Part shown: positions 1 to 64,000 of the stretch, piece after piece | Position numbering within the stretch: the first letter of the stretch is position 1 | Layout: every line of letters begins with the position of its first letter | Assembly: GCA_004299705.1 (NCBI GenBank) | Contig: SCQS01000012.1 | Span: 1-64,000, forward strand | Source: Rhodanobacteraceae bacterium | GTDB lineage: Bacteria; Pseudomonadota; Gammaproteobacteria; Xanthomonadales; Rhodanobacteraceae | Reading direction: 5' to 3' | DNA: 64,000 nt | Program-made: the position numbers and the translations under genes | Notes under the pieces: generated by a model | Database searches by the model: none | What the model was told of the DNA's origin: nothing | What the model saw: the letters and a program-made list of their open reading frames with translations, nothing else

Positions 1-27
1 GCACCTATCCTTTCGCGTTCCCAGCGT

Positions 28-103
<76 letters not shown>

Positions 104-115
104 AATCCCCACGCT

Positions 116-191
116 GTCCCCATCGTCTAGAGGCCTAGGACACCACCCTTTCACGGTGGCGACCGGGGTTCGAATCCCCGTGGGGACGCCA
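116..191 (+). tRNA. tRNA-Glu (TTC anticodon)
   Basis: The acceptor stem GTCCCCA pairs with TGGGGAC, and CCACC/GGTGG encloses a seven-base loop with TTC. The T arm GGGGTTCGAATCCCC is canonical and the CCA end is encoded. This is the second gene of an Ala-Glu-Asp cluster. The 115 bases between it and tRNA-Asp hold no gene that I can recognise. Confidence 0.97.
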
Positions 192-306
192 TGACGGTTG
201 CCATGGCACGTGGTGATGCAAGTAAAATGTGCGGCCCGGAGCATGCAGTACATCGCACGCGAACCCAAAGTTCAGAACCGGTTCCGCGCAATGGTTTCAG
301 GACAAC

Positions 307-383
307 GGAGCGGTAGTTCAGCTGGTTAGAATGCTGGCCTGTCACGCCGGAGGTCGCGGGTTCGAGTCCCGTCCGCTCCGCCA
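307..383 (+). tRNA. tRNA-Asp (GTC anticodon)
   Basis: The acceptor stem GGAGCGG pairs with CCGCTCC. The anticodon loop between CTGGC and GCCGG contains GTC. The T arm GCGGGTTCGAGTCCCGT is canonical and the CCA end is encoded. It is the last gene of the tRNA cluster, followed after 23 bases by a strong terminator. Confidence 0.97.
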
Positions 384-406
384 GTTCTGCAACCCACGTT
401 CAATCG

Positions 407-433
407 AAAGCCCGCTTGCGCGGGCTTTTTTTG
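407..433 (+). terminator. Rho-independent terminator after the tRNA cluster
   Basis: AAGCCCGC and GCGGGCTT form a GC-rich stem around a TTGC loop, followed directly by a run of T residues. It sits 23 bases after tRNA-Asp, where the tRNA transcript should end. Confidence 0.92.
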
Positions 434-497
434 TTTTTGACCGCGCTGCCGATGTTACCCTCCATTCCGGACCTCCCTTGTCGCAAATGCATATTTC

Positions 498-779
498 ATG
501 CATACTAATCCACAAGATATCGAATACGATCCAGCAAAGGCTGCCGCGAACGAGCACAAGCACGGCGTGAGCTTCGCCGATGCCTAACTGGCGCTCCGCG
601 ACCAGCATGCGGCGACCATGGAAGACCCCGATGCGGAAGGCGAAGCACGCTACCTCACGTTGGGCATGGACGCCAAAGGCCGGGTATTGGTGATCGTCTG
701 GACTTCACGCGGGGACAAGGCGCGCATCATGTCGGCACGCAAGGCAAGCAGAAACGAGGCAAAAATCTATGCGCAGTGA
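498..779 (+). pseudogene. brnT: BrnT-family toxin gene with an in-frame TAA stop
   Basis: Read from ATG 498, this frame gives a BrnT ribonuclease toxin of about 93 residues if one stop codon is ignored. The N-terminal part contains EYDPAKAAANEHKHGVSF and the C-terminal part contains LTLGMDAKGRVLVIVW and IMSARKAS, both typical of BrnT. The codon at 585-587 is TAA, right after the SFADA segment, so only 29 residues would be made. An in-frame ATG at 618 could in principle give a 53-residue C-terminal fragment. BrnT toxins are RelE-fold RNases that inhibit translation (family knowledge). The 3' end overlaps brnA by 11 bases, the normal arrangement. A single base change would explain the stop, so this is either a recent inactivation or a read error. 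Confidence 0.85.
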
Positions 780-1023
780 ATATGATTTCTCCAACGCGAA
801 ACGCGGTCCGGTGATCGCCTCGCCGGGCAAGACCCGCATCACCATCATGCTGGACAACGACGTGCTGGACGCCTTTCGCGAGCGCGCGGAAGCGGAAGGC
901 CGCGGCTACCAGACCGCCATCAACGAGGCCCTGCGCAATGCCATCGACGCCGACGCCGCCCCGGTGACGGTGGCGACCTTGCGGAAAGAACTGAGACGCG
1001 CACTGAAGCGTGCCGCCGCGTGA
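769..1023 (+). CDS. brnA: BrnA-family antitoxin
   Basis: 84 residues, intact. It opens with a short polar stretch and contains the ribbon-helix-helix-like segment KTRITIMLDNDVLDAFRERA followed by GYQTAINEALRNAI, characteristic of BrnA (CopG-type DNA binding). BrnA neutralises BrnT and represses its own operon in the family. The start at 769 lies inside the last codons of the broken brnT, so translation was probably coupled. With the toxin interrupted, this antitoxin may be an orphan, kept for its DNA-binding role or not yet lost. Confidence 0.88.
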   Translation: MRSEYDFSNAKRGPVIASPGKTRITIMLDNDVLDAFRERAEAEGRGYQTAINEALRNAIDADAAPVTVATLRKELRRALKRAAA

Positions 1024-1125
1024 TCGGCAATCATGAACGGGTAACGCCAAACTCGTGCTCTTGAGATCAGGCACTGCAGACTACGGAATTGACCTCTCCC
1101 TCTTCGTGGGAAGAGGCAAGCGCAA

Positions 1126-1635
1126 TCAAGCGGCCACGGTCACAGGCGCAACGCATTCCAGCGTCGCCAGCGAATGGCCCTGCTCGGCCAGGTATTCCAG
1201 CCAGCGGTTGAGAAACGCGTTCATGCGCAGGCGGTATTGCAGCACATTGCGCGCGGGCGCCAGCGGCCCGAGCACCTGCCACAGGTCGCGACCAGGCTGG
1301 CAGTGCAGCGCCTCGGTCATGTGCGCATCGAGATAGCAGCGAAGCTGCGCGGACGGCGCCGGATTGCCGGTGCTGGCGTCCAGCACGTCGTAGGTCAGGC
1401 CAAGTTCGAGCGTGTAAGGGTGGCGTTCCTGCACCGACAGGCGCACGTCGAGTCCATCGCCCAGCGACGAAACGTATTCGCCCACCGCCAGTCGATGCGG
1501 TGCGAACAAGCGTGCGAGGCGCTGGTGGTTTTCGCCGTACAGCCCCATCAGCCAGCCGAAACGGTCAGGCAGCAAGGTCGTCGCAAACGAGTGCGCGCGG
1601 GTGGCGGAGCAGCGGTTGAGCAACAACGATTCCAT
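1126..1635 (-). CDS. DUF1249 family protein (YqiB-like)
   Basis: 169 residues, cytoplasmic, no signal peptide or membrane segment. It contains the DUF1249 pattern: an N-terminal segment with RFGWLMGLYGENHQRLARLF, a central VQERHPYTLELGLTY strand and a C-terminal LRMNAFLNRWLEYLAEQGH helix. E. coli YqiB belongs to this family. In many gammaproteobacteria the gene sits near nudF and cpdA, which are not seen here. The molecular function is not established. Family assignment is confident. Confidence 0.85.
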   Translation of the reverse strand: MESLLLNRCSATRAHSFATTLLPDRFGWLMGLYGENHQRLARLFAPHRLAVGEYVSSLGDGLDVRLSVQERHPYTLELGLTYDVLDASTGNPAPSAQLRCYLDAHMTEALHCQPGRDLWQVLGPLAPARNVLQYRLRMNAFLNRWLEYLAEQGHSLATLECVAPVTVAA

Positions 1636-1708
1636 GGGTCGATCTTAGCGCAGGAATCGCGTTTGACACGTCTTGCATTTTGCGCACGGAACGTGCAATT
1701 TAAGCGTC

Positions 1709-1728
1709 TCGGCGCCGCAAGGCGCCGA
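1709..1728. repeat. Perfect GC hairpin between two minus-strand genes
   Basis: TCGGCGCC and GGCGCCGA form an eight-pair stem around GCAA. No T-run follows on either strand, so it is not a clear Rho-independent terminator. It may still halt or stabilise the transcript coming from the metallopeptidase gene. Confidence 0.5.
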
Positions 1729-1791
1729 AGTCGTATTTTCTCAGCGCAACGACGTTCACGCGGCAGCGCCTCCACGTTCTTCGTAGGAGCC

Positions 1792-1860
1792 GGCCTGCCG
1801 GCGATGAAGCCGCCACCCATGGCCGCGGGCTCCGTGGTCGCGCGCAGGCGCGCTCCTACG
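1792..1860. repeat. REP-like palindromic repeat with GTAGGAGC ends
   Basis: The outer arms CGTAGGAGC and GCTCCTACG are perfectly complementary, with smaller GC-rich hairpins inside. Such GTAGGAGC...GCTCCTAC units are widespread extragenic repeats in pseudomonads and xanthomonads. Here it lies just after the stop of the zinc metallopeptidase gene. Confidence 0.75.
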
Positions 1861-1880
1861 AAAAAAGATCAATCGTGCGC

Positions 1881-2756
1881 TTACAACGTCTGCGCGTGGA
1901 AAGTGTCGCAGGCATTGATGTCGCCGGACTGGAACCCGGTCTTGAACCAGTGCACGCGCTGCGCCGAGGTGCCGTGCGTAAATGAATCGGGCACCACCAC
2001 GCCCTGTGCCTCCTTCTCCAGCGTGTCGTCGCCGATTTGCGAGGCGGCGTTCAGCGCGCTTTCGATGTCACCGGGCTGCAGCCACTGCAACTGTTGCTGC
2101 GACTTGTTGGCCCACACGCCCGCAAAGCAGTCGGCCTGCAGTTCCAGCCGCACCGACAACCCGTTCGCGCCCTTCATCGGCTCACCGCGTTGCGCGAGTT
2201 GTTGCTCCATGGCCATGATGCCGAGCTGATCCTGCACGTGATGGCCGACCTCGTGCGCGATCACGTAGGCGCGCGCGAAATCGCTGTTGGAGTGGAAACG
2301 CGTCGCGAGCTCCTGGAAGAAATCGAGATCGAGGTACACGCGCTTGTCGCCGGGGCAATAGAACGGGCCGACCGCAGCCGAGGCGCCGCCGCAGGCCGTC
2401 GCGACCTGGCCGTGGAACAGCACCAGTTTGGGATCGACGTAGGTTTTGCCCATCTGCTTGAAGTAGGCCGTCCACACATCCTCGGTGCTGCCGAGGATCT
2501 TGCTGACGAACTGCACCTGCGGGTCGGCCATGTTGGCCTGCGCGGTCTGCGCGGGCATGTTGCCCGCGGTCATCCCGCCACTGCCGCCGCTCAACATGCC
2601 CAGGATCGCGAGCGGGTTCTGGTGGAAGATCAGGCTGACGATCACGATCAGCACGATGCCGCCGATGCCGATGTGCGGCGCGAAGCCGAGCGCGCCGCGC
2701 CCGCCGCCGCTGGCTTCTTCCACGTTGTCGCTGGAACGGCCTTTCTGCCAGAGCAT
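1881..2756 (-). CDS. Neutral zinc metallopeptidase, YpfJ/KPN_02809 family
   Basis: 291 residues. An N-terminal cytoplasmic, glycine-rich stretch is followed by a hydrophobic segment (about residues 29-50, IGGIVLIVIVSLIF), so the protein is probably anchored in the inner membrane with the catalytic domain outside. The zinc-binding motif HEVGHH is at about 168-173, and the ELQADCFAGVWA segment about 35 residues later supplies the third ligand region in this family. The length fits the family. The start is set by a GGAG-type ribosome site a few bases before ATG 2756; upstream reading would run against the divergent transporter. Substrate unknown. Confidence 0.9.
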   Translation of the reverse strand: MLWQKGRSSDNVEEASGGGRGALGFAPHIGIGGIVLIVIVSLIFHQNPLAILGMLSGGSGGMTAGNMPAQTAQANMADPQVQFVSKILGSTEDVWTAYFKQMGKTYVDPKLVLFHGQVATACGGASAAVGPFYCPGDKRVYLDLDFFQELATRFHSNSDFARAYVIAHEVGHHVQDQLGIMAMEQQLAQRGEPMKGANGLSVRLELQADCFAGVWANKSQQQLQWLQPGDIESALNAASQIGDDTLEKEAQGVVVPDSFTHGTSAQRVHWFKTGFQSGDINACDTFHAQTL

Positions 2757-2942
2757 CGCCCTTCTCCTTTCCCGTCGGCGTCGCGCGCCGCATGGCGGGA
2801 ACTTTGCGGCAACCCCGCGCACCGCGCAAGTGCAGCGGCATTTGCCTCTCCGCCCGCGCGTTTCCTTCACATCCCGGTCGCTACCGTCGGTTCGCGGGTT
2901 GCGCCCGCAGCCCCGCACGCCCGTGCAGTCAAGGAATCCTCC

Positions 2943-4631
2943 ATGTCCAACCCGTCCGCGCCACCCGCAGCCGGTGACGATCGCCGGTTGAAACGACACG
3001 TCGGGATGATCGGGCTGTTGTTCGCCTCGGTGGGATCGATCATCGGCTCCGGCTGGCTGTTCGGCGCCATGTTCGCTGCCGAGCAGGCCGGGCCAGCCTC
3101 GATCATCTCGTGGCTGGTCGGCGCAGTAATGGTGCTGTTCATCGGGCTCACCTACGCCGAACTCGGCACGATGTTCCCGGTCTCGGGGGGCATCATCCGT
3201 TTTCCGCATTTCGCGTTCGGCTCGTTCGCCAGCTACACCTCGGGCTGGATCACCTGGATCGCGCTGGCCGCGACCGCACCGATCGAGGTCGAGGCGGCGC
3301 TGCAATACGCGGCCAACTACATCCCCTGGCTGCAAACCGTCCACGGCGGCGGCTCCCCGACCCTGACCACGCCGGGATTCTTCGTGGCCTGCGGGCTGCT
3401 GTTGTTGTTCGCCATCATCAACATGTTCGGCATCCGCTGGTTCGCGCGGCTCAACACCACGCTGGTGTGGTGGAAGCTCACGATCATCACGCTCGTGGTC
3501 GTGGCGCTGTTGGCGGTGGGTTTCCATGGAGCGCATTTCACCCACCCGGAGTTCGGCGGCTTCCTGCCGCTGGGCTGGCACGGCGTGTTCTCGGCCGTCG
3601 CCACGGCCGGCGTGGTGTTCTCCTACCAGGGGTTCCGGCAAGGCGTCACGCTCGCGGGGGAAACCGACAACCCGCAGCGCAACGTGCCGGTCGCGGTGAT
3701 CGGCTCGCTGCTGATCTGCGCGCTGCTCTACATCGGCCTGCAGGTTGCGTTCATCGGCGCGCTGCCGGATTCGGCCCTGGCGCATGGCTGGGCCCACATC
3801 GGCACCACCTTCGCGGGCGGGCTGGACGACCGCTCGCTGGCATTCGGTCCGCTGGCCGCGCTGACCACGACGCTCGGCATGGTGTGGCTCGCCGTCCTGC
3901 TGTACGTCGATGCCTTCATCTCGCCGTTCGACACCGGCCTGATCTACACCACGACCACCGCGCGCCTCGCCTACGCGATGGGTCGTAACGGCAACGCACC
4001 GCACGGACTGGCCAGGGTCAATCAACGCGGGGTGCCGTGGATCGGGGTGATCCTGAGTTTCTTCGTGGGTGTGATCTTCTTCCTGCCGTTTCCGGGTTGG
4101 CAGAAGTTCGTGGGCTTTGCGACCTCGGCAACGGTGTTGTCGGTCGGCTCGGGGCCCGTGACGATGATGGCGCTGCGCCGCGAGCTGCCGGATTACAAGC
4201 GCCCGTTCCGTCTGGGCGGCGGCTGGATCATCCCCTACCTCGCGTTCCTTTCCTCCAACCTGATCGTGTTCTGGTCGGGCTGGGACATCGTGTGGAAACT
4301 GATGGCGACCGTGTTGCTGGGCTACGTCCTTTTCGCGATCCACGAGAGCGGCTGGGGCAAGCACACCCCCGATCTCGATTTCCATTCCGGTTTCTGGGTG
4401 CTGCCGTGGCTGGGCGGACTCACCGTGATCTGCTGGCTGGGGCGTTATCCCGATCTGTCCCAACATGCCGGCAACCTCGGCATCCTCGGGTTGACGTCGG
4501 GCGTGGTCGTGCTCGCGGTATTTTCGGCGCTGATCATGTGGCTGGCGCACACGTTCCGGTTGCGCGGCCCGAGCGTGGTCGCGCACCTCAACCAGCACTG
4601 GGAAGGCGAGGAAGCACTGAAGGACGTGTGA
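2943..4631 (+). CDS. APC superfamily amino acid permease (AspT/YjeM-like, long form)
   Basis: 562 residues with about 12-14 hydrophobic segments and the APC signature near the N-terminus: GMIGLLFASVGSIIGSGW, which carries the substrate-binding helix break. AGETDNPQRNVPVAV is the conserved segment after helix 6. The C-terminal 100 residues are hydrophobic and end in a short polar tail. It should import amino acids or amines across the inner membrane by proton coupling; the specific substrate cannot be read. The start at 2943 is preceded by AGGAATCCTCC, a plausible ribosome site. It is transcribed divergently from the metallopeptidase. Confidence 0.88.
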   Translation: MSNPSAPPAAGDDRRLKRHVGMIGLLFASVGSIIGSGWLFGAMFAAEQAGPASIISWLVGAVMVLFIGLTYAELGTMFPVSGGIIRFPHFAFGSFASYTSGWITWIALAATAPIEVEAALQYAANYIPWLQTVHGGGSPTLTTPGFFVACGLLLLFAIINMFGIRWFARLNTTLVWWKLTIITLVVVALLAVGFHGAHFTHPEFGGFLPLGWHGVFSAVATAGVVFSYQGFRQGVTLAGETDNPQRNVPVAVIGSLLICALLYIGLQVAFIGALPDSALAHGWAHIGTTFAGGLDDRSLAFGPLAALTTTLGMVWLAVLLYVDAFISPFDTGLIYTTTTARLAYAMGRNGNAPHGLARVNQRGVPWIGVILSFFVGVIFFLPFPGWQKFVGFATSATVLSVGSGPVTMMALRRELPDYKRPFRLGGGWIIPYLAFLSSNLIVFWSGWDIVWKLMATVLLGYVLFAIHESGWGKHTPDLDFHSGFWVLPWLGGLTVICWLGRYPDLSQHAGNLGILGLTSGVVVLAVFSALIMWLAHTFRLRGPSVVAHLNQHWEGEEALKDV

Positions 4632-4738
4632 CGGCGTTCCACCAGCACGGGCACGAACCGATGGCGCCCCGCTCCGGACGTGCCAGAATGCGCGGGCCAC
4701 GCACCGCGCGCGGCGCCTTTCCTTGTAACTGTCCCTCC

Positions 4739-5653
4739 ATGTCGTCCACCACGCGCGCCCATTGGCAACTGCATTTTTGCGTGCTGTTGTGGGGCTTCAC
4801 GGCCATCCTCGGCAAGCTGATCACCCTCACGGCGTTACAGCTGGTGTGGTGGCGCATGCTGATCGTGTGCGCCGCGTTGCTGTTGCTGCCCAGGGTCTGG
4901 CGCGAGCTGCGCGCGATGCCGCCGCGCCGGATCCTTGCCTACGCCGGGATCGGCGTGATCGTCGCGTTGCACTGGTTGACGTTTTATTCCGCCGTGAAAC
5001 TCGCCAATGCATCGGTGGCCGCCACCTGCATCGCGCTGGCGCCCGTATTCCTCGCTGTCATCGAACCACTGGTGGTCGGCCGCAGGTTCGAGCCGCGCGA
5101 ATTGCTGCTCGGCGCGGCGGTGGTGCCGGGCGTCGCGCTGGTGGTGGGCGGCGTGCCCGCGGACATGCGCCTCGGCGTCGCGGTCGGCGTGCTGTCGGCG
5201 GTGTTCTGCGCCACCTTCGGCGCGTTCAACAAGCGCATGGCCGAGCACGGCGGCGCGCTGACCGTCACCGGCATCGAGCTCGGCGCGGGCACCGTGTTCC
5301 TGACCCTGGTCACCGTGTTCTGGCACGGCGAGGGCACGTTCGTGCTGCCGGACCCGCACGACACGGTGCTGCTGCTGGTGCTGGCCATCGCCTGCACCCT
5401 GCTGCCGTTCGCACTGGCACTGGCCGTGCTGCGCAAACTGTCGGCATACACCGTGCAACTCACGACCAACCTCGAACCCGTTTACGCGATCATCCTGGCC
5501 GTGATTCTGCTTGGCGAACAACACCAGCTCGATGCATGGTTCTATGCTGGCGTGGCCGTCATCCTTGGTGCGGTATTCGTGCATCCGCTGCTGGTGCGTT
5601 CCGTCGAAAAGCCACCTGCCGCGGTGCTGGGCACGGCGGAGTCGAAGCAATAA
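4739..5653 (+). CDS. EamA/DMT family transporter
   Basis: 304 residues, ten predicted membrane helices arranged as two EamA repeats (LLWGFTAILGKLITL near residue 12 and the second from about 150). The C-terminal repeat contains TTNLEPVYAIILAVILLGEQ, the usual closing motif of RhaT/EamA exporters. Members export or exchange metabolites such as amino acids. The gene starts 107 bases after the APC permease and 10 bases before fdhD, so it may be transcribed with both. No specific substrate can be assigned. Confidence 0.87.
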   Translation: MSSTTRAHWQLHFCVLLWGFTAILGKLITLTALQLVWWRMLIVCAALLLLPRVWRELRAMPPRRILAYAGIGVIVALHWLTFYSAVKLANASVAATCIALAPVFLAVIEPLVVGRRFEPRELLLGAAVVPGVALVVGGVPADMRLGVAVGVLSAVFCATFGAFNKRMAEHGGALTVTGIELGAGTVFLTLVTVFWHGEGTFVLPDPHDTVLLLVLAIACTLLPFALALAVLRKLSAYTVQLTTNLEPVYAIILAVILLGEQHQLDAWFYAGVAVILGAVFVHPLLVRSVEKPPAAVLGTAESKQ

Positions 5654-5663
5654 AGTTGAGGAC

Positions 5664-6506
5664 ATGCCTACGGCCCGCACGAAACCCGATGCAAGCAATG
5701 GCGGCGTCAGCGACCTCGCCCTGCTACGGCTGCGACCCCGCGGACGCGAGCAGGTAGCCGACAAGGTCATCACCGAGGCGCCGATCGCATTGGTCTACAA
5801 CGGCGTGCCGTTCGCGGTGATGATGGCGACGCCGTGCGACCTGGAAGATTTCGCGTTGGGCTTCGCGCTGGCCGAAGGCATCGTCGCAAGCCCCGGCGAG
5901 TTCGAGCTGGTGGACGTGCTGCACAGCGACCGCGGTGTCAGTCTGCAGGGTTTGATTCCGCAGGCGCGTTTCGCAACCCTGCAGCAACGCAGGCGCAGCC
6001 TCGCCGGGCGCAGCGGCTGCGGGCTGTGCGGCATCGAGGCACTGGAGGACGCCGTGCTGCCGTTGCCCCGGATTGAATCGACCGCGACTTTCACACGCGG
6101 CGCGATCGCAGCCGGCATGCACACGTTGGCGAACAGCCAGCCCCTGAACGCGGCCACCGGGGGCGCGCACGCTGCAGCCTTCATCGCCCCGGGTCAACCC
6201 GCGATCGTGCGCGAGGACGTCGGTCGCCACAACGCGCTGGACAAGACCCTGGGCGCATTGGCTGCGGACACGCACAGCCGCGACGCATTGCTTGCGCGCA
6301 CGGCGCAGGGATTTCTCGCCATCACCTCGCGCGCATCGTGGGAGATGGTGCACAAGGCCGCGCACGCAGGTATCGCCGTGATCGCGGCGATCTCGGCGCC
6401 GACTTCATTGGCCATCCAGGCTGCCGACGCAGCCGGCATCACGCTGATCGCATTCGCGCGCGATGACGCCATGAACATCTACACCCACGCCGGCCGGGTT
6501 GGCTGA
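5664..6506 (+). CDS. fdhD: Formate dehydrogenase accessory sulfurtransferase FdhD
   Basis: 280 residues. FdhD moves sulfur from a cysteine desulfurase to the bis-molybdopterin guanine dinucleotide cofactor of formate dehydrogenase. The motif CGLCG at about residues 119-123 carries the two sulfur-relay cysteines. Other family segments are the N-terminal DLEDFALGFALAEGI and the C-terminal REDVGRHNALDK and AITSRASWEMVHKA. The start ATG 5664 lies 10 bases after the EamA gene. No formate dehydrogenase or cofactor gene is in this window, so its client is elsewhere on the chromosome. Confidence 0.95.
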   Translation: MPTARTKPDASNGGVSDLALLRLRPRGREQVADKVITEAPIALVYNGVPFAVMMATPCDLEDFALGFALAEGIVASPGEFELVDVLHSDRGVSLQGLIPQARFATLQQRRRSLAGRSGCGLCGIEALEDAVLPLPRIESTATFTRGAIAAGMHTLANSQPLNAATGGAHAAAFIAPGQPAIVREDVGRHNALDKTLGALAADTHSRDALLARTAQGFLAITSRASWEMVHKAAHAGIAVIAAISAPTSLAIQAADAAGITLIAFARDDAMNIYTHAGRVG

Positions 6507-6539
6507 CCCGCCGTGGCGCGGGCGACCGCGAGGGCAAGC

Positions 6540-6641
6540 TCAGGAGTGCTCCGCCTTCTTGGCGTGCTTCTCCGCGCGCTTTTCCTTCAGCGTCTTCTGC
6601 GGTTTTTTCTTCTCTTCCTTCTTTTTCTCTTGGCCTTTCAT
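6540..6641 (-). CDS. Lysine-rich 33-residue peptide
   Basis: ATG 6641 is preceded by AGGAG at good spacing. The product is 33 residues, more than a third lysine, with repeated KKKEEKKK and EKRAEKHAKKAE blocks and no hydrophobic stretch. Such a composition suits a nucleic-acid-associated or ribosome-associated peptide, but no function is known to me. Convergent with fdhD, divergent from the DUF72 gene. The ribosome site makes it more believable than a chance frame. Bases 6642-6849 between it and the DUF72 gene show nothing else. Confidence 0.55.
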   Translation of the reverse strand: MKGQEKKKEEKKKPQKTLKEKRAEKHAKKAEHS

Positions 6642-6849
6642 GTTCGGCTCCTCTTGGCAGTGGACTGCGGGGCCAAAGATGCGCCAGTCCGCCGGACTTG
6701 GCAAGGGGTCCCGCGCATCGGGTACAGCTTCGGGTTCAAGTTGGCTAGACTCGGAACGGGCCACCGTTCCACGCGCCCTCTCCGCAACCACTCGCCACGC
6801 AAGTCCAGGCCATGCCCTCGTCCACCAAACCCGCCGCGGAAAAGACCGC

Positions 6850-7692
6850 GTGAAAGCATCCGACGCCCCCATCGCCGACGCGCTGGCCGGCGCACGCAAC
6901 GGGCGCATCAAGGCCGGCATCGGTGGCTGGAACTTCGCGCCGTGGCGCGACAACTTCTACCCCAAGGGGCTGCCGCAGCGACGTGAACTGGAATACGCCA
7001 GCCGGCACCTGGCCACCCTCGAAATCAACAGTACCTTTTACCGCGCGCAGACGCCCAAGGTGTACGCCAAGTGGCGCGATGAAACCCCGCCGGGTTTCGT
7101 GTTCTCGCTGAAAGCGCCGCGCCAGGTCGCCGAGGGGCGCAAGCTCGCCGGCGCCGGCGCGCTGGTCCGCGGATTCCTGTTCGGCGGGTTGGCCGAATTC
7201 GGTGATCGTCTCGGTCCGATCGTGTGGCAGTTCCCGCCTTCTCGCGCATTCGACCGCGACGACTTTGCGGCATTCCTCGACTTGCTGCCACGCGAGTTGA
7301 ACGGGCGCGCGTTGCGGCATGTTCTGGAAATGCGGCACGCAAGTTTCCTGTGTCCCGGGTTCCTGGCACTTGCGCGTGGACATGGCCTGCCCTGCGTGTT
7401 CACCGACTCCGGCGAGTATCCGAACTTCGCCGACCTCACCGGCGATTTCGTGTATGCGCGCTTGATGCGCAGCCGCGGTTCCGAACACGACGGCTACCCC
7501 GCTTCCGAACTCGATACCTGGGCCGCCCGCGCGCGGTTGTGGAGCGAAGGCGGCGAGCCGGACGACCTGCCGCGCGTCGCTCCCGCGGACGCAACACGCG
7601 CAGCCACACGCGACGTGTTCATCCATTTCATCAGCGCGGCCAAGCAGCGCAACCCCGCGGCCGCGATGGCATTGCAGGGACGCGTCGCATGA
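6850..7692 (+). CDS. DUF72 (YecE-like) protein
   Basis: About 280 residues with a TIM-barrel-like DUF72 domain: IKAGIGGWNFAPWRDNFYP near the N-terminus, then LEINSTFYR, WQFPPSRAFD, ALEMRH-type and FTDSGEYPNF segments. The YecE family is widespread but biochemically uncharacterised. The start is uncertain: GTG 6850 lies about 16 residues before the conserved domain and is my choice; no ATG in this frame is well placed. The stop overlaps the dacB start by four bases (ATGA), indicating translational coupling with dacB. Confidence 0.78.
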   Translation: MKASDAPIADALAGARNGRIKAGIGGWNFAPWRDNFYPKGLPQRRELEYASRHLATLEINSTFYRAQTPKVYAKWRDETPPGFVFSLKAPRQVAEGRKLAGAGALVRGFLFGGLAEFGDRLGPIVWQFPPSRAFDRDDFAAFLDLLPRELNGRALRHVLEMRHASFLCPGFLALARGHGLPCVFTDSGEYPNFADLTGDFVYARLMRSRGSEHDGYPASELDTWAARARLWSEGGEPDDLPRVAPADATRAATRDVFIHFISAAKQRNPAAAMALQGRVA

Positions 7693-9248
7693 AGCGACTC
7701 GGCTTCGCACTCTTGAGCGCCTGGTTGCTGGCAGGCTGCGCCAGTGCGTCACCAGTCCGCCCCACCAGCCCCCAAACCGGGAGTGCCGCGCCCGCACCGA
7801 TTGCTCCCGTCACCAGCCTGCAACAGCAAATCGACGCCTTCATCGCGCAGCCGCAGTTCGCGCGCGCCGATTGGGGCATCGCGGTGCGCTCGCTGGACAC
7901 CGGCAAGGTCATCTACCAGCACAACGCCAACCGCCTGTTCGTGCCGGCGTCGAACGCCAAACTGTTCACCACCGCGCTGGCACTGGCCACGCTGGGGTCG
8001 AACACCCGCATCGCGACCACGCTGTACGCCACTTCGACCCACGTCGGCAGGAAGGGCGTGTTGCGCGGGGATCTGATCCTGTACGGACGCGGCGATCCGT
8101 CGCTGGGCTTGAAGGACGCATCGCCGGACTGGGCCGACCGACTGGCCGCGGCGTTGGCCGAGCGCGGCGTCATACGTGTCGAAGGCAACCTGATCGCCGA
8201 TGCGACGTATTTCACCGGCACGCCCATCGGCACCGGCTGGGAAGCCGACGACCTGCAGACCTGGTACGGCGCGCTGCCATCCGCGCTCGACGTGCAGGGA
8301 AACCTGATCAAGGTCGAGGTCGCGCGTGACGGCCGGCGCTGCTGCAGCATCAAGGTGACACCGGACGCCGCGGGCGTGCGTGTGGTCAACCAGATGTCCG
8401 ACGACGCATCCGATCCGTTGGGCCTGTACCGTCCGATCGGATCGTCCACCCTGTACGCGATCGGCCAGTTTCCGGGGCGCACCCGCAAGCACACCTATGC
8501 ATTGTCGATGCCCGACCCCGCGCATGCGGCAGGCGAATTGTTGCGGCAGGCGCTGGCGCGCCAGGGCATCGAGCTTGCCGGGCACATCGTGGCCCTGCAC
8601 TGGCCGCAGTCCGACCCTGCGCTGACACAACCCGGCACGCAGGCGATCGCCAGCATCTCCTCGCCGACCATCGCGGAACTGGTCGACCATACCTTGAAGA
8701 ACTCCGACAATCTGTTCGCGCAAACGTTGTTGTTGCAGGCGGGCGTGGTCGCCGCGCAACGCGGCGCCTGCAGCGATCCCGTCAAGCCCGACACCAGCGC
8801 CGGCTGGGGCCTGTGCGCATTGCGCGGGATGCTGTCACTGGCCGGCATTCCGCCCAGCGCGGTGCTGCTGGCCGAGGGCAGCGGCCTCGCGCGCCGCGAC
8901 CTGGTCACCCCCGCTGCGTTCGCGCAGTGGCTGACCTGGGTGACGACCCAGCCGTGGGGGCCGGACCTGCGCAACGCGCTCCCGGTCGCGGGCGTGGACG
9001 GCACGCTGGAATTTCGCTTCCGCGATGGCACCGCCACCGACAACCTGCAAGCCAAGACCGGTACGCTCAGCCACGATTACACCCTGACCGGGTTCGTCAC
9101 CGACGCAGCCGGCGCGCACCTGGTGTTCTCGATCATGCTGAACCGCTATCCGCGCTGGCAGGTCGCGCGCGAATATCCGCAAGCGCCAGCGCCCGAGCAC
9201 GCACTGGACGCGATCGCGAGAATGCTGACCAGCTACCGAGGTGGATGA
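7689..9248 (+). CDS. dacB: D-alanyl-D-alanine carboxypeptidase/endopeptidase (PBP4, DacB)
   Basis: 519 residues. The N-terminus is a lipoprotein signal with lipobox LLAGC (Cys17), so the enzyme is probably tethered in the periplasm. The three active-site motifs of the S13 family are visible: SNAK (Ser88), SDN (about 339) and KTG (Lys456). The long gap between first and second motifs is the extra domain typical of PBP4. It trims or cuts peptide crosslinks in peptidoglycan. It starts inside the end of the DUF72 gene and overlaps the RNase gene by four bases, so all three probably form one operon. A lipoprotein anchor is less common than a plain signal peptide in this family. Confidence 0.94.
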   Translation: MKRLGFALLSAWLLAGCASASPVRPTSPQTGSAAPAPIAPVTSLQQQIDAFIAQPQFARADWGIAVRSLDTGKVIYQHNANRLFVPASNAKLFTTALALATLGSNTRIATTLYATSTHVGRKGVLRGDLILYGRGDPSLGLKDASPDWADRLAAALAERGVIRVEGNLIADATYFTGTPIGTGWEADDLQTWYGALPSALDVQGNLIKVEVARDGRRCCSIKVTPDAAGVRVVNQMSDDASDPLGLYRPIGSSTLYAIGQFPGRTRKHTYALSMPDPAHAAGELLRQALARQGIELAGHIVALHWPQSDPALTQPGTQAIASISSPTIAELVDHTLKNSDNLFAQTLLLQAGVVAAQRGACSDPVKPDTSAGWGLCALRGMLSLAGIPPSAVLLAEGSGLARRDLVTPAAFAQWLTWVTTQPWGPDLRNALPVAGVDGTLEFRFRDGTATDNLQAKTGTLSHDYTLTGFVTDAAGAHLVFSIMLNRYPRWQVAREYPQAPAPEHALDAIARMLTSYRGG

Positions 9249-9673
9249 TGCAACGTTCGTGGCGAACCCTGCTGCCGTTGGTGATCCTGGCTCTGCTGGT
9301 CGGCTATCTCTATACGCACCGCAATCCTGCGTTCACGCCGCCATCTGCGCCGCCGCCGGTCGCATCGAACATCGCGCCGGCATCGGCGCCCGCGACCTTT
9401 CCCGGATTCCTGCCGCCGCAGGCGATCCACACGCTGGCACTCATCGCGAGCAACGGCCCGTTCCCGCATCGACAGGACGGCGAGGTATTCGGCAACTACG
9501 AACACCGGCTGCCGGCAGAAGCGCGTGGTTATTACCACGAATACACCGTGGAGACACCCGGCGCGCATGACCGCGGCGCGCGCCGCATCATCACCGGCGG
9601 CAACCCGCCGGTCGTCTATTACTACACCGACGATCATTACCGCAGCTTCCGCAAGTTCACCCTGCAGCAATGA
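9245..9673 (+). CDS. Barnase-like guanyl-specific ribonuclease with N-terminal anchor
   Basis: 142 residues. Residues 1-25 are a signal peptide or membrane anchor (TLLPLVILALLVGYLY), followed by a proline/alanine-rich linker. The C-terminal 85 residues match the microbial N1/T1-type RNase fold of barnase: GEVFGNYEHRLP, YYHEYTVETPG with the catalytic Glu, GARRI with the Arg, and TDDHYRSFRKF with the catalytic His. The start overlaps the dacB stop (ATGA). The product should cut RNA outside the cytoplasm. A barstar-type inhibitor gene follows. Whether it is a nutritional RNase or an antagonistic toxin cannot be told from sequence. Confidence 0.88.
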   Translation: MMQRSWRTLLPLVILALLVGYLYTHRNPAFTPPSAPPPVASNIAPASAPATFPGFLPPQAIHTLALIASNGPFPHRQDGEVFGNYEHRLPAEARGYYHEYTVETPGAHDRGARRIITGGNPPVVYYYTDDHYRSFRKFTLQQ

Positions 9674-9695
9674 CCCATCAGCGCACGATGCTCCA

Positions 9696-9776
9696 TCCCC
9701 CTCTCTCGCCAAGCGCTGCGCGCTTGTCTCCATCTCCACCAAGCTTGCTTGAGGGAGAGGGTTGCGGTGAGGGGGA
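9696..9776. repeat. Extragenic repeat with CCCTCTC / GAGAGGG arms
   Basis: CCCCCTCTCTC near the left and GAGGGAGAGGG plus GAGGGGG on the right form an imperfect inverted repeat between the RNase and barstar genes. A second member of the family lies at 55072-55122. Confidence 0.6.
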
Positions 9777-9806
9777 AAACGCATCAATCAACGCGAGGCT
9801 TGCACC

Positions 9807-10277
9807 GTGAGCCGCACGATCGACCTCGCCGATGCGCAGCAAAACGCCGCCTACATCGTCGGCGAAACCGACCTCGACACGCTCGACGCCGCCGCCCACG
9901 AAGAGGGCCATCTGGTGCGGCGCATCAGCCTTGCAGGCTGCCGCGACAAGAACGATCTGCTGCAGCGCATCGCCAAGGCGCTTGCGTTCCCCAAGACTTT
10001 CGGCTCCAACTGGGACGCCTTGGCCGACTGCCTTGGCGACCTCGAATGGCTGCCGCACGCAGGCGGCTACGTATGGCTGCTCGACCACGCCGGCGATCTG
10101 CGCGATGCGTCAGAGCGCGATTTGGACATGCTGTGCGACATCCTCGACGACGCCTGCAAACGCTGGCAGGACAGCGGTACGCCGTGTTTCGCGTTCCTCG
10201 CGTTGTCGGATCTGGGCGAGGCAATACAACATGGGTGGTTCCGGGCTAGCAGCGGAAAACCGTATCAACCGAGATAG
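9807..10277 (+). CDS. Barstar-family RNase inhibitor
   Basis: 156 residues from a GTG start. The barstar core is in the middle: GCRDKNDLLQRIAKALAFP, FGSNWDALADCLGDLEWL and a C-terminal strand-helix. NWDALADCL is the conserved inhibitor helix. Barstar binds barnase in the cytoplasm and blocks its active site. It follows the barnase-like gene by 133 bases on the same strand, so it is the likely immunity partner. N-terminal and C-terminal extensions beyond the usual 90 residues are present. The last 13 bases overlap the convergent YCII gene. Confidence 0.88.
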   Translation: MSRTIDLADAQQNAAYIVGETDLDTLDAAAHEEGHLVRRISLAGCRDKNDLLQRIAKALAFPKTFGSNWDALADCLGDLEWLPHAGGYVWLLDHAGDLRDASERDLDMLCDILDDACKRWQDSGTPCFAFLALSDLGEAIQHGWFRASSGKPYQPR

Positions 10278-10621
10278 CACGGCCCGGTTTCGCGCACTTC
10301 CATGGTCGCCCACTCCGCAGCAGGGCATAGCGCGGCCAATTCGACAGCTTCCTCGCGCGTGCCGCAATCGACCAGGAAAAAACCGCCGATCATTTCACGC
10401 GCTTCGGCGAACGGACCATCGCGCAGGCTGCGCTTGCCCGCTCGGATTTGCAGGCGCTGGCCGTCGGCATCGCTTTTGAGCGAGGAATAGGCACGCAGCA
10501 CGCCGCGTGCCTTCAGGTCGTCGGCGTAGCGCTGCATCCGCGCGTACAACGCTCGACCCTCTTCTTCGGTGCGTTCCGCGCGCTGGCCGCGCGGCTCGGC
10601 GACAAACAGCATGTAGGCCAT
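10265..10621 (-). CDS. YCII/DGPF-domain protein
   Basis: 118 residues with the DGPF signature: RDGPFAEAREMIGGFFLVDC in the middle and an N-terminal YMLFVAEP strand. YCII-domain proteins are small ferredoxin-fold proteins of unclear enzymatic role that are typically encoded next to ECF42-group sigma factors. It is the third gene of the minus-strand unit YCII - sigma - YCII, 12 bases after the sigma gene. Confidence 0.9.
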   Translation of the reverse strand: MAYMLFVAEPRGQRAERTEEEGRALYARMQRYADDLKARGVLRAYSSLKSDADGQRLQIRAGKRSLRDGPFAEAREMIGGFFLVDCGTREEAVELAALCPAAEWATMEVRETGPCYLG

Positions 10622-10633
10622 GACTCTCTCCGG

Positions 10634-11899
10634 TTATTGATCGCTGCACACCGCGGCGCGCCGACGCAGCAATTCCGCTTCGCGCGCATTGTCGGTCAAC
10701 GCCGCCGCGCGTTCGAACTCTACGCGCGCTTCGTCGCGGCGGCCCAGCTTGAACAGCAGGTCGCCGCGCACGCTGGGCAGCAGATGGTAATTGGCAAGCG
10801 CACGTTCGCTGCGCAGAGCATCGACCAGCTCCAGCCCGGCCTGCGGCCCTTCGGCCATGGCCACCGCGACCGCGCGGTTCAGCTCCACCACCGGCGACGG
10901 CGCCATCTCCGCCAGCCGCGCGTACAACGATGCAATCTTCGCCCAGTCCGTGTCTCCTGCATGCAGCGCGCGCGCGTGGCAGGCGGCAATCGCGGCCTGC
11001 AGTGCGTAGTTGCCGTCCGCACCACCCAACTTTCCCGCGCGCTCAAGCCCGGCCAGCCCAAGCCGGATCAGCAAGCGGTCCCAGCGCGAACGATCCTGGT
11101 CCAGCAACAAAATCGGGGTGCCGTCGGCTGCGGTGCGCGCATGCAGGCGCGAAGCCTGGATTTCCATCAATGCCAGCAATCCGTGCACTTCCGGCTCGCG
11201 CGGCGCGAGGCCAGCCAGCACGCGGCCCAGGCGCATGGCTTCTTCGCAAAGCACGGGCCGTGCCCAGTCGGCGCCCGCGGTCGCGGTGTAGCCTTCATTG
11301 AAGATCAGGTAGACCACCTCCAGCACGGAGGCCAGCCGTGGCGCCAGCTCACCGCCACGCGGCACTTCGAACGGAACGTGTTTTGCCGCGAGCGTACGCT
11401 TGGCGCGCACGATGCGCTGCGCGACCGTGGCTTCCGGCACCAGGAATGCGCGCGCAATTTCCGGCGTGGTCAGGCCACCCAGCATGCGCAGGGTCAGCGC
11501 GACCTGCATGTCGCGGCCGAGCACGGGATGGCAGGCTGTGAAGATCAGCCGCAGCAAATCGTCGCCGATGTCGTCGTCCAGTGCATCCGCATGGTCCGGT
11601 GCGTGCGTCATGGCTTCGGTTTCGAGTTCGTACTCGAGCGCGGCCTGCTTGTCGTCGCGCATCTTGTGATGGCGAATCAGATCGATCGCGCGGCGCTTGG
11701 CCGTGGTCATCAACCACGCGCCCGGATTGTCCGGCACGCCGTCGACGGGCCAGCGTTCCAGGGCGACGACCAACGCTTCCTGCGCCAGATCCTCGGCCTG
11801 CCCGACGTCGCGCAGCATGCGCGCCAGGCCCGCGATCAGGCGTGGCGCCTCGATCTTCCAGACCGCCTCGATGGTGCGATGGGTATCGGCTGTCGCCAT
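10634..11899 (-). CDS. ECF42-group RNA polymerase sigma factor with long C-terminal domain
   Basis: 421 residues. The N-terminal half has sigma region 2 (AEDLAQEALVVALERWP, then AWLMTTAKRRAIDLIR) and region 4 (TTPEIARAFLVPEATVAQRIVRAKRTL). The remaining half is a helical, TPR-like extension (PSPVVELNRAVAVAMAEGP; YHLLPSVRGDLLFKLGR), diagnostic for ECF42. These factors have no anti-sigma gene; the C-terminal domain is needed for activity in the studied cases. Two YCII genes flank it on the same strand, the usual targets or partners of this group. Confidence 0.92.
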   Translation of the reverse strand: MATADTHRTIEAVWKIEAPRLIAGLARMLRDVGQAEDLAQEALVVALERWPVDGVPDNPGAWLMTTAKRRAIDLIRHHKMRDDKQAALEYELETEAMTHAPDHADALDDDIGDDLLRLIFTACHPVLGRDMQVALTLRMLGGLTTPEIARAFLVPEATVAQRIVRAKRTLAAKHVPFEVPRGGELAPRLASVLEVVYLIFNEGYTATAGADWARPVLCEEAMRLGRVLAGLAPREPEVHGLLALMEIQASRLHARTAADGTPILLLDQDRSRWDRLLIRLGLAGLERAGKLGGADGNYALQAAIAACHARALHAGDTDWAKIASLYARLAEMAPSPVVELNRAVAVAMAEGPQAGLELVDALRSERALANYHLLPSVRGDLLFKLGRRDEARVEFERAAALTDNAREAELLRRRAAVCSDQ

Positions 11900-11944
11900 G
11901 ACAGCCGATCACACCAGCCCTCCGGCTCGTGTGCAAGCGCGAAT

Positions 11945-12388
11945 TCACCGCCTCGCCGCCGCTTCCCGCAGCTTCGCTGCTTTCTTGAGCACCTTGGTCT
12001 CGTATTCGCGGCGTGCCTCGGGCGTCACCGCGTCGCCGAAGTCCTCCTGCTCGAACACCGGGCGCAGCTCGATTTCCGCACCGCCGTCAAAACACGGTGC
12101 GCGCTTGATCCACTCGATGGCCTCCTCCATCGAACGCACTTGCCATAACCAGAAACCGGCCACCAGTTCCTTGGTTTCCGAGAACGGCCCGTCGATCACC
12201 GTGCGCTGCTTGCCTTCGAAGCGCACCCGTACGCCTTTGGAACTGGGGTGCAGGCCATCGGCCATCAGCATCACGCCGGCTTCCACCAGCTTTTCGTTGA
12301 ATTTCCCCATCTCGGCCAAATCCTTCGCCGTCGGCATGCCGCCGGCTTCGGATTCACCGCTCGCCTTCACCATCACCAGTACGCGCAT
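11945..12388 (-). CDS. YCII/DGPF-domain protein
   Basis: 147 residues from ATG 12388, chosen because the conserved domain begins at once with MRVLVMVKA; a longer upstream frame adds a polar stretch unlike the family. The DGPF signature reads IDGPFSETKELVAGFWLWQV. The C-terminal 40 residues are charged and helical. First gene of the minus-strand unit, 45 bases before the sigma factor gene. Function unknown, probably part of the ECF42 response. Confidence 0.88.
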   Translation of the reverse strand: MRVLVMVKASGESEAGGMPTAKDLAEMGKFNEKLVEAGVMLMADGLHPSSKGVRVRFEGKQRTVIDGPFSETKELVAGFWLWQVRSMEEAIEWIKRAPCFDGGAEIELRPVFEQEDFGDAVTPEARREYETKVLKKAAKLREAAARR

Positions 12389-12544
12389 GTCTGCTCTCCT
12401 GCCCTCCGGCGACAGCCGGTTTCGACAATGCGACGAACCACCGGTGCCGGAATCGACACGCCGGGTTTCATTGACCGGCATCAGGGCAGCTTCGCCCAGT
12501 GCGGCGGATCATGCGAGGATTGCGATACAACGTTCGAAACGACC

Positions 12545-13711
12545 ATGTCCGCCACCGCCTCCGCAAGCTTGACCCGACCCGCCCGCCCGCCGCTGCATCC
12601 GTTCCGCCCGCTGTTTTTCTGCGCGGCGCTGGCGGCCAGCCTGGGGATGCTGGCCTGGGGCGTCTTCCTGCACTTCGGCTGGTTGCCGTCGGCTGCCTTG
12701 CTGCCCATTCCCTGGCACGCGCACATGATGCTGTACGGCTTCGCCGGTGCTCTGGTCGGCGGGTTCCTGCTGACCGCCTCGGCCAACTGGACCGGCATCG
12801 CCACCACCAGCCGGCCCGGACTGGGACTGCTGGCCGCAACCTGGGTGATCGCCCGCTTGCTGCTGCTGTCGCCGCTGCCGTTCTGGGTCGGCGCGTTGTT
12901 CGACGTGGGTTATCTGTTCGGGCTGGTGTTCCTGGTCGGGCGCGTGCTGTGGCTGTCGCGCAACAAGCGCAATGCCTTTCTGATTCTCATTCTGCTGTTC
13001 TACGCGGGGCTGGACATCACGTTCTATGTCGGCGCGCTGCAAGTGAACATGCCTTTGATGTCGCGCGCGCTGATCGGCACGGTCGATTTGCTGCTGGTGT
13101 TGATGCTGGCGATCGGCGGGCGGGTGATCCCGTTCTTCACCGGCCGCAAGCTCGCCGGCCACACGATGTGGGTGAACAAATACCTGATCTTCGCCGTGAA
13201 CGGCGGCGGCGCGCTGGTCTTGATCTGCGGCCTGTGCGGCGCACCGTCGCTGCCGCGCGGCGTTCTGATGCTGGTCGTGGCGGTGCTCGCACTGGTGCGC
13301 CTGGGCGGCTGGCGCGGCTGGCGCGCGTGGCGCGAACCGATGCTGTGGGTGCTGCACTTGGGTTACCTGTGGCTGGCGATCGGCCTGATCGTGCGCGGCC
13401 TCGCGCTGGTCGGCGCGTATTCCATGCCCGAACTCGACACCCTGCACGGCATCACCGTGGGCGCCTTGGGCACCTTGTCGTTGGGCATGATGACGCGCGT
13501 GGCGCAGGGCCACAGCGGCGTGCCGATCAAGGCCAATGCGGCGCTGACGGGCATGTTCGTGCTGCCCAGCATCGCGGCGATCCTGCGGCTCGGCTTCAAC
13601 CAGCCGACCGGATGGGTGTGGGCCGCGGCAGCGTGGTTCCTCGCCTACCTCGTGTTCCTGATCGTGATCGGCCCGCTGCTGGTGCGCGGACGCGTCACCG
13701 CAGGGGCTTGA
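12545..13711 (+). CDS. nnrS: NnrS family membrane protein
   Basis: 388 residues, about twelve membrane helices. Family marks include PIPWHAHMMLYGFAGALVGGFLLTA with a conserved His, GGRVIPFFTGRKL, and HGITVGALGTLSLGMMTRVAQGHSG. NnrS is a haem- and copper-containing inner-membrane protein that protects against nitric oxide stress. No denitrification gene or clear FNR or NsrR site was seen nearby. It lies alone on the plus strand between the sigma unit and the copper genes. Confidence 0.93.
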   Translation: MSATASASLTRPARPPLHPFRPLFFCAALAASLGMLAWGVFLHFGWLPSAALLPIPWHAHMMLYGFAGALVGGFLLTASANWTGIATTSRPGLGLLAATWVIARLLLLSPLPFWVGALFDVGYLFGLVFLVGRVLWLSRNKRNAFLILILLFYAGLDITFYVGALQVNMPLMSRALIGTVDLLLVLMLAIGGRVIPFFTGRKLAGHTMWVNKYLIFAVNGGGALVLICGLCGAPSLPRGVLMLVVAVLALVRLGGWRGWRAWREPMLWVLHLGYLWLAIGLIVRGLALVGAYSMPELDTLHGITVGALGTLSLGMMTRVAQGHSGVPIKANAALTGMFVLPSIAAILRLGFNQPTGWVWAAAAWFLAYLVFLIVIGPLLVRGRVTAGA

Positions 13712-13724
13712 TGCGGGCCGTGCG

Positions 13725-14660
13725 TCAGAACCAGATACGCGCCCCGGCGACGAATTGCAGGTCATCGGCCGGTTCACCCAGCGCGCGCGCGTAATCGCGG
13801 CTGCGGCCGAAGCGCTGCAGCCACACCACGCCCACGTAGGGCGCGAACTGGCGCGTGATTTCGTAGCGCAGCCGCAAGCCCGCATCCAGATCGGACAGGC
13901 CGGAACCAATGCCGCGGCGCGGGTCGCTGCGGCCATACAGGTTCAATTCCAGTGATGGTTGCAGGATCAGGCGCTGCGTAAAACGTGCTTCGTATTCGAG
14001 CGCAAGACGCGCGGCGGTGCGCCCGCCCTGCCCCACGTAGAACGTGGCCCGGGTTTCGAACCAGTACGGCGCCAAGCCTTCGATGCCGAACGCGGCCCAG
14101 GTGCGGTCGGGTCCCATGCCGGAGTCATGGCGCACGCCGAGTTGCGTGCTCCAGAACGGCGCGACCGCATGCGCCCACAGCGCCTCGGTGCGCAAGTCCA
14201 GCCAACCCCCGTCGGCGTGGTCGCCCTCGAACTTCAACCACAGCTTGTCGAGGTTGCCGCCGAACCACGCCTCGCTGTCGACCGCCGTCGCATTGCCGCC
14301 ATCGCGCGCATGCACGTATTCCAGCCGATCCAGCAGCAACATGCCGAGCGCCGGGTCATCATGCATCACCATTCCGGTCATGGGCCCGTAGCGATACCCA
14401 TCCGAATAATCCGGGCTGCGCCCATCTGCAGGGGCGCTGGTCTTTTGAACGGCCGGCATGTGCATCGCATGGCTTGGCTGTTTCGCCTTGGCGGCGTCAG
14501 CCGAACCCGGTGATTTCCCAGGTTGCTGGTGCGATGCGTGCGCATGCTGCGGCGGCATCGGCATGTCCATGCCCTGCATGGCCTCCTGCGCCACCGCGGC
14601 CAACGACAAAACAAGGCATGCGCCGAACGTCAACGCATGCACCACGGTCCGCGCCTTCAT
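13725..14660 (-). CDS. copB: Copper resistance outer-membrane protein CopB
   Basis: 311 residues. A signal peptide is followed by a Met/His-rich segment (MQGMDMPMPPQHAHASHQQ) likely to bind Cu(I)/Cu(II). The rest is a beta-barrel-like CopB domain: GMVMHDDPALGMLLLDRLEY, SEAWFGGNLDKLWLKFEG and a C-terminal aromatic residue (ARIWF) typical of outer-membrane proteins. The start overlaps the copA stop by four bases, so the pair is translationally coupled. Confidence 0.94.
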   Translation of the reverse strand: MKARTVVHALTFGACLVLSLAAVAQEAMQGMDMPMPPQHAHASHQQPGKSPGSADAAKAKQPSHAMHMPAVQKTSAPADGRSPDYSDGYRYGPMTGMVMHDDPALGMLLLDRLEYVHARDGGNATAVDSEAWFGGNLDKLWLKFEGDHADGGWLDLRTEALWAHAVAPFWSTQLGVRHDSGMGPDRTWAAFGIEGLAPYWFETRATFYVGQGGRTAARLALEYEARFTQRLILQPSLELNLYGRSDPRRGIGSGLSDLDAGLRLRYEITRQFAPYVGVVWLQRFGRSRDYARALGEPADDLQFVAGARIWF

Positions 14661-16393
14661 GCCACCACCACCTCGCGGAACATGCCCGCTTCCATGTGGT
14701 AGAGCAGGTGGCAGTGGTAAGCCCAGCGACCCAACGCGTCGGCCTTGACGCGATAGGTGACGCGCTGCGCCGGCTGCACGTTGACGGTGTGCTTGCGCAC
14801 CTGAAAATGTCCGTCCGGTGATTCCACTTCGCTCCACATTCCGTGCAGGTGGATCGGGTGGTTCATCATGGTGTCGTTGCACAGCACCAGCCGCAGGTGC
14901 TCGCCGTAGCGGAAATGGATCGGCTTGGCCTTCGAGAAAATCACGCCGTCGAACGACCAGATGAAGCGTTCCATGCTGCCATCGAGGTGCAATTCGATCT
15001 CGCGGGTAACAGGCTCCCGGTACAACGAACCACCCACCGTGTGCAGGTCCGCATAGGTGAGTACGCGCCGGCCGTTGTCCCGCAGGCCCGCACCCGGATC
15101 GTCGAGGTCGGTGCGCGGCCAATCGACCAGCATGTCAACGCCGGGATTGTGGTATTCGGTGCGCGCATGGTGGGCCCTGGCCCTGTCCGGCATATCCATG
15201 CCTGGCATGGCCATGTCTCCGTGGCCGGCATGCCCCGGCTCCATCGCACCCATCATGTCCACCATGGTCAATCTCGGCACCGGATCCATCGCAGGCACTT
15301 CCGCCTGCATGCCGGGGCGCGGCGTCAGCGTGCCGCGCGCGTAGCCGGAACGATCGATCGACTGCGCGAAGATCGTGTAGGCACGTTCGTCCTCCGGCTG
15401 CACGATCACGTCGTAGGTTTCCGCCGCGGCAATGCGGAACTCGTCCACCGCGACCGGCTCGACGTCCTGCCCGTCGGCGGCGATCACGCTCATCTTCAGC
15501 CCCGGAATCCGCACGTCGAAATAGCTGTTGGACGAACCGTTGATGAAGCGCAGCCGTACCCGCTCGCCGGGCCGGAACAGGCCGGTCCAGTTGCCGGCCG
15601 GCGTCGCGCCGTTCATCAGGTAGGTGTAGGTGAAACCGGTGACGTCGATCAGGTCACGCGGGTTCATCCGCACCCGGTTCCACATCGCGCGTTCGGCCAA
15701 CGCGCCGCGCAGGCCGAGCATCGCGGTGTCGCGCAGGAACTCCGGCACAGTCGGCTGGTGGATGTTGAAATAATCGCTGTGTTTTTTCAGCAGCGCGTAC
15801 AGGTGCGCCGGATCCATGTCGGTCCAGTCGTTCAACATCACCACGTAGTCGCGGTCCGCGTGCACGCGTTCGCCCCGCGCGGGGTCGATCACCAGCGGAC
15901 CGTACAGCCCCGTCTGTTCCTGGAAACCGGAATGCGCGTGATACCAATAAGTGCCGCTCTGCCGCACCGGGAAGCGGTAGGTGAACGTCTGGCCCGGCGC
16001 GATGCCCGGATAGCTGATGCCCGGCACGCCATCCATGTCGAACGGCAACAGGATGCCGTGCCAGTGGATCGAACTCGGCACGCGCAGATGATTGGTGACG
16101 CGCAGCGTGACCGTGGTGCCTTCGCGCCAACGCAGCAGGGGCCCCGGCAACCGACCGTTGACCGTGGTCGCGTGGCGCGTGGCGCCGGTGTAGTTGACCC
16201 GTGTTTCGGCAATGTGGAGGTCGAACAGAGTGCCGGACAACACCTGCGGCTGGCCGTCGCCGGCCAGGGCCCAGACGGGTTTTGCAAACCCGCCCAACGC
16301 CGCGGCAGCCCCGCCCAGCGCCAGCCCCTGCACGAAGCGGCGGCGTGCGAGTTCGTGCCCTTGAAGCCCGGTGTCGGCGTCCCGTTCTTTCAT
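14657..16393 (-). CDS. copA: Copper resistance multicopper oxidase CopA
   Basis: 578 residues. A twin-arginine signal (RRRFVQGLALGGAAAALGG) exports the folded enzyme. Copper-binding motifs are in the usual order: SIHWHG, YWYHAHSG, then HPIHLHG and YHCHLLYHMEAGM near the C-terminus. A Met/His-rich insertion (about residues 370-400, with GHGDMAMPGMDMPD) is typical of PcoA/CopA and binds extra copper. It oxidises Cu(I) in the periplasm. Start ATG 16393 matches the Tat signal. copB follows in a four-base overlap. No copRS or copCD genes are in the window. Confidence 0.95.
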   Translation of the reverse strand: MKERDADTGLQGHELARRRFVQGLALGGAAAALGGFAKPVWALAGDGQPQVLSGTLFDLHIAETRVNYTGATRHATTVNGRLPGPLLRWREGTTVTLRVTNHLRVPSSIHWHGILLPFDMDGVPGISYPGIAPGQTFTYRFPVRQSGTYWYHAHSGFQEQTGLYGPLVIDPARGERVHADRDYVVMLNDWTDMDPAHLYALLKKHSDYFNIHQPTVPEFLRDTAMLGLRGALAERAMWNRVRMNPRDLIDVTGFTYTYLMNGATPAGNWTGLFRPGERVRLRFINGSSNSYFDVRIPGLKMSVIAADGQDVEPVAVDEFRIAAAETYDVIVQPEDERAYTIFAQSIDRSGYARGTLTPRPGMQAEVPAMDPVPRLTMVDMMGAMEPGHAGHGDMAMPGMDMPDRARAHHARTEYHNPGVDMLVDWPRTDLDDPGAGLRDNGRRVLTYADLHTVGGSLYREPVTREIELHLDGSMERFIWSFDGVIFSKAKPIHFRYGEHLRLVLCNDTMMNHPIHLHGMWSEVESPDGHFQVRKHTVNVQPAQRVTYRVKADALGRWAYHCHLLYHMEAGMFREVVVA

Positions 16394-16499
16394 TGCAGCG
16401 AGCCTACCCAGCCGCCGCGATCTGCACAACTCTGGAGCAGGCTGCACGAAGTTCCTTGCGCCGCAACTTTATACTTCGCACACCCTTCGGAACCCGTCG

Positions 16500-17348
16500 A
16501 TGAACTACCGCCACGCCTTCCACGCCGGCAACTTCGCGGACGTGTTCAAGCACGCGATCCTGCTGGCATTGCTGGACGCGCTGACCGCCAAGGACAAGCC
16601 ACTGTGCTATTTCGACACCCACGCGGGCCGCGGCGAGTACGCGCTGGACGACGAGGAGGCACGCAAGACCGGCGAATGGCGTGACGGCATCGAGCGCCTG
16701 TTCGACAACGCCGATCTGCCCGCGCCGCTGCGGCGTTACGTCGATGCGATCCGCGCCTGCAACCCCGGCGGCAGGTTGCGTGTCTATCCCGGTTCACCGT
16801 TGCTGGCCGCGCATGCGCTGCGTGAAAATGACCGACTGTTGTTGTGTGAGTTGCAGCCGGAAGAAGCCGCCGCCCTGCGAGCCAACTTCCGCGATGACCG
16901 CCGTGTACACGTCCACGCACGTGATGGCTACGCCGCCTTGCATGCATTGCTGCCGCCTGCGGAGAAACGCGGACTGGTGCTGCTCGACCCGCCGTTCGAG
17001 GCACAGGAAGGCGAGTTCGCCGCGATCGAAGCCGCGCTGGCGAAGGCGCATGCGCGCTGGCCGACCGGCGTGTACGCGGTGTGGTACCCGATCAAGTCAC
17101 ATCGCAGCATCGCACCCTTCCACCGGTACATGGCGAACGGCCCCTTCGAAAAGGTACTGGTTGCGGAATTGCTGGTGCAGCCCGACGACTCGCCACTGCG
17201 ATTGAACGGCTGCGGAATGCTGATCGCAAACCCGCCTTGGAAACTCGATGCGACGCTTACCGTACTGTTGCGTGCCCTTGCCGACACCCTTGCACAATCG
17301 TCCGCCGCAGCAACGCGCCTGCGCTGGCTACGCGGTGAAAAGGCGTGA
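16500..17348 (+). CDS. rlmJ: 23S rRNA (adenine2030-N6)-methyltransferase RlmJ
   Basis: 282 residues. It opens with the invariant MNYRHAFHAGNFADVFKHA of RlmJ. The catalytic motif is DPPF within GLVLLDPPFE, preceded by the SAM-binding region around FDTHAGRGEY. RlmJ methylates A2030 of 23S rRNA. It is divergent from copA with a 106-base shared upstream region. Confidence 0.96.
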   Translation: MNYRHAFHAGNFADVFKHAILLALLDALTAKDKPLCYFDTHAGRGEYALDDEEARKTGEWRDGIERLFDNADLPAPLRRYVDAIRACNPGGRLRVYPGSPLLAAHALRENDRLLLCELQPEEAAALRANFRDDRRVHVHARDGYAALHALLPPAEKRGLVLLDPPFEAQEGEFAAIEAALAKAHARWPTGVYAVWYPIKSHRSIAPFHRYMANGPFEKVLVAELLVQPDDSPLRLNGCGMLIANPPWKLDATLTVLLRALADTLAQSSAAATRLRWLRGEKA

Positions 17349-17419
17349 CCCGCGAGCGCGCCGGCACAGGGGATTTTCGCTATCCTCGCAGGTGCCGCCC
17401 CGCGTAAAAGGCCTGACCC

Positions 17420-17938
17420 ATGCGCGCACCGCTTCGTTTCCCGCTTCGAGCCCTGCTCGCCATCGCGTTGCCCGTCGTGATCGCGGCCTGCGCACCCGCC
17501 CCGATCTACAAGGCCGACACCTCGGCATTCGTGACCGCGACGCCACAGCAGGTCGCAACATCGCCGCAGAATTTCCACGGCCTGCAAGTGGTGTGGGGCG
17601 GCAGCGTGGTATCGGTGCACAACTTCCCGCACCACAGCGAGATCGAAATTCTCGCTTACCCGCTGGATTCCTCGCAGCGACCGCGCATGAACCAGCCGAC
17701 GATCGGGCGCTTCATCGCGACCGTTCCCGGTTTCGTCGAACCCATGAACTACCCGCCGGGTTCACTGGTGACGCTGCGCGGCACGCTGGACGGTGCCCGC
17801 AACGGCACGGTGGGGCAAGCGGATTACACCTTCGCGCTGGTGCACAGCGACGCGATGCACCGCTGGACACCCGAGGAAATGCGCCCGGGCCATCCCAACA
17901 TCAATTTCGGAGTGGGCTTGGGCGTGGGTATACGGTGA
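17420..17938 (+). CDS. slp: Slp family outer-membrane lipoprotein
   Basis: 172 residues. Lipoprotein signal with lipobox VIAAC (Cys24). The body matches Slp: FHGLQVVWGGSVVSVHNFPHHSEIEILAYPL-type strand, then SQRPRMNQPTIGRFIA and a conserved GSLVTLRGTLDG. Slp proteins are starvation or stationary-phase outer-membrane lipoproteins of unknown action. It overlaps the following acetyltransferase gene by four bases (GTGA). Confidence 0.9.
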   Translation: MRAPLRFPLRALLAIALPVVIAACAPAPIYKADTSAFVTATPQQVATSPQNFHGLQVVWGGSVVSVHNFPHHSEIEILAYPLDSSQRPRMNQPTIGRFIATVPGFVEPMNYPPGSLVTLRGTLDGARNGTVGQADYTFALVHSDAMHRWTPEEMRPGHPNINFGVGLGVGIR

Positions 17939-18459
17939 TTTTGTTGCAACACAGCCCAGACGATCGCTACGAAACCATCCAGCTCGACGACGGCCGCAGC
18001 TTTGTGCTGCGTCCGTTGCAGTCGGACGACATCGATGCGCTACGTCGCGCCTTCCTGCGCCTGACCCCCGAGGAAGTGGAATACCGGTTCTTCTACCGTT
18101 CACGCGAATTGCCCGCCTCGGTGCAGGCGCAGGTACGCGCTCTGGACCCCGCGCGCGACGCGGCATTCGTGATCGATGACCACGGCGAGATCCGCGCGGT
18201 CGCCGATCTGCACATGGAACATCCCGGCTCGAACGAAGCCGAGTTCGGCCTGATCGTCGGCAAAGCGATCGCGGGACGCGGGCTCGGGAAGCTTCTGATG
18301 CAACGCCTGCTTGCCGAAGCGCACCGACGCGGACTCACGCTGCACGGGCTCGTTCGTCGCGACAACACGCGCATGCTGGAACTGTGTCGCGCGCTCGGCG
18401 GCACTGCCCGCGCCGATCCGGACGACTTCGGCATCCTGTCGGTACGCTTCGCTCCATGA
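17935..18459 (+). CDS. GNAT family N-acetyltransferase
   Basis: 174 residues from GTG 17935, which overlaps the slp stop. One GNAT domain: FVLRPLQSDDIDALRRAF at the start, FGLIVGKAIAGRGLGKLLMQRLL as the acetyl-CoA loop (R-x-x-G-x-G/A variant), and a C-terminal GLVRRDNTRMLELCRALG. Related domains occur fused to protein lysine acetyltransferases, but here it stands alone. Substrate unknown. Mfd follows after 94 bases. Confidence 0.85.
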   Translation: MILLQHSPDDRYETIQLDDGRSFVLRPLQSDDIDALRRAFLRLTPEEVEYRFFYRSRELPASVQAQVRALDPARDAAFVIDDHGEIRAVADLHMEHPGSNEAEFGLIVGKAIAGRGLGKLLMQRLLAEAHRRGLTLHGLVRRDNTRMLELCRALGGTARADPDDFGILSVRFAP

Positions 18460-18553
18460 TGGGCGCGGCCCTCCGCTGATAAAATCACCCGTTGCACTTT
18501 TTGCTGGCGCACGCGTGGCTTCCGGCAAAGGTGTGCCGTGTCCGGAACGCGTC

Positions 18554-21500
18554 ATGTCATTGAACCTCCCCATGATACCTCCCCAGCCCCGGCAACCCGG
18601 GCAGCAACGCGACTGGCGCGAACCCGCGGGTTCGTCGCTGGCCTTGTTGCTGTGCGAAGCGGCACGCGCACGTGACGGCATCGTCGTCGCGGTGACACCC
18701 GACAGCCGCAACGCACGCACCCTGGAAGAAGAACTCGGTTTCTTCGCCCGCGATCTTCCGATCCTGCATTTCCCGGATTGGGAAACCCTGCCCTACGACC
18801 TGTTCGCGCCGCACCCGCAACTGGTGTCCCAGCGCATCGACACGCTGTACCGCCTGCCCGCTACGCGCAAGGGCGTGCTGGTGGTGCCGGTCGCGACGCT
18901 GATGCAGCGCCTCGCGCCGCGCAGCCACATCGCGGGAACCGGGCTTGCCGTCGCGCGCGGCGAGCGTCTGGAGCTCGCCAGCGAGCAGCGCCGCCTCGAA
19001 GCCTGCGGCTACCGCCACGTGCCGCAGGTCGGCGAGCACGGCGAGTTCGCGGTGCGCGGCGCGCTGCTCGACATCTTTCCGATGGGCGCGTCCGAACCCT
19101 ACCGCATCGAACTGTTCGACGAGGAAATCGAATCCATCCGCGCCTTCGATCCCGAAACGCAGCGCTCGCTGCACCAGGTCGATGCGGTCAAGCTGCTGCC
19201 CGCGCGCGAGTTCCCGCTGACCGACGAAGCGATGCGCGCGTTCCGCGACCGCCTGCGCGAACGCTTCCCGATCGACGTGCGCCGCTGCCCGCTGTACCAG
19301 GACATGAAGCAGGGCGTGACGCCCGGCGGCATCGAGTACTACCTGCCGCTGTTCTTCGAGGCGACCGAGACGCTGTTCGATTATCTGGATGGCGACGCGC
19401 TGTTCGTGCTCGGCAACGGTGCGCTGGATGCCGCCGAACGTTTCTGGAAACAGACCGGTGAGCGCTACGACCAACGCGCGCACGACATCGAGCGGCCGAT
19501 CCTGCCGCCGATGGAGTTGTACCTGCCGCCGCAGTCGCTGCGCGAGCGCCTGAACAAGGTATTGCGCGTCGATCTGGTTGGCGCGGGCGACACGCGCGCG
19601 GCCGACAGTGGTACCGCGGTGGCGCCCGACTTGTCGGCCGGGGGCGCTGGTGGGTTTCCTGCGCGACTGCGCGAATGGATCGATACTCACGCGGAAACTC
19701 GCGTCTTGATCGCAGCGGATTCACCCGGCCGGCGCGAGGCGCTGCTGGAACAGTTCACCGCCGCGGAATTGCACCCGCAGGTCGTGGAGGGCTGGCAGGA
19801 ATTTTTTGCTCGTCATGCCGGCGAAGGCCGGCATCCAGAGTCTCCTGGGAATTGGATCGAATCACTGGATCCCGGCCTTCGCCGGGGTGATGGCAATGAG
19901 GATTTCTGGATCACCGTCGCGCCATTGGAGCGCGGCTTCACGCTCGCGCAGCCGGCCATCACGGTCTTCACAGAACGCGAGCTGGTCGGCGTACGCGCGC
20001 GCAGTGAACGCCAGCGCCGACGCGTAGCCGAACGCGATCCCGAAGCGATCCTGCGCGACCTTGCCGAACTTGAAATCGGCGCACCCATCGTGCACGTGGA
20101 TCACGGCGTCGGCCGCTACCTCGGGCTGGTCGCGCTGGACGTCGGCGGCATGCCCGGCGAATTCCTCGCGATCGAATATGCGCGTGGCGACAAGCTGTAC
20201 GTGCCGGTGGCGCAACTCGCACTGGTCAGTCGCTACTCGGGCGCGGACGATGAACATGCGCCACTGCACTCGCTGGGCGGCGAGGCCTGGGACCGCGCCA
20301 AGCGCAAGGCCGCGGAAAAAGTGCGCGATGCCGCGGCGGAATTGCTGGCGATCCACGCGCAGCGCGCGGCGCGCCAAGGCAACGCGATCGACTACGACCG
20401 CGCGCTGCTGGCGCGCTTCGCCGAAGGTTTCCCGTTCGAGGAAACCCCGGACCAGCAGGCCGCGATCGACGCGGTGCTGGCCGACCTCGCCGCGCCACAG
20501 CCGACCGACCGCGTGGTCTGCGGCGACGTTGGCTTCGGCAAGACCGAGGTCGCGTTGCGCGCCGCAGTCGCGGTCGCCAGCGCCGGCAAGCAGGTCGCGG
20601 TGCTGGTACCCACCACCCTGCTGGCCCAGCAGCATTACGACAACTTCACCGACCGTCTGGCGGACTTTCCGGTCAAGGTCGAACTGCTGTCGCGCTTTCG
20701 TGCCAAGCAGGACGTCGCCGATGCCCTGCAACGTCTCGCCGACGGCAAGCTCGACATCGTGATCGGCACGCACAAGCTGTTGCAGCCCGACGTGAAGTTC
20801 AAGGATCTGGGACTCGTGATCGTCGACGAGGAACAGCGCTTCGGCGTGCGCCACAAGGAACGCCTGAAGAAACTGCGCGCGGAAGTCGATCTGCTTACCC
20901 TCACCGCGACGCCGATCCCGCGCACCCTCAACATGGCGATGAGCGGCATGCGCGACCTGTCCATCATCGCGACCCCGCCGGCCGCGCGCATGGCGGTCAA
21001 GACCGTGGTCGCACAATACGAACCCGCGCTGGTACGCGAAGCCTTCCAACGCGAACTGGCTCGCGGCGGTCAGGTGTATTTCCTGCACAACAGCATCGAC
21101 ACCATCGCACGCACCACGCGCGATCTGGAAGAACTAGTGCCCGACGCGCGCATCCGCATCGCGCACGGCCAGATGAGTGCGCATGAACTGGAACGCACGA
21201 TGCTGGACTTCCACCGCCAGCGTTTCAACGTGCTGGTGTGCACCACCATCATCGAATCCGGCATCGACGTGCCGACCGCCAACACCATCGTGATCGACCG
21301 CGCCGACCGCTTCGGACTTGCGCAGTTGCACCAGTTGCGCGGGCGCGTCGGCCGCTCGCACCACCGCGCCTATGCCTACCTGATCGTGCCCGACAGGGAG
21401 GCCATGACCGCCGACGCGGAAAAACGCCTCGCCGCGCTGGAATCGCTGGAAGAACTCGGCGCCGGTTTCACGCTGGCGACGCACGACATGGAAATCCGTG

Positions 21501-22090
21501 GCGCCGGTGAACTGTTGGGCGAGGCGCAGTCGGGCCAGATCGAAGCGATCGGTTTCGCGCTCTACAACGAGTTGCTGGAACGCGCGGTGCGCGCGCTGCG
21601 CTCGGGCAAGGTGCCTGATTTCGATCTGGACGGTGGCAACGACACCGAGGTCGAACTGCACCTGCCGGCGCTGATCCCTGACGATTACCTGCCCGACGTG
21701 CACGCACGCCTGACGCTGTACAAGCGCATCGCGGGCGCGCGCGACGACGAAGCCCTGCGTGACCTGCAGGTGGAAATGATCGACCGCTTCGGGCTGCTGC
21801 CGCAGCCCGCGAAGAACCTGTTCGCGATAGCTGCCCTCAAGCTGCGCGCCACCGCGCTGGGCATCAGGAAGCTTGACCTTGGCGCCGCGGGCGGTCGCAT
21901 CCACTTCCGCGAAAAACCCGATGTCGATCCCGCCACCATCATCCGCCTGATCCAGACCCGCCCGCGCGTCTACAAGCTGGACGGCCAGGACAAGCTGCGC
22001 ATCGTGCTGGAATCGCCCGAACCCGCCGACCGCCTGCGCGTGGCCGGCGAGTTGCTGGAAACCTTGTCGGTGCGCAGCAAGGCGGCGTGA
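18554..22090 (+). CDS. mfd: Transcription-repair coupling factor Mfd
   Basis: 1178 residues, about 30 more than usual. Mfd is the ATP-driven translocase that removes stalled RNA polymerase and recruits UvrA to transcribed-strand lesions. The N-terminal UvrB-like domain is followed at about residues 505-575 by the CarD-like RNA-polymerase interaction domain (APIVHVDHGVGRYLGL), the translocase motifs GDVGFGKTEVA (Walker A, about 656) and DEEQRFGVRHKERLK (about 755), then GRVGRSHHRAYAYL, and the regulatory C-terminal domain. Residues about 421-448 are not family sequence: they are the in-frame translation of a palindromic repeat. ATG 18554 is the first good start after the acetyltransferase gene. 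Confidence 0.97.
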   Translation: MSLNLPMIPPQPRQPGQQRDWREPAGSSLALLLCEAARARDGIVVAVTPDSRNARTLEEELGFFARDLPILHFPDWETLPYDLFAPHPQLVSQRIDTLYRLPATRKGVLVVPVATLMQRLAPRSHIAGTGLAVARGERLELASEQRRLEACGYRHVPQVGEHGEFAVRGALLDIFPMGASEPYRIELFDEEIESIRAFDPETQRSLHQVDAVKLLPAREFPLTDEAMRAFRDRLRERFPIDVRRCPLYQDMKQGVTPGGIEYYLPLFFEATETLFDYLDGDALFVLGNGALDAAERFWKQTGERYDQRAHDIERPILPPMELYLPPQSLRERLNKVLRVDLVGAGDTRAADSGTAVAPDLSAGGAGGFPARLREWIDTHAETRVLIAADSPGRREALLEQFTAAELHPQVVEGWQEFFARHAGEGRHPESPGNWIESLDPGLRRGDGNEDFWITVAPLERGFTLAQPAITVFTERELVGVRARSERQRRRVAERDPEAILRDLAELEIGAPIVHVDHGVGRYLGLVALDVGGMPGEFLAIEYARGDKLYVPVAQLALVSRYSGADDEHAPLHSLGGEAWDRAKRKAAEKVRDAAAELLAIHAQRAARQGNAIDYDRALLARFAEGFPFEETPDQQAAIDAVLADLAAPQPTDRVVCGDVGFGKTEVALRAAVAVASAGKQVAVLVPTTLLAQQHYDNFTDRLADFPVKVELLSRFRAKQDVADALQRLADGKLDIVIGTHKLLQPDVKFKDLGLVIVDEEQRFGVRHKERLKKLRAEVDLLTLTATPIPRTLNMAMSGMRDLSIIATPPAARMAVKTVVAQYEPALVREAFQRELARGGQVYFLHNSIDTIARTTRDLEELVPDARIRIAHGQMSAHELERTMLDFHRQRFNVLVCTTIIESGIDVPTANTIVIDRADRFGLAQLHQLRGRVGRSHHRAYAYLIVPDREAMTADAEKRLAALESLEELGAGFTLATHDMEIRGAGELLGEAQSGQIEAIGFALYNELLERAVRALRSGKVPDFDLDGGNDTEVELHLPALIPDDYLPDVHARLTLYKRIAGARDDEALRDLQVEMIDRFGLLPQPAKNLFAIAALKLRATALGIRKLDLGAAGGRIHFREKPDVDPATIIRLIQTRPRVYKLDGQDKLRIVLESPEPADRLRVAGELLETLSVRSKAA
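19812..19893. repeat. GTCATGCC-type palindromic repeat inserted in frame within mfd
   Basis: The stretch begins GTCATGCCGGCGAAGGCC and ends with CCCGGCCTTCGCCGGGGTGA. Its arms GGCGAAGGCCGG and CCGGCCTTCGCC are complementary. This is the classic intergenic repeat found near many proteobacterial genes, but here it lies inside the mfd reading frame and is translated as HAGEGRHPE ... LDPGLRRGDG. It adds no stop codon and keeps the frame, between the UvrB-like region and the RNA-polymerase interaction domain. Confidence 0.88.
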
Positions 22091-22130
22091 CGGTTATTGG
22101 TGTTTTCGCAAATGCTTGACACATGTCGGC

Positions 22131-22240
22131 GTCATTCCGGACGCCGCGGAGCGGCGATCCGGAATCCACTTTGATCTTACTCGCAGCACGAAAATCAACA
22201 TGGATTCCTGGTTCCGACCTTCGGTCGGCCCCGGAATGAC
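22131..22240. repeat. GTCATTCCGG inverted repeat element
   Basis: The ends GTCATTCCGG and CCGGAATGAC are perfect inverted repeats, with smaller palindromes inside (GACGCCGCGGAGCGGCG; GACCTTCGGTC). It sits between the convergent mfd and transglutaminase genes. Same family as 32506-32620, 40491-40541, 44957-45045 and 56782-56968. Confidence 0.85.
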
Positions 22241-22310
22241 GTTGAGGTGCTCGAGCGGCCCTTTCGGTCAACCAGATATCACATAGTTCAGCAAGCCACG
22301 AAGAGTGGCG

Positions 22311-23816
22311 TCACCCCTTTGGCAACGACAGAATCTTCCACGCGAAATCGTAATTCCACTTGTCGTAGTACAAGTCACCGCCGTCCCACTCCACCTCGCC
22401 ACGCTGCGAGTCAACCGTATCGGAGCGGAAAAACTTTTTCGCAGGGATGAACGGCTGCGAGAAACCATCGTTGAAGGCGATGCGGTAGTTGTCCAGCCCA
22501 CCAAGGTAGAACCACTTCAACGCCGGATCACTTGAATCGAGCCGCCCGTAGGTGACGTCCACCGGAATCCAGCCGTACGGCGCGAGGTAAATCTCGGCCC
22601 AGTCGTGGATGTCGTCGTAGTTACCGTCGGTGAAGGTCCAGCCCGATTGCCAGCGCGCCGGGATGCCGTTCATGCGCATCAGCGTGATCAGCAACATGGT
22701 CTGCTCGCCGCAGTCGCCATGCCCGGCGTGCAGCGTGTAGGCGCTCAAATCGGGGATCGTCGAATACTCGCGAGCACCGGCCCACGGGATGTCGTCCACC
22801 GCGGCATAGATGCGTCGTGCAATTTGATACGGGTTGGTGGCGTCGCCCACCACCTGCCGCGAGAACACCTGCAAAGGCTCGGTGAACACGATGTGCGGCG
22901 CGCGCTCGGCCACGTAGGGCGCGAGCGCCGGCGTGATCTTGGCCGGCATGACCTTGGCCGGATCGATCGCGTGGTATTGCGCGTACAACGTCACCTGGTA
23001 CGTGATCGAAAACACCGTCGGCTTGCCGGCCTGCGCGGGTTGTTCCAGATATACGGTGCGCTGCATGGCCGACTTCGGTGCAATCTGGTGCTTGGACGGC
23101 TGGCTGGACACGAACTGGATGTCCTCCTGCTGACCCGCATCGGCGCGCGGGTAAGGAATCCACGCACGGATCATCTTGCCGGCTGGCACCGCGCCGGCCT
23201 TCACCGTCAGCGTCTGGGTGACCTGCACCCGTTTCGGCAACACGCTGGACTTCCCGCTCGCGCGTGCGGCGGCGATGACCTTGCGATCGAAGTCGATGTA
23301 GTTGTCGTTGACGTCCTGCGGCAGGCCGCTGGTGGCGTAAGTGGTGTGGTCACCCTTGCGAAGCTGGCGGGCTTGCTCGCTCAAATGGAACAGGTTGGAT
23401 GGCGAACGATTGAAGTACAGCCGCTCGCCGTCGATGTCCATGTGCTCGAACAGGCCGTGCGCGTCCCATTGCGCGAATTGCGCATCGGTCATTCCCGGAA
23501 TCTGCTTGCGCACCTCGGCCTTCACCTGATCGGCCGTCAGGTCGAAATCAAGGCGCATCCGTTGCATGCGTGCGCGCTGGAACTCGAAGGCGCGGCGCGC
23601 ATCCGCGGACAGGTCGGGTTGTTTCAGCGCCGCGTCGATGCGCGCTTCGGCCGCCTTGAATTGCCCGGCGGTCACCAGCTGGATGACCGCACCCAGATCA
23701 CGATTGTCCGGCAACACCGGTGGAATGCCGGAGGCCATACCCAGTGTCGGCAACGCCATCAGCAACGCCAATGCCAGGCCCGCGATGCCACGGCGCGCAC
23801 GGATCGACACGTTCAC
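22311..23816 (-). CDS. Transglutaminase-like (papain-fold) exported protein
   Basis: 501 residues with an N-terminal signal peptide (ALALLMALPTLGMA). The C-terminal half carries a transglutaminase-core domain with Cys-His-Asp triad candidates: HGDCGEQTMLL (Cys about 369), DDIHDWAEIYL and VDVTYG. Such domains in bacteria are usually peptidases or crosslinking enzymes of the envelope. The N-terminal 150 residues are helical and not recognised. Start GTG 23816 overlaps the stop of the M61 peptidase gene, so both are one transcription unit. Confidence 0.83.
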   Translation of the reverse strand: MNVSIRARRGIAGLALALLMALPTLGMASGIPPVLPDNRDLGAVIQLVTAGQFKAAEARIDAALKQPDLSADARRAFEFQRARMQRMRLDFDLTADQVKAEVRKQIPGMTDAQFAQWDAHGLFEHMDIDGERLYFNRSPSNLFHLSEQARQLRKGDHTTYATSGLPQDVNDNYIDFDRKVIAAARASGKSSVLPKRVQVTQTLTVKAGAVPAGKMIRAWIPYPRADAGQQEDIQFVSSQPSKHQIAPKSAMQRTVYLEQPAQAGKPTVFSITYQVTLYAQYHAIDPAKVMPAKITPALAPYVAERAPHIVFTEPLQVFSRQVVGDATNPYQIARRIYAAVDDIPWAGAREYSTIPDLSAYTLHAGHGDCGEQTMLLITLMRMNGIPARWQSGWTFTDGNYDDIHDWAEIYLAPYGWIPVDVTYGRLDSSDPALKWFYLGGLDNYRIAFNDGFSQPFIPAKKFFRSDTVDSQRGEVEWDGGDLYYDKWNYDFAWKILSLPKG

Positions 23817-25711
23817 TTGCCGCCTCCCACCGGCAACGGCGCCAGCAACGACTTCAGGTAATCGGTCGTACCCGGAATGCGCACGAGATGCGGGTACTTC
23901 AAGCCGCCGTCGTAATGCACGGTGTAAGTCTTGATCGCGCCGTCGTGGCGCGCCTGGATCTGCAACGGCCGTTTGTCGCGCTGCGCAGCCGCGATGGCCC
24001 CGTGCAACACCTGCATGGTGTAGGCCTGCCCGTTGACGGAAACCAGTTGCATGCCGGGTGCCAGCCCCGCCTTGAACGCGGGGCCCTGCCACAACACGTC
24101 CTCGATCCGGCCGCTGCTCGAAATGAACAGGCCCACCGAGAACATCGCGTCGACGCCATGGCCTTCCAGTTCGCCCATGCCGACGTTCTCGATCGCCTTC
24201 TGGTAGGCCGACGGATTGTCGGTATAGACCAGCTTCCAGCCGCTGGCTTCGATGCCGGACAGCAACGGCACCTCGTCGCCCGTACCGTACAGCCAGCCGT
24301 GCAGGAACTTCGCCCAGTCGTACGGCTGTACCTTGTTCAGCGCGGCGACCACGTCGTTGAAGTCGTAGGTGTGGGTGACGAAGCTGCCGTTGTCGATGCC
24401 GTAAAAATCGCGCGCGAAGTCGACGAGGCTGCGCTGGTCGTGGCTGAGGTGCCGGATCTTCATGTCGACCGCCAGCCACAACAGCTCGCCCTCGCGATAG
24501 AAATCGTTCTGGCGACGCCAGTTGGCCCACGCCTCGGGCGCCGAATAATCCACAGCGATGGCGGTGTCGATCAGCGGCCGCCACGCGCGGCCGGTGCGAT
24601 GCGCCATCGCCGCGGCGCGATAGGCGACGACGTCGCGCCAGGTCTGCGGCGACCACAATCCGCTGCGCGCGGTGAGATCATCACCCAGGAAGACCGTCAG
24701 CCCTTCGTAAACCCACAGCATTTTGGTTATTTCGGGCTTCTCGAAGTTGGGCTGCCACAGGCCAGCGGGGCGCATGAACTTGCCGTTCCACGAATGCGTG
24801 TATTCGTGCGGCAGCAGCGACGCGTCCAGCATGAAGTGCGCCGGGTCGGCGAACATCTTGCTGCCGCCGCGCGCCTTGTCGTCGCTCGACTGATGGTGCT
24901 CCAACCCGCCCTTTGCGGTGTAATCACTCAAGGTCAGCAGGAAGTGGTAATTGTGGTAATGGTGCGAACGGAACAATGCCTGCGCCTGCTCGACCAGGTT
25001 GCGAAAGTCCTGCGTCTGCGTACCCGTAATCGCGATGGCTGACGGGCTGTCACCCACCAGGTCGAGATACCGGTGCACCGTTGAACCCGGCGGCGTCAGA
25101 TCGAGCTTGCGGAAATATTTTCCGGCGATCACCGGCGAATCGACCAGCGTGTTGTACGGCACCGGCTGGAACGTGATGCGCTGGCCGTCGCGGCGGGCGG
25201 TCTGCAACGCGGTGCCGTATTGCCAGTCGGCCGGGACCACCAGCGTCGGCTGGAACAGCTGATCTTTGGTCGGCTCACCTGCGCGGTACAGCGAGACATG
25301 ATCCCAGGTGAGGTCGATCAGGTTGTCCGTCACCCGATCGCTGGAGGGAAACTCGAAGCTGATGTCGATCTGGTGCACACCCGCTGGCACGGTCAAGTGA
25401 AACGTGAAGTGATCCAGCAAATCGCGCTGCCAGGCGATGCGCTGGCCGTTGCCCGAGAACTCGATGCCCATGACGTCCTGGATCGGGCCATCGGGCGAAT
25501 GGTCGCCGGGAATCCATTTCGGGTAGTACAACGTCAACGGCCCCGGCGAAACCGGCATCACCTCGTGCACGTAAAGGAGCTTCTGGCCAGGGTCGGGCAG
25601 GCTCACCGTCAAGGCGACGGTGCCGGGGGCGGGTTTCGCGCTCTCCGCGGCCATGCCGGACACGCACACGAACAGGGCCAGCGCGCCCAGCAGCCAAGTC
25701 AGTCGTTTCAT
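23813..25711 (-). CDS. M61 family (glycyl aminopeptidase-like) metallopeptidase with PDZ domain
   Basis: 632 residues, signal peptide at residues 1-22. The zinc motif HEYTH is at 302-306, followed by NGKFMRP and the MLWVYEGLTVFLGD segment that carries the third ligand (Glu). A PDZ domain at about 520-610 includes GPAFKAGLAPGMQLVSVNG. M61 peptidases prefer Gly/Ala at the N-terminus of peptides. ATG 25711 has GGAGGGAAC upstream. First gene of a two-gene operon with the transglutaminase-like protein. Confidence 0.92.
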   Translation of the reverse strand: MKRLTWLLGALALFVCVSGMAAESAKPAPGTVALTVSLPDPGQKLLYVHEVMPVSPGPLTLYYPKWIPGDHSPDGPIQDVMGIEFSGNGQRIAWQRDLLDHFTFHLTVPAGVHQIDISFEFPSSDRVTDNLIDLTWDHVSLYRAGEPTKDQLFQPTLVVPADWQYGTALQTARRDGQRITFQPVPYNTLVDSPVIAGKYFRKLDLTPPGSTVHRYLDLVGDSPSAIAITGTQTQDFRNLVEQAQALFRSHHYHNYHFLLTLSDYTAKGGLEHHQSSDDKARGGSKMFADPAHFMLDASLLPHEYTHSWNGKFMRPAGLWQPNFEKPEITKMLWVYEGLTVFLGDDLTARSGLWSPQTWRDVVAYRAAAMAHRTGRAWRPLIDTAIAVDYSAPEAWANWRRQNDFYREGELLWLAVDMKIRHLSHDQRSLVDFARDFYGIDNGSFVTHTYDFNDVVAALNKVQPYDWAKFLHGWLYGTGDEVPLLSGIEASGWKLVYTDNPSAYQKAIENVGMGELEGHGVDAMFSVGLFISSSGRIEDVLWQGPAFKAGLAPGMQLVSVNGQAYTMQVLHGAIAAAQRDKRPLQIQARHDGAIKTYTVHYDGGLKYPHLVRIPGTTDYLKSLLAPLPVGGGK

Positions 25712-25740
25712 TGTTCCCTCCGGAGCTTCAACATCAAAAT

Positions 25741-25848
25741 CTTTTTGTCCGCGAAGAACGCGAAGGTCGCGAAATAAAAGCTGATCAATCTTTTTGCTTC
25801 TCTTCGCGTCCCTGGCGTCCTTCGCGGACGAATTGCTTTTGCGTCCTG
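25741..25848. repeat. Degenerate CGCGAAG / CTTCGCG repeats
   Basis: Several copies of CGCGAAG, GCGAAGGTCGCGAA and, on the right, CTTCGCGTCC and CCTTCGCGGAC make a loose inverted repeat between the permease stop and the M61 start. Similar short CGCGAAGGAC repeats are common in proteobacterial gaps. Confidence 0.5.
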
Positions 25849-25860
25849 CCAACGCGCGCA

Positions 25861-27204
25861 TCACATCGCGGGCTGCATGCGCCGTTGCCACCACACCCAC
25901 AGGAAATACAGCGGCACGCCGACCAGCGTGATCAGGATGCTGGCGATGGTGGACCAGAACTGTGCGTACAGCGCGTTGGCGACCACCACGAAGGTCGCCA
26001 GCACGAACAGCGCGGGAATCACGGGATAGCCGAGCGCCTTGTACTTGCGGGGGAAGTCCGGACGTTTCCTGCGCAGGATGAACAGGCCGATCACGCACAG
26101 CGCCAGGAACGGCCACACGCCCAGCACGTAGCCTTCGGCGAGTTGCATGAAGTCGCGCAACAGCACGTAGATCACCGCCAGCACCACGATGAAGCCGATT
26201 GCGACATACGGCGTTTCGTATTTCGGATGCACCTTGCCGACGGTGCGGAAGAACAGGCCATCTTCGGCCATCGCGAAGAACACGCGCGGGCTGGAAAGGA
26301 TGCTGCCGTTCAAGGTGCCGAACACCGACAACATCACCAGCGCGCCGACCAGAGAGGCGCCGACGCGCCCCAGCACCACGCCTGCCGCATCTGCCGCGAC
26401 CGATTTCGATGCCGCGAGTTGCGGCAACGGCAAGGCGCGCAGGTACGCCGTGTTGATCAACAGGTACACCACGATCACCACCAGCACGCCGCCGATCAAC
26501 GCCAACGGCAGGTTGCGCTGCGGATTCTTCACCTCGCCCGACAGCGTGGTCAGGTTTTCCCAGCCGTCGTAGGCCCACAACGCCGCGATCAGGCCGATGC
26601 CGATGCCCGACCACTTGGCCACGCCCATGGGCTCGGCGTTGAGCGGGTTGTGTGCCCCGCCCGGCGCGAGGAAGAAGATCGCGGCGGACAGCCCCACGAT
26701 CGCCAGCACCTTGGCGCCGGTCGAAATGTTCTGGATATACGCGCCGAGTTTCACCGAACGATAATTCGCGGCCGCGACCAGGATGATCAACGCTGCCGCG
26801 ATCGCGTGCTGCACCTGTTCGGGAATCGGCACGAAGAAACCCAGGTATTCGGCGAACATCAGGCTTTGCGCCGCCCACGAAATCGGGGTGGTCAAAAGCC
26901 ACATCCAGCCGAACAGGAACGCCAACGGGCGCCCGTAGGCTTCCCGCAAATAAACGTAGGGGCCGCCCGCCGCCGGATACATCGCCGCGAGTTCCGCGAT
27001 CGACAGCGCGCCGAACAGCGCGACCACGCCGCCGAGTATCCATACCAGCGCGATGCCGGTCAGGTTGCCGGCCGCGCCCGCGATCGGCGATGGCACACGG
27101 AATATGCCGCTGCCGATGATCACGCCCACCACCACCGCCATGCCGGTGGCGAGGCCGAGTTTGCGCGGCAGTTCGCGCGGTGCGCTGACGGATGCTTCGG
27201 TCAT
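25861..27204 (-). CDS. APC superfamily amino acid permease/antiporter
   Basis: 447 residues, twelve membrane helices. The conserved GLATGMAVVVGVIIGSGIFRVP near residue 20 forms the substrate-site helix 1, and GEVKNPQRNLPLAL follows helix 6. It resembles LAT/ serine-threonine-type exchangers (GxGIF motif with AAGGPYVYLREAYG). Start ATG 27204 was chosen; a longer frame upstream adds a non-family tail. It is divergent from the TonB receptor gene. It may import amino acids released in the neighbouring peptide-degrading locus (inference). Confidence 0.9.
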   Translation of the reverse strand: MTEASVSAPRELPRKLGLATGMAVVVGVIIGSGIFRVPSPIAGAAGNLTGIALVWILGGVVALFGALSIAELAAMYPAAGGPYVYLREAYGRPLAFLFGWMWLLTTPISWAAQSLMFAEYLGFFVPIPEQVQHAIAAALIILVAAANYRSVKLGAYIQNISTGAKVLAIVGLSAAIFFLAPGGAHNPLNAEPMGVAKWSGIGIGLIAALWAYDGWENLTTLSGEVKNPQRNLPLALIGGVLVVIVVYLLINTAYLRALPLPQLAASKSVAADAAGVVLGRVGASLVGALVMLSVFGTLNGSILSSPRVFFAMAEDGLFFRTVGKVHPKYETPYVAIGFIVVLAVIYVLLRDFMQLAEGYVLGVWPFLALCVIGLFILRRKRPDFPRKYKALGYPVIPALFVLATFVVVANALYAQFWSTIASILITLVGVPLYFLWVWWQRRMQPAM

Positions 27205-27585
27205 GGCCGGGAATCGTACAGGTTCAGCGTGCGCCTGTTGAAGCCGTTCGCTTGATGCGATGCGCCAACCCGACACCCGCTGCACGCGTCGAATCGCAAG
27301 GCCGGCAGCGCTCTCGCGCGGCGTTCAGGAAACCGCCGCAGCACAAGACCATAACCGCGAGCTATGCCGGCTGCCGGTCTTTTCATTGGTGGACTTCGCG
27401 GCCCGTTGGGTATGCTCCACAGCGTGACGGACCCGGCGACCCCGCAACGGCCCCCTGACGTCATTGTTCGAGGGACCGTTCGAGGGATTCGAAGTTTGCA
27501 CATGACGCGCGCCGCAGCGAAGTGGCCAACCACCTTGCAGCAAATCAACCGCATCGAGTGACGCATCGACCGGGGAGTGGGAACC
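27205..27585. other. 381-base upstream region of the TonB receptor
   Basis: No gene is credible here. It separates divergent permease and receptor genes. It contains the 44-bp element at 27349-27392. A good ribosome site (GGGGAG) lies about ten bases before the receptor ATG at 27586. Confidence 0.7.
27349..27392 (+). promoter_or_regulatory. 44-bp shared upstream element, copy 1 (TonB receptor)
   Basis: Starts CCATAA, then after three bases CGAGCTATGCC, two bases, CTGCCGGTC, and the invariant TTTTCATTGG, ending TGG. It aligns without gaps to copies 2-4. It ends 193 bases before the receptor start and points toward it. Confidence 0.8.
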
Positions 27586-30500
27586 ATGAAGAGCAAGTCT
27601 CGGCATACGCCTCACCGCAACAACGTCTTCCGGCGCAAGGCGCTGGCCATCGCCATCGGGTCGGCTGCCCTGGGCTTTGCAGGCGCGGCCACCGCGCAAG
27701 CGGTCAATGGCACCATCTACGGCACCGTACCCGTGGCACAAGGGGAAACCGTCCAGATCACCGGCGGCGCGGGATTCAACCGCACCATCGCCGTGGGACC
27801 ATCGGGCAAATACTCGGTCACCCTGCCGGTCGGTACCTATACCGTGTCGCTGTTGCAGAACGGCAAAATCGTCCAGTCGCGTACCGATGTCAGCCCGGTG
27901 GCGGCGGGCGCGGTGGCAGTGGACTTCTCGACGTCGGCAGGCGCCCAGAACGTCACGATGCTCAACGCGATCAACGTCACGGCCAACGCCATCCCCGCGA
28001 TCGACGTCTCCACCACCAACCAGGTCACCACGATCACCGCCAAGCAGTTGCAGGTATTGCCCTTGCAACGTGACGCCGCCGACATCGCGATGCTTGCGCC
28101 GGGTGTCGGCATGGGTTCTCCGCAACTCGTCAACGGCCCATTGAACAACCCGATCAACGTGTTCGGCGGCGCGTCCACGGCCGAGAACGCGTATTACATC
28201 GACGGCATGAACGTCACCGATGCGCTGGATGCGCAGGGCGGCCTCGAACTGCCGTACGGCGCGATCGAACAGCAGCAGACCTTCATCAGCGGTTACGGCG
28301 CCAAATAACGGCCGATCCATCGGCGGCGTGATCAACCAGATCGGCAAGAGCGGTTCCAACGAATGGCATTTTGGCGTGCGTGCGCTGTGGCAACCCGCGG
28401 GGTGGGCCAGCGATTCCCGCAACTACTACTGGGCCAACCCGCTCTGGACGCAACCCGGCCAGACCCCGGGCAACCTGTATCAGTACAACAAGGGCAACCA
28501 CCAGCAGGAAACGATCTACGACGTCTACGTCAGCGGCCCGATCATCAAGGACAAGTTGTTCTTCTTCCTGGGCGCCGAGCAGGACAACATCAGCGGCACC
28601 TCGATCGGGTCTATCGTGAGTCCGTTCGCTTACAACTACCACAAGCACCAACCCAAGATTTATGCCAAGTTGAACTGGAACATCAACGACAGCAACATCC
28701 TGACCTTGACCGCGTTGCAGAGTTCGTACAAGAACTGGCAGGCGCAATACAACTACGACTACAGCACCTTTCTGCCCGGCAGCTTCTCTGCACTCAACCA
28801 GACCGGCAAGACCGCCGCGAGGATGTGGGTGCTCAACTACACGTCCTATCTCACCGACAACCTGACCCTGAACGCGATGCTGGGCAAGACGCGGGTCGAG
28901 TATTACACCCAGACTCCGGGGTTCCCGGGATTCGATCCTTCCCTTCCGTTCATCGGCAGCGCCTCGCTGCAAAATCCCGCGTTCATCCCGTCGGGCAGCC
29001 CCGGCATCGTCAACGCGCAGACCAGCGAGACCCAAAACATACCCTCGCATCAGGTCCACGTGATGAGTTACCGGGTGAGTCTGGACTGGAAATTGCCCTG
29101 GAACCTCTTCGGTACCCACGACATACAAGTCGGCATCGACAACATCAACTCCTGGGATCATGACGACGGCTTTGACATGACCGGCCCGGGCTACGCGTGG
29201 ATTTATGGGCAAAGCTCACCCGGCGCGCCGCTCTTCCTCTCCCCCGGTGGCCCGAGTGTCCCGCCGTACGCCGGCCCGGCGTGCTATGCGCCGGCCACCA
29301 CTTGCTACTACGTGGCGAAGCAGATCGACATCCAGAATGCGTCCGTCAAGGTCTTCCAGCGCGCCCAATACGTCGAGGACAACTGGCAGATCACCCCGAA
29401 CTTCCTGTTGAACCTGGGGCTGCGCAACGACCAATTCACAAACTTCGATGGTTCCGGCGTGCCGTACATCCGGCTCACCAAGCCGCAATGGGCGCCCCGC
29501 ATAGGATTCAGTTGGAACGTGCACGGCGACTCCACCCTGAAAGTGTTCGGCAACGCCGGTCGTTACTACCTTGCGCTTCCGCTGACCACCGCAACCTCCA
29601 TTGCCGCGCCCGTGACAGCCACCAACCAGTACGGGACCTACACCGGGATCGATCCCGCGACCGGCGCACCCATCGGATTCACGCCACTGCCGCAGAGCCC
29701 ATCGACGGGCGTGTCGATCGACAACGAGTACGGTCAGCCGAAGGACCCGAGGGTCTCCACGGCCCAGAACGTCAAGGCGGAGTTTTCCGACAACTTCGTG
29801 CTGGGCATGCAGCAGCAGTTCCAGATGCTGGGGACCAAATGGGTGTTCGGCGCCACCGGCACCTACCAGAAGATGAGCCGCATCATCGACGACGTCGACT
29901 GGGAACAAGGCGAATGCGCGGCGGGGCTGGCGCAGGGCTACACCTGGATGACGCCTGCCACCTGCAGCAACTGGGCCCAAAGCCTGGTGCTGATGAACCC
30001 GGGCGTGACCAACAACCTTTTGATGAAGGCGCCGGACGGCAGCCTCGTTCCGGTCACCTTTACGGCCGCGGACCAGAAGTTCCCGCGCGGGCCGACCCGC
30101 AAGTACTACTCGCTGGATCTGTCGCTGACGCACGAATGGGATGGCAAGTGGTTTGCCAAGTTCGACTACGTGTGGTCGCAGACCATCGGCAACACCGAAG
30201 GTCCGGTGAGCACCTATTCCCAGCAGAGCGGATCGTACGAATCGATCACGACGGCATGGGACTTCCCGGAAAGGATGCAGTATTCGTACGGCTTCCTGCC
30301 CAACGACCGCAGGAACCAGATCAAGATCTTCGGCGCGTACGCGATCAACAAGGACTTGACGGTCGGCGGCAACCTGTATCTGGCCTCCGGAACGCCGCGC
30401 ATGTGCAGGGGCGGCTACGGGCCGGACCAGCTGGCCCTGCATGGTTCACACACTTACTACTGGTGCGGCGGCGTGCCGGTACCGCCGGGTTCGCTGGGCC

Positions 30501-30727
30501 GTATGCCCTGGACCAAACGCGTGGATCTCAGCGTGGATTACAAACCCGCATGGGCCGATCACAAGCTCGACTTCAACCTCGCGGTGTTCAACGTGTTCAA
30601 CAGCCAGACGCCGTTGTTCGTCAACGATTTTTTCCTGACGACCAGCAATCCCAACCCCGAGTACGGAATCATCGAGAACAGCACGCCGCCGCGCTCGGTG
30701 CGGTTCTCCGTGTCGTATGACTTCTAG
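27586..30727 (+). pseudogene. Oar-like TonB-dependent receptor, one-base frameshift
   Basis: The two frames together give a receptor of about 1046 residues. The first part (27586-28308) has a signal peptide, a carboxypeptidase-regulatory-like domain (GTIYGTVPVAQGETVQITGG, GPSGKYSVTLPVGTYTV) and a plug domain ending ISGYGAK. The second part resumes with RSIGGVINQIGKSGSNEWHFG and runs as a beta-barrel to the terminal VRFSVSYDF, ending in Phe as outer-membrane proteins do. At 28303-28309 the sequence reads AAATAACGG where AAATACGG would keep the frame, so one A is extra. Oar-like receptors take up peptides or related large substrates. A terminator follows. The defect may be real or a sequencing error. 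Confidence 0.88.
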
Positions 30728-30748
30728 CCCGAAACCCGATCTCTCCCC

Positions 30749-30775
30749 CGCCGGGTGCGAGCCCGGCGTTTTTTT
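30749..30775 (+). terminator. Rho-independent terminator after the TonB receptor
   Basis: CGCCGGG and CCCGGCG form a stem around a short TGCGAG loop, followed by seven T residues. It begins 22 bases after the receptor stop and separates it from the sulfotransferase gene. Confidence 0.9.
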
Positions 30776-30806
30776 GTCTGCGGGATCGACCGGGCTGACT
30801 TGTAAT

Positions 30807-32468
30807 ATGGGCGCAGTCAACCAAGGCATGGGCCTCCATTTGGTGCCTGATACGCAGCCGCCACAGTCGACCCAGCGTCAGCCGTTGTCGCCCGTCACGC
30901 GCCGTTTGCTGGCGCGGGCGCGTGAGGAATGGACACAACACGAGTTCGCAGCGGCCGAACGCTCGCTGACCAACGTGCTGTCCCTGGCTCCAGACGATCC
31001 CGAGGCCACGCGGATGCTGGGCGGCGTGGTGCTGCGCCTCGGCAAGCATGCCAAGGCCATCGAATGTTTCCGGAAAGTCCTTCCCGTGTGGCCCGACGAC
31101 GACGACCTGCGACTCGGGCTGGGGATCGCGTTGTATGAACAAGGTGAGGTCGACGAGGCCCTGCGGCACCTGCGGTGCGCCTGTGAAATTGCGCCGACTT
31201 CCGCATCCGCATGGTTCAACCTCGGCGAGGCGCTGGCACGCGAGGCACACACTCCGGAAGCCACCCCATCCCTGCAGCGCGCACTCGAACTCGACCCGGC
31301 GCACATCACGGCCCGGCTTTCGCTGGCCAAGGCACAGGCGAACCTGGGTCATGTCGACGCCGCGGTCGCCGGGTTCCGCGAGGTGCTGCGCCGCGACCCC
31401 GGCAATGCCGAGGGCTGGTTCGGGCTGTCGAATCTCAACACGGTGCGTTTCGATGCCGCGGATGCAGCATCGCTGAAGCAAGCCCTGGCGCGTCACAACT
31501 TGTCGGAACGCGACCGCGAGCTGTTGGCTTTCACCTACGCGAAGGCGCTGGAAGACCAAGGCGATTACGCGCAAGCCTTCGAGGCATTCCGCACCGCCAA
31601 TGCATCGCGCCGCCAGCGCATCCGCTGGGATGCCGCCGGGGAGCACCGCCGCGTCGAAGCCATCCTGCGTGTATTTGCAAACGAGATGCCGGCGCCATTG
31701 GATGCGCAGCTTGGCCGCGAAGCCATCCTGATCGTCAGCATCCCGCGCTCCGGGTCGACGCTGGTCGAGCACATCCTCGCTTCGCACCCCGAGGTCGAGG
31801 GCGCGAACGAGATCAAGGATCTGCAGAACGCGATCGACGCGGAAACCCAACGTCGACGCTCGGCCGGCTCCAATACGGCGTACCCGTTGTGGGCGCCGGA
31901 TGCGACCGCCGCGGATTGGCAGCGTCTCGGCCGCGAATACATGGCCCATACCGCGCGTTGGCGCGAGCGCAAACCGCGCTTCACCGACAAGAGCCTGATC
32001 ACCTGGTACCTGGTCGGCCCGGCGCTGGCGATGTTGCCAGCCGCGCGCGTGGTGGTCGTCCGGCGCGACCCCGTGGAAACCTGCCTCGCGTGCTTCCGCC
32101 AGTGCTTCAGCGAACGTAGCGGTTTCGCCTGCGACCTCGACGAGATGGCCGACTACTGCGCCGACTTCCTGCGCGTCACGCGCTTCTGGGTGGACAAGTA
32201 CCCCGATCGCGTGATGGATTTGCAGTACGAATCATTGGTGGCCAACCCGGAAGCCGAAATCCGCCGCATGCTGGATTTCTGCGGCCTGCCGTTCGACCCG
32301 GCTTGCCTCGAGCCGCACAAGGCACGGCGCACGGTGCAGAGCCTGCCCAGCGCCGCGCAGGTGCGCCAGCCGATCCACGCCGGCACGGCGCGCAGCGCGT
32401 TGTACGGCGACAAGCTGGATCGACTGCGTCGGCGGTTGCGGGATGCGGGGGTGATCGCAAATGAGTAG
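30807..32468 (+). CDS. TPR-repeat sulfotransferase family protein
   Basis: About 553 residues. Residues 30-260 hold five or so TPR repeats (EWTQHEFAAAERSLTNVLSL, LGKHAKAIECFRKVLPVWP, ASAWFNLGEALA). From about 310 a sulfotransferase domain follows: ILIVSIPRSGSTLVEHIL is the 5'-phosphosulfate loop for PAPS and VVVVRRDPVETCLACF the 3'-phosphate site. Such TPR-sulfotransferases often follow Oar-like TonB receptors in xanthomonads; the acceptor is unknown. Start is ambiguous between ATG 30807 and ATG 30828; neither has a clear ribosome site. A terminator between this gene and the receptor suggests its own promoter. Confidence 0.87.
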   Translation: MGAVNQGMGLHLVPDTQPPQSTQRQPLSPVTRRLLARAREEWTQHEFAAAERSLTNVLSLAPDDPEATRMLGGVVLRLGKHAKAIECFRKVLPVWPDDDDLRLGLGIALYEQGEVDEALRHLRCACEIAPTSASAWFNLGEALAREAHTPEATPSLQRALELDPAHITARLSLAKAQANLGHVDAAVAGFREVLRRDPGNAEGWFGLSNLNTVRFDAADAASLKQALARHNLSERDRELLAFTYAKALEDQGDYAQAFEAFRTANASRRQRIRWDAAGEHRRVEAILRVFANEMPAPLDAQLGREAILIVSIPRSGSTLVEHILASHPEVEGANEIKDLQNAIDAETQRRRSAGSNTAYPLWAPDATAADWQRLGREYMAHTARWRERKPRFTDKSLITWYLVGPALAMLPAARVVVVRRDPVETCLACFRQCFSERSGFACDLDEMADYCADFLRVTRFWVDKYPDRVMDLQYESLVANPEAEIRRMLDFCGLPFDPACLEPHKARRTVQSLPSAAQVRQPIHAGTARSALYGDKLDRLRRRLRDAGVIANE

Positions 32469-32505
32469 GGCCTGTTTCAAAAATATGCCTGCGAATGTTT
32501 TGCTC

Positions 32506-32620
32506 GTCATCCCCGGGCCGCCCGCGCTGTTTGCGGGCGGAACCCGGAATCCGATGTCTTTGCTCCGGGTTCGAAAAGACACTGGATTCCGGATCGCCGC
32601 TACGCGGCGTCCGGAATGAC
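32506..32620. repeat. GTCAT...ATGAC inverted repeat element
   Basis: The left end is GTCATCCCCGG, the right end CCGGAATGAC. Inner hairpins GCCGCCCGCG / TGCGGGCGG and GATCGCCGCTACGCGGCGTC are visible. The last bases of the element provide the ATG of the following amidase frame. Confidence 0.82.
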
Positions 32621-33401
32621 GATCAATTGTCCATTTCCGTGCGTGCGAGTTGCTGGTCTGCTCTTGGGCTGCGCAGCGTTGATACTGTTATCTGCCTGCG
32701 CCCCGCTGCCGCCACGCAACCCGATCGCAACCTGGGTGCCATCGAAGAACTACGACATCCGCAAGCCGCAGTTGATCGTGCTGCACTTCACCGATCAGGA
32801 TTCGGTCGCGCAGGCGTTGAACACCTTGCGCACCCACAACCCGGGCGGGCCGGTCAGCGCGCATTACCTGATCGGACGCGATGGCCACACCTACCAACTG
32901 GTCAGCGAAGTCGATCGCGCCTGGCATGCCGGCGGTGGACGTTGGGGCACCATCACCGACGTCAACTCGGCGTCCATCGGCATCGAACTCGACAACAACG
33001 GCGACGAGCCATTCCCGCCCGCGCAGATCGCCAGCCTGCTGCGGCTGCTCGCCGACATCACCACGCGCTGGGACATCCCGCGCGCACAAATCATCGGCCA
33101 CGAAGACCTGGCGCCTGCGCGCAAGGACGACCCGGGCCCGCTGTTCCCGTGGGCCACGCTGGCCGCGCACGGTTTCGGCCTGTGGCCCGATCCGCCCGCC
33201 ACGCTGGTCGATCCCCCGCCCGGCTTCGATCCGTGGATGGCGTTGACCGCGATCGGCTATCCGCTGGACGATCCGCAAGCCGCGGTGCGCGCGTTCCACA
33301 ACCACTTCCGTGGCATCGGCGGCGACACGCTGGACGCCGAGGACATGAAGATCCTCTACAACTTGGTCGGCAAGATCGAGCACGGCGATACCGAGAAATA
33401 G
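32616..33401 (+). CDS. N-acetylmuramoyl-L-alanine amidase, AmiD-like lipoprotein
   Basis: 261 residues. An Amidase_2 (T7-lysozyme-like) domain with zinc ligands in LIVLHFTDQD, the AHYLIGRDG turn, DRAWHAG and IIGHEDLAPARKDDPGPLFPW. A C-terminal PG_binding-like helical domain includes DPQAAVRAFHNHFRG. The N-terminus is a lipoprotein signal (LLLGCAALILLSAC). It cleaves the bond between N-acetylmuramic acid and L-Ala, releasing murein peptides. ATG 32616 lies in a repeat; GTG 32643 (about nine residues shorter) would give a more standard signal peptide and may be the true start. Confidence 0.88.
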   Translation: MTINCPFPCVRVAGLLLGCAALILLSACAPLPPRNPIATWVPSKNYDIRKPQLIVLHFTDQDSVAQALNTLRTHNPGGPVSAHYLIGRDGHTYQLVSEVDRAWHAGGGRWGTITDVNSASIGIELDNNGDEPFPPAQIASLLRLLADITTRWDIPRAQIIGHEDLAPARKDDPGPLFPWATLAAHGFGLWPDPPATLVDPPPGFDPWMALTAIGYPLDDPQAAVRAFHNHFRGIGGDTLDAEDMKILYNLVGKIEHGDTEK

Positions 33402-33414
33402 GCCATTACGGAAC

Positions 33415-34707
33415 ATGACGCAGCACGACTTCAAACCCACGCTCGACGCCTTCACCAAGGGCGCGCCCTCGCACCGCTTGTCCGGCAACGAACCCGTTGC
33501 GCAGCGCGGCTGGAACGTCCTGCGCGAAGACATGCCGTTGCCGCTAGCGGTCATCAAACGTTCGGTGCTGGAAGCCAACAGCCGCTGGATGCAGGCCTTC
33601 ATGCGCAAGCTGGGCGTGCAGTTCTGCCCGCACGGCAAGACCACGATGAGCCCGCAGTTGTTTGCAAGGCAGCTCGCGGACGGCGCATGGGGCATCACCT
33701 GCGCCACGCCGCAACAACTCAACGTGGTGCTGGCCGCGGGTGCGCGCCGCGCGCTGGTCGCCAACCAGATCGTGGGACGCGCCAACATCGACATGCTGCT
33801 GGCGGCCGTGCAGGGCCATCCCGCCGCGGACATCCACCTGCTCGCGGATTCCATCGAAGCCGTGCGCGCCCTGGCCTCGCGGGCACGCGAACTGCAGGTC
33901 ACCCGGCCGATTTTCGTGCTGGCCGAACTCGCGGCGCGCGGATCGCGGACGGGCTGCCGAAACATCGCGTCGCTCGTGGAGGTGGCCACGGAAGTCGCGC
34001 GGCATCACCCGCACCTGATACTGGCCGGCGTCGAAGGCTACGAGGGCACCATCGCGACATCCGATCCCGCCGCCGCGGCACACGCCGTGACCGATTTTGC
34101 CGAACAATTGCTCGACGCCGCCGGCGAACTGGATCGACGCGGACTGTTCCAGCACGTTGAATCGATCATTCTCAGCGCCGGTGGCTCGGAGTACTTCGAC
34201 ATCATCGCGTTGACGCTGCGCAAGGCGCGCCTGTCGCAACCGGCCGAAGTCGTGCTCCGAAGCGGCTGCTATCTCACCCACGACACCCTGCACTACTCCG
34301 CGGCGTTCGAGCGCATCCGCTCGCGCACCGGCGAGGCGCGCGAAGGCGCGGGACTCAAGCCGGCATTGGAAGTCTGGGCCTATGTGCAGTCCCGTCCCGA
34401 ACCGACGCGTGCCTACGCCAACATGGGCAAGCGGGATGTTTCAAGCGACTGGGATCTGCCCGTTGCGGTTCGCTGGTTCCGGCCCGGACGCGATTCGGTT
34501 CCACAAGCCGTGCCGGAAAATGTGAAGATCACCGCACTCAACGACCAGCACGCACACCTCGAGTGCCCTGCCGACTCGCCCCTCGCGATCGGCGACATGC
34601 TGGCCTTCGGCATTTCCCACCCCTGCACCACGTTCGACAAATGGCGAACGCTGTACCTGGTCGATGACGACTACACCGTCGTCGACGTTGTCCAGACCTG
34701 CTTTTGA
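33415..34707 (+). CDS. D-serine dehydratase-like PLP enzyme (DSD1/ D-threonine aldolase fold)
   Basis: 430 residues, alanine-racemase fold-type III. The PLP lysine is in [10 protein letters not shown] (Lys75). The C-terminal beta domain ends with [17 protein letters not shown], whose His and Cys bind zinc in the D-serine dehydratase and D-threonine aldolase families. Such enzymes deaminate or cleave D-hydroxy amino acids. It follows the amidase by 13 bases and overlaps the convergent dadA gene by 37 bases. The exact substrate (D-Ser, D-Thr or another D-amino acid) is open. Confidence 0.87.
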
Positions 34708-35972
34708 AGGGTGTGAGGTTTGCGGTAGCGTGAAATATCGAATCCTTCGGTATCGATTTGTGGCAATGCCCCCGTGATCAGGTCGGCAAGGTAACGCCCC
34801 GAACCGCACGCCATGGTCCAGCCCAGCGTGCCGTGGCCGGTGTTGACAAAAAGATTTCGGATGGGCGTGGCGCCGACCACGGGCGTGCCGTCCGGCGTCG
34901 CCGGTCGCAGGCCCGTCCAGAGTTGTCCTCGCGCAAGGTCGCCGCCTTGCGGGTACAAACCCGTGAGGACTTTTTCCAGTGTCGCCCGCCGTCGAGGCGG
35001 CATCGTCATGTCGAAGCCGCACAGTTCGGCCATGCCGCCGACGCGGATGCGCTGGTCGAAGCGGGTCACGGCGACCTTGTAGGTTTCGTCCAGTACGGTC
35101 GAGGCAGGCGCCATCGCCGAATCGGTGATGGGCACGGTCAGCGAATAACCCTTGAGTGGATATACCGGGAGACGAATGCCCAACGGCGCAAGCAAACGTG
35201 GGGTATGGCTGCCGAGCGCCAGCACGCAGCGATCCGCACGCTCGTTTCGGCCGTCGATGCGCACGCCGGTGACGCGGTCGCCGGAAGCCTCGAGTGATTC
35301 CACCATCGCCCCGTAACGAAACTCCACACCCGCGGCTCGCGCACGTTCCGCGAGCCGCCGCGTGAACAGTTCGCAATCGCCGGTTTCATCGCGCGGCAGG
35401 CGCAATGCACCCGCGAAACGATCGACCATGCCAGCCAGCGCCGGCTCCACCTTGGCGATGCCGGTACGATCGAGCATTGCGTACGGCACGCCGAAGCGCT
35501 GCAACACCGCGATGTCCTTGCCGGCGGCATCCAGTTGTGCCTGCGTGCGGAATACCTGCAAGGTGCCCAGTTGCCTGCCCTCGTATTCCAGACCGAGTTC
35601 GTCGCGCAACGCGTCGAGGCAATCGCGGCTGTAGCGCGCCAAGCGCAGCATGCGCGCCTTGTTGACCGCATAGCGCCGTGCCGTGCAATTGCGCAGGAAC
35701 TGCAACAACCAAAGGTATTGGTGCGGATCGAGGCCGGGCTTGATGACCAGCGGCGCGTGCCGGGAGAACAGCCACGCCAGCGCCTTCAGCGGCACGCCGG
35801 GCGCCGCCCACGGCGCGGCGTAGCCGGGCGAGATTTGGCCCGCGTTCGCGAAACTGGTTTCCTGTGCGGGGCCCGCTGCGCGATCCACCACCGTCACTTC
35901 GCAGCCCGCGCGCGCGAGATACCACGCGCTGCATACGCCGATGACGCCGCTGCCGAGAACGAGTACACGCAT
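34671..35972 (-). CDS. dadA: D-amino acid dehydrogenase (DadA family)
   Basis: 433 residues. N-terminal FAD-binding [17 protein letters not shown] (GxGxxG at 7-12), then the DadA segments [22 protein letters not shown] and [17 protein letters not shown], and the C-terminal [16 protein letters not shown]. It oxidises D-amino acids such as D-alanine to 2-oxo acids and passes electrons to the respiratory chain. Start ATG 35972 has GAGG nine bases upstream. It is convergent with the D-serine dehydratase-like gene. Confidence 0.93.
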
Positions 35973-36002
35973 CGCTTTCGAATTCCTCAGGAGCCCCGAC
36001 AC

Positions 36003-36155
36003 GGATCAACGCGGTTGAACTCGAATCAATGGCTTTCACCCGTATCCATCCGCATCAAAAGCTTTGACGCGGATCAACGCGGATGAACACGGATTTACAG
36101 CTTTTATCCGTTCTTGTCCGCTTTTATCCGTGTCGAAAAGCTCCTCGCCACGCGG
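36003..36155. repeat. CGGATCAACGCGG / ATCCGTGTC repeat, copy 1
   Basis: Between dadA start and the amidohydrolase stop. It holds GACGCGGATCAACGCGGAT and the inverted TTTTATCCGTGTC, with a more degenerate half-copy at 36003-36040. The core resembles 42868-42949 closely. Confidence 0.65.
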
Positions 36156-36180
36156 CAAGCCCAATCGTGTGCGTTGTCAT

Positions 36181-38061
36181 TCACTCCGCGTGATCGAACT
36201 CGGGCATCGCCTTGAACAACTGTCCCTTGCGCCACTTGTCGGCGCCCGGGCGCGCATAGACGACCTTGCCGCCGATGATGGTGTACAGCACCCGCGTGCG
36301 CAGGATGTCGTCGGAGGGCATCGTCAACAAGTCGCCGGAGAACACATCGATATCCGCGAGCTTGCCGGGCGCCAACGACCCGAGTTCGTGGTCCTCGAAG
36401 ATCGCGTAGGCGTTGTTCCAGGTGTAGTCGCGCAATTCCTGCCGGGGCGTCTTGACCTCCGCCGGGAAGAACGTCTTCCTGCCGTGATCGTAGGCACGCG
36501 TCACCGCGCAATAGAACACCGGGATCGGGTTGGTATCCTCGACCGGCGTGTCGGTGCCGTCCAATACCATCGCGCCGCTTGCGATCAGTTTGTGCCAGAC
36601 ATAGGCGCCCTCCTGCGCACGCTTCTCGCCGATGCGCGGCACCACCATTGGCGCATCCGAACAGGCGTGGATGGATTGCATGGACGCGATCACGCCCAGC
36701 TCCGCAAAACGCGGAATGTCCGCAGGGTTCAGGTGCTGTGCGTGTTCGACGCGCCAGCGCAGTGCCTGCGCCGCCGGGTCTTCGGCGAAAATTTTCTGGT
36801 AGAGATCCAGCACTTCGCGATTGGCGCGGTCGCCGATCGCGTGGATCGAAACCTGGAAGCCGTCGCGCGCCGCGATCTTGGCGATCTGCGCCAGATCACT
36901 CATCGGCGTCACGTTCTTGCCGGTGATGCCGGGCGCGTCGCTGTACGGCTCAAGGAACCACGCGCTGCGCGTACCCAGCGCGCCGTCGGAAACATCCTCG
37001 CCCACGCCACGCACGGTGAAGTGGTTGTCAGCAAAACCGATAATGCGGTACTTGGCGAGGTTCTTGTCGAGGCTCGCGACATTCTCGACATCGACGTTGA
37101 CGTACAGGCGCAGCGGCAGGCCCTTGGCGGCCTGCTGCTTCAGCCAGTCGATGGTCTGGAAATCCTCGCCCATGTCGACGAAGCTGGTGATGCCCTTGCT
37201 GATTTCGTTCTGCACCGCGAGTTGCAACGCCTTCTCGCGGCGCGCGTTGCGTTCGGCCGGCGTCAGCGAGGCAATGTATTTCTGGTGGGCGCGATGCACG
37301 GGATCGGCCGCGGTGTCGGTCAGCATCCCGATGGCGTGGCCCTGCTTGTCGCGCACGATGGTGCCGCCGGGCGGGTTCGGCGTGCTGTCGGTGATGCCGG
37401 CCAGCTTCAGCGCCGCGGCATTGGCGTACACGCCGTGGTAGCTGGCCGTGATCAGCATCACCGGATTGTCGGGCGACACGGCATCCAGACTGGTCGGCAA
37501 CGGCAGGCCCAGCACGTTCGGCTGCGGCACGCGGTTCCACTTGTTCTGCAACCAGCCGAAGCCCACGATCCACTGCCCCGGCTTGGCCTTGGCGACGGCG
37601 GCCTTGACCATTGCGACGATGCCGTCCCAGTTCCTGGCCTTGCCGACGTTGATCTGCATGAGCGATTCGCCGGTCTGCAGCAGGTGCCCGTGGCCCTCGA
37701 TGAAGCCGGGCGTCACGAACGCGCCGTGCAGGTCCATGACCTTGGTGTGCGGGCCGATGTAATGCGCGATGCCGGCGTTGCTGCCGACCGCCTCGATCTT
37801 GCCGCCTCGAATCGCCAGAGCCTGCGCGTCGGGCTGCGACGGGTTTTCGGTGGCAATGGTGGCATCACGCAACACCAGGTCGGCGGGTTGTGGCGTGGGC
37901 GGGAACCCATCAACCGGCGGACTCGCCGCAAACACTTTCGCGAAGCTGGCATCGGCCGCCTGCAGCGCCGACGACGAGCCAGCAACCGGCGCGCTGGCTG
38001 CGAATGCCGAGGCGGCGACAGCCAACGCAATGCCCGCAAATGCAAAGTGGAATGACTTCAT
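36181..38061 (-). CDS. YtcJ-type metal-dependent amidohydrolase, exported
   Basis: 626 residues with a signal peptide (IALAVAASAFA). The amidohydrolase-3 fold is seen in LVLRDATIATENPS, the metal motif PGFIEGHGHLLQ, FQVSIHAIGDRANREVLDLY with metal-binding His, and the C-terminal LGSLAPGKLADIDVFSGD. YtcJ-like enzymes cleave amide bonds; substrate not assigned. In this locus an N-acyl amino acid is a reasonable guess. ATG 38061 has a GGAGGGGTTCG region upstream. A copy of the 44-bp element lies 101 bases upstream of the start. Confidence 0.88.
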   Translation of the reverse strand: MKSFHFAFAGIALAVAASAFAASAPVAGSSSALQAADASFAKVFAASPPVDGFPPTPQPADLVLRDATIATENPSQPDAQALAIRGGKIEAVGSNAGIAHYIGPHTKVMDLHGAFVTPGFIEGHGHLLQTGESLMQINVGKARNWDGIVAMVKAAVAKAKPGQWIVGFGWLQNKWNRVPQPNVLGLPLPTSLDAVSPDNPVMLITASYHGVYANAAALKLAGITDSTPNPPGGTIVRDKQGHAIGMLTDTAADPVHRAHQKYIASLTPAERNARREKALQLAVQNEISKGITSFVDMGEDFQTIDWLKQQAAKGLPLRLYVNVDVENVASLDKNLAKYRIIGFADNHFTVRGVGEDVSDGALGTRSAWFLEPYSDAPGITGKNVTPMSDLAQIAKIAARDGFQVSIHAIGDRANREVLDLYQKIFAEDPAAQALRWRVEHAQHLNPADIPRFAELGVIASMQSIHACSDAPMVVPRIGEKRAQEGAYVWHKLIASGAMVLDGTDTPVEDTNPIPVFYCAVTRAYDHGRKTFFPAEVKTPRQELRDYTWNNAYAIFEDHELGSLAPGKLADIDVFSGDLLTMPSDDILRTRVLYTIIGGKVVYARPGADKWRKGQLFKAMPEFDHAE

Positions 38062-38162
38062 CGAACCCCTCCGATCAACGCGTGAATACCGACCGCGTGC
38101 TCCGTCCGGAAGCAACCTGCATGGTCAAAATCGGAACGAGGATAAGCCGCCGCGGCCAGCGA

Positions 38163-38206
38163 CCACCAATGAAAAGACCGGCATGTTACATAACCGGACG
38201 TTGTGG
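38163..38206 (-). promoter_or_regulatory. 44-bp shared upstream element, copy 2 (YtcJ amidohydrolase)
   Basis: On the minus strand it reads CCACAA, three bases, CCGGTTATGTA, two bases, ATGCCGGTC and TTTTCATTGG, ending TGG. It lies between the LysR stop and the amidohydrolase start and is oriented toward the latter. This copy also shows a near-palindrome CCGGTTATGTAACATGCCGG. Confidence 0.85.
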
Positions 38207-38222
38207 GTACGCGCGCGCCGCG

Positions 38223-39137
38223 TCACGCCGGGTTTCGATCCTGTGTCAGCATCCGTTGCGCCAGTTGCCGCACCAGGTCCAGAAAGCGCTTCTGCACCGG
38301 GTTCAGCGGATTGTCGGGCCGGTACATCGCGTACAGCACGACTTCGAGGTGCGGCTTCAGCGAACGCATCTGCACGCTGCCCGCGCCACCGCAACGCGCC
38401 GTGAAGGGATCCACCAGCGCCAGCCCCTCGCCCTTCGCCACCAGCGTGTGGGCCAACTGGTAGGTCTGCACCGAAACCGCGGTGCGCGGCGCCGGTTCCA
38501 ACTGTGCAAGATGACTTTGCAGCATGTTGCCCAACGCATCGCGCACGGTGATGCCGACCATCGGCTGGCCGGCCAGCGCGCTGATCGGAAGCGGCTGCGA
38601 CAACTCCTTCTCGGGCCACCAACCGGGCGGCGCGATCACCATCACGTGGCCGCGGCACAGCACCTTCTGGCGCAGGGTCTGGTGGCCGGTATCCTGCAGC
38701 GTCAGCCCGATGTCGGTTTCGCGCAACGACAGCGCTTCGCACATCACGGCCGAGTGCTGGGTGGACAGCTCCGCTGCGGCATCCGGAAACGCCTTGCGCA
38801 ACAGCACGGTGGCGGCAGGCAGCAGCACCTGCGCCAGCGTCGGCGTGCAGGTCACCCGCAACGGGCAACTGCCCGGCTGGCCCATGCTGCTGGTCAGTCG
38901 CTGCAGGTCGTGCACGTCCTGGATGATCTTCTCGATGCGGTCGCGCAACTGCAGCGCCTGCTGGGTGGGCTGCAGGCGCCCGCGCACCCGGCTGAACAGG
39001 GCAAAGCCGAGTTTGTCTTCCGCATGCTGCAAGGCTTTGCTGGCGGCCGGCTGCGAGATGTTCAACAGCTTGGCGGCGCCGGTCAGGCTGCCCGTCGTGA
39101 GCACGGCATGGAAAAGTTCGATGTATCGCAGACGCAT
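38223..39137 (-). CDS. LysR family transcriptional regulator
   Basis: 304 residues from ATG 39137. The N-terminal winged helix-turn-helix reads LRYIELFHAVLTTGSLTGAAKLLNISQPAASKALQHAE, a standard LysR DNA-binding domain. The C-terminal two-lobe effector domain begins near residue 88 (LRVTCTPTLAQVLLP). It is divergent from the P1 peptidase gene with 150 bases between, the usual place for a LysR target promoter. It is the only regulator in the D-amino-acid region, hence the first candidate to bind the 44-bp elements (inference). Confidence 0.92.
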   Translation of the reverse strand: MRLRYIELFHAVLTTGSLTGAAKLLNISQPAASKALQHAEDKLGFALFSRVRGRLQPTQQALQLRDRIEKIIQDVHDLQRLTSSMGQPGSCPLRVTCTPTLAQVLLPAATVLLRKAFPDAAAELSTQHSAVMCEALSLRETDIGLTLQDTGHQTLRQKVLCRGHVMVIAPPGWWPEKELSQPLPISALAGQPMVGITVRDALGNMLQSHLAQLEPAPRTAVSVQTYQLAHTLVAKGEGLALVDPFTARCGGAGSVQMRSLKPHLEVVLYAMYRPDNPLNPVQKRFLDLVRQLAQRMLTQDRNPA

Positions 39138-39287
39138 GTCGAGAGTTGCCCTCCGCCCCCCGATGATGATATTGCTTGAGCGCCGCCGGTTTGCCAACAA
39201 CACGCGGGCATGACTTTCGGCAGGGTTCGACACGCCCGGCAAGGCGCGTTCGAACCGCAAAACTTGTCCACGCCAAAGGGGTAGCGC

Positions 39288-40466
39288 ATGGTTTCCCGCC
39301 TCGTGGTCGCAGCGATCCTGTTGCTGGGCTGTGCGCCCGCTTTCGCCCAGCACCAGGACCTGCGCGCCTACGGAATCGACATCGGGGTACTGCAACCCGG
39401 GCGCTGGAATGCAATCACGGACGTACCGGGTGTCAGGGTCGGCCAGAAAACCCTGATCCAGGGCCATGACGTGCGCACGGGCGTCACCGCCATCCTGCCG
39501 TACCCCGGCAACATCTTCCGGGACAAGGTTCCGGCCGCGGTCTACGTCGGCAACGGTTTCGGCAAGCTGACCGGCGCCACGCAGATCGCGGAACTCGGCA
39601 ACATCGAAACGCCGATCGTCCTGACCAACACGTTGAGCGTGCCGACCGCGGCGGATGCCCTGATCGACTACACGTTTTCATTCCCGGCCAACGCCGACGT
39701 GCTGTCGGTCAACCCGGTGGTGGGCGAAACCAACGACGGCTATTTGAACGACATCCGCGGCCGCCACGTGACCAAGCAGGACGTGCTGGACGCCATCAAA
39801 TCGGCGCAAACCGGCCGGGTCGCGCAAGGCGATGTCGGCGCCGGCACGGGAACCGTGGCGTTCGGCTACAAGGGCGGGATCGGAACCTCGTCCCGGAAAC
39901 TGCCGGCATCGCTGGGCGGCTACACCGTCGGCGTGCTGGTGCAGACAAACTTCGGCGGCGTGCTGGACATCGCCGGCGTGCCGGTCGGGAAACTGCTGCA
40001 CCATTATTACCTCAGCGACAAGTTGAACGATTCGCCCGACGGCTCCTGCATGATCGTGGTGGCCACCGACGCGCCGCTGGCTTCGCGCAACCTCGAACGC
40101 CTCGCGAAGCGGGCGATCCTGGGGCTTGCGAAAACGGGCGGCATCGAATCGAACGGCAGCGGCGATTACGTGATCGCCTTCTCCACCAACAAGGCGGTAC
40201 GGATGCCGTATCAAGCGGCAAGTCCGTTGCGGCAGGAAAAGGTCCTGCGCAACGATGCGATGTCACCCTTGTTCATGGCTACCATCGAGGCGACCGAGGA
40301 GGCCATCATCAATTCCCTGTTCCACGCCCAGAGCATGACCGGACGCGACCATCACCAAGTCGCCGCCTTGACCGTCGACAAGGTGCTCGAAATCATGCGG
40401 CAGCGCGGCTACCCGGTTGTCGAATCGGGCAAGCCCGCTCCTGCGGGGGCCGGTTCGAAGCCCTGA
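39288..40466 (+). CDS. P1 family peptidase (DmpA-like aminopeptidase)
   Basis: 392 residues with a signal peptide (VAAILLLGCAPAFA). The DmpA family processes itself before a serine that becomes the N-terminal nucleophile; here the site is DGSCMIVVATDAPL with Ser253. NAITDVPGVRVGQKTLI near the start and GAGTGTVAFGYKGGIGT in the middle are hallmarks. Family members remove N-terminal amino acids, including D-residues and beta-alanine, from short peptides. Ribosome site AAAGGGG lies before ATG 39288. Divergent from LysR. Confidence 0.92.
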   Translation: MVSRLVVAAILLLGCAPAFAQHQDLRAYGIDIGVLQPGRWNAITDVPGVRVGQKTLIQGHDVRTGVTAILPYPGNIFRDKVPAAVYVGNGFGKLTGATQIAELGNIETPIVLTNTLSVPTAADALIDYTFSFPANADVLSVNPVVGETNDGYLNDIRGRHVTKQDVLDAIKSAQTGRVAQGDVGAGTGTVAFGYKGGIGTSSRKLPASLGGYTVGVLVQTNFGGVLDIAGVPVGKLLHHYYLSDKLNDSPDGSCMIVVATDAPLASRNLERLAKRAILGLAKTGGIESNGSGDYVIAFSTNKAVRMPYQAASPLRQEKVLRNDAMSPLFMATIEATEEAIINSLFHAQSMTGRDHHQVAALTVDKVLEIMRQRGYPVVESGKPAPAGAGSKP

Positions 40467-40490
40467 CGTGGCAGAAAGAACCTTTACATC

Positions 40491-40541
40491 GTCATTCCTG
40501 GGCGCCTGCGGCTTCATTGCAGGCGAACCCGGAATGGCGAC
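40491..40541. repeat. Short GTCATTCC repeat
   Basis: GTCATTCCTGGGCGCCTGC and GCAGGCGAACCCGGAATG form a compact hairpin of the GTCATTCC family, 24 bases after the P1 peptidase stop. It may end or stabilise that transcript. Confidence 0.7.
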
Positions 40542-40599
40542 GTTCTTTGCCAATATGCAAGGCCAATCGGGCAACCCGAGCGGCGAAGGCCCCAACCAC

Positions 40600-40643
40600 T
40601 CACAACTCCCGGTTATGCCTGATGCCCGTCTTTTCATTGGCAG
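40600..40643 (+). promoter_or_regulatory. 44-bp shared upstream element, copy 3 (dgcN-dgcA)
   Basis: TCACAA, three bases, CCGGTTATGCC, two bases, ATGCCCGTC, TTTTCATTGG, ending CAG. This copy shows the tandem ATGCC-N2-ATGCC most clearly. It ends 80 bases before dgcN and points toward it. Confidence 0.85.
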
Positions 40644-40723
40644 GCGCCGGCCACCGGCGGATAACCTCGTGCAAGCGATTGGGGCAAGCACCAGGCACGA
40701 TGAATCTCCGAAGGAACGAATAC

Positions 40724-41767
40724 ATGTCCGAACACGGGGCAATCCCGGGCCAGGCCCAGTGGGGGCCACCCTACCTGTTGTACCTCGGGCAGGCCGCCGA
40801 CAACCTGGCCATCAAGACGGCCAGGGGCCTGGCCTACTGGCGTCCCGAGTGGTGCATCGCGCAACATCGGCATCCCGATTGCCGTTTCACGCTGGGCTTG
40901 CCGGAAATGGGCTTTGCGGAAGCGCGTGCGGCCGGCGCCGACACCATGGTGATTGGCACCGCGAACGCGGGCGGCGTGATGGCCGCTGAAACCGTCGCCG
41001 ACACCGTCGCCGCGCTCGATGCCGGCCTCAACGTGATCGCCGGCCTGCACCAGAAACTGCGCGACAACGCCGACATCGTCGCCGCCGCCCGGCGCAACGG
41101 CAGGGTGCTGTTCGACGCGCGCGAACCGGTCGGCCCCCTGCCCGTCGGCAGCGGCCGCAAACGCACCGGACACCGCCTGCTGACCGTGGGCACCGATTGT
41201 TCGGTCGGCAAGATGTACACCTCGCTCGCCCTCGAACGCAGCATGCGCAAGCGTGGCCTCAAGGCGGATTTCCGTGCCACCGGGCAAACCGGCATCTTCG
41301 TCGCCGGTGGCGGCATCCCCGTGGATTCGGTGATCGCGGATTTCATCTCGGGCGCGGCCGAGGCGATTTCACCCGCGCGCGACGATGGCGGCTGGGACCT
41401 GATCGAGGGCCAGGGCTCGCTGTTCCACCCGTCCTACGCGGGCGTGTCGCTGGGTCTGCTGCACGGCTCCCAGCCCGACGCACTGGTGTTGTGCCACGAA
41501 CCCACGCGCGCGCACATGCGCGGGCTGCCGGATTTTCCGATCCCCGACCTGCAGCAATGCCTGGACGCCAATCTCGTCGCGGCGCGCCTGACCAACCCCG
41601 CGGTCAAGGCGGTCGGGATCGCGCTCAACACCTCCGGCCTCGACCAGCATGAAGCGCTCGCGGCCTGCCGCGAGATCAGCCGCCGACTCGGCCTGCCCTG
41701 CCAGGATCCCGTCAGCATGGGCGTCGAAGCCATCGTGGACAACCTGCTGGCATGCTGCGCGAACTGA
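40724..41767 (+). CDS. dgcN: DgcN-type D-glutamate N-acetyltransferase (DUF1611)
   Basis: 347 residues. DUF1611 family with a P-loop GTDCSVGKMYTSLALE near residue 160, then FRATGQTGIFVAGGGIPVDSV, EGQGSLFHPSYAGVSLGLLHG and LCHEPTRAHMRG. In marine bacteria DUF1611 proteins named DgcN acetylate D-glutamate as the first step of D-Glu catabolism (family knowledge). The start ATG 40724 has AAGGAA eight bases upstream. The stop overlaps the enolase-superfamily gene by 16 bases, the DgcN-DgcA arrangement. Confidence 0.87.
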   Translation: MSEHGAIPGQAQWGPPYLLYLGQAADNLAIKTARGLAYWRPEWCIAQHRHPDCRFTLGLPEMGFAEARAAGADTMVIGTANAGGVMAAETVADTVAALDAGLNVIAGLHQKLRDNADIVAAARRNGRVLFDAREPVGPLPVGSGRKRTGHRLLTVGTDCSVGKMYTSLALERSMRKRGLKADFRATGQTGIFVAGGGIPVDSVIADFISGAAEAISPARDDGGWDLIEGQGSLFHPSYAGVSLGLLHGSQPDALVLCHEPTRAHMRGLPDFPIPDLQQCLDANLVAARLTNPAVKAVGIALNTSGLDQHEALAACREISRRLGLPCQDPVSMGVEAIVDNLLACCAN

Positions 41768-42738
41768 CGATCCGCCATTCAAGCCTGCCGCTGCATTCGC
41801 CGTTCCGCATCTCGCGCGGGGTCAAGCACGCGGCGGAGGTGGTCACGGTCGAACTTCGGCAAGGCGATTGCGTCGGACGCGGCGAATCGGTGCCCTACCC
41901 GCGCTACGGTGAATCGATGGTGTCGGTGCTCGCCCAGGCCGAGTCGTTGCGCAGGGAGCTTTGCGCCGGCATGGGTCGCGACGAGCTGCAGGCGCGGCTC
42001 GAACCCGGTGCCGCACGCAACGCACTGGATGCGGCGCTGTGGGATCTGGAATCGAAGCTCACCCGCGTGCCGGTATGGACGCGGCTGGCGCGACCGTCGC
42101 ACGCGCCGCTCACCACGGCGCTGACCCTCAGCATCGATACGCCCGAGGCCATGGCCGAGGCCGCCGCGCGCATCGCGGATGCCGGACTGATCAAGATCAA
42201 GGTCGACGCCACCGAGCCGGCCGCGCGCATCGAGGCCGTGCGGCGCGCGGCACCGGCCGCCGCGCTGATCGTCGATCCCAACGAAAGCTGGAACATCGAA
42301 ACCCTGCGCGATCTTCAGCCGGCGCTGGCGCGTGCAGGCGTGCGCCTGCTGGAACAACCGCTGCCCGCCGATGCCGACGATGACCTGCTCGGGTTTTCAA
42401 GCGACGTTCCGATCTGCGCGGACGAAGCCTGCCACACCACGGCGGACCTGCCGCGCCTGCGCGGCCGTTACCAGGCCATCAACATCAAGCTGGACAAGAC
42501 CGGCGGCCTGACCGAAGCATGGCGCCTGCTGCGCGCAGCCCGCGCCGACGGGTTCCGCATCATGGTCGGCTGCATGGTGTGCTCGTCGCTGGGCATCGCG
42601 CCCGCACTGGAGGTCGCGCGGGAAGCCGAGTTCATTGATCTGGACGGGCCACTGTGGCTGGAACACGATCATGCTGGCGGCGTGAAGCTCGAAGGTGGTT
42701 TGCTGTCGCCGCCCGCGCCGGGATTCTGGGGCGGGTGA
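41752..42738 (+). CDS. dgcA: DgcA-type N-acetyl-D-glutamate racemase / dipeptide epimerase
   Basis: 328 residues, enolase superfamily, MLE/dipeptide-epimerase subgroup. Catalytic pattern: KIKVD (Lys148, Lys150), metal ligands Asp175 (VDPNESW), Glu201 (LEQPLP) and Asp224 (ADEACH), and the opposite-face Lys246 (NIKLDKTGG). It could epimerise L-Ala-D/L-Glu dipeptides or N-acetyl-Glu. The tight coupling to dgcN favours the second, i.e. turning N-acetyl-D-Glu into N-acetyl-L-Glu. No deacetylase gene follows. Confidence 0.88.
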   Translation: MLRELTIRHSSLPLHSPFRISRGVKHAAEVVTVELRQGDCVGRGESVPYPRYGESMVSVLAQAESLRRELCAGMGRDELQARLEPGAARNALDAALWDLESKLTRVPVWTRLARPSHAPLTTALTLSIDTPEAMAEAAARIADAGLIKIKVDATEPAARIEAVRRAAPAAALIVDPNESWNIETLRDLQPALARAGVRLLEQPLPADADDDLLGFSSDVPICADEACHTTADLPRLRGRYQAINIKLDKTGGLTEAWRLLRAARADGFRIMVGCMVCSSLGIAPALEVAREAEFIDLDGPLWLEHDHAGGVKLEGGLLSPPAPGFWGG

Positions 42739-42867
42739 TATACCTCACCGCTTGGCAGACCCGTCCGCGCCAAGCCTTCGGCTGTACTCGGGACAGGTTC
42801 CGCGAGCAACGCGAACGAAGTCGAAGCACCATGTCCTTCCCCTTGACCCTTGCAGCCCAGAAGCCTC

Positions 42868-42949
42868 TGACACGGATCAACACGGGTAAAGTCGGATAGA
42901 ACAGAAGGTTGAGCTTTTAACCGACCTGATCCGCTTTTATCCGTGTCAA
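42868..42949. repeat. GACACGGATCAAC / ATCCGTGTC inverted repeat, copy 2
   Basis: Left end TGACACGGATCAACACGG, right end CTGATCCGCTTTTATCCGTGTC split here as CTGATCCGC and TTTTATCCGTGTC. The ends GACACGGAT and ATCCGTGTC are perfectly complementary. Closely related to the repeat at 36003-36155. Confidence 0.75.
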
Positions 42950-43010
42950 AGGCTTTCGCTTTGGGGCAGGGATCACGCGGCTCGGGATTGCGCAAAGTTT
43001 TCGGCACCGT

Positions 43011-43054
43011 CCACAATCTGCGGTTATGCCATGTACCGCATTTTTCATTGGTGC
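43011..43054 (+). promoter_or_regulatory. 44-bp shared upstream element, copy 4 (ggt)
   Basis: CCACAA, three bases, GCGGTTATGCC, two bases, GTACCGCAT, TTTTCATTGG, ending TGC. The most diverged copy in the second half of the direct repeat. It ends 51 bases before the chosen ggt start. Confidence 0.8.
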
Positions 43055-43105
43055 CGCGACGGGGCGGCGACTATTTTCAGTTCGATGAATTCGGAGACCC
43101 AAGTC

Positions 43106-44923
43106 ATGCTCGATCCAAACGCGGCGCGCTCCATCCCAAGGCGATCAACAGCGACACCGCGACGCGCCATCCAAGTGTCCAGACCCGTGCTGGCACTGGC
43201 GCTGGCCGCGCTCTGCGCCGCCGCGGGCGCGAAGAACACCACGCCGCCCTCGTCCGCCCCGTTCGCCTACCTGCCCGCCGCTACCCGCGATGCGCTGGTC
43301 AAGGTGCGGCCGGTCACGGCCAGGCACGCGATGGTGGTCACCGACCAACACCTCGCCACCGAGGCCGGCCTCGAAATCCTCAAGCAGGGCGGCAACGCCA
43401 TCGATGCGGCGGTCGCCGTCGGTTACGCGCTGGCGGTGACGCAGCCGTGTTGCGGCAACATCGGTGGCGGCGGCTTCATGACCATCCACCTCGCCAACGG
43501 CAAGAACCTGTTCCTGAACTTCCGCGAGAAGGCGCCGCTCAAGGCCACCTCGACGATGTTCCTGGATGCCAAGGGCAACGTGGTCGAGGGCCGCAGCGTC
43601 AACACCTATCTCGGCGTAGGCGTGCCGGGCACGGTGATGGGGCTGGATACGGCGCTCAAGACCTACGGCACGATGTCGCTCGCGCAAGTCATGGCACCGG
43701 CCATCAAACTGGCCCGCGACGGCTTCGTGCTGGAGGCCGGCGACGCCAGAATCATCAATCAGCGTCTCGCGGATCTCAACAAGCATCCGCACTCGGCCGC
43801 GATCTTCGGCCACGGCGACAAGCCGTGGAAGGCGGGCGAGCGTCTGGTGCAAACCGACCTCGCCAACACGCTCGAGAAGATCGCCAAGGGCGGCACCGAC
43901 GCGTTCTACAAGGGCTCCATCGCCAAGGCGATCGTCAAGGCCAGTGGCGAGAACGGCGGCATCCTCGGCATGCAGGACTTCGCCGACTACAACGTGGAAT
44001 GGTTGAAACCCGTCCAGTGCGAATACCACGGTTACACCATCCTGTCGGCGCCGCCGCCCAGTTCCGGCGGCACCACCATGTGCCTGACCCTGAACATCCT
44101 CAAGCCCTATCCGCTCGGCAAGTGGGGTTACGGTTCGGTCAAGTTCGTGCACTACTTCGCGGAAGCCGAACGCCGCGCCTTCGCCACCCGCAACACCTAT
44201 CTGGGCGATCCGGATTTCGTGCACATCCCGATGCAGAAACTGCTGTCGGCGTCGTATGCGGCCAGCCTGCGCGCGACGATCAAACCGGACAAGGCCACGC
44301 CCTCGTCCGAGATCAAGAGCTTCCTGCCATCCAGCGAGGGCAACAACACCACCCACTACTCGGTGATCGACCAGCACGGCAACGCGGTCGCCGTCACCTA
44401 CACCATCAACTTCCTGTTCGGCAACAAGCAGATGGCCGGCGACACCGGCTTCTACCTCAACGATGAAATGGACGACTTTACGGCCAAACCGGGCGCGTCG
44501 AACGGTGCCGGCCTGGTGCAGGGCAAGGCCGACGAGGTCGAGCCCGGCAAGCGGCCCTTGAGTTCGATGACCCCGACCATCGTGATGAAGGACGGCAAGC
44601 CGTTCATGCTCACCGGCAGCCCCGGCAGCGCCACCATCATCTCGACCACGATGGAAAGCATCCTCAACGTGATCGACTTCGGCATGAACATGCAGCAGGC
44701 GGTCGACGTGCCGCACATCCACATGCAGTGGTATCCGGACGTCGTCTACGTCGGACCCGGCCTGCTGACGCCCCAGGCAACGCAGCAATTGCAAGCGATG
44801 GGCTACACGCTCAAGACGCGCTCGCTGGGCGTGCTCGAATCCATCCTGGTCAACCCGAAGACCGGCTTGCTGGAAGGCGCCAGCGATCCGCATCGTTCGG
44901 CCGGTCTGGCCGCGGGCTACTGA
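43106..44923 (+). CDS. ggt: Gamma-glutamyltransferase
   Basis: 605 residues from ATG 43106 (GGAG nine bases upstream; ATG 43085 is the alternative). A basic N-terminal stretch precedes a signal sequence (VLALALAALCAAAGA). GGT is an N-terminal nucleophile hydrolase that cleaves itself before a Thr; here NNTTHYSVID gives Thr415. GGNAIDAAVAVGYALAV and NIGGGGFMTIH are typical large-subunit segments, and PLSSMTPTIV and GSPGSATIISTT the small-subunit ones. It hydrolyses or transfers gamma-glutamyl groups in the periplasm. In this locus gamma-D-Glu linkages of murein peptides are a possible target (inference). Confidence 0.94.
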   Translation: MLDPNAARSIPRRSTATPRRAIQVSRPVLALALAALCAAAGAKNTTPPSSAPFAYLPAATRDALVKVRPVTARHAMVVTDQHLATEAGLEILKQGGNAIDAAVAVGYALAVTQPCCGNIGGGGFMTIHLANGKNLFLNFREKAPLKATSTMFLDAKGNVVEGRSVNTYLGVGVPGTVMGLDTALKTYGTMSLAQVMAPAIKLARDGFVLEAGDARIINQRLADLNKHPHSAAIFGHGDKPWKAGERLVQTDLANTLEKIAKGGTDAFYKGSIAKAIVKASGENGGILGMQDFADYNVEWLKPVQCEYHGYTILSAPPPSSGGTTMCLTLNILKPYPLGKWGYGSVKFVHYFAEAERRAFATRNTYLGDPDFVHIPMQKLLSASYAASLRATIKPDKATPSSEIKSFLPSSEGNNTTHYSVIDQHGNAVAVTYTINFLFGNKQMAGDTGFYLNDEMDDFTAKPGASNGAGLVQGKADEVEPGKRPLSSMTPTIVMKDGKPFMLTGSPGSATIISTTMESILNVIDFGMNMQQAVDVPHIHMQWYPDVVYVGPGLLTPQATQQLQAMGYTLKTRSLGVLESILVNPKTGLLEGASDPHRSAGLAAGY

Positions 44924-44956
44924 CGTGTCACAGAAGGTGAGCGCCAGCTTTTGTTC

Positions 44957-45045
44957 GTCATTCCGGACGCCGCGCAGCGGCGATCCGGAACCTAGCGCCT
45001 TCCCTTTCGACGAAGGCACTGGATTCCCGCTTTCGCGGGAATGAC
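44957..45045. repeat. GTCATTCCGG repeat element
   Basis: GTCATTCCGGACGCCGCG at the left and GCGGGAATGAC at the right, with a CGCGCAGCGGCG hairpin inside. Lies between ggt and lysA. Confidence 0.8.
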
Positions 45046-45098
45046 GCCAATCAATGGGTGTTCTCCGACTCCGAGACAATCCACACCTATCACATGCA

Positions 45099-46382
45099 AT
45101 GACCGCAACGACTGCCCGCGCCGTACCCGCATCCGCCGACCCGGCGATACTGGACGGCGTCGATCTCTCCGCTCTGGCACGGCGCGTGGGCACGCCGTGC
45201 CACGTCTACTCCGCGTCCGCCATTCGCCAGCGCATCGCAGCGCTGCAATCGGCGCTGCACGGGCTGGACGCACAGGTCTGTTATGCCGTCAAGGCCAATT
45301 CCAACCTCGCGATCCTGCAATTGATGGCGGACGCCGGCTTCGGCGCAGATATCGTTTCGGGCGGCGAATTGTGGCGCTGCCTGCACGCGGGCATCCCGGC
45401 CGCGCGCGTCGTGTTCTCGGGGGTCGGCAAGAGCGCGGATGAAATCGCCGACGCGCTGCACGCCGGCGTCGCCCGCTTCAACGTGGAGTCCGCGGACGAG
45501 TTGCAACTGTTGCAGCGCATTGCGGGCAAGCGCAACGTCACCGCGCATGCCTCGGTGCGCATCAACCCGGACGTCGACGCCCTCACCCACGCCAAGATTT
45601 CCACCGGCAAGTCGGAGAACAAGTTCGGCGTCGGCATCGACGAGGCCCGCGAATGGTTCGCCGCCAGCGCGCGGCTGACCCACGTGCGCCTGGACGGGCT
45701 GCACGTGCACATCGGTTCGCAGATGCTGAGCCTCGATCCGATCCGCGCGGCGCTGCAACGCACCGCCGGTTTCCGGCGTGAACTTGCCGACGCGGGACAT
45801 GCGATCCACAGCATCGATGTCGGAGGCGGCCTCGGCGTGTGCTATCGCGCCGGCCAGGACCATCCCGTCGCGATCGAGGACTATGTCACGGTCATCCGCG
45901 AAGCATTGGCCGGGTTCAATGGTCGCATCCTGCTGGAACCGGGGCGCTGGCTGGTGGCCGAAGCCGGCGTGTTGCTGACGCGCGTGATCCGCATCAAGCA
46001 CGGCCGGCAACGCACGTTCCTGGTGCTGGATGCCGCGATGACCGACTTGATAAGGCCAAGCCTGTACGACGCCTGGCACGACATCGTGCCGCTGGCGCAT
46101 CACGAACGCCTGCTGCAGACCTACGACGTGGTCGGGCCGGTTTGCGAGAGCAGCGACACTTTCGCGCGCGACCGCGCCTTGCCGCGCTGCGAAGCCGGCG
46201 ACCTGGTGATGATCAAGGCCACTGGCGCCTACGGCGCGTCGATGGCGTCCACCTTCAACTCGCGGCCGCTAGTTGCCGAAGTGCTGCTCGACCAGGGCCG
46301 CTACGCCGTGGTACGCAGGCGTCAATCCCTCGATGAAATGGTCGCTGGCGAACAGCCGGCACAAAACTGGGAAGAACCATGA
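45099..46382 (+). CDS. lysA: Diaminopimelate decarboxylase
   Basis: 427 residues from ATG 45099. Fold-type III PLP enzyme: PLP lysine in CYAVKANSN (Lys65), HIGSQ in LHVHIGSQML, the GGGLGV phosphate loop, LLEPGRWLVAEAG and the CESSD motif (GPVCESSDTF) specific to LysA. It decarboxylates meso-DAP to L-lysine. Its stop overlaps the following serine hydrolase gene (ATGA), and vanX and another hydrolase follow. That operon context suggests use of DAP from cell-wall peptides, though a biosynthetic role is equally possible. Confidence 0.92.
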   Translation: MTATTARAVPASADPAILDGVDLSALARRVGTPCHVYSASAIRQRIAALQSALHGLDAQVCYAVKANSNLAILQLMADAGFGADIVSGGELWRCLHAGIPAARVVFSGVGKSADEIADALHAGVARFNVESADELQLLQRIAGKRNVTAHASVRINPDVDALTHAKISTGKSENKFGVGIDEAREWFAASARLTHVRLDGLHVHIGSQMLSLDPIRAALQRTAGFRRELADAGHAIHSIDVGGGLGVCYRAGQDHPVAIEDYVTVIREALAGFNGRILLEPGRWLVAEAGVLLTRVIRIKHGRQRTFLVLDAAMTDLIRPSLYDAWHDIVPLAHHERLLQTYDVVGPVCESSDTFARDRALPRCEAGDLVMIKATGAYGASMASTFNSRPLVAEVLLDQGRYAVVRRRQSLDEMVAGEQPAQNWEEP

Positions 46383-47929
46383 AACCCTTGTCGCAACGCG
46401 TGCTCGCGCTGTCCGTTCTGGTGTTGGCTGCGACCGCCGCGTGCGCCGCACCGCCGCAGACGAACCAGCAACAAACCCTGGACCACCTGGTCGACGCCGT
46501 GGTCACGCACTACCACCTGCCCGGTCTCGCGGTCGGGGTGATCGACGATGGCAAGGTGGTCTACACGCACACCCAGGGCAAGCTGCCATCGGGCCAGCCC
46601 ATCAACGACAACACGCTGTTTGAACTCGGCTCCACCACCAAGGCCATGACGGTCACGGTGCTGGCGCGTCTCGCGCAGGCCGGCAAGCTGCACTGGGACG
46701 ACCCCGTGACGAAATACCTGCCCGAATTCGGGATGTACGACCCGTGGGTGACGAAAAACTTCCAGGTCGGCGACCTCGTGTCGCACCACAGCGGGCTGCA
46801 CGAATTCTCCGGCGACCTGATGCTGTGGCCCCACCCCAGCCACTTCACGCCGGATGACGTGGTCAAGGGCGTGCGCTACCTGAAGCCGGATTACAGTTTT
46901 CGCGCCGGCTATTCCTACGACAACGTGCTGTTCGTGGTGGCCGGACAAGTTGCGGCCAGCGTGGCGGGCGAGTCTTATGCGGAACTGGTGCGCCGCGAGA
47001 TTTTCCAGCCGCTGGGCATGACCCGCTGCCAGGTCGGCACGTGGAACCGCGACAAGGTCGGCAACGTGGCACAGCCGTACACCTGGCGCGACGGCCATTA
47101 CGTTGCCGTGCCGTTCGACGGGCCGATCCGACAGACCACGACGATGGACGCGGCGGGCGGCGTCAGTTGCAGCCTGCACGACATGCTGATCTGGGCGAAG
47201 AACTGGCTGGCGCCGACGCCGCAGCAACTGGCGTGGCTGACACCCGGGCAACGCCACAAGGAATGGCTGCCGTACACCCCGGTGCTGGTGTCGCAACGCC
47301 GGCGTGACTGGAACGACACCCAGTTCGTCGCCAACGCGCACGGCTGGTTCATTTCCGACCCCGACGGCGCGACCGCCATCTGGCACACCGGCGTGCTGGA
47401 AGGCATGCGCGCCGCGATCTTCCTGCTGCCCTGGCGCAAAAGCGGTTTCGTGTTGCTGATCAACGGCGGCGCCGACGACGCGCTGACGGTGCTCGACGAG
47501 GTGCTCCTCAAGCATTTCACCGCGCCGAACAGTGCCAAGTCGGTCGCGACGTACGCGGCCGAGCTGGCCCGTTACAACGCCGAAGAACACAAGCCCGTAC
47601 CCGACACCTCCGCGCGCAAACCCGCGACGCCCGCGGAACTGAAATCACAACTCGGCACATGGCAGGACCCATGGTTCGGCAAGGTGCGGCTCTGCGCGCG
47701 CGGCAGTACGGTGCAGTTCGCATCCGAGATGTCGCCGCTGCTGACGGGCCAGGTCATGCGCCTGGGCGATCGCTACTTCGTGCACTGGCAGCACGACGAC
47801 CCCGATGCGTGGCTGCTGTTTCCCGCGCAGGCCGGCGGTACGCTGCACATGGCGCTGGTCGACGCCAACGCCGACGCCAGCTCCGATTTCCGTGACCTGG
47901 ATTTCACCCGGAAGCACGCGTGTGAATAA
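46379..47929 (+). CDS. Serine hydrolase (class C beta-lactamase/ D-aminopeptidase-like)
   Basis: 516 residues with a signal peptide (ALSVLVLAATAACA). Active-site motifs: STTK (Ser85), a YSYDN tyrosine motif and HTGVLEG as the third. A C-terminal lipocalin-like domain from about residue 415 (LKSQLGTWQDPWFGKV) resembles that of D-aminopeptidases and DUF3471 proteins. Possible activities are D-aminopeptidase, DD-carboxypeptidase or esterase. It overlaps lysA and vanX at both ends. Confidence 0.87.
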   Translation: MKPLSQRVLALSVLVLAATAACAAPPQTNQQQTLDHLVDAVVTHYHLPGLAVGVIDDGKVVYTHTQGKLPSGQPINDNTLFELGSTTKAMTVTVLARLAQAGKLHWDDPVTKYLPEFGMYDPWVTKNFQVGDLVSHHSGLHEFSGDLMLWPHPSHFTPDDVVKGVRYLKPDYSFRAGYSYDNVLFVVAGQVAASVAGESYAELVRREIFQPLGMTRCQVGTWNRDKVGNVAQPYTWRDGHYVAVPFDGPIRQTTTMDAAGGVSCSLHDMLIWAKNWLAPTPQQLAWLTPGQRHKEWLPYTPVLVSQRRRDWNDTQFVANAHGWFISDPDGATAIWHTGVLEGMRAAIFLLPWRKSGFVLLINGGADDALTVLDEVLLKHFTAPNSAKSVATYAAELARYNAEEHKPVPDTSARKPATPAELKSQLGTWQDPWFGKVRLCARGSTVQFASEMSPLLTGQVMRLGDRYFVHWQHDDPDAWLLFPAQAGGTLHMALVDANADASSDFRDLDFTRKHACE

Positions 47930-48638
47930 GTGCGCGGCCATTGCAACCGCTTGCGTGCTGGCGTTGACCGGCAGCACGGCAAGCGCGGATGCGCCGCCCC
48001 CGATCTCGCCCGCGAAAACCATGTCCGCAGCAGGCATGGTCGACATCCGCTCGCTGGTGCCGGACATCGCCGAGAACATCCACTACGCGGGCAGCGACAA
48101 TTTCACCGGCGCCCCGGTGCCCGGCTACCGCGCAGCGAAATGTTTCTTGCTGAAGCCGGCCGCCGAGGCCCTGGCGCGCGTGGAACACACCCTGCGCAAG
48201 CAACACATGCGCCTGAAAATCTGGGACTGCTATCGACCGGCGCGAGCGGTGGCGGCGTTCGTGCGCTGGGCGCACAATGGCGACCTGCGCACCAAGGCCG
48301 CGCACTACCCCAACGTGAACAAGGGCAAGCTGCTCGGCGAATACATCGCGCCGGTGTCCGGCCACAGCCGCGGCGCCACCGTCGACCTGACGCTGATGCG
48401 TTGCAACGCGCACGACCGCCATTGCAAGCCGCTGGACATGGGCACGCATTTCGACCTGTTCGACCCGCGCGCGCACACCGATTCCACGCGGGTGACCGCT
48501 TCGCAGCGCGCGAACCGACAGGTCTTGCTGCATGCGATGGCCGCGCAGGGCTTCGAGAACTACCCGGCGGAATGGTGGCATTACACGTTGGCCATGCACC
48601 CGCAACCGACCGTGCTGTACGACGTGCCGGTGCAATGA
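47922..48638 (+). CDS. vanX: D-Ala-D-Ala dipeptidase (VanX/DdpX family)
   Basis: 238 residues from GTG 47922, overlapping the preceding stop by eight bases. Signal peptide at the N-terminus. M15D zinc motif SGHSRGATVDLTL (His and Asp ligands) and the catalytic EWWHYTL near the C-terminus, with LKIWDCYRPARAV before. In non-glycopeptide hosts such enzymes (E. coli DdpX) let cells use D-Ala-D-Ala as a nutrient. Its operon with lysA and serine hydrolases supports a catabolic rather than a resistance role. Confidence 0.92.
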   Translation: MNKCAAIATACVLALTGSTASADAPPPISPAKTMSAAGMVDIRSLVPDIAENIHYAGSDNFTGAPVPGYRAAKCFLLKPAAEALARVEHTLRKQHMRLKIWDCYRPARAVAAFVRWAHNGDLRTKAAHYPNVNKGKLLGEYIAPVSGHSRGATVDLTLMRCNAHDRHCKPLDMGTHFDLFDPRAHTDSTRVTASQRANRQVLLHAMAAQGFENYPAEWWHYTLAMHPQPTVLYDVPVQ

Positions 48639-48660
48639 TCCATCACGCGGAGAACCACCC

Positions 48661-49728
48661 ATGACGCGAAAACTGTTGGCCCTGCTGGCACTCGCATGCT
48701 TGCCGATGACGACCGTTGCCGCGGTACAACCTCCGGCCGCGGCGCAACGGGCCGAGGTCGATGCACTGATGAGCCGCTACAGCGGCGACGTGCCGGGTGC
48801 GTCGCTGCTGGTGGTCAAGGATGGCAAGCCGATCATCGAACGCGGCTACGGTTACGCGAATCTTGAAAAGCACATCAAGGCATCGCCCGAAAGCGACTAC
48901 CGGCTGGCCTCGGTCACCAAGCAATTCACCGCGGCCAGCGTCCTGCTGCTGAAGCAGGACGGCAAGCTCAAGCTCAGCGACCCTATCCGCAAATGGTTGC
49001 CCGAACTGCCGGCCAGCGACGCCGCGATCACCATCTCGAATCTGCTGACGCACTCCAGCGGGCTGATCGATTACGAAGACCTGATCCCCCCGGGCACCAC
49101 GAAACAGATCGACGACAACGACGTGTTGCGCATGATCGCCGCGCAACACTGGCTGTATTTCAAGCCCGGCAGCGCGCACCGCTACAGCAACGGCGGCTAC
49201 GTGCTGCTGGGCCTGATCGTGCAGCGCGCATCCGGCATGGACCTGGCCGATTTCATGAAGCAGCGGATATTCCATCCGCTTGGCATGACGAACACGCTGA
49301 TGTACGAACACCATCGCGGCCCGCAGGTGCCGAACCGCGCCTACGGTTACAGCAAGATCGACGGCAAGTGGGTACGCACCGACCAGGACATCACCAGCGC
49401 CACCCGCGGCGACGGTGGCATCTATTCGAACGTCGCCGACATGGCCAAGTGGGATGCGGCGCTGTACACCAACCAATTGCTCGACGCCGCTTCGCGCAAG
49501 CTGATGTTCACGCCCAAGCCGCCGACCGCCGACCCCGACGTACTGTACGGATACGGCTGGCGCCTCAGCGGCGACACCGAGTGGCACTCGGGCGAGAGCC
49601 AGGGTTTCCGCAACGTCATCATCCGCTGGCCGCAGCAACACGTCAGCGTGGTCATCCTGAGCAACCGCAACCACTTCAAACCGTACCCGCTGGCGCTGAC
49701 GATCGGCGAGCTGTTCCTCGCCCATTGA
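48661..49728 (+). CDS. Serine hydrolase (beta-lactamase/PBP family)
   Basis: 355 residues with a signal peptide (LLALLALACLPMTTVAA). Motifs SVTK (Ser84), YSN (HRYSNGGYVLLG) and HSGESQG. Class C beta-lactamase-like fold without extra domain. It starts 22 bases after vanX with GGAG upstream, last gene of the lysA operon. Likely acts on D-amino-acid peptides, but esterases share the same motifs. Confidence 0.86.
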   Translation: MTRKLLALLALACLPMTTVAAVQPPAAAQRAEVDALMSRYSGDVPGASLLVVKDGKPIIERGYGYANLEKHIKASPESDYRLASVTKQFTAASVLLLKQDGKLKLSDPIRKWLPELPASDAAITISNLLTHSSGLIDYEDLIPPGTTKQIDDNDVLRMIAAQHWLYFKPGSAHRYSNGGYVLLGLIVQRASGMDLADFMKQRIFHPLGMTNTLMYEHHRGPQVPNRAYGYSKIDGKWVRTDQDITSATRGDGGIYSNVADMAKWDAALYTNQLLDAASRKLMFTPKPPTADPDVLYGYGWRLSGDTEWHSGESQGFRNVIIRWPQQHVSVVILSNRNHFKPYPLALTIGELFLAH

Positions 49729-49914
49729 ACAAAACCGGCTCCGCCCGCAACGCGACACGTTTTGCCTCGCGTCCGGCGCCATGACGCTGCCATCACGCAG
49801 TTGAACGCAGACTGATTGACGCTCGCCGCCCCCGTGGGTTGGCTGAACCGCGTGGCGTCCCTATGTTCAAAGGTGTGTTGAGGCGCGCCGCGCCCCATTG
49901 CGAAAGGAGGTTTC

Positions 49915-50388
49915 ATGAGCATCCAACGTTCGCTTCGTCTGTCGCTTGCCAGCGCCATCGCCTTGGCCCTGTTCGGAGTCGCGGCCGCCGCGACGGCACA
50001 GACCGCATCCCAGCAGACTCCACCGCCGCCACCGCCACCACCGACAACGATGCCGGCACAACCCGCTCCACCCGCGGCGCAACCGCAGGCGGTCCCCCAG
50101 CAGGGGGCCTCCGGGCAGTTTTATCAAGGCACCGAGACGAGCGCGACCTACCCGTTGCCCGACAGCCACGGCGGCACCCTCACCGTGAACGCGGGCATGC
50201 CGGCCCAGTTCCAGAACTACGGACCGCCGCCCTCGTTCAAATCGCTCGACAAGAACCACGATGGCCGCATCAGCGAAGCCGAGGCACAAGCCTATCCACC
50301 GCTGGACAGCGATTTCCTGTATGCCAGCGGGGGCGGCAAATACGTCACTCGCGCGCAGTACGAGAAGTGGGTGCAGGATCTGCATTGA
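49915..50388 (+). CDS. Secreted proline-rich protein with EF-hand
   Basis: 157 residues. Strong ribosome site AAAGGAGG before ATG 49915. Signal peptide (LALFGVAAAATAQ), then a run of prolines and a Pro/Ala/Gln linker to about residue 60, then a C-terminal region with one clear EF-hand loop, DKNHDGRISEAEA. Probably a periplasmic calcium-binding protein. The 186 bases before it show nothing recognisable. Confidence 0.8.
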   Translation: MSIQRSLRLSLASAIALALFGVAAAATAQTASQQTPPPPPPPPTTMPAQPAPPAAQPQAVPQQGASGQFYQGTETSATYPLPDSHGGTLTVNAGMPAQFQNYGPPPSFKSLDKNHDGRISEAEAQAYPPLDSDFLYASGGGKYVTRAQYEKWVQDLH

Positions 50389-50402
50389 TGCAGCTTGCAG
50401 CG

Positions 50403-50440
50403 AGGCCCGCGTGACCGCGCTTGCGCAGTCATGCGGGCCT
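50403..50440. repeat. Long near-perfect hairpin
   Basis: AGGCCCGC, TGAC and GCGC are each repeated in inverted order (GCGC, GTCA, GCGGGCCT) with only two mispairs and a TT loop. It follows the EF-hand gene by 14 bases and lacks a T-run, so it may be a Rho-independent-like or processing structure. Confidence 0.6.
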
Positions 50441-50480
50441 TGGGCATGATGCCGGTGTCCCGCGAACCGGCAACCGGCCC

Positions 50481-50960
50481 ATGTCCGACACTCACGCTGC
50501 CCCTGCAACGATTACGACCGCGCGCGCCACCTTCGCCGACCTGGCTGCGCTGGCCGGACTGTTCGATGCCTATCGCGTGTTCTACCGGCAGGCATCCGAC
50601 CTGTCGATCGCGCACGCTTTCCTTGAGCAACGCCTGCAACGCGATGAATCGGTGATCTTCGTCGCGCGCGACGCTGCAAGCGGCGAAGCCCTGGGCTTCA
50701 CGCAACTGTATCCATCGTTCTCTTCGGTGTCCGCGCGGCGTATCTGGGTGCTCAACGACCTGTTCGTGACGCAGCAGGCCCGGCAACGCGGCGTCGCCCG
50801 CGCGCTGATGGCAAGGGCTCGCGCGTTCGCCGCCGAAACCCACGCCTTGCGTCTGGTACTGGAAACCGCCGAGGACAACGCGCCCGCGCAGGCGCTCTAC
50901 GAATCACTCGGTTACGTCCGCGAAGCCCGCACGCGTCACTACGCGTTGGCGCTCGCCTGA
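50481..50960 (+). CDS. GNAT family N-acetyltransferase
   Basis: 159 residues. GNAT domain with LNDLFVTQQARQRGVARALMARARAFA as the acetyl-CoA binding region and a C-terminal LETAEDNAPAQALYESLGYV. This pattern is that of small-molecule or N-terminal acetyltransferases. Convergent with the methyltransferase gene three bases away. Substrate unknown. Confidence 0.87.
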   Translation: MSDTHAAPATITTARATFADLAALAGLFDAYRVFYRQASDLSIAHAFLEQRLQRDESVIFVARDAASGEALGFTQLYPSFSSVSARRIWVLNDLFVTQQARQRGVARALMARARAFAAETHALRLVLETAEDNAPAQALYESLGYVREARTRHYALALA

Positions 50961-50963
50961 GCC

Positions 50964-51638
50964 TCAACCGCGCGGCGGACGCCGCACGCTGGCGACCTCG
51001 TGCGAACGCGAGCGTTGATAAACGTATACCGTCGCCGGCGGCAGGTTGCGTGGTGCGAATCCCGCACGGTGCATGCGCAGGCCCAGGGCCTCGCGCTCGC
51101 GCCGTCGCACCGGGCTGAACGGCCCGTAGGTGAACTGGATGAAGCGGCCGTCATCCCCCAATGCCGCGAACGCCGCGCGCAGGATCTCGCAACGCAGTTC
51201 GCTGCTCATGGACAACATCCCGAGCCCGCTGACCACCGCATCGAGCTTGCCGTCCGCGAGTAGCCCGCGCTCCGCGGCCAGCGTGTCGAGGTGGCGCGCA
51301 TCGGCGCAGGCCACCGGAACACGCGGGAAACGATCGCGCAGGAAATCACTGAGGTCGGGGTTGATCTCGACGACCAACAATTGCGATGGCGCGATGCCGG
51401 CATCCAGCAAGGCACGCGTGAAGACCCCGGTACCGGCGCCCAGTTCCACGACCCGCGAGCAATCCGCGGGAAGCTGCGCCACCATCATGCGTGTCAGTTG
51501 ACGCCCCGATGGCGTCACCGACGCCATCTTCACCGGGTCGCGGAACCATTGCCGCAGGAAGGTCCGGATCGAATGCAGGTCGATCGCGGCTTCACCGCCG
51601 TGGTGATGGTTGAAGGATGGATCGGGTAATGGACTCAT
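50964..51638 (-). CDS. SAM-dependent methyltransferase (PmtA/KsgA-like)
   Basis: 224 residues. SAM motif I is VVELGAGTGVFTRALLDAG, followed by VVEINPDLSDFLRDRFP and DAVVSGLGMLSM. The arrangement resembles phospholipid N-methyltransferases such as PmtA and also rRNA dimethylases. FIQFTYGPFSPV is typical for the PmtA type. Lipid methylation is a guess. Confidence 0.8.
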   Translation of the reverse strand: MSPLPDPSFNHHHGGEAAIDLHSIRTFLRQWFRDPVKMASVTPSGRQLTRMMVAQLPADCSRVVELGAGTGVFTRALLDAGIAPSQLLVVEINPDLSDFLRDRFPRVPVACADARHLDTLAAERGLLADGKLDAVVSGLGMLSMSSELRCEILRAAFAALGDDGRFIQFTYGPFSPVRRREREALGLRMHRAGFAPRNLPPATVYVYQRSRSHEVASVRRPPRG

Positions 51639-51762
51639 GGGTGCGTCGTTTTAACACACCGCATGTACGAAGTTCGTGAAGCGAGCTTCCAACGAACCAC
51701 GCGCCGCTTCAGGTCGGCGCGTGGGGATGCCCGCGTGTGAATGACAGAGTGGACGCAGGGCA

Positions 51763-52134
51763 TCAATCGTCGTCGTCGTGGTGATGCCAGTGATGGTAGT
51801 AGCCATCGTGGTCGTGCCAGTGACGCCGCCAGTCACGGTGGTAGTACGGCCCGTAATACCCGTAATACGCCGGGCGCGGGACGTAGTAAGCCGGAGCCGG
51901 GTAATACACGGGCGCCGGGTAATACACGGGCGCGGGATAGGCCGGCGTGTAGTACACAGGTGGCGCGGCCCAGTAACCGCAACGCCAGCAATTGCCGACC
52001 CCGACCGTGATGCCCGGGACCGAAATGCCGACGCCGATATGCACGTGCGCGGACGCCATCGGCACGACGAACATCGAGGCGGCCACCAACGCAGTGGCCA
52101 AGCCTGCGCGCTGGGTGAATGCACGGACTTTCAT
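51763..52134 (-). CDS. Secreted Tyr/Pro/His-rich small protein
   Basis: 123 residues. Signal peptide (ALVAASMFVVPMASA), then a Gly/Val strand and a low-complexity part with repeated YYPAP units and a His/Asp tail (HWHHHDDDD). The repeats are also visible in the DNA as tandem 18-base units at about 51897-51950. Similar proteins are found in xanthomonads and Burkholderia. The His/Asp tail may bind metals. Confidence 0.75.
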   Translation of the reverse strand: MKVRAFTQRAGLATALVAASMFVVPMASAHVHIGVGISVPGITVGVGNCWRCGYWAAPPVYYTPAYPAPVYYPAPVYYPAPAYYVPRPAYYGYYGPYYHRDWRRHWHDHDGYYHHWHHHDDDD

Positions 52135-52323
52135 GACCTGCCTCCGCTCTCGAGTGACGGATTCATGCTTGCGCCACGGCGCTGAATCAAAACTGTACGA
52201 GTGCGATCATCCCTGATCGCCGTATCTTGGAGCGAATCGGTAAATGAAACGTCCCAAGCCTGCGACCACCGGAGCGGCCATCCATGGCCTGACTTTCCAC
52301 AACAGTCGCTTCGCCCGTCCCAC

Positions 52324-54489
52324 TCAAACCTTCCGCAGCAACCAGCAGCCGTGGATGCGCGGCCTGCGGGCGAAATCGGCAGGCACGCTGGCACGCGTGA
52401 TGTCCTCGATGGTGAACGTGCGCGACAACGCTTCGACGTCAAGTTTGAAACGCCTGTAATTGTTGGAGAACACGACCACGCCGTCATCGCGCAGGCGCCG
52501 CGCGCAGGCTTCCAGCAAGGCCACGTGATCGCGTTGCACATCGAAATCTTCCGCGCGGGCCGAGTTGGAAAACGTGGGCGGATCGACATAGATCAAGCCG
52601 TAGCGCGTGCGATCCTCGTTCACGAACGCCTGCACGTCGGCCTGCGCCAGCCGCTGCGTGGTGCCCGTGAATCCGTTCAGGGCCAGATTGCGCGAGGCCC
52701 ATTCCAGATAAACCTGCGACAGGTCGACGCTGGTGGTGCTGCGCGCGCCGCCCGCCGCCGCGTACACGCTGGCGGTGCCGGTGTAGGCGAACAGATTCAG
52801 CACGTCGCGATCGCGGGCCAGCTCGCGTATTCGCTCGCGCGCCAACCGATGATCCAGAAACAGTCCGGTATCCAGGCGATCGTGCAGGTTGACCAGGAAG
52901 CGCAGACCCCCTTCTTCCACGATCAGGAATTCGTCGCGCGCGGCGAAGCGGCCGTACTTGCTGCCGCCCTTGCCGCGTGCGCGGGTCTTGGTCACCACGC
53001 GTTCGCGCGGAACTTCAAGCGCAGCACGGGCCGCACGCAACAGGTCGCGCCAACGGGTCTGCGCGGCATTGACATCGACGCTGGGCGGCGGCGCGTATTC
53101 CTGCACGTGCAGCCACGTTCGTGCAGTCGCATCATCACCCGTATCCGCCAGGTCTTCCGGCCAGCCGCGGTACACGTCGATGGCGGCGGCGTATTCGGGC
53201 AGGTCCGCATCGTACACACGAAAACAACTCACGCCGTGACGCGACAAGTCCTTGCGCAGGTTGCGCAGGTTCTTGCGGATGCGGTTGGCGACCATTTCCG
53301 CGCCCGGCGACAGCGGCGCATCGTCGCCCGCCACGCGCGGCTCACGGACATCGAACACCGCGAGGCGACATTCGAGCGCGCCATTGAACAGCGCGTAGTG
53401 CTTGTCGGCGCGCAAGCCAAGCGCGCGTTCGAGTTCCGGCTCGCTGGTCAACACAGCCGCGCGCCAGCCCGTGAAGCCCGCACGCAGGCGTTCGCCCAAA
53501 GCCTTGTAAAGCACCGGTAGGGTTTCGAGATCGCCCATGCGCTCGCCGTAGGGCGGGTTGGTGATGACGAGGCCCGTCACGAAACCCGCGGGCGGTTCCA
53601 GATGCTCGGCCGGGCGCTTGTCCAGCGTGACGAATCCGGCCACGCCTGCGGTTTGCAGGTTGTGCGTGGCGACCGCGATCATGCGCGGGTCGCTGTCGCT
53701 GCCGAAGAAACACGGCCGCAACTTGCGTAGCCCTTGTTGCGCGCGTTCCCGCGCTGCTTCGCGCAAACGCTGCCACAGCGCCACGTCATGCCCGCGCCAA
53801 CCCAGGAACCCGAAATAATCGCGTTGCAACGCCGGCGCGACATCGGCGGCCATCCACGCGGCCTCGATCAGCAGCGTGCCGGAACCACACATCGGATCGA
53901 CCAGCGCGCCATCTTGCGCGTAGACATCGGGCCAACGCGCGCGCAGCAGCATCGCGCAGGCGAGGTTTTCCTTTAGCGGCGCCTCGCCCTGTTCGCGCCG
54001 CCAGCCGCGCCGATGCAACGGTTCGCCGGACAAGTCCAGCGACAACGTCGCGCGGCCCTTGTGCAGGCGCAGGTTGAGGCGCACGTCCGGGCGATCCGGC
54101 TGGATGCTCGGGCGCGTATCGAAACGTTCGCGGCATTGGTCTACGATCGCGTCCTTGGTTTTCTGCGCGGCGAACCCGCTGTGAGTGATCGAACCGCTGC
54201 TGCCGGTCGCATCGATCGCGAGCGTCGCGTCGGGCGCGATGTGCGACGACCAGTCGACCGCCTGCACGCCGGCGTAGAGTGCATCGGCATCGGGCGCGTC
54301 GAACTCCGCCAGCGGCATCAGGATACGGCTGGCCAGGCGCGATTCCAGGCAGGCGCGATAAGCACACGCGAGGTCACCCTCGAAACGCACGCCTGCCAAG
54401 GCCTCGTGCGCGTCGGCACCCAACGCGGCCAGTTCATCGCGCAGCAGGTATTCAAGGCCCTTGGGACAGGTGGCGAAAAATGTGGTCAT
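52324..54489 (-). CDS. rlmKL: Bifunctional 23S rRNA methyltransferase RlmKL
   Basis: 721 residues. N-terminal THUMP and RlmL (m2G2445) module with DPMCGSGTLLIEAAWMAA and TNPPYGER. C-terminal RlmK (m7G2069) module with FAYTGTASVYAAAGGA and YVDPPTFSNS. E. coli RlmKL is fused in the same way. Start ATG 54489 begins MTTFFATCPKGLEYLL as in other members. Bases 52135-52323 upstream of the stop hold no gene. Confidence 0.96.
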   Translation of the reverse strand: MTTFFATCPKGLEYLLRDELAALGADAHEALAGVRFEGDLACAYRACLESRLASRILMPLAEFDAPDADALYAGVQAVDWSSHIAPDATLAIDATGSSGSITHSGFAAQKTKDAIVDQCRERFDTRPSIQPDRPDVRLNLRLHKGRATLSLDLSGEPLHRRGWRREQGEAPLKENLACAMLLRARWPDVYAQDGALVDPMCGSGTLLIEAAWMAADVAPALQRDYFGFLGWRGHDVALWQRLREAARERAQQGLRKLRPCFFGSDSDPRMIAVATHNLQTAGVAGFVTLDKRPAEHLEPPAGFVTGLVITNPPYGERMGDLETLPVLYKALGERLRAGFTGWRAAVLTSEPELERALGLRADKHYALFNGALECRLAVFDVREPRVAGDDAPLSPGAEMVANRIRKNLRNLRKDLSRHGVSCFRVYDADLPEYAAAIDVYRGWPEDLADTGDDATARTWLHVQEYAPPPSVDVNAAQTRWRDLLRAARAALEVPRERVVTKTRARGKGGSKYGRFAARDEFLIVEEGGLRFLVNLHDRLDTGLFLDHRLARERIRELARDRDVLNLFAYTGTASVYAAAGGARSTTSVDLSQVYLEWASRNLALNGFTGTTQRLAQADVQAFVNEDRTRYGLIYVDPPTFSNSARAEDFDVQRDHVALLEACARRLRDDGVVVFSNNYRRFKLDVEALSRTFTIEDITRASVPADFARRPRIHGCWLLRKV

Positions 54490-54507
54490 GAATCAGGTCG
54501 TCATGGC

Positions 54508-55044
54508 TCAGGTGTTCGCGGGACCAGCCACCAGGGTTTGCAGGAACCATTCGAACTGCCGTTCCAGCACCGCGACGTGTCGGGTCAGTCGATGGTCGTC
54601 GTCGAGCAGCAGCGCCGGCATCCCGCGTTCGCGCGCGAACGCCAGTGCCCCCTCGACCGGACACAGTTCGTCGCGCCAGCCATGCACCAACATGCCCGGC
54701 ACGCGCGGCGCTGCATCGAATGTGCGCGGACCGCCCGCGACGCCGACCGGCAGCGCCATCAGGAACAAACCATCACAGGGCGCCCGCAACGAGGCCAACC
54801 CCGACACGAACGCGCCCATGCTGGAACCCGCCAGCACCAGCGGTCGTGACGCCCCCTGCATCGCGGCCACCAGGCGCTCGATGCGCGGCGGCACCGCGCC
54901 CACGTAACCCAATGCGTCTTCCTTGCGGTAATCGGGGCGTGACGTGCTCCAACCCAGTGACTCCGCGACCAGCGTGAGCGCGCTGACCTTGCTGGCGTCG
55001 GGCCCGCTTTTGGAGCCGTGCGAAAGAATGACGTGGCCGGGCAT
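54508..55044 (-). CDS. Small alpha/beta hydrolase (YfbB/ DLH-like)
   Basis: 178 residues from ATG 55044. VILSHGSKSGPDASKV near the start, nucleophile elbow AGSSMGAF with Ser at about 76, and a C-terminal DELCPVEGALAF plus DDDHRL that supply Asp and His. It lies 18 bases before rlmKL in transcription order, so they may be cotranscribed. Substrate unknown. Confidence 0.82.
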   Translation of the reverse strand: MPGHVILSHGSKSGPDASKVSALTLVAESLGWSTSRPDYRKEDALGYVGAVPPRIERLVAAMQGASRPLVLAGSSMGAFVSGLASLRAPCDGLFLMALPVGVAGGPRTFDAAPRVPGMLVHGWRDELCPVEGALAFARERGMPALLLDDDHRLTRHVAVLERQFEWFLQTLVAGPANT

Positions 55045-55071
55045 GGTTTTTATTCGGAATCCGAAAATGAT

Positions 55072-55122
55072 CCCTCTCCCCCAAGCTGCTTCTGCTTGGG
55101 GGAGAGGATTGGGGTGAGGGGG
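55072..55122. repeat. CCCTCTCCC hairpin repeat
   Basis: CCTCTCCCCCAAGC and GCTTGGGGGAGAGG form a 14-pair stem with a seven-base loop, followed by GGGGTGAGGGGG. Same family as 9696-9776. Confidence 0.7.
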
Positions 55123-55209
55123 CAAGTGCCGCGTTCCGCCTCGCCCTCGAAACTTGCGAAAGGGTAACAGGCAAGGCCGGCATCTCGCGTTTCGTGCAAC
55201 ACTTTGCCG

Positions 55210-55767
55210 ATGACTGATTCGTTGACGATCCACGACCACCCCCTGCCCTATGTCGATCGCCTCGACGCGCGGGATCCAGCCACGGTCGACCTGATCGTGA
55301 TCCATTGCACCGAGCTGCCCGATCTCGCGACCGCTCGCGCGTACGGCGAGCGCATCGTGCACTCCAGCGGCACCGGCAACAGCGGCCACTATTACATCGA
55401 CCGCGACGGCAGCGTGTTCCGTTACGTGCCGGATGCACGCATTGCGCACCACGTCCGCGGCCACAACCAACACTCGCTCGGCATCGAACTGGTCAACCGC
55501 GGGCGCTACCCGGATTGGCTCGACTCGCGCAAACAGGTGATGACCGAACCCTATCCCGACATACAGATCGATGTATTGATCGCGCTGATCGCGCACCTGC
55601 GTACAACGCTGCCAACCCTGCAAAGCATCGCCGGCCACGAGGAACTCGACACCACGATGGTCGCCGCCAGCGACGATCCAACGTGCGAAGTTCGCCGCAA
55701 GCTCGACCCCGGCCCGCTGTTCACGTGGGGCCGCATCTTGGCCGAATGCGGATTGCGGCGGCATTGA
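55210..55767 (+). CDS. N-acetylmuramoyl-L-alanine amidase (AmpD-like)
   Basis: 185 residues without a signal peptide, so probably cytoplasmic. Amidase_2 motifs: LIVIHCTELPD, SGHYYIDRDGSVFRYV, HNQHSLGIELVNRGRYP, IAGHEELDTT and DPGPLFTW. AmpD-type enzymes recycle muropeptides that enter the cell. It is the second amidase in the window and would act after uptake, the first outside. Confidence 0.9.
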   Translation: MTDSLTIHDHPLPYVDRLDARDPATVDLIVIHCTELPDLATARAYGERIVHSSGTGNSGHYYIDRDGSVFRYVPDARIAHHVRGHNQHSLGIELVNRGRYPDWLDSRKQVMTEPYPDIQIDVLIALIAHLRTTLPTLQSIAGHEELDTTMVAASDDPTCEVRRKLDPGPLFTWGRILAECGLRRH

Positions 55768-55770
55768 TCA

Positions 55771-55819
55771 CCCCCTTCGCTTGCGAAGGGGGTCGTTGCG
55801 CCTGCCCTGCAGGCGCAAC
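55771..55819. terminator. Tandem hairpins after the amidase gene
   Basis: CCCCCTTCGC with GCGAAGGGGG makes a perfect ten-pair stem, and GTTGCGCCTGC with GCAGGCGCAAC a second. No T-run follows. Position just after the stop suggests transcript end or repeat; the call as terminator is tentative. Confidence 0.45.
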
Positions 55820-55854
55820 GGGGGGATGGTTTTTCGCCATCACCCGATGGCCCT

Positions 55855-55860
55855 TATAAT
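55855..55860 (+). promoter_or_regulatory. Likely -10 box of tesB
   Basis: TATAAT, a perfect -10, 32 bases before the tesB ATG. The -35 is less clear (TTTTCG about 19 bases upstream). Confidence 0.6.
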
Positions 55861-55891
55861 TCCGCGTCTTTGTGCTCACACCGCCACCGCC

Positions 55892-56755
55892 ATGACCCAA
55901 CCCCACGTCGCCGAACTGGTCGAACTGCTGCAACTCGAACGACTGGAGGACAACCTGTTTCGCGGCCGGAGCCGTGACATCGGCACCAAATACGTGTTCG
56001 GCGGCCAGGTACTGGGCCAGGCGCTTTCGGCCGCCCAGCAGACCGTCGAGCCGACGCGCGCCGCGCACTCGCTGCACGGTTACTTCCTGCGCGCGGGCGA
56101 TGTCGAGGCGCCGATCGTCTATCACGTCGATCGCGCCCGCGACGGCCACAGCTTTTCGGTGCGTCGGGTCGAGGCGATCCAGCACGGCAAGCCGATCCTG
56201 AATTGCGCGGTGTCGTTCCAGATCGACGAGCCCGGCTTCGAGCACCAGAACGGCATGCCGGAAGTGCCGAAACCGGAAGACCTGGACCCGCCGACGCCAC
56301 TGCCCGACGCGGAACTCGCCAAGTTGCCGCCCAAGCTGCAGCGCTGGCTTTCCACCGACGGCCCGTTCGAATACCGCTTCGTGTGGCCGCGCGACGAACT
56401 GCACCCCACCAAGCGTCCGGCGCACCAGTACATCTGGTTCCGGCTGGCCCAGAAGATTGATGCCACGCCCGCGCTGCATCGCGCGCTGCTGGCCTACGCG
56501 TCGGACTACCACCTGATCGGCACCGCGCTGCTGCCGCACGGCGTCTCCTACCTGACGCCGGGATTGCATTTGGCGAGCCTCGACCACGCGCTGTGGTTCC
56601 ACCGCCCGTTCAGGGTCGACGACTGGCTGCTGTACGCCTGCGAAAGCCCGACGGCGCAGGGCGCGCGCGGGCTGGTGCGCGGCCAGATGTTCGACCTTGC
56701 GGGCAAGCTGGTGGCGTCCAGCGCGCAGGAAGGGCTGCTGCGCCTCCAATCCTAG
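55892..56755 (+). CDS. tesB: Acyl-CoA thioesterase II (TesB)
   Basis: 287 residues with a double hot-dog fold. Segments: LFRGRSRDIGTKYVFGGQVLGQAL, LHGYFLRAGD, FSVRRVEAIQHGKPILNCAVSFQ, and the C-terminal GLHLASLDHALWFHRP with the catalytic Asp, then SAQEGLLR. It hydrolyses medium and long acyl-CoAs. Own promoter likely. Confidence 0.95.
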   Translation: MTQPHVAELVELLQLERLEDNLFRGRSRDIGTKYVFGGQVLGQALSAAQQTVEPTRAAHSLHGYFLRAGDVEAPIVYHVDRARDGHSFSVRRVEAIQHGKPILNCAVSFQIDEPGFEHQNGMPEVPKPEDLDPPTPLPDAELAKLPPKLQRWLSTDGPFEYRFVWPRDELHPTKRPAHQYIWFRLAQKIDATPALHRALLAYASDYHLIGTALLPHGVSYLTPGLHLASLDHALWFHRPFRVDDWLLYACESPTAQGARGLVRGQMFDLAGKLVASSAQEGLLRLQS

Positions 56756-56781
56756 CGTGCGTCACGGAAAATCTTTACGTC

Positions 56782-56968
56782 GTCATTCCGGGGCCCACGC
56801 CGGTTTGCCGGCGTGGGAACCCGACTGCGTTTGCAGGATTGCAAACGCGAACGCCGCAGGCGACCCAAGGGCGAGCGCCAAGGAAGGCGCGAGTCAATCT
56901 GCTGTTGTTCGTAGCCATCCAGAGCAGATTCCAGATCTCCCCGACTGCGTGGGTTCGTCCGGAATGAC
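56782..56968. repeat. GTCATTCCGG ... CCGGAATGAC repeat, long form
   Basis: Ends are GTCATTCCGG and CCGGAATGAC. Inside, GCCCACGCCGG and CCGGCGTGGG form a hairpin, then a non-repeated stretch with ACTGCG repeated. Between tesB and the DUF2007-like gene. Confidence 0.75.
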
Positions 56969-57035
56969 GAACGTATTTCCCATGACATCGCGCCAGTAGA
57001 TTGCAACCGTCCGCGGCCTGCGTAAACTGATCCCC

Positions 57036-57428
57036 ATGCGCAGAATCTACTCTTCCCCGCGGGTCGAAAACGTCGAACGGCTGGTCGCCGTGATGGCCGA
57101 GCACGGCATCGCCACCAAGGTCACCAACCGACGCGCCTACGACAGCAAGAGCTATTCGAATTTTTCGTACGCGCGACCCGGCAACAGCGAGGATTGGCCG
57201 GCGGTGTGGGTCAGCCACGCCAAGGATCATTCCCGCGCGCGTCAGGTGATGCGCGACATCGGCATCGAACCGGTCACCCGCTATGCCGACGAGTTGGTGA
57301 ATTACCGCTTCCAGCAGAAAGGCGGGCGCGGCGCAGCCTACACGGCCTCGCGCGTGCGCACCGCGGTGCTGATCGCGGTGGTCATCGCGGTCGCCATTTA
57401 CGGGGCGAAGCTGCTTTCGATGTGGTGA
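57036..57428 (+). CDS. Pathogenicity-like membrane-anchored protein (DUF2007-like)
   Basis: 130 residues. The N-terminal half begins RRIYSSPRVENVERLVAVM and resembles DUF2007 (signal transducing protein family). The C-terminal 25 residues form one membrane helix (TAVLIAVVIAVAIYGAKLL). Xanthomonad genomes annotate homologues as pathogenicity-like protein, without proven function. bpt follows after seven bases, so cotranscription is likely. Confidence 0.8.
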   Translation: MRRIYSSPRVENVERLVAVMAEHGIATKVTNRRAYDSKSYSNFSYARPGNSEDWPAVWVSHAKDHSRARQVMRDIGIEPVTRYADELVNYRFQQKGGRGAAYTASRVRTAVLIAVVIAVAIYGAKLLSMW

Positions 57429-57435
57429 CGCAGCG

Positions 57436-58152
57436 ATGACCCTCCGCAGCGAACGTGTCCGTCTGTTCCAGACCCTGCCGCACGCCTGCGGCTATTTTCC
57501 GTCGCGCACCGCGCAAAACCTGGTGCTGGACCCGGCCGCACCCAACCTGCCCAGCCTGTACGCGCTGTCGCTCGCCCGCGGTTTCCGCCGCGCCGGCGGC
57601 CACGTCTACCACCCGCACTGTCCGCACTGCCACGCCTGCGAGCCGTGCCGGATCGACATCGCGACGTTCAAGCCCGATCGCAGCCAACGTCGTTGCCTTG
57701 CCGCCAACCGCGACATCGAACTCATCGAATCCACGCCCGGACTGACCGACGAGCGCCACGACCTTTACGCGCGCTACCTGCGCGCGCGCCACCCCGGCGG
57801 CGGCATGGACGAGGCCAGCGACGACGACTTCTCGCACTTCCTGTCGTCGCCGTGGAGCCCCACCGTGTTCCTGGAGTTCCGGCTGGCCGGCCAACTGCTC
57901 GCGGTCGCCGTCACCGATGTCTGCGAAACCGGCCTGTCCGCGGTCTACACCTTTTTCGAGCCAGAACTGCCCAGGCGTGGCCTCGGCACCTACGCGATCC
58001 TGCGCCAGATCGAAATGACCCGCACGCGCGGCCTGCCGCACCTCTACCTCGGCTACTGGATCGAAGGCCATCCGAAGATGGGCTACAAGTCGCGCTTCAA
58101 CGGCCTGCAGGTGCTCGGGCCGGAAGGCTGGCGCACGTTGGGCGCGGCATGA
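57436..58152 (+). CDS. bpt: Aspartate/glutamate leucyltransferase (Bpt)
   Basis: 238 residues. N-terminal CGYFPSRTAQNLVLDP, the cysteine-rich HCPHCHACEPCRIDIATF, and C-terminal LYLGYWIEGHPKMGYKSRF are those of Ate/Bpt transferases. Bpt adds leucine from Leu-tRNA to N-terminal Asp or Glu, marking proteins for ClpAP. Overlaps the next gene by four bases. Confidence 0.94.
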   Translation: MTLRSERVRLFQTLPHACGYFPSRTAQNLVLDPAAPNLPSLYALSLARGFRRAGGHVYHPHCPHCHACEPCRIDIATFKPDRSQRRCLAANRDIELIESTPGLTDERHDLYARYLRARHPGGGMDEASDDDFSHFLSSPWSPTVFLEFRLAGQLLAVAVTDVCETGLSAVYTFFEPELPRRGLGTYAILRQIEMTRTRGLPHLYLGYWIEGHPKMGYKSRFNGLQVLGPEGWRTLGAA

Positions 58153-58634
58153 ACCGCCGTTGGTGCTGTGCGGCCGGCCTTGCGGCCACGGTCTGCGCGT
58201 CGGCTGCGTTGGCGCAATCACCCGCGCCCGGCAAGGGCAGTCCAGCCACCACGACCGCCGCTCGCGCGGCCATCGCCCAGCTCGAACGGCGCTGGCTCGC
58301 GGCGGTCGAACCCGGCGGCGATCGCGAGGCGCTCGACACCATCCTGGCCGATGATTACCTCGACACCGACTGGCAAGGCCGCACCCGCGACAAGGCGGCG
58401 CTGGTCGCGGCCCCCGCCGCGCAGGGCGTTACCCAACACGTCGACGGACTGCGCATCCGCGTATGGGGCGATACCGCCGTGGCCACCGGCGTCAACCACA
58501 TCCACTCCGCCGCCAAAGGTTGGACCGTCACTGTGCCCTTCACCGACGTGTTCGCGTGCATCGATGGCCACTGGCGCGCGGTCGCCTCACAGGAAACCTT
58601 GCGCAAACCCGCGAACGCAACCAAGTCGAACTGA
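58149..58634 (+). CDS. Secreted NTF2-like (DUF4440) protein
   Basis: 161 residues. Signal peptide ends near ALAQ (about residue 23). The rest is one SnoaL/NTF2-like domain: AIAQLERRWLAAVEPGGDREALDTILADDYLDTDWQG and a C-terminal DVFACIDGHWRAVASQETL. Function unknown; such domains often act as cone-shaped binding pockets. Overlaps bpt (ATGA). Bases 58635-58768 after it are empty. Confidence 0.83.
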   Translation: MNRRWCCAAGLAATVCASAALAQSPAPGKGSPATTTAARAAIAQLERRWLAAVEPGGDREALDTILADDYLDTDWQGRTRDKAALVAAPAAQGVTQHVDGLRIRVWGDTAVATGVNHIHSAAKGWTVTVPFTDVFACIDGHWRAVASQETLRKPANATKSN

Positions 58635-58768
58635 ACGTCCCGCGGGATCGCATCTGGTTCATGCCGGATGGCGGGAGACGTCCGCACCGGACAGGGGCCA
58701 CCTCCACCAAGGTTCCAGAAACCGGACGTTGGCTGCAAACGTTTGGCCTCGCCCGTCCCACGCACCCG

Positions 58769-59821
58769 TTATCGAGAATCCGGACTGGCGCCAGTAACAG
58801 AAACAGGTGGTTGCGGCTGCATAACCCGCAACACCGGTTTGCCGTGCCGTGCCTTGATCGCGAAATACGCCTTGTGCGTGGCCGGGTCCACCGCCACGGT
58901 ATGGGCGTCGTCACCGAGCAGCCCTTGGCCAAGCTTCGTGACCGTTTGGCCGTTGACCTGGAACAGCGACACCACACCGCTTTCGCTGGCCACGTACAGC
59001 AAACCAAGCTTGTCATCGAAGGCCAGCACGTCCGGATCCCTGCCGACGGGAAAGTGCTGGATGACCTTCATGGTTCGCATATCCAGCACCAGCAGCTTGT
59101 TGTTGCCTTCACAAGCGATGAAAGCCAGGCGACTGGCCGGATCGATCAGCAGGCCATGATTGCCCTGCGCGCCGGGCAACGGGTACCGCGCGACGATCTT
59201 GTCCGTGACCGGATCGATTTCCACCAGATCGTCGCGTGTCTGCACGTTGGCGAAGATGTGCCTGGAAACTGGATCGTACTGGGTGTTGCCGACCTCGCCG
59301 CCCATCGGGATGGTCGCGATGCGCCGGTTCGTCTTCGCGTCGATCACCGTGTCGGTGCCTCCGTGTTCGTCCGAAACGAACAACTTGCCGACCTCGGGTG
59401 CGTAGGCGATCCCGTCGGGATACACCCCACCCGGCATGCGCGCAACGATCTTGAACGTACGCTCGTCGATTGCCACCACCTGGTTGGTGCCGGTGGCGGA
59501 CGCGTAGACGCGGCCTAAGGATGGGACCGCAAGCACGCCGTGCACGCGGCTGACATCGGGAATAGTGGCGATCACCTTTTGGGTTTGGGTATCGAACACC
59601 ACCACCTCGTTGTCGCCGAGATGTGCGAGGAACAACAGATGCCGCTCGGGATCGAGGCTCTCGTAATCCCAGCGGGTCGCCCGACCCGGCAAGGGAAAGT
59701 TGGCGATCGTCTTCAGCGGCAAGGTGCCCGGAAGGTCGGCTCCGCGGCATGCTGGCGCACCCAACAGCGACGCGGAGAAAAACAGCGCTAAACAGATGTA
59801 CAGGGGTCTCAGGCTTCTCAT
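58769..59821 (-). CDS. YVTN beta-propeller protein (YncE-like), exported
   Basis: 350 residues from ATG 59821, chosen because AGGTG is five bases upstream (GTG 59830 is the alternative). Signal peptide, then about seven repeats with the pattern VVVFDTQTQKVIATIP, VVAIDERTFKIVARMP, VIDAKTNRRIATIPMG, VEIDPVTDKIVARYP. Such periplasmic seven-bladed propellers bind ligands or DNA; the role in metal resistance loci is not known. Third gene of the chrA operon. Confidence 0.88.
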   Translation of the reverse strand: MRSLRPLYICLALFFSASLLGAPACRGADLPGTLPLKTIANFPLPGRATRWDYESLDPERHLLFLAHLGDNEVVVFDTQTQKVIATIPDVSRVHGVLAVPSLGRVYASATGTNQVVAIDERTFKIVARMPGGVYPDGIAYAPEVGKLFVSDEHGGTDTVIDAKTNRRIATIPMGGEVGNTQYDPVSRHIFANVQTRDDLVEIDPVTDKIVARYPLPGAQGNHGLLIDPASRLAFIACEGNNKLLVLDMRTMKVIQHFPVGRDPDVLAFDDKLGLLYVASESGVVSLFQVNGQTVTKLGQGLLGDDAHTVAVDPATHKAYFAIKARHGKPVLRVMQPQPPVSVTGASPDSR

Positions 59822-59846
59822 CGCATTCACCTGTCGAGGTTATTCA

Positions 59847-61064
59847 TCATACGCCGCGCAACTGCCGCTCTTCCGGCGGCTTGAGATGCCGGAATTGCGA
59901 GAGCAGCAGCAGGTCGTAAATGATTTTCAGGCTACCGCAGATCAACAGCGGCCACGCGAACGCGGAAACTGCGAACAATGCGCCCACCATTGCCGGACTC
60001 GCGGCCGAAGCGAGGCTGCGCGGCACGGACGTGAAGCTCGCCGCAGCAGGCCGTTCGGCCTCGGTCACCACGGCCATCACGTAGGACGAGCGGGTCGGCA
60101 CGTCCATCTGCGAGAGCGCGGCGCGCACCAGCAGGAGCGGCAACGCCAATTCAAGCGTGGGCGCCAGTGCGGCCAAGATCAGCGCGACGCTGGAGGGGAT
60201 ATGCGTGAACACCATCGTGTTGACCAGCCCGAAGCGCCGAGACAGGCGTGCCGCGACCGGATACGACAGCGCCGCCAGCAAACTCGTGCAGAAGAAGAAC
60301 ACCCCGGCGGCGGCGAGCGAGAGATGAAACCGCTGGAACAGCCACAAGGCGAGCAGCGACTGCACAACGAAGCCGCCCGCGAACGCATCCAGGCTGAACA
60401 GTGCGGCCAACCGGATCACGATGGAACGCGAAGGCCCGAGCGCTGCTGAAGGTGCGATGTTTCCGGGAATCGGACGTTGCGGCAGGCGTGCGTAGAGAAC
60501 TCGTCCCGCTGCGCCGAGCAACGCATAGAGCACGAACATCCCGCGCATCGCGCTCAACCGATCCAGGCCAAGCGATGCCATCAATTCGGGCGCACCCGCA
60601 ACCAAAGCGCCCATGGCTGCGGCCAAGGCACCGGCCAAGCTGTAACGCGCGAACATCCGGGTGCGGTCGATGTCGCGGGCTGTGTCCGCGAGTGCGGCGT
60701 GTTCCAGCGGCACGAACACGCTGACGTTGCCGGCGGATGGATTGATCGTGCCCGCAAACGCAATCGCCAACAGCACCGCATAGTTCCGGGAGGCGGCGAA
60801 CGCGAGTCCCGAGGCCACCATCAGCCCGGCCGCGATCAGCAGCAGCCGACGATAGCCGTAGCGTGCCCCCAACAAACCCGCACCGATCGTCAGGCAGGCT
60901 GAACCCGACAGCGACACCGTGGCGAGCACACCGACCGCCAGCGGCGTGAAGCCCAGCGCCAGCAGGTAAGCCGGCAACAGGATTGCGACGAAGCTGTCAC
61001 CGAAATCGCGCAACGCGCGCGCAGCAAAAAGACAGTTCAGCGGATTGATCGCTCGGCGCGCCAT
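59847..61064 (-). CDS. MFS transporter
   Basis: 405 residues, twelve predicted helices. Major facilitator fold with GARYGYRRLLLIAAGLMVASG between helices 2 and 3 and YPVAARLSRRFGLVNTMVF in the second half. Between chrA (63 bases) and the YVTN gene (25 bases) on the same strand. MFS proteins near chrA may export chromate or sulfate-like ions, but this is a guess from position. Confidence 0.85.
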   Translation of the reverse strand: MARRAINPLNCLFAARALRDFGDSFVAILLPAYLLALGFTPLAVGVLATVSLSGSACLTIGAGLLGARYGYRRLLLIAAGLMVASGLAFAASRNYAVLLAIAFAGTINPSAGNVSVFVPLEHAALADTARDIDRTRMFARYSLAGALAAAMGALVAGAPELMASLGLDRLSAMRGMFVLYALLGAAGRVLYARLPQRPIPGNIAPSAALGPSRSIVIRLAALFSLDAFAGGFVVQSLLALWLFQRFHLSLAAAGVFFFCTSLLAALSYPVAARLSRRFGLVNTMVFTHIPSSVALILAALAPTLELALPLLLVRAALSQMDVPTRSSYVMAVVTEAERPAAASFTSVPRSLASAASPAMVGALFAVSAFAWPLLICGSLKIIYDLLLLSQFRHLKPPEERQLRGV

Positions 61065-61127
61065 GGCATCTCATCGCCAGCAAAGAAGTACAGCGATCAG
61101 AAACCAATGTTCCATGGCGGGTCACTC

Positions 61128-62579
61128 CTACGCGAGCCACCCCAACAGGTAAATCGCGATGCCGGCGGCACAGCAAACGCCGAGCGTCGTCACCATCCCG
61201 ATCTTGAACCGGAACAGCATGACCGCCGCCACCGCCGCGAGCAGCAGCGCCCAGCGGTCGAGACTCGAAATATCGGGAACCTGCAGGGCCAGCGCTGAGA
61301 CGTGCCGGGTCTCGACCCGCGCGAACAAGGTGTGCAGCCCGAACCACACGGCGAGATTGAGGATTACGCCGACCACGGCCGCCGTAATGGCGGTCAGCAC
61401 CGCGTTCAGTGGCTTGTTGTTGCGCAGTGCCTCCATGTACGGCGCGCCCACGAAAACGATCAGGAATGCGGGCGCGAAGGTTACCCACTTGGCCAGCACA
61501 CCACCGAGGGTGCCGGCGACGACGGGAGCCAGCGCACCGGGGTGGCGATAGCCTGCCATGAAGCCGACGAACTGGACGACGCTGATCAGCGGGCCCGGCG
61601 TCGTCTCGGCCATGCCGAGCCCGGCAAGCATTTCGCCGGGCGCGAGCCAGTGGTAATGCTCGACCGCCTGCTGGGCCATGTACGCGAGGATCGCGTACGC
61701 GCCCCCGAACGTTACCGTGGACTCCTTGGTGAAAAAGTACGCGATCCTGGTGAAGGTGTTGTCCGGACCCGCAGCCAGCGCGAGTGCGACGAGCGGCGTC
61801 AGCCACGCAATGAAACATATCGCGAACACCTTGAGGGTTCTGCGGTGGTTCGGCAGGACGTGCGGCGGAATCTCCTGTGCAAACGCGGCATCGATGGCCG
61901 GCAACGGGCCCTCCTCGATCGCCCCCGTCGCGGCATGGCCCGCGTTGCCTTGTGGATCGAACATGCCTGACGCGTGCCCGATCCAGCCCAGCGCGCCCGC
62001 TGCCAGGACGACGGCCGGGAACGGTACGTTGAAGAAGAAAATCGCGACGAACGCGAGTGCGGCGATCACCACCAGCGCGCGCCCCTTGAGTGCCCGGCGT
62101 CCGATCCGGAACACCGCTTCGAGCACCACCGCCAGCACCGCGGCCTTCAAGCCGAAGAACAGGGCCTGGACGACGCCGACCTTGCCATAGCTCGCGTAGA
62201 CCCAGCTCAACACGCCCAGCGACAACAACCCCGGCACCACGAACAGGACGCCTGCCACCAGTCCGCCCTTGATCCGGTGCAGCAACCAGCCGACATAGAC
62301 CGCGAGTTTCTGTGCTTCGGGCCCCGGCAGGAACGTGCAGTAGTTGAGCGCGTGCAGGAAGCGCGTCTCGCTGATCCAGCGCTTTTCCTCGACCAGGATG
62401 CGGTGCATCACCGCGATCTGTCCGGCAGGGCCGCCGAAGCTCAATGCAGCCACGCGTACCCAGACCCAGAATGCCGCGCGGAAGGACACCCCGTGGCGCA
62501 GATAGGCGGGTGTCGGTGCGGAAGCGTCCTGCGCCCCGCTTTGATCAATACGCCTTGCCGGCTTCGTCAGTGTGGCCAT
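61128..62579 (-). CDS. chrA: Chromate efflux transporter ChrA
   Basis: 483 residues, long-chain CHR protein with two homologous halves. First half: ALSFGGPAGQIAVMHRILVEEKRWIS and FLHALNYCTFLPGPEAQKLAVYVGWL. Second half: STVTFGGAYAILAYMAQQAVE and GMAETTPGPLISVVQFVGF. It pumps chromate out of the cytoplasm. Divergent from chrB, with 152 bases between. Confidence 0.96.
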   Translation of the reverse strand: MATLTKPARRIDQSGAQDASAPTPAYLRHGVSFRAAFWVWVRVAALSFGGPAGQIAVMHRILVEEKRWISETRFLHALNYCTFLPGPEAQKLAVYVGWLLHRIKGGLVAGVLFVVPGLLSLGVLSWVYASYGKVGVVQALFFGLKAAVLAVVLEAVFRIGRRALKGRALVVIAALAFVAIFFFNVPFPAVVLAAGALGWIGHASGMFDPQGNAGHAATGAIEEGPLPAIDAAFAQEIPPHVLPNHRRTLKVFAICFIAWLTPLVALALAAGPDNTFTRIAYFFTKESTVTFGGAYAILAYMAQQAVEHYHWLAPGEMLAGLGMAETTPGPLISVVQFVGFMAGYRHPGALAPVVAGTLGGVLAKWVTFAPAFLIVFVGAPYMEALRNNKPLNAVLTAITAAVVGVILNLAVWFGLHTLFARVETRHVSALALQVPDISSLDRWALLLAAVAAVMLFRFKIGMVTTLGVCCAAGIAIYLLGWLA

Positions 62580-62695
62580 GCGATCAAGCCCTCGACTGCC
62601 TCTCGTCCCGCCGTCATGGACAGCCGACGAGAGACAACGCTTCCGCTATGAGTGAGCGAAGGTTCATGCTTGAAACCCTGCCGCTTGAACAATTT

Positions 62696-62731
62696 TTGTA
62701 GCATACATTACATTGTCGTAGAATACACTAC
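62696..62731 (+). promoter_or_regulatory. chrB promoter with repeated operator
   Basis: A -35-like TTGTAG (62696-62701), 17-base spacer and -10 TAGAAT (62719-62724) put the transcript start at or next to the chrB ATG (62732). Two copies of GTAGNATACANTAC (62698-62711 and 62718-62731) overlap the promoter and are 20 bases apart, two helical turns. They look like the operator of ChrB. No ribosome site precedes the ATG. Confidence 0.65.
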
Positions 62732-63703
62732 ATGAACATAAACGAACCACCCTGGTTGATGCTGATCGCCTCGCTGCCCGGACGCAGGCAGACGCCACGC
62801 ATGCGCCTGTGGCGGGCGCTCAAAGGCGCCGGCGCAGCAATCCTGCGCGATGGGGTGTACGCGCTGCCGGCGAGCGAAGCGGCCCAAGCCCTTCTAGCCG
62901 GACAGGCCAAGGAGGTCATCCAGGCGGGCGGCAGTGCGCACGTGATCGCGTTCGCGGCCAGCGATGCCGAACACGATGCTGCCCTGCGTGCGCTGTATGA
63001 CCGCGGTGAGGATTACGCCACTGCCCTTGAACGCTTGGCCGACCTGCGCACCGATTTGCCCAAGCTCAACGAAACGGAGGCACGCCGCCGCCTGGCGGGC
63101 CTGCGCCGCGAACTCGACGTCATTGCCGCGATCGATTTCTTCCCAGGCGCGGCGCGTGAACAGTCTCTGGCGGCCCTGGCCGACACCGAGCACGCCTTCA
63201 ACCTGCAATTCTCGCCGGACGAGCCGCATACGAAGCGGGCCGTGGTGCCGCATCGGAACAAGTCGGATTATCGCGGTCGGACCTGGGCCACGCGCCGGCA
63301 CTTGTGGATCGACCGCGTGGCCTCAGCGTGGCTGATCCGTCGTTTCATCGACAAAAAGGCCACTTTCCTGTGGCTCAAGAAACCGGCGGATTGTCCCAAA
63401 CGCGCGATCGGCTTCGACTTCGACGGCGCCGAATTCAGCCACGTCGGCGCGCGTGTGACGTTCGAGGTGCTGGCGGCCAGCTTTGGACTGGATCGCGATG
63501 CGCGACTCGCAAAACTGGGGCGGCTGATTCGCTACCTCGATATTGGCGGCATCCCTGTTCCCGATGCTGCGGGTTTCGCCAGCGTCATGGCGGGCGCCCG
63601 TGCCCGTCATGGCGAGAACGACGACGCGCTGCTGAAGGACATGTCGGTCGTGTTCGACAGCCTGTATGCGGCGTACCCTGAAACGGAAGGAGGTTCCCCA
63701 TGA
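62732..63703 (+). CDS. chrB: Chromate resistance regulator ChrB
   Basis: 323 residues. ChrB N-terminal domain (MLIASLPGRRQTPRMRLWRALKGAG-type, here LIASLPGRRQTPRMRLWRAL) and C-terminal domain with TRRHLWIDRVASAWLIRRFID and AIGFDFDGAEFSHVGARVTFEVL, which contains metal-binding residues. ChrB senses chromate and controls chr genes in Ochrobactrum and Cupriavidus. Its own 5' end lies on the operator-like repeats. Confidence 0.93.
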   Translation: MNINEPPWLMLIASLPGRRQTPRMRLWRALKGAGAAILRDGVYALPASEAAQALLAGQAKEVIQAGGSAHVIAFAASDAEHDAALRALYDRGEDYATALERLADLRTDLPKLNETEARRRLAGLRRELDVIAAIDFFPGAAREQSLAALADTEHAFNLQFSPDEPHTKRAVVPHRNKSDYRGRTWATRRHLWIDRVASAWLIRRFIDKKATFLWLKKPADCPKRAIGFDFDGAEFSHVGARVTFEVLAASFGLDRDARLAKLGRLIRYLDIGGIPVPDAAGFASVMAGARARHGENDDALLKDMSVVFDSLYAAYPETEGGSP

Positions 63704-63894
63704 AGATTCGACCGGAAAGCATGTCGGCCGGCATTATTCGTGCTTGTGCTGATGATGGATGTCCGGATAGTGCGGATGGCTGTGGGTCAGCGGCGCGTGA
63801 GTGTGTTCGTGGGTGTGGGACTCGCGTCCGTCCCAATCGAAGTCGTGCGCATGCTGATGGTGTTCATCGTGTACGTGGCGGTGCGTGTGGGTGA
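63700..63894 (+). CDS. Possible short gene after chrB, doubtful
   Basis: ATG 63700 overlaps the chrB stop (ATGA) and has a strong AAGGAGG nine bases upstream, so a ribosome should start here. The product, 64 residues beginning MKIRPESMSAGI, becomes Cys/Gly/Arg-rich and is antisense to the His-rich gene, so only the first 20 residues look natural. It could be the stump of a lost cotranscribed gene or a short leader. Confidence 0.3.
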   Translation: MKIRPESMSAGIIRACADDGCPDSADGCGSAARECVRGCGTRVRPNRSRAHADGVHRVRGGACG

Positions 63895-64000
63895 TCGGCT
63901 CATGGGTGTGCAGGTGTTCATGGCGCTCGGTGAGATGTAGCCATACGCCCGCGCCCATCAGGGCGGCGGCCAGCCAGAACATCCATGAGGCGTGTTCGCC
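63734..64000 (-). CDS. His-rich membrane-associated protein (5' end outside window)
   Basis: The last 88 residues are visible. A membrane helix (SWMFWLAAALMGAGVWLHL) precedes a tail of about 65 residues with His in every second or third place (HEHLHTHEPITHTHRH, DEHHQHAHDFDWDGRE). It probably binds divalent metals. Small proteins of this design are found near metal resistance genes. Convergent with chrB. Confidence 0.75.
   Translation of the reverse strand, partial: GEHASWMFWLAAALMGAGVWLHLTERHEHLHTHEPITHTHRHVHDEHHQHAHDFDWDGRESHTHEHTHAPLTHSHPHYPDIHHQHKHE

Follow-up and report, generated by a model that had tools for sequence, protein, structure and literature searches.

Putative inactivation, by a very recent frameshift, of one member of a set of related TonB-dependent receptors in a Rhodanobacteraceae genome

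The window analysed here comprises the first 64,000 nucleotides of contig SCQS01000012.1 from the Rhodanobacteraceae bacterium assembly GCA_004299705.1, and carries on its forward strand a TonB-dependent receptor gene that is split between two reading frames. The 5′ fragment (27586..28308) starts at the ATG at 27586 (a GTG at 27577 also opens this frame), runs for 240 codons to 28305 and terminates at an in-frame TAA at 28306-28308. It codes for a leader region, recognized by reading of the translation, an N-terminal extension and the N-terminal plug of a TonB-dependent receptor, the latter being recovered by the Pfam Plug model (PF07715) at 23.2 bits in one search, barely below the cut-off of 23.9, and above it at 25 bits in another. 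The 3′ fragment (28310..30727) comprises the end of the plug and the C-terminal barrel in a frame that is open from 28307 and closes with a TAG ending at 30727. It is detected by both PF25183 (100.2 bits, cut-off 30) and PF00593 (31.2 bits, cut-off 27), and its terminal residues, ...SVSYDF, supply the aromatic end of the barrel in the form of a final Phe. With the upstream piece in frame 1 and the downstream piece in frame 2, the frames and the alignment to relatives place a net displacement of +1 at 28306..28309; thus, the plug and the barrel do not belong to a single polypeptide. This is the one-base frameshift of the original prediction, and its placement at the plug-barrel boundary was nearly exact: by our own arithmetic, the Plug match in the two unbroken paralogues (contigs C8 and C37) ends eight codons past the equivalent of the broken codon, which would put the break in the final stretch of the plug, just ahead of the barrel. 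Receptors with the PF25183 (OMP_b-brl_4) barrel are known as Oar-like; the window receptor resembles them in its high-scoring barrel and in possessing a plug, but differs from them in being divided between two frames.

The receptor is preceded by the first copy (27350..27393, forward strand) of a 44-bp element, 192 nt before the ATG, as had been noted for this DNA. The element consists of a CATA...TATG half-palindrome followed by a TTTTCATTGG core, and its T-N11-A spacing is similar to that of sites bound by LysR-type regulators. Further copies are found in the window at 38166-38191 on the reverse strand and at 40615-40640 on the forward strand, with a 65% copy around 43012 on the forward strand being seen in only one of the element searches. 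Another copy lies before the paralogue on contig C8 (7902-7927, forward strand), and several homologues in other genomes are also preceded by the element. By our reading, the copies mostly stand ahead of gene starts. Among the 11 other receptor genes examined, the core was present upstream of nine, including those of Rudaea, Fulvimonas and Dyella, and went undetected ahead of the C37 and Rhodanobacter receptors.

The downstream neighbor of the receptor is an open frame (30807..32468, forward strand, with a start codon of our choosing) in which the domain search detects a TPR-repeat sulfotransferase. DNA matching this gene also adjoins the receptor copies in three genomes of the same genus (G006, G008 and G014) and those on contigs C8 and C37; the C37 receptor has such a matching stretch on either side. 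The locus should be annotated as one broken receptor gene with a sulfotransferase neighbor, rather than as two receptor-related genes. Further downstream, the encoded domains are an amidase, a putative serine dehydratase, an FAD-dependent oxidoreductase (DAO), an amidohydrolase, an S58 peptidase, DUF1611, an enolase-superfamily enzyme and a gamma-glutamyltranspeptidase, followed by a pyridoxal-dependent decarboxylase and two beta-lactamase-family proteins. Judged by their domains, the enzymes of this run (32616-49725) suggest the breakdown of amino acids, D-amino acids and peptides. In G006, G008 and G014, parts of the run likewise have matching DNA close to the receptor. A functional link between the receptor and these enzymes, as first proposed for this DNA, is plausible from the neighborhood.

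Across the break, all 29 homologous loci examined are open; hence, the frame is broken only in the window copy, with its homologues intact. These loci, drawn from a search of the genus and from named genome records, correspond to 28 distinct ones (L007 and L046 are the same contig) and include paralogues, two of them from the window's own genome; in three (L016, L022 and L034) the open frame reaches the end of the fetched DNA. Duplicates (L008, L011 and L014), a split paralogue of G014 discussed below (L023 and L029), a barrel-only fragment (L048) and weak or partial matches were left out of this count. The genus search took in 16 genomes including the window's own, of which 13 gave a match. 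An orthologue with 71-91% identity over the barrel is present in eight of the 15 other genomes, the copy in G003 being cut short by a contig end, while the other seven yield no match, weak matches, or only less similar or partial copies. The scan of named genome records contributed 16 loci, among them Lysobacteraceae and Lysobacterales metagenome-assembled genomes, Rudaea, Fulvimonas, Dyella and Rhodanobacter. The closest orthologue, that of G006, is 91% identical over the barrel and aligns with the window receptor at the DNA level for 3.2 kb at 86.3% identity. This alignment contains a single non-triplet gap inside the gene, at 28308, and another at 30736, past the stop codon. In line with the earlier claim that the sequence past the break is well conserved up to the C-terminal Phe, the 805 codons of the barrel align to G006 without any gap. 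An Rfam scan of 26500-32500 at E-values up to 1 and a megablast search against plasmid records both gave no match.

The gene shows the pattern of selection of a functional receptor. With the plug-side and barrel pieces aligned separately and the break codon omitted, the comparison with G006 yields dN/dS values of 0.149 over 234 plug-side codons and 0.107 over 805 barrel codons, both falling inside the range of the intact-gene pairs in the same comparison. To the window branch, 35 amino-acid and 53 synonymous changes can be assigned, as against 27 and 67 to the G006 branch; this amounts to a weak, non-significant excess of amino-acid changes on the window lineage (Fisher p = 0.12). A search of the 1,039 receptor codons for a further stop found none; under neutral evolution, this limits the divergence accrued after the break to about 0.027 substitutions per site at most (95% bound). 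Given these values, the receptor gene appears to have been constrained until recently, and a long-dead pseudogene, in which a second stop would be expected, is ruled out. Moreover, since half of the synonymous distance to G006 is about 0.27, the break is either very recent or absent from the organism itself.

Surface receptors are classic targets of phase variation, and the break was originally offered as recent damage, a phase-variable site or a sequencing error. A slipped-strand switch turning the receptor on and off could find some support in the related split receptor of G014, where six consecutive C lie in the overlap between its frames. However, the window site lacks an unstable repeat tract: no single-base run within about 60 nt exceeds AAA, in agreement with the earlier remark that the site is not a long homopolymer, and the sole short repeat in that range is a set of three CAG units about 28 nt upstream. 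As the frame is also unbroken at this site in all 29 loci, we regard phase variation as very improbable. A stop in one frame with coding continuing in the next is also the formal layout of a programmed +1 ribosomal frameshift, which would still yield a full-length receptor. Such sites are recognized by a prfB-like slippery codon and a ribosome-binding stimulator, but inspection by eye revealed neither here. Further, the RNA fold around the break is no better than that of shuffled sequences (z 0.02), and the site is conserved in none of the 29 loci, the homologues being simply open. Programmed frameshifting is accordingly the most far-fetched of the readings, and the open homologues, the featureless fold and the missing repeat tract lead us to reject both mechanisms, which even jointly retain very little probability. 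Of the original interpretation, the one-base change as recent damage or an error is borne out, and so is the view that slipped-strand variation is the less likely option.

An error of sequencing or assembly, whereby the organism's gene is intact and the deposited consensus is off by one base, is the rival of greater weight. In its flanks and its selection pattern, the locus looks like a functional gene, and an error would leave equally pristine flanks, which counts against a genuine loss. The assembly is also a draft in 78 contigs and offers no independent copy of the locus: a protein search for a second haplotype in the same assembly found none, the only other strong matches being the C8 and C37 paralogues. 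Against an error stands the quality of the surrounding sequence. Relatives' DNA covers 56,477 nt of the window, of which 53,842 nt are predicted to be coding, and a test sensitive to frame offsets that persist for at least 75 aligned columns returned 25 offsets; four of these represent the break site against four different relatives, and the other 21 lie, by reading of the printed coding states, at or between predicted gene ends. The break is therefore, as we read it, the sole within-gene one over the 53.8 kb of predicted coding sequence compared with relatives, and indels do not seem to be spread through the assembly. The script's own flag for offsets inside a coding stretch fired for none of the 25, being silent even at the break site because the coding model put the plug stretch on the other strand. 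This model, derived from the codon usage of the contig, missed the break by calling the plug stretch antisense; hence, the reading frame was taken from the relatives and the model was used only for coding stretches and gene ends. Along the 182-kb contig, it reports 17 places at which coding stretches in one frame closely adjoin each other, with an intervening stop in 14, as well as a more extensive set of close frame changes; these look like neighboring genes. The site not being a homopolymer likewise speaks against an error, as does the state of the other receptors in the genome: 22 of the 23 Plug-domain matches lie in open frames of 640-1,211 aa, i.e., at least 640 aa, and only the window copy is in a short frame, of 248 aa. 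On balance, we consider an assembly error a substantial possibility, albeit not the likelier account.

We instead favor, with moderate confidence, a genuine frameshift that has very recently abolished the function of one member of a set of related PF25183-barrel TonB-dependent receptors. Besides the 29 open loci, the constraint seen until recently and the solitary within-gene break, which support this reading, the genome encodes two more members of the subfamily (contigs C8 and C37), 57% and 55% identical to the window copy and in long open frames, and this redundancy supports it too. It is rendered more credible by a second PF25183 receptor of the same assembly on contig C69 (about 24271-26169, reverse strand), the only one of 22 barrel matches in the genome with an internal stop. 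The stop is an in-frame TAG past which the frame continues to a terminal Phe, and the position is occupied by Trp in all eight relatives that span it, from the 14 loci supplied. In our judgement, a base substitution to a stop is less likely to arise as an assembly error than an indel; thus, the C69 gene makes a real loss of receptors in this strain more credible, without proving it for the window site. From these observations we infer that the organism does carry the allele and has lost the function of the receptor.

If the frameshift is genuine, translation would yield a 240-residue leader-plus-plug fragment and then stop. By reading of its translation, the barrel frame starts with no export signal, and since this is so, the receptor would not be expected to reach the outer membrane. 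The strain should then lack the split receptor, and schemes in which a pathway has it as the only entry gate would fail for this strain; nevertheless, its loss need not close any pathway, because two receptors of the same subfamily persist in open frames. If the break is an error, the receptor gene is simply intact.

The broken receptor is an unremarkable example of a familiar phenomenon. In the account of Xanthomonas fuscans 4834-R, four of the 70 TonB-dependent transporter genes are described as pseudogenes and five as having missing or incomplete domains, and 81 of 137 putative pseudogenisations as frameshifts following a short indel, short indels being the leading source of pseudogenes there (PMC3826837). 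The likeness lies in the inactivation of one paralogous TonB receptor with the retention of related ones. Unlike in X. fuscans 4834-R, where several frameshifts are described as confirmed by resequencing (PMC3826837), the break in the window is known from the assembly alone; its genome also differs from X. fuscans in that its relatives are recorded as Lysobacteraceae and Lysobacterales metagenome-assembled genomes, Rudaea, Dyella, Fulvimonas and Rhodanobacter.

A third lesion is found in G014, a same-genus genome in a single contig, where the frame change with the above-mentioned six-C run divides a receptor paralogue (contig C1, about 844235-846681, reverse strand). One could speculate that such receptors are repeatedly knocked out by selection in this lineage, the pressure coming for instance from phages or peptide toxins that enter through them, in which case the lesions in the window, on C69 and in G014 would have arisen separately as escape mutations and not through neutral decay; we hold this to be unlikely. 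TonB receptors as phage receptors, and the lower phage sensitivity of FhuA mutants, are among the subjects discussed in PMC12054119.
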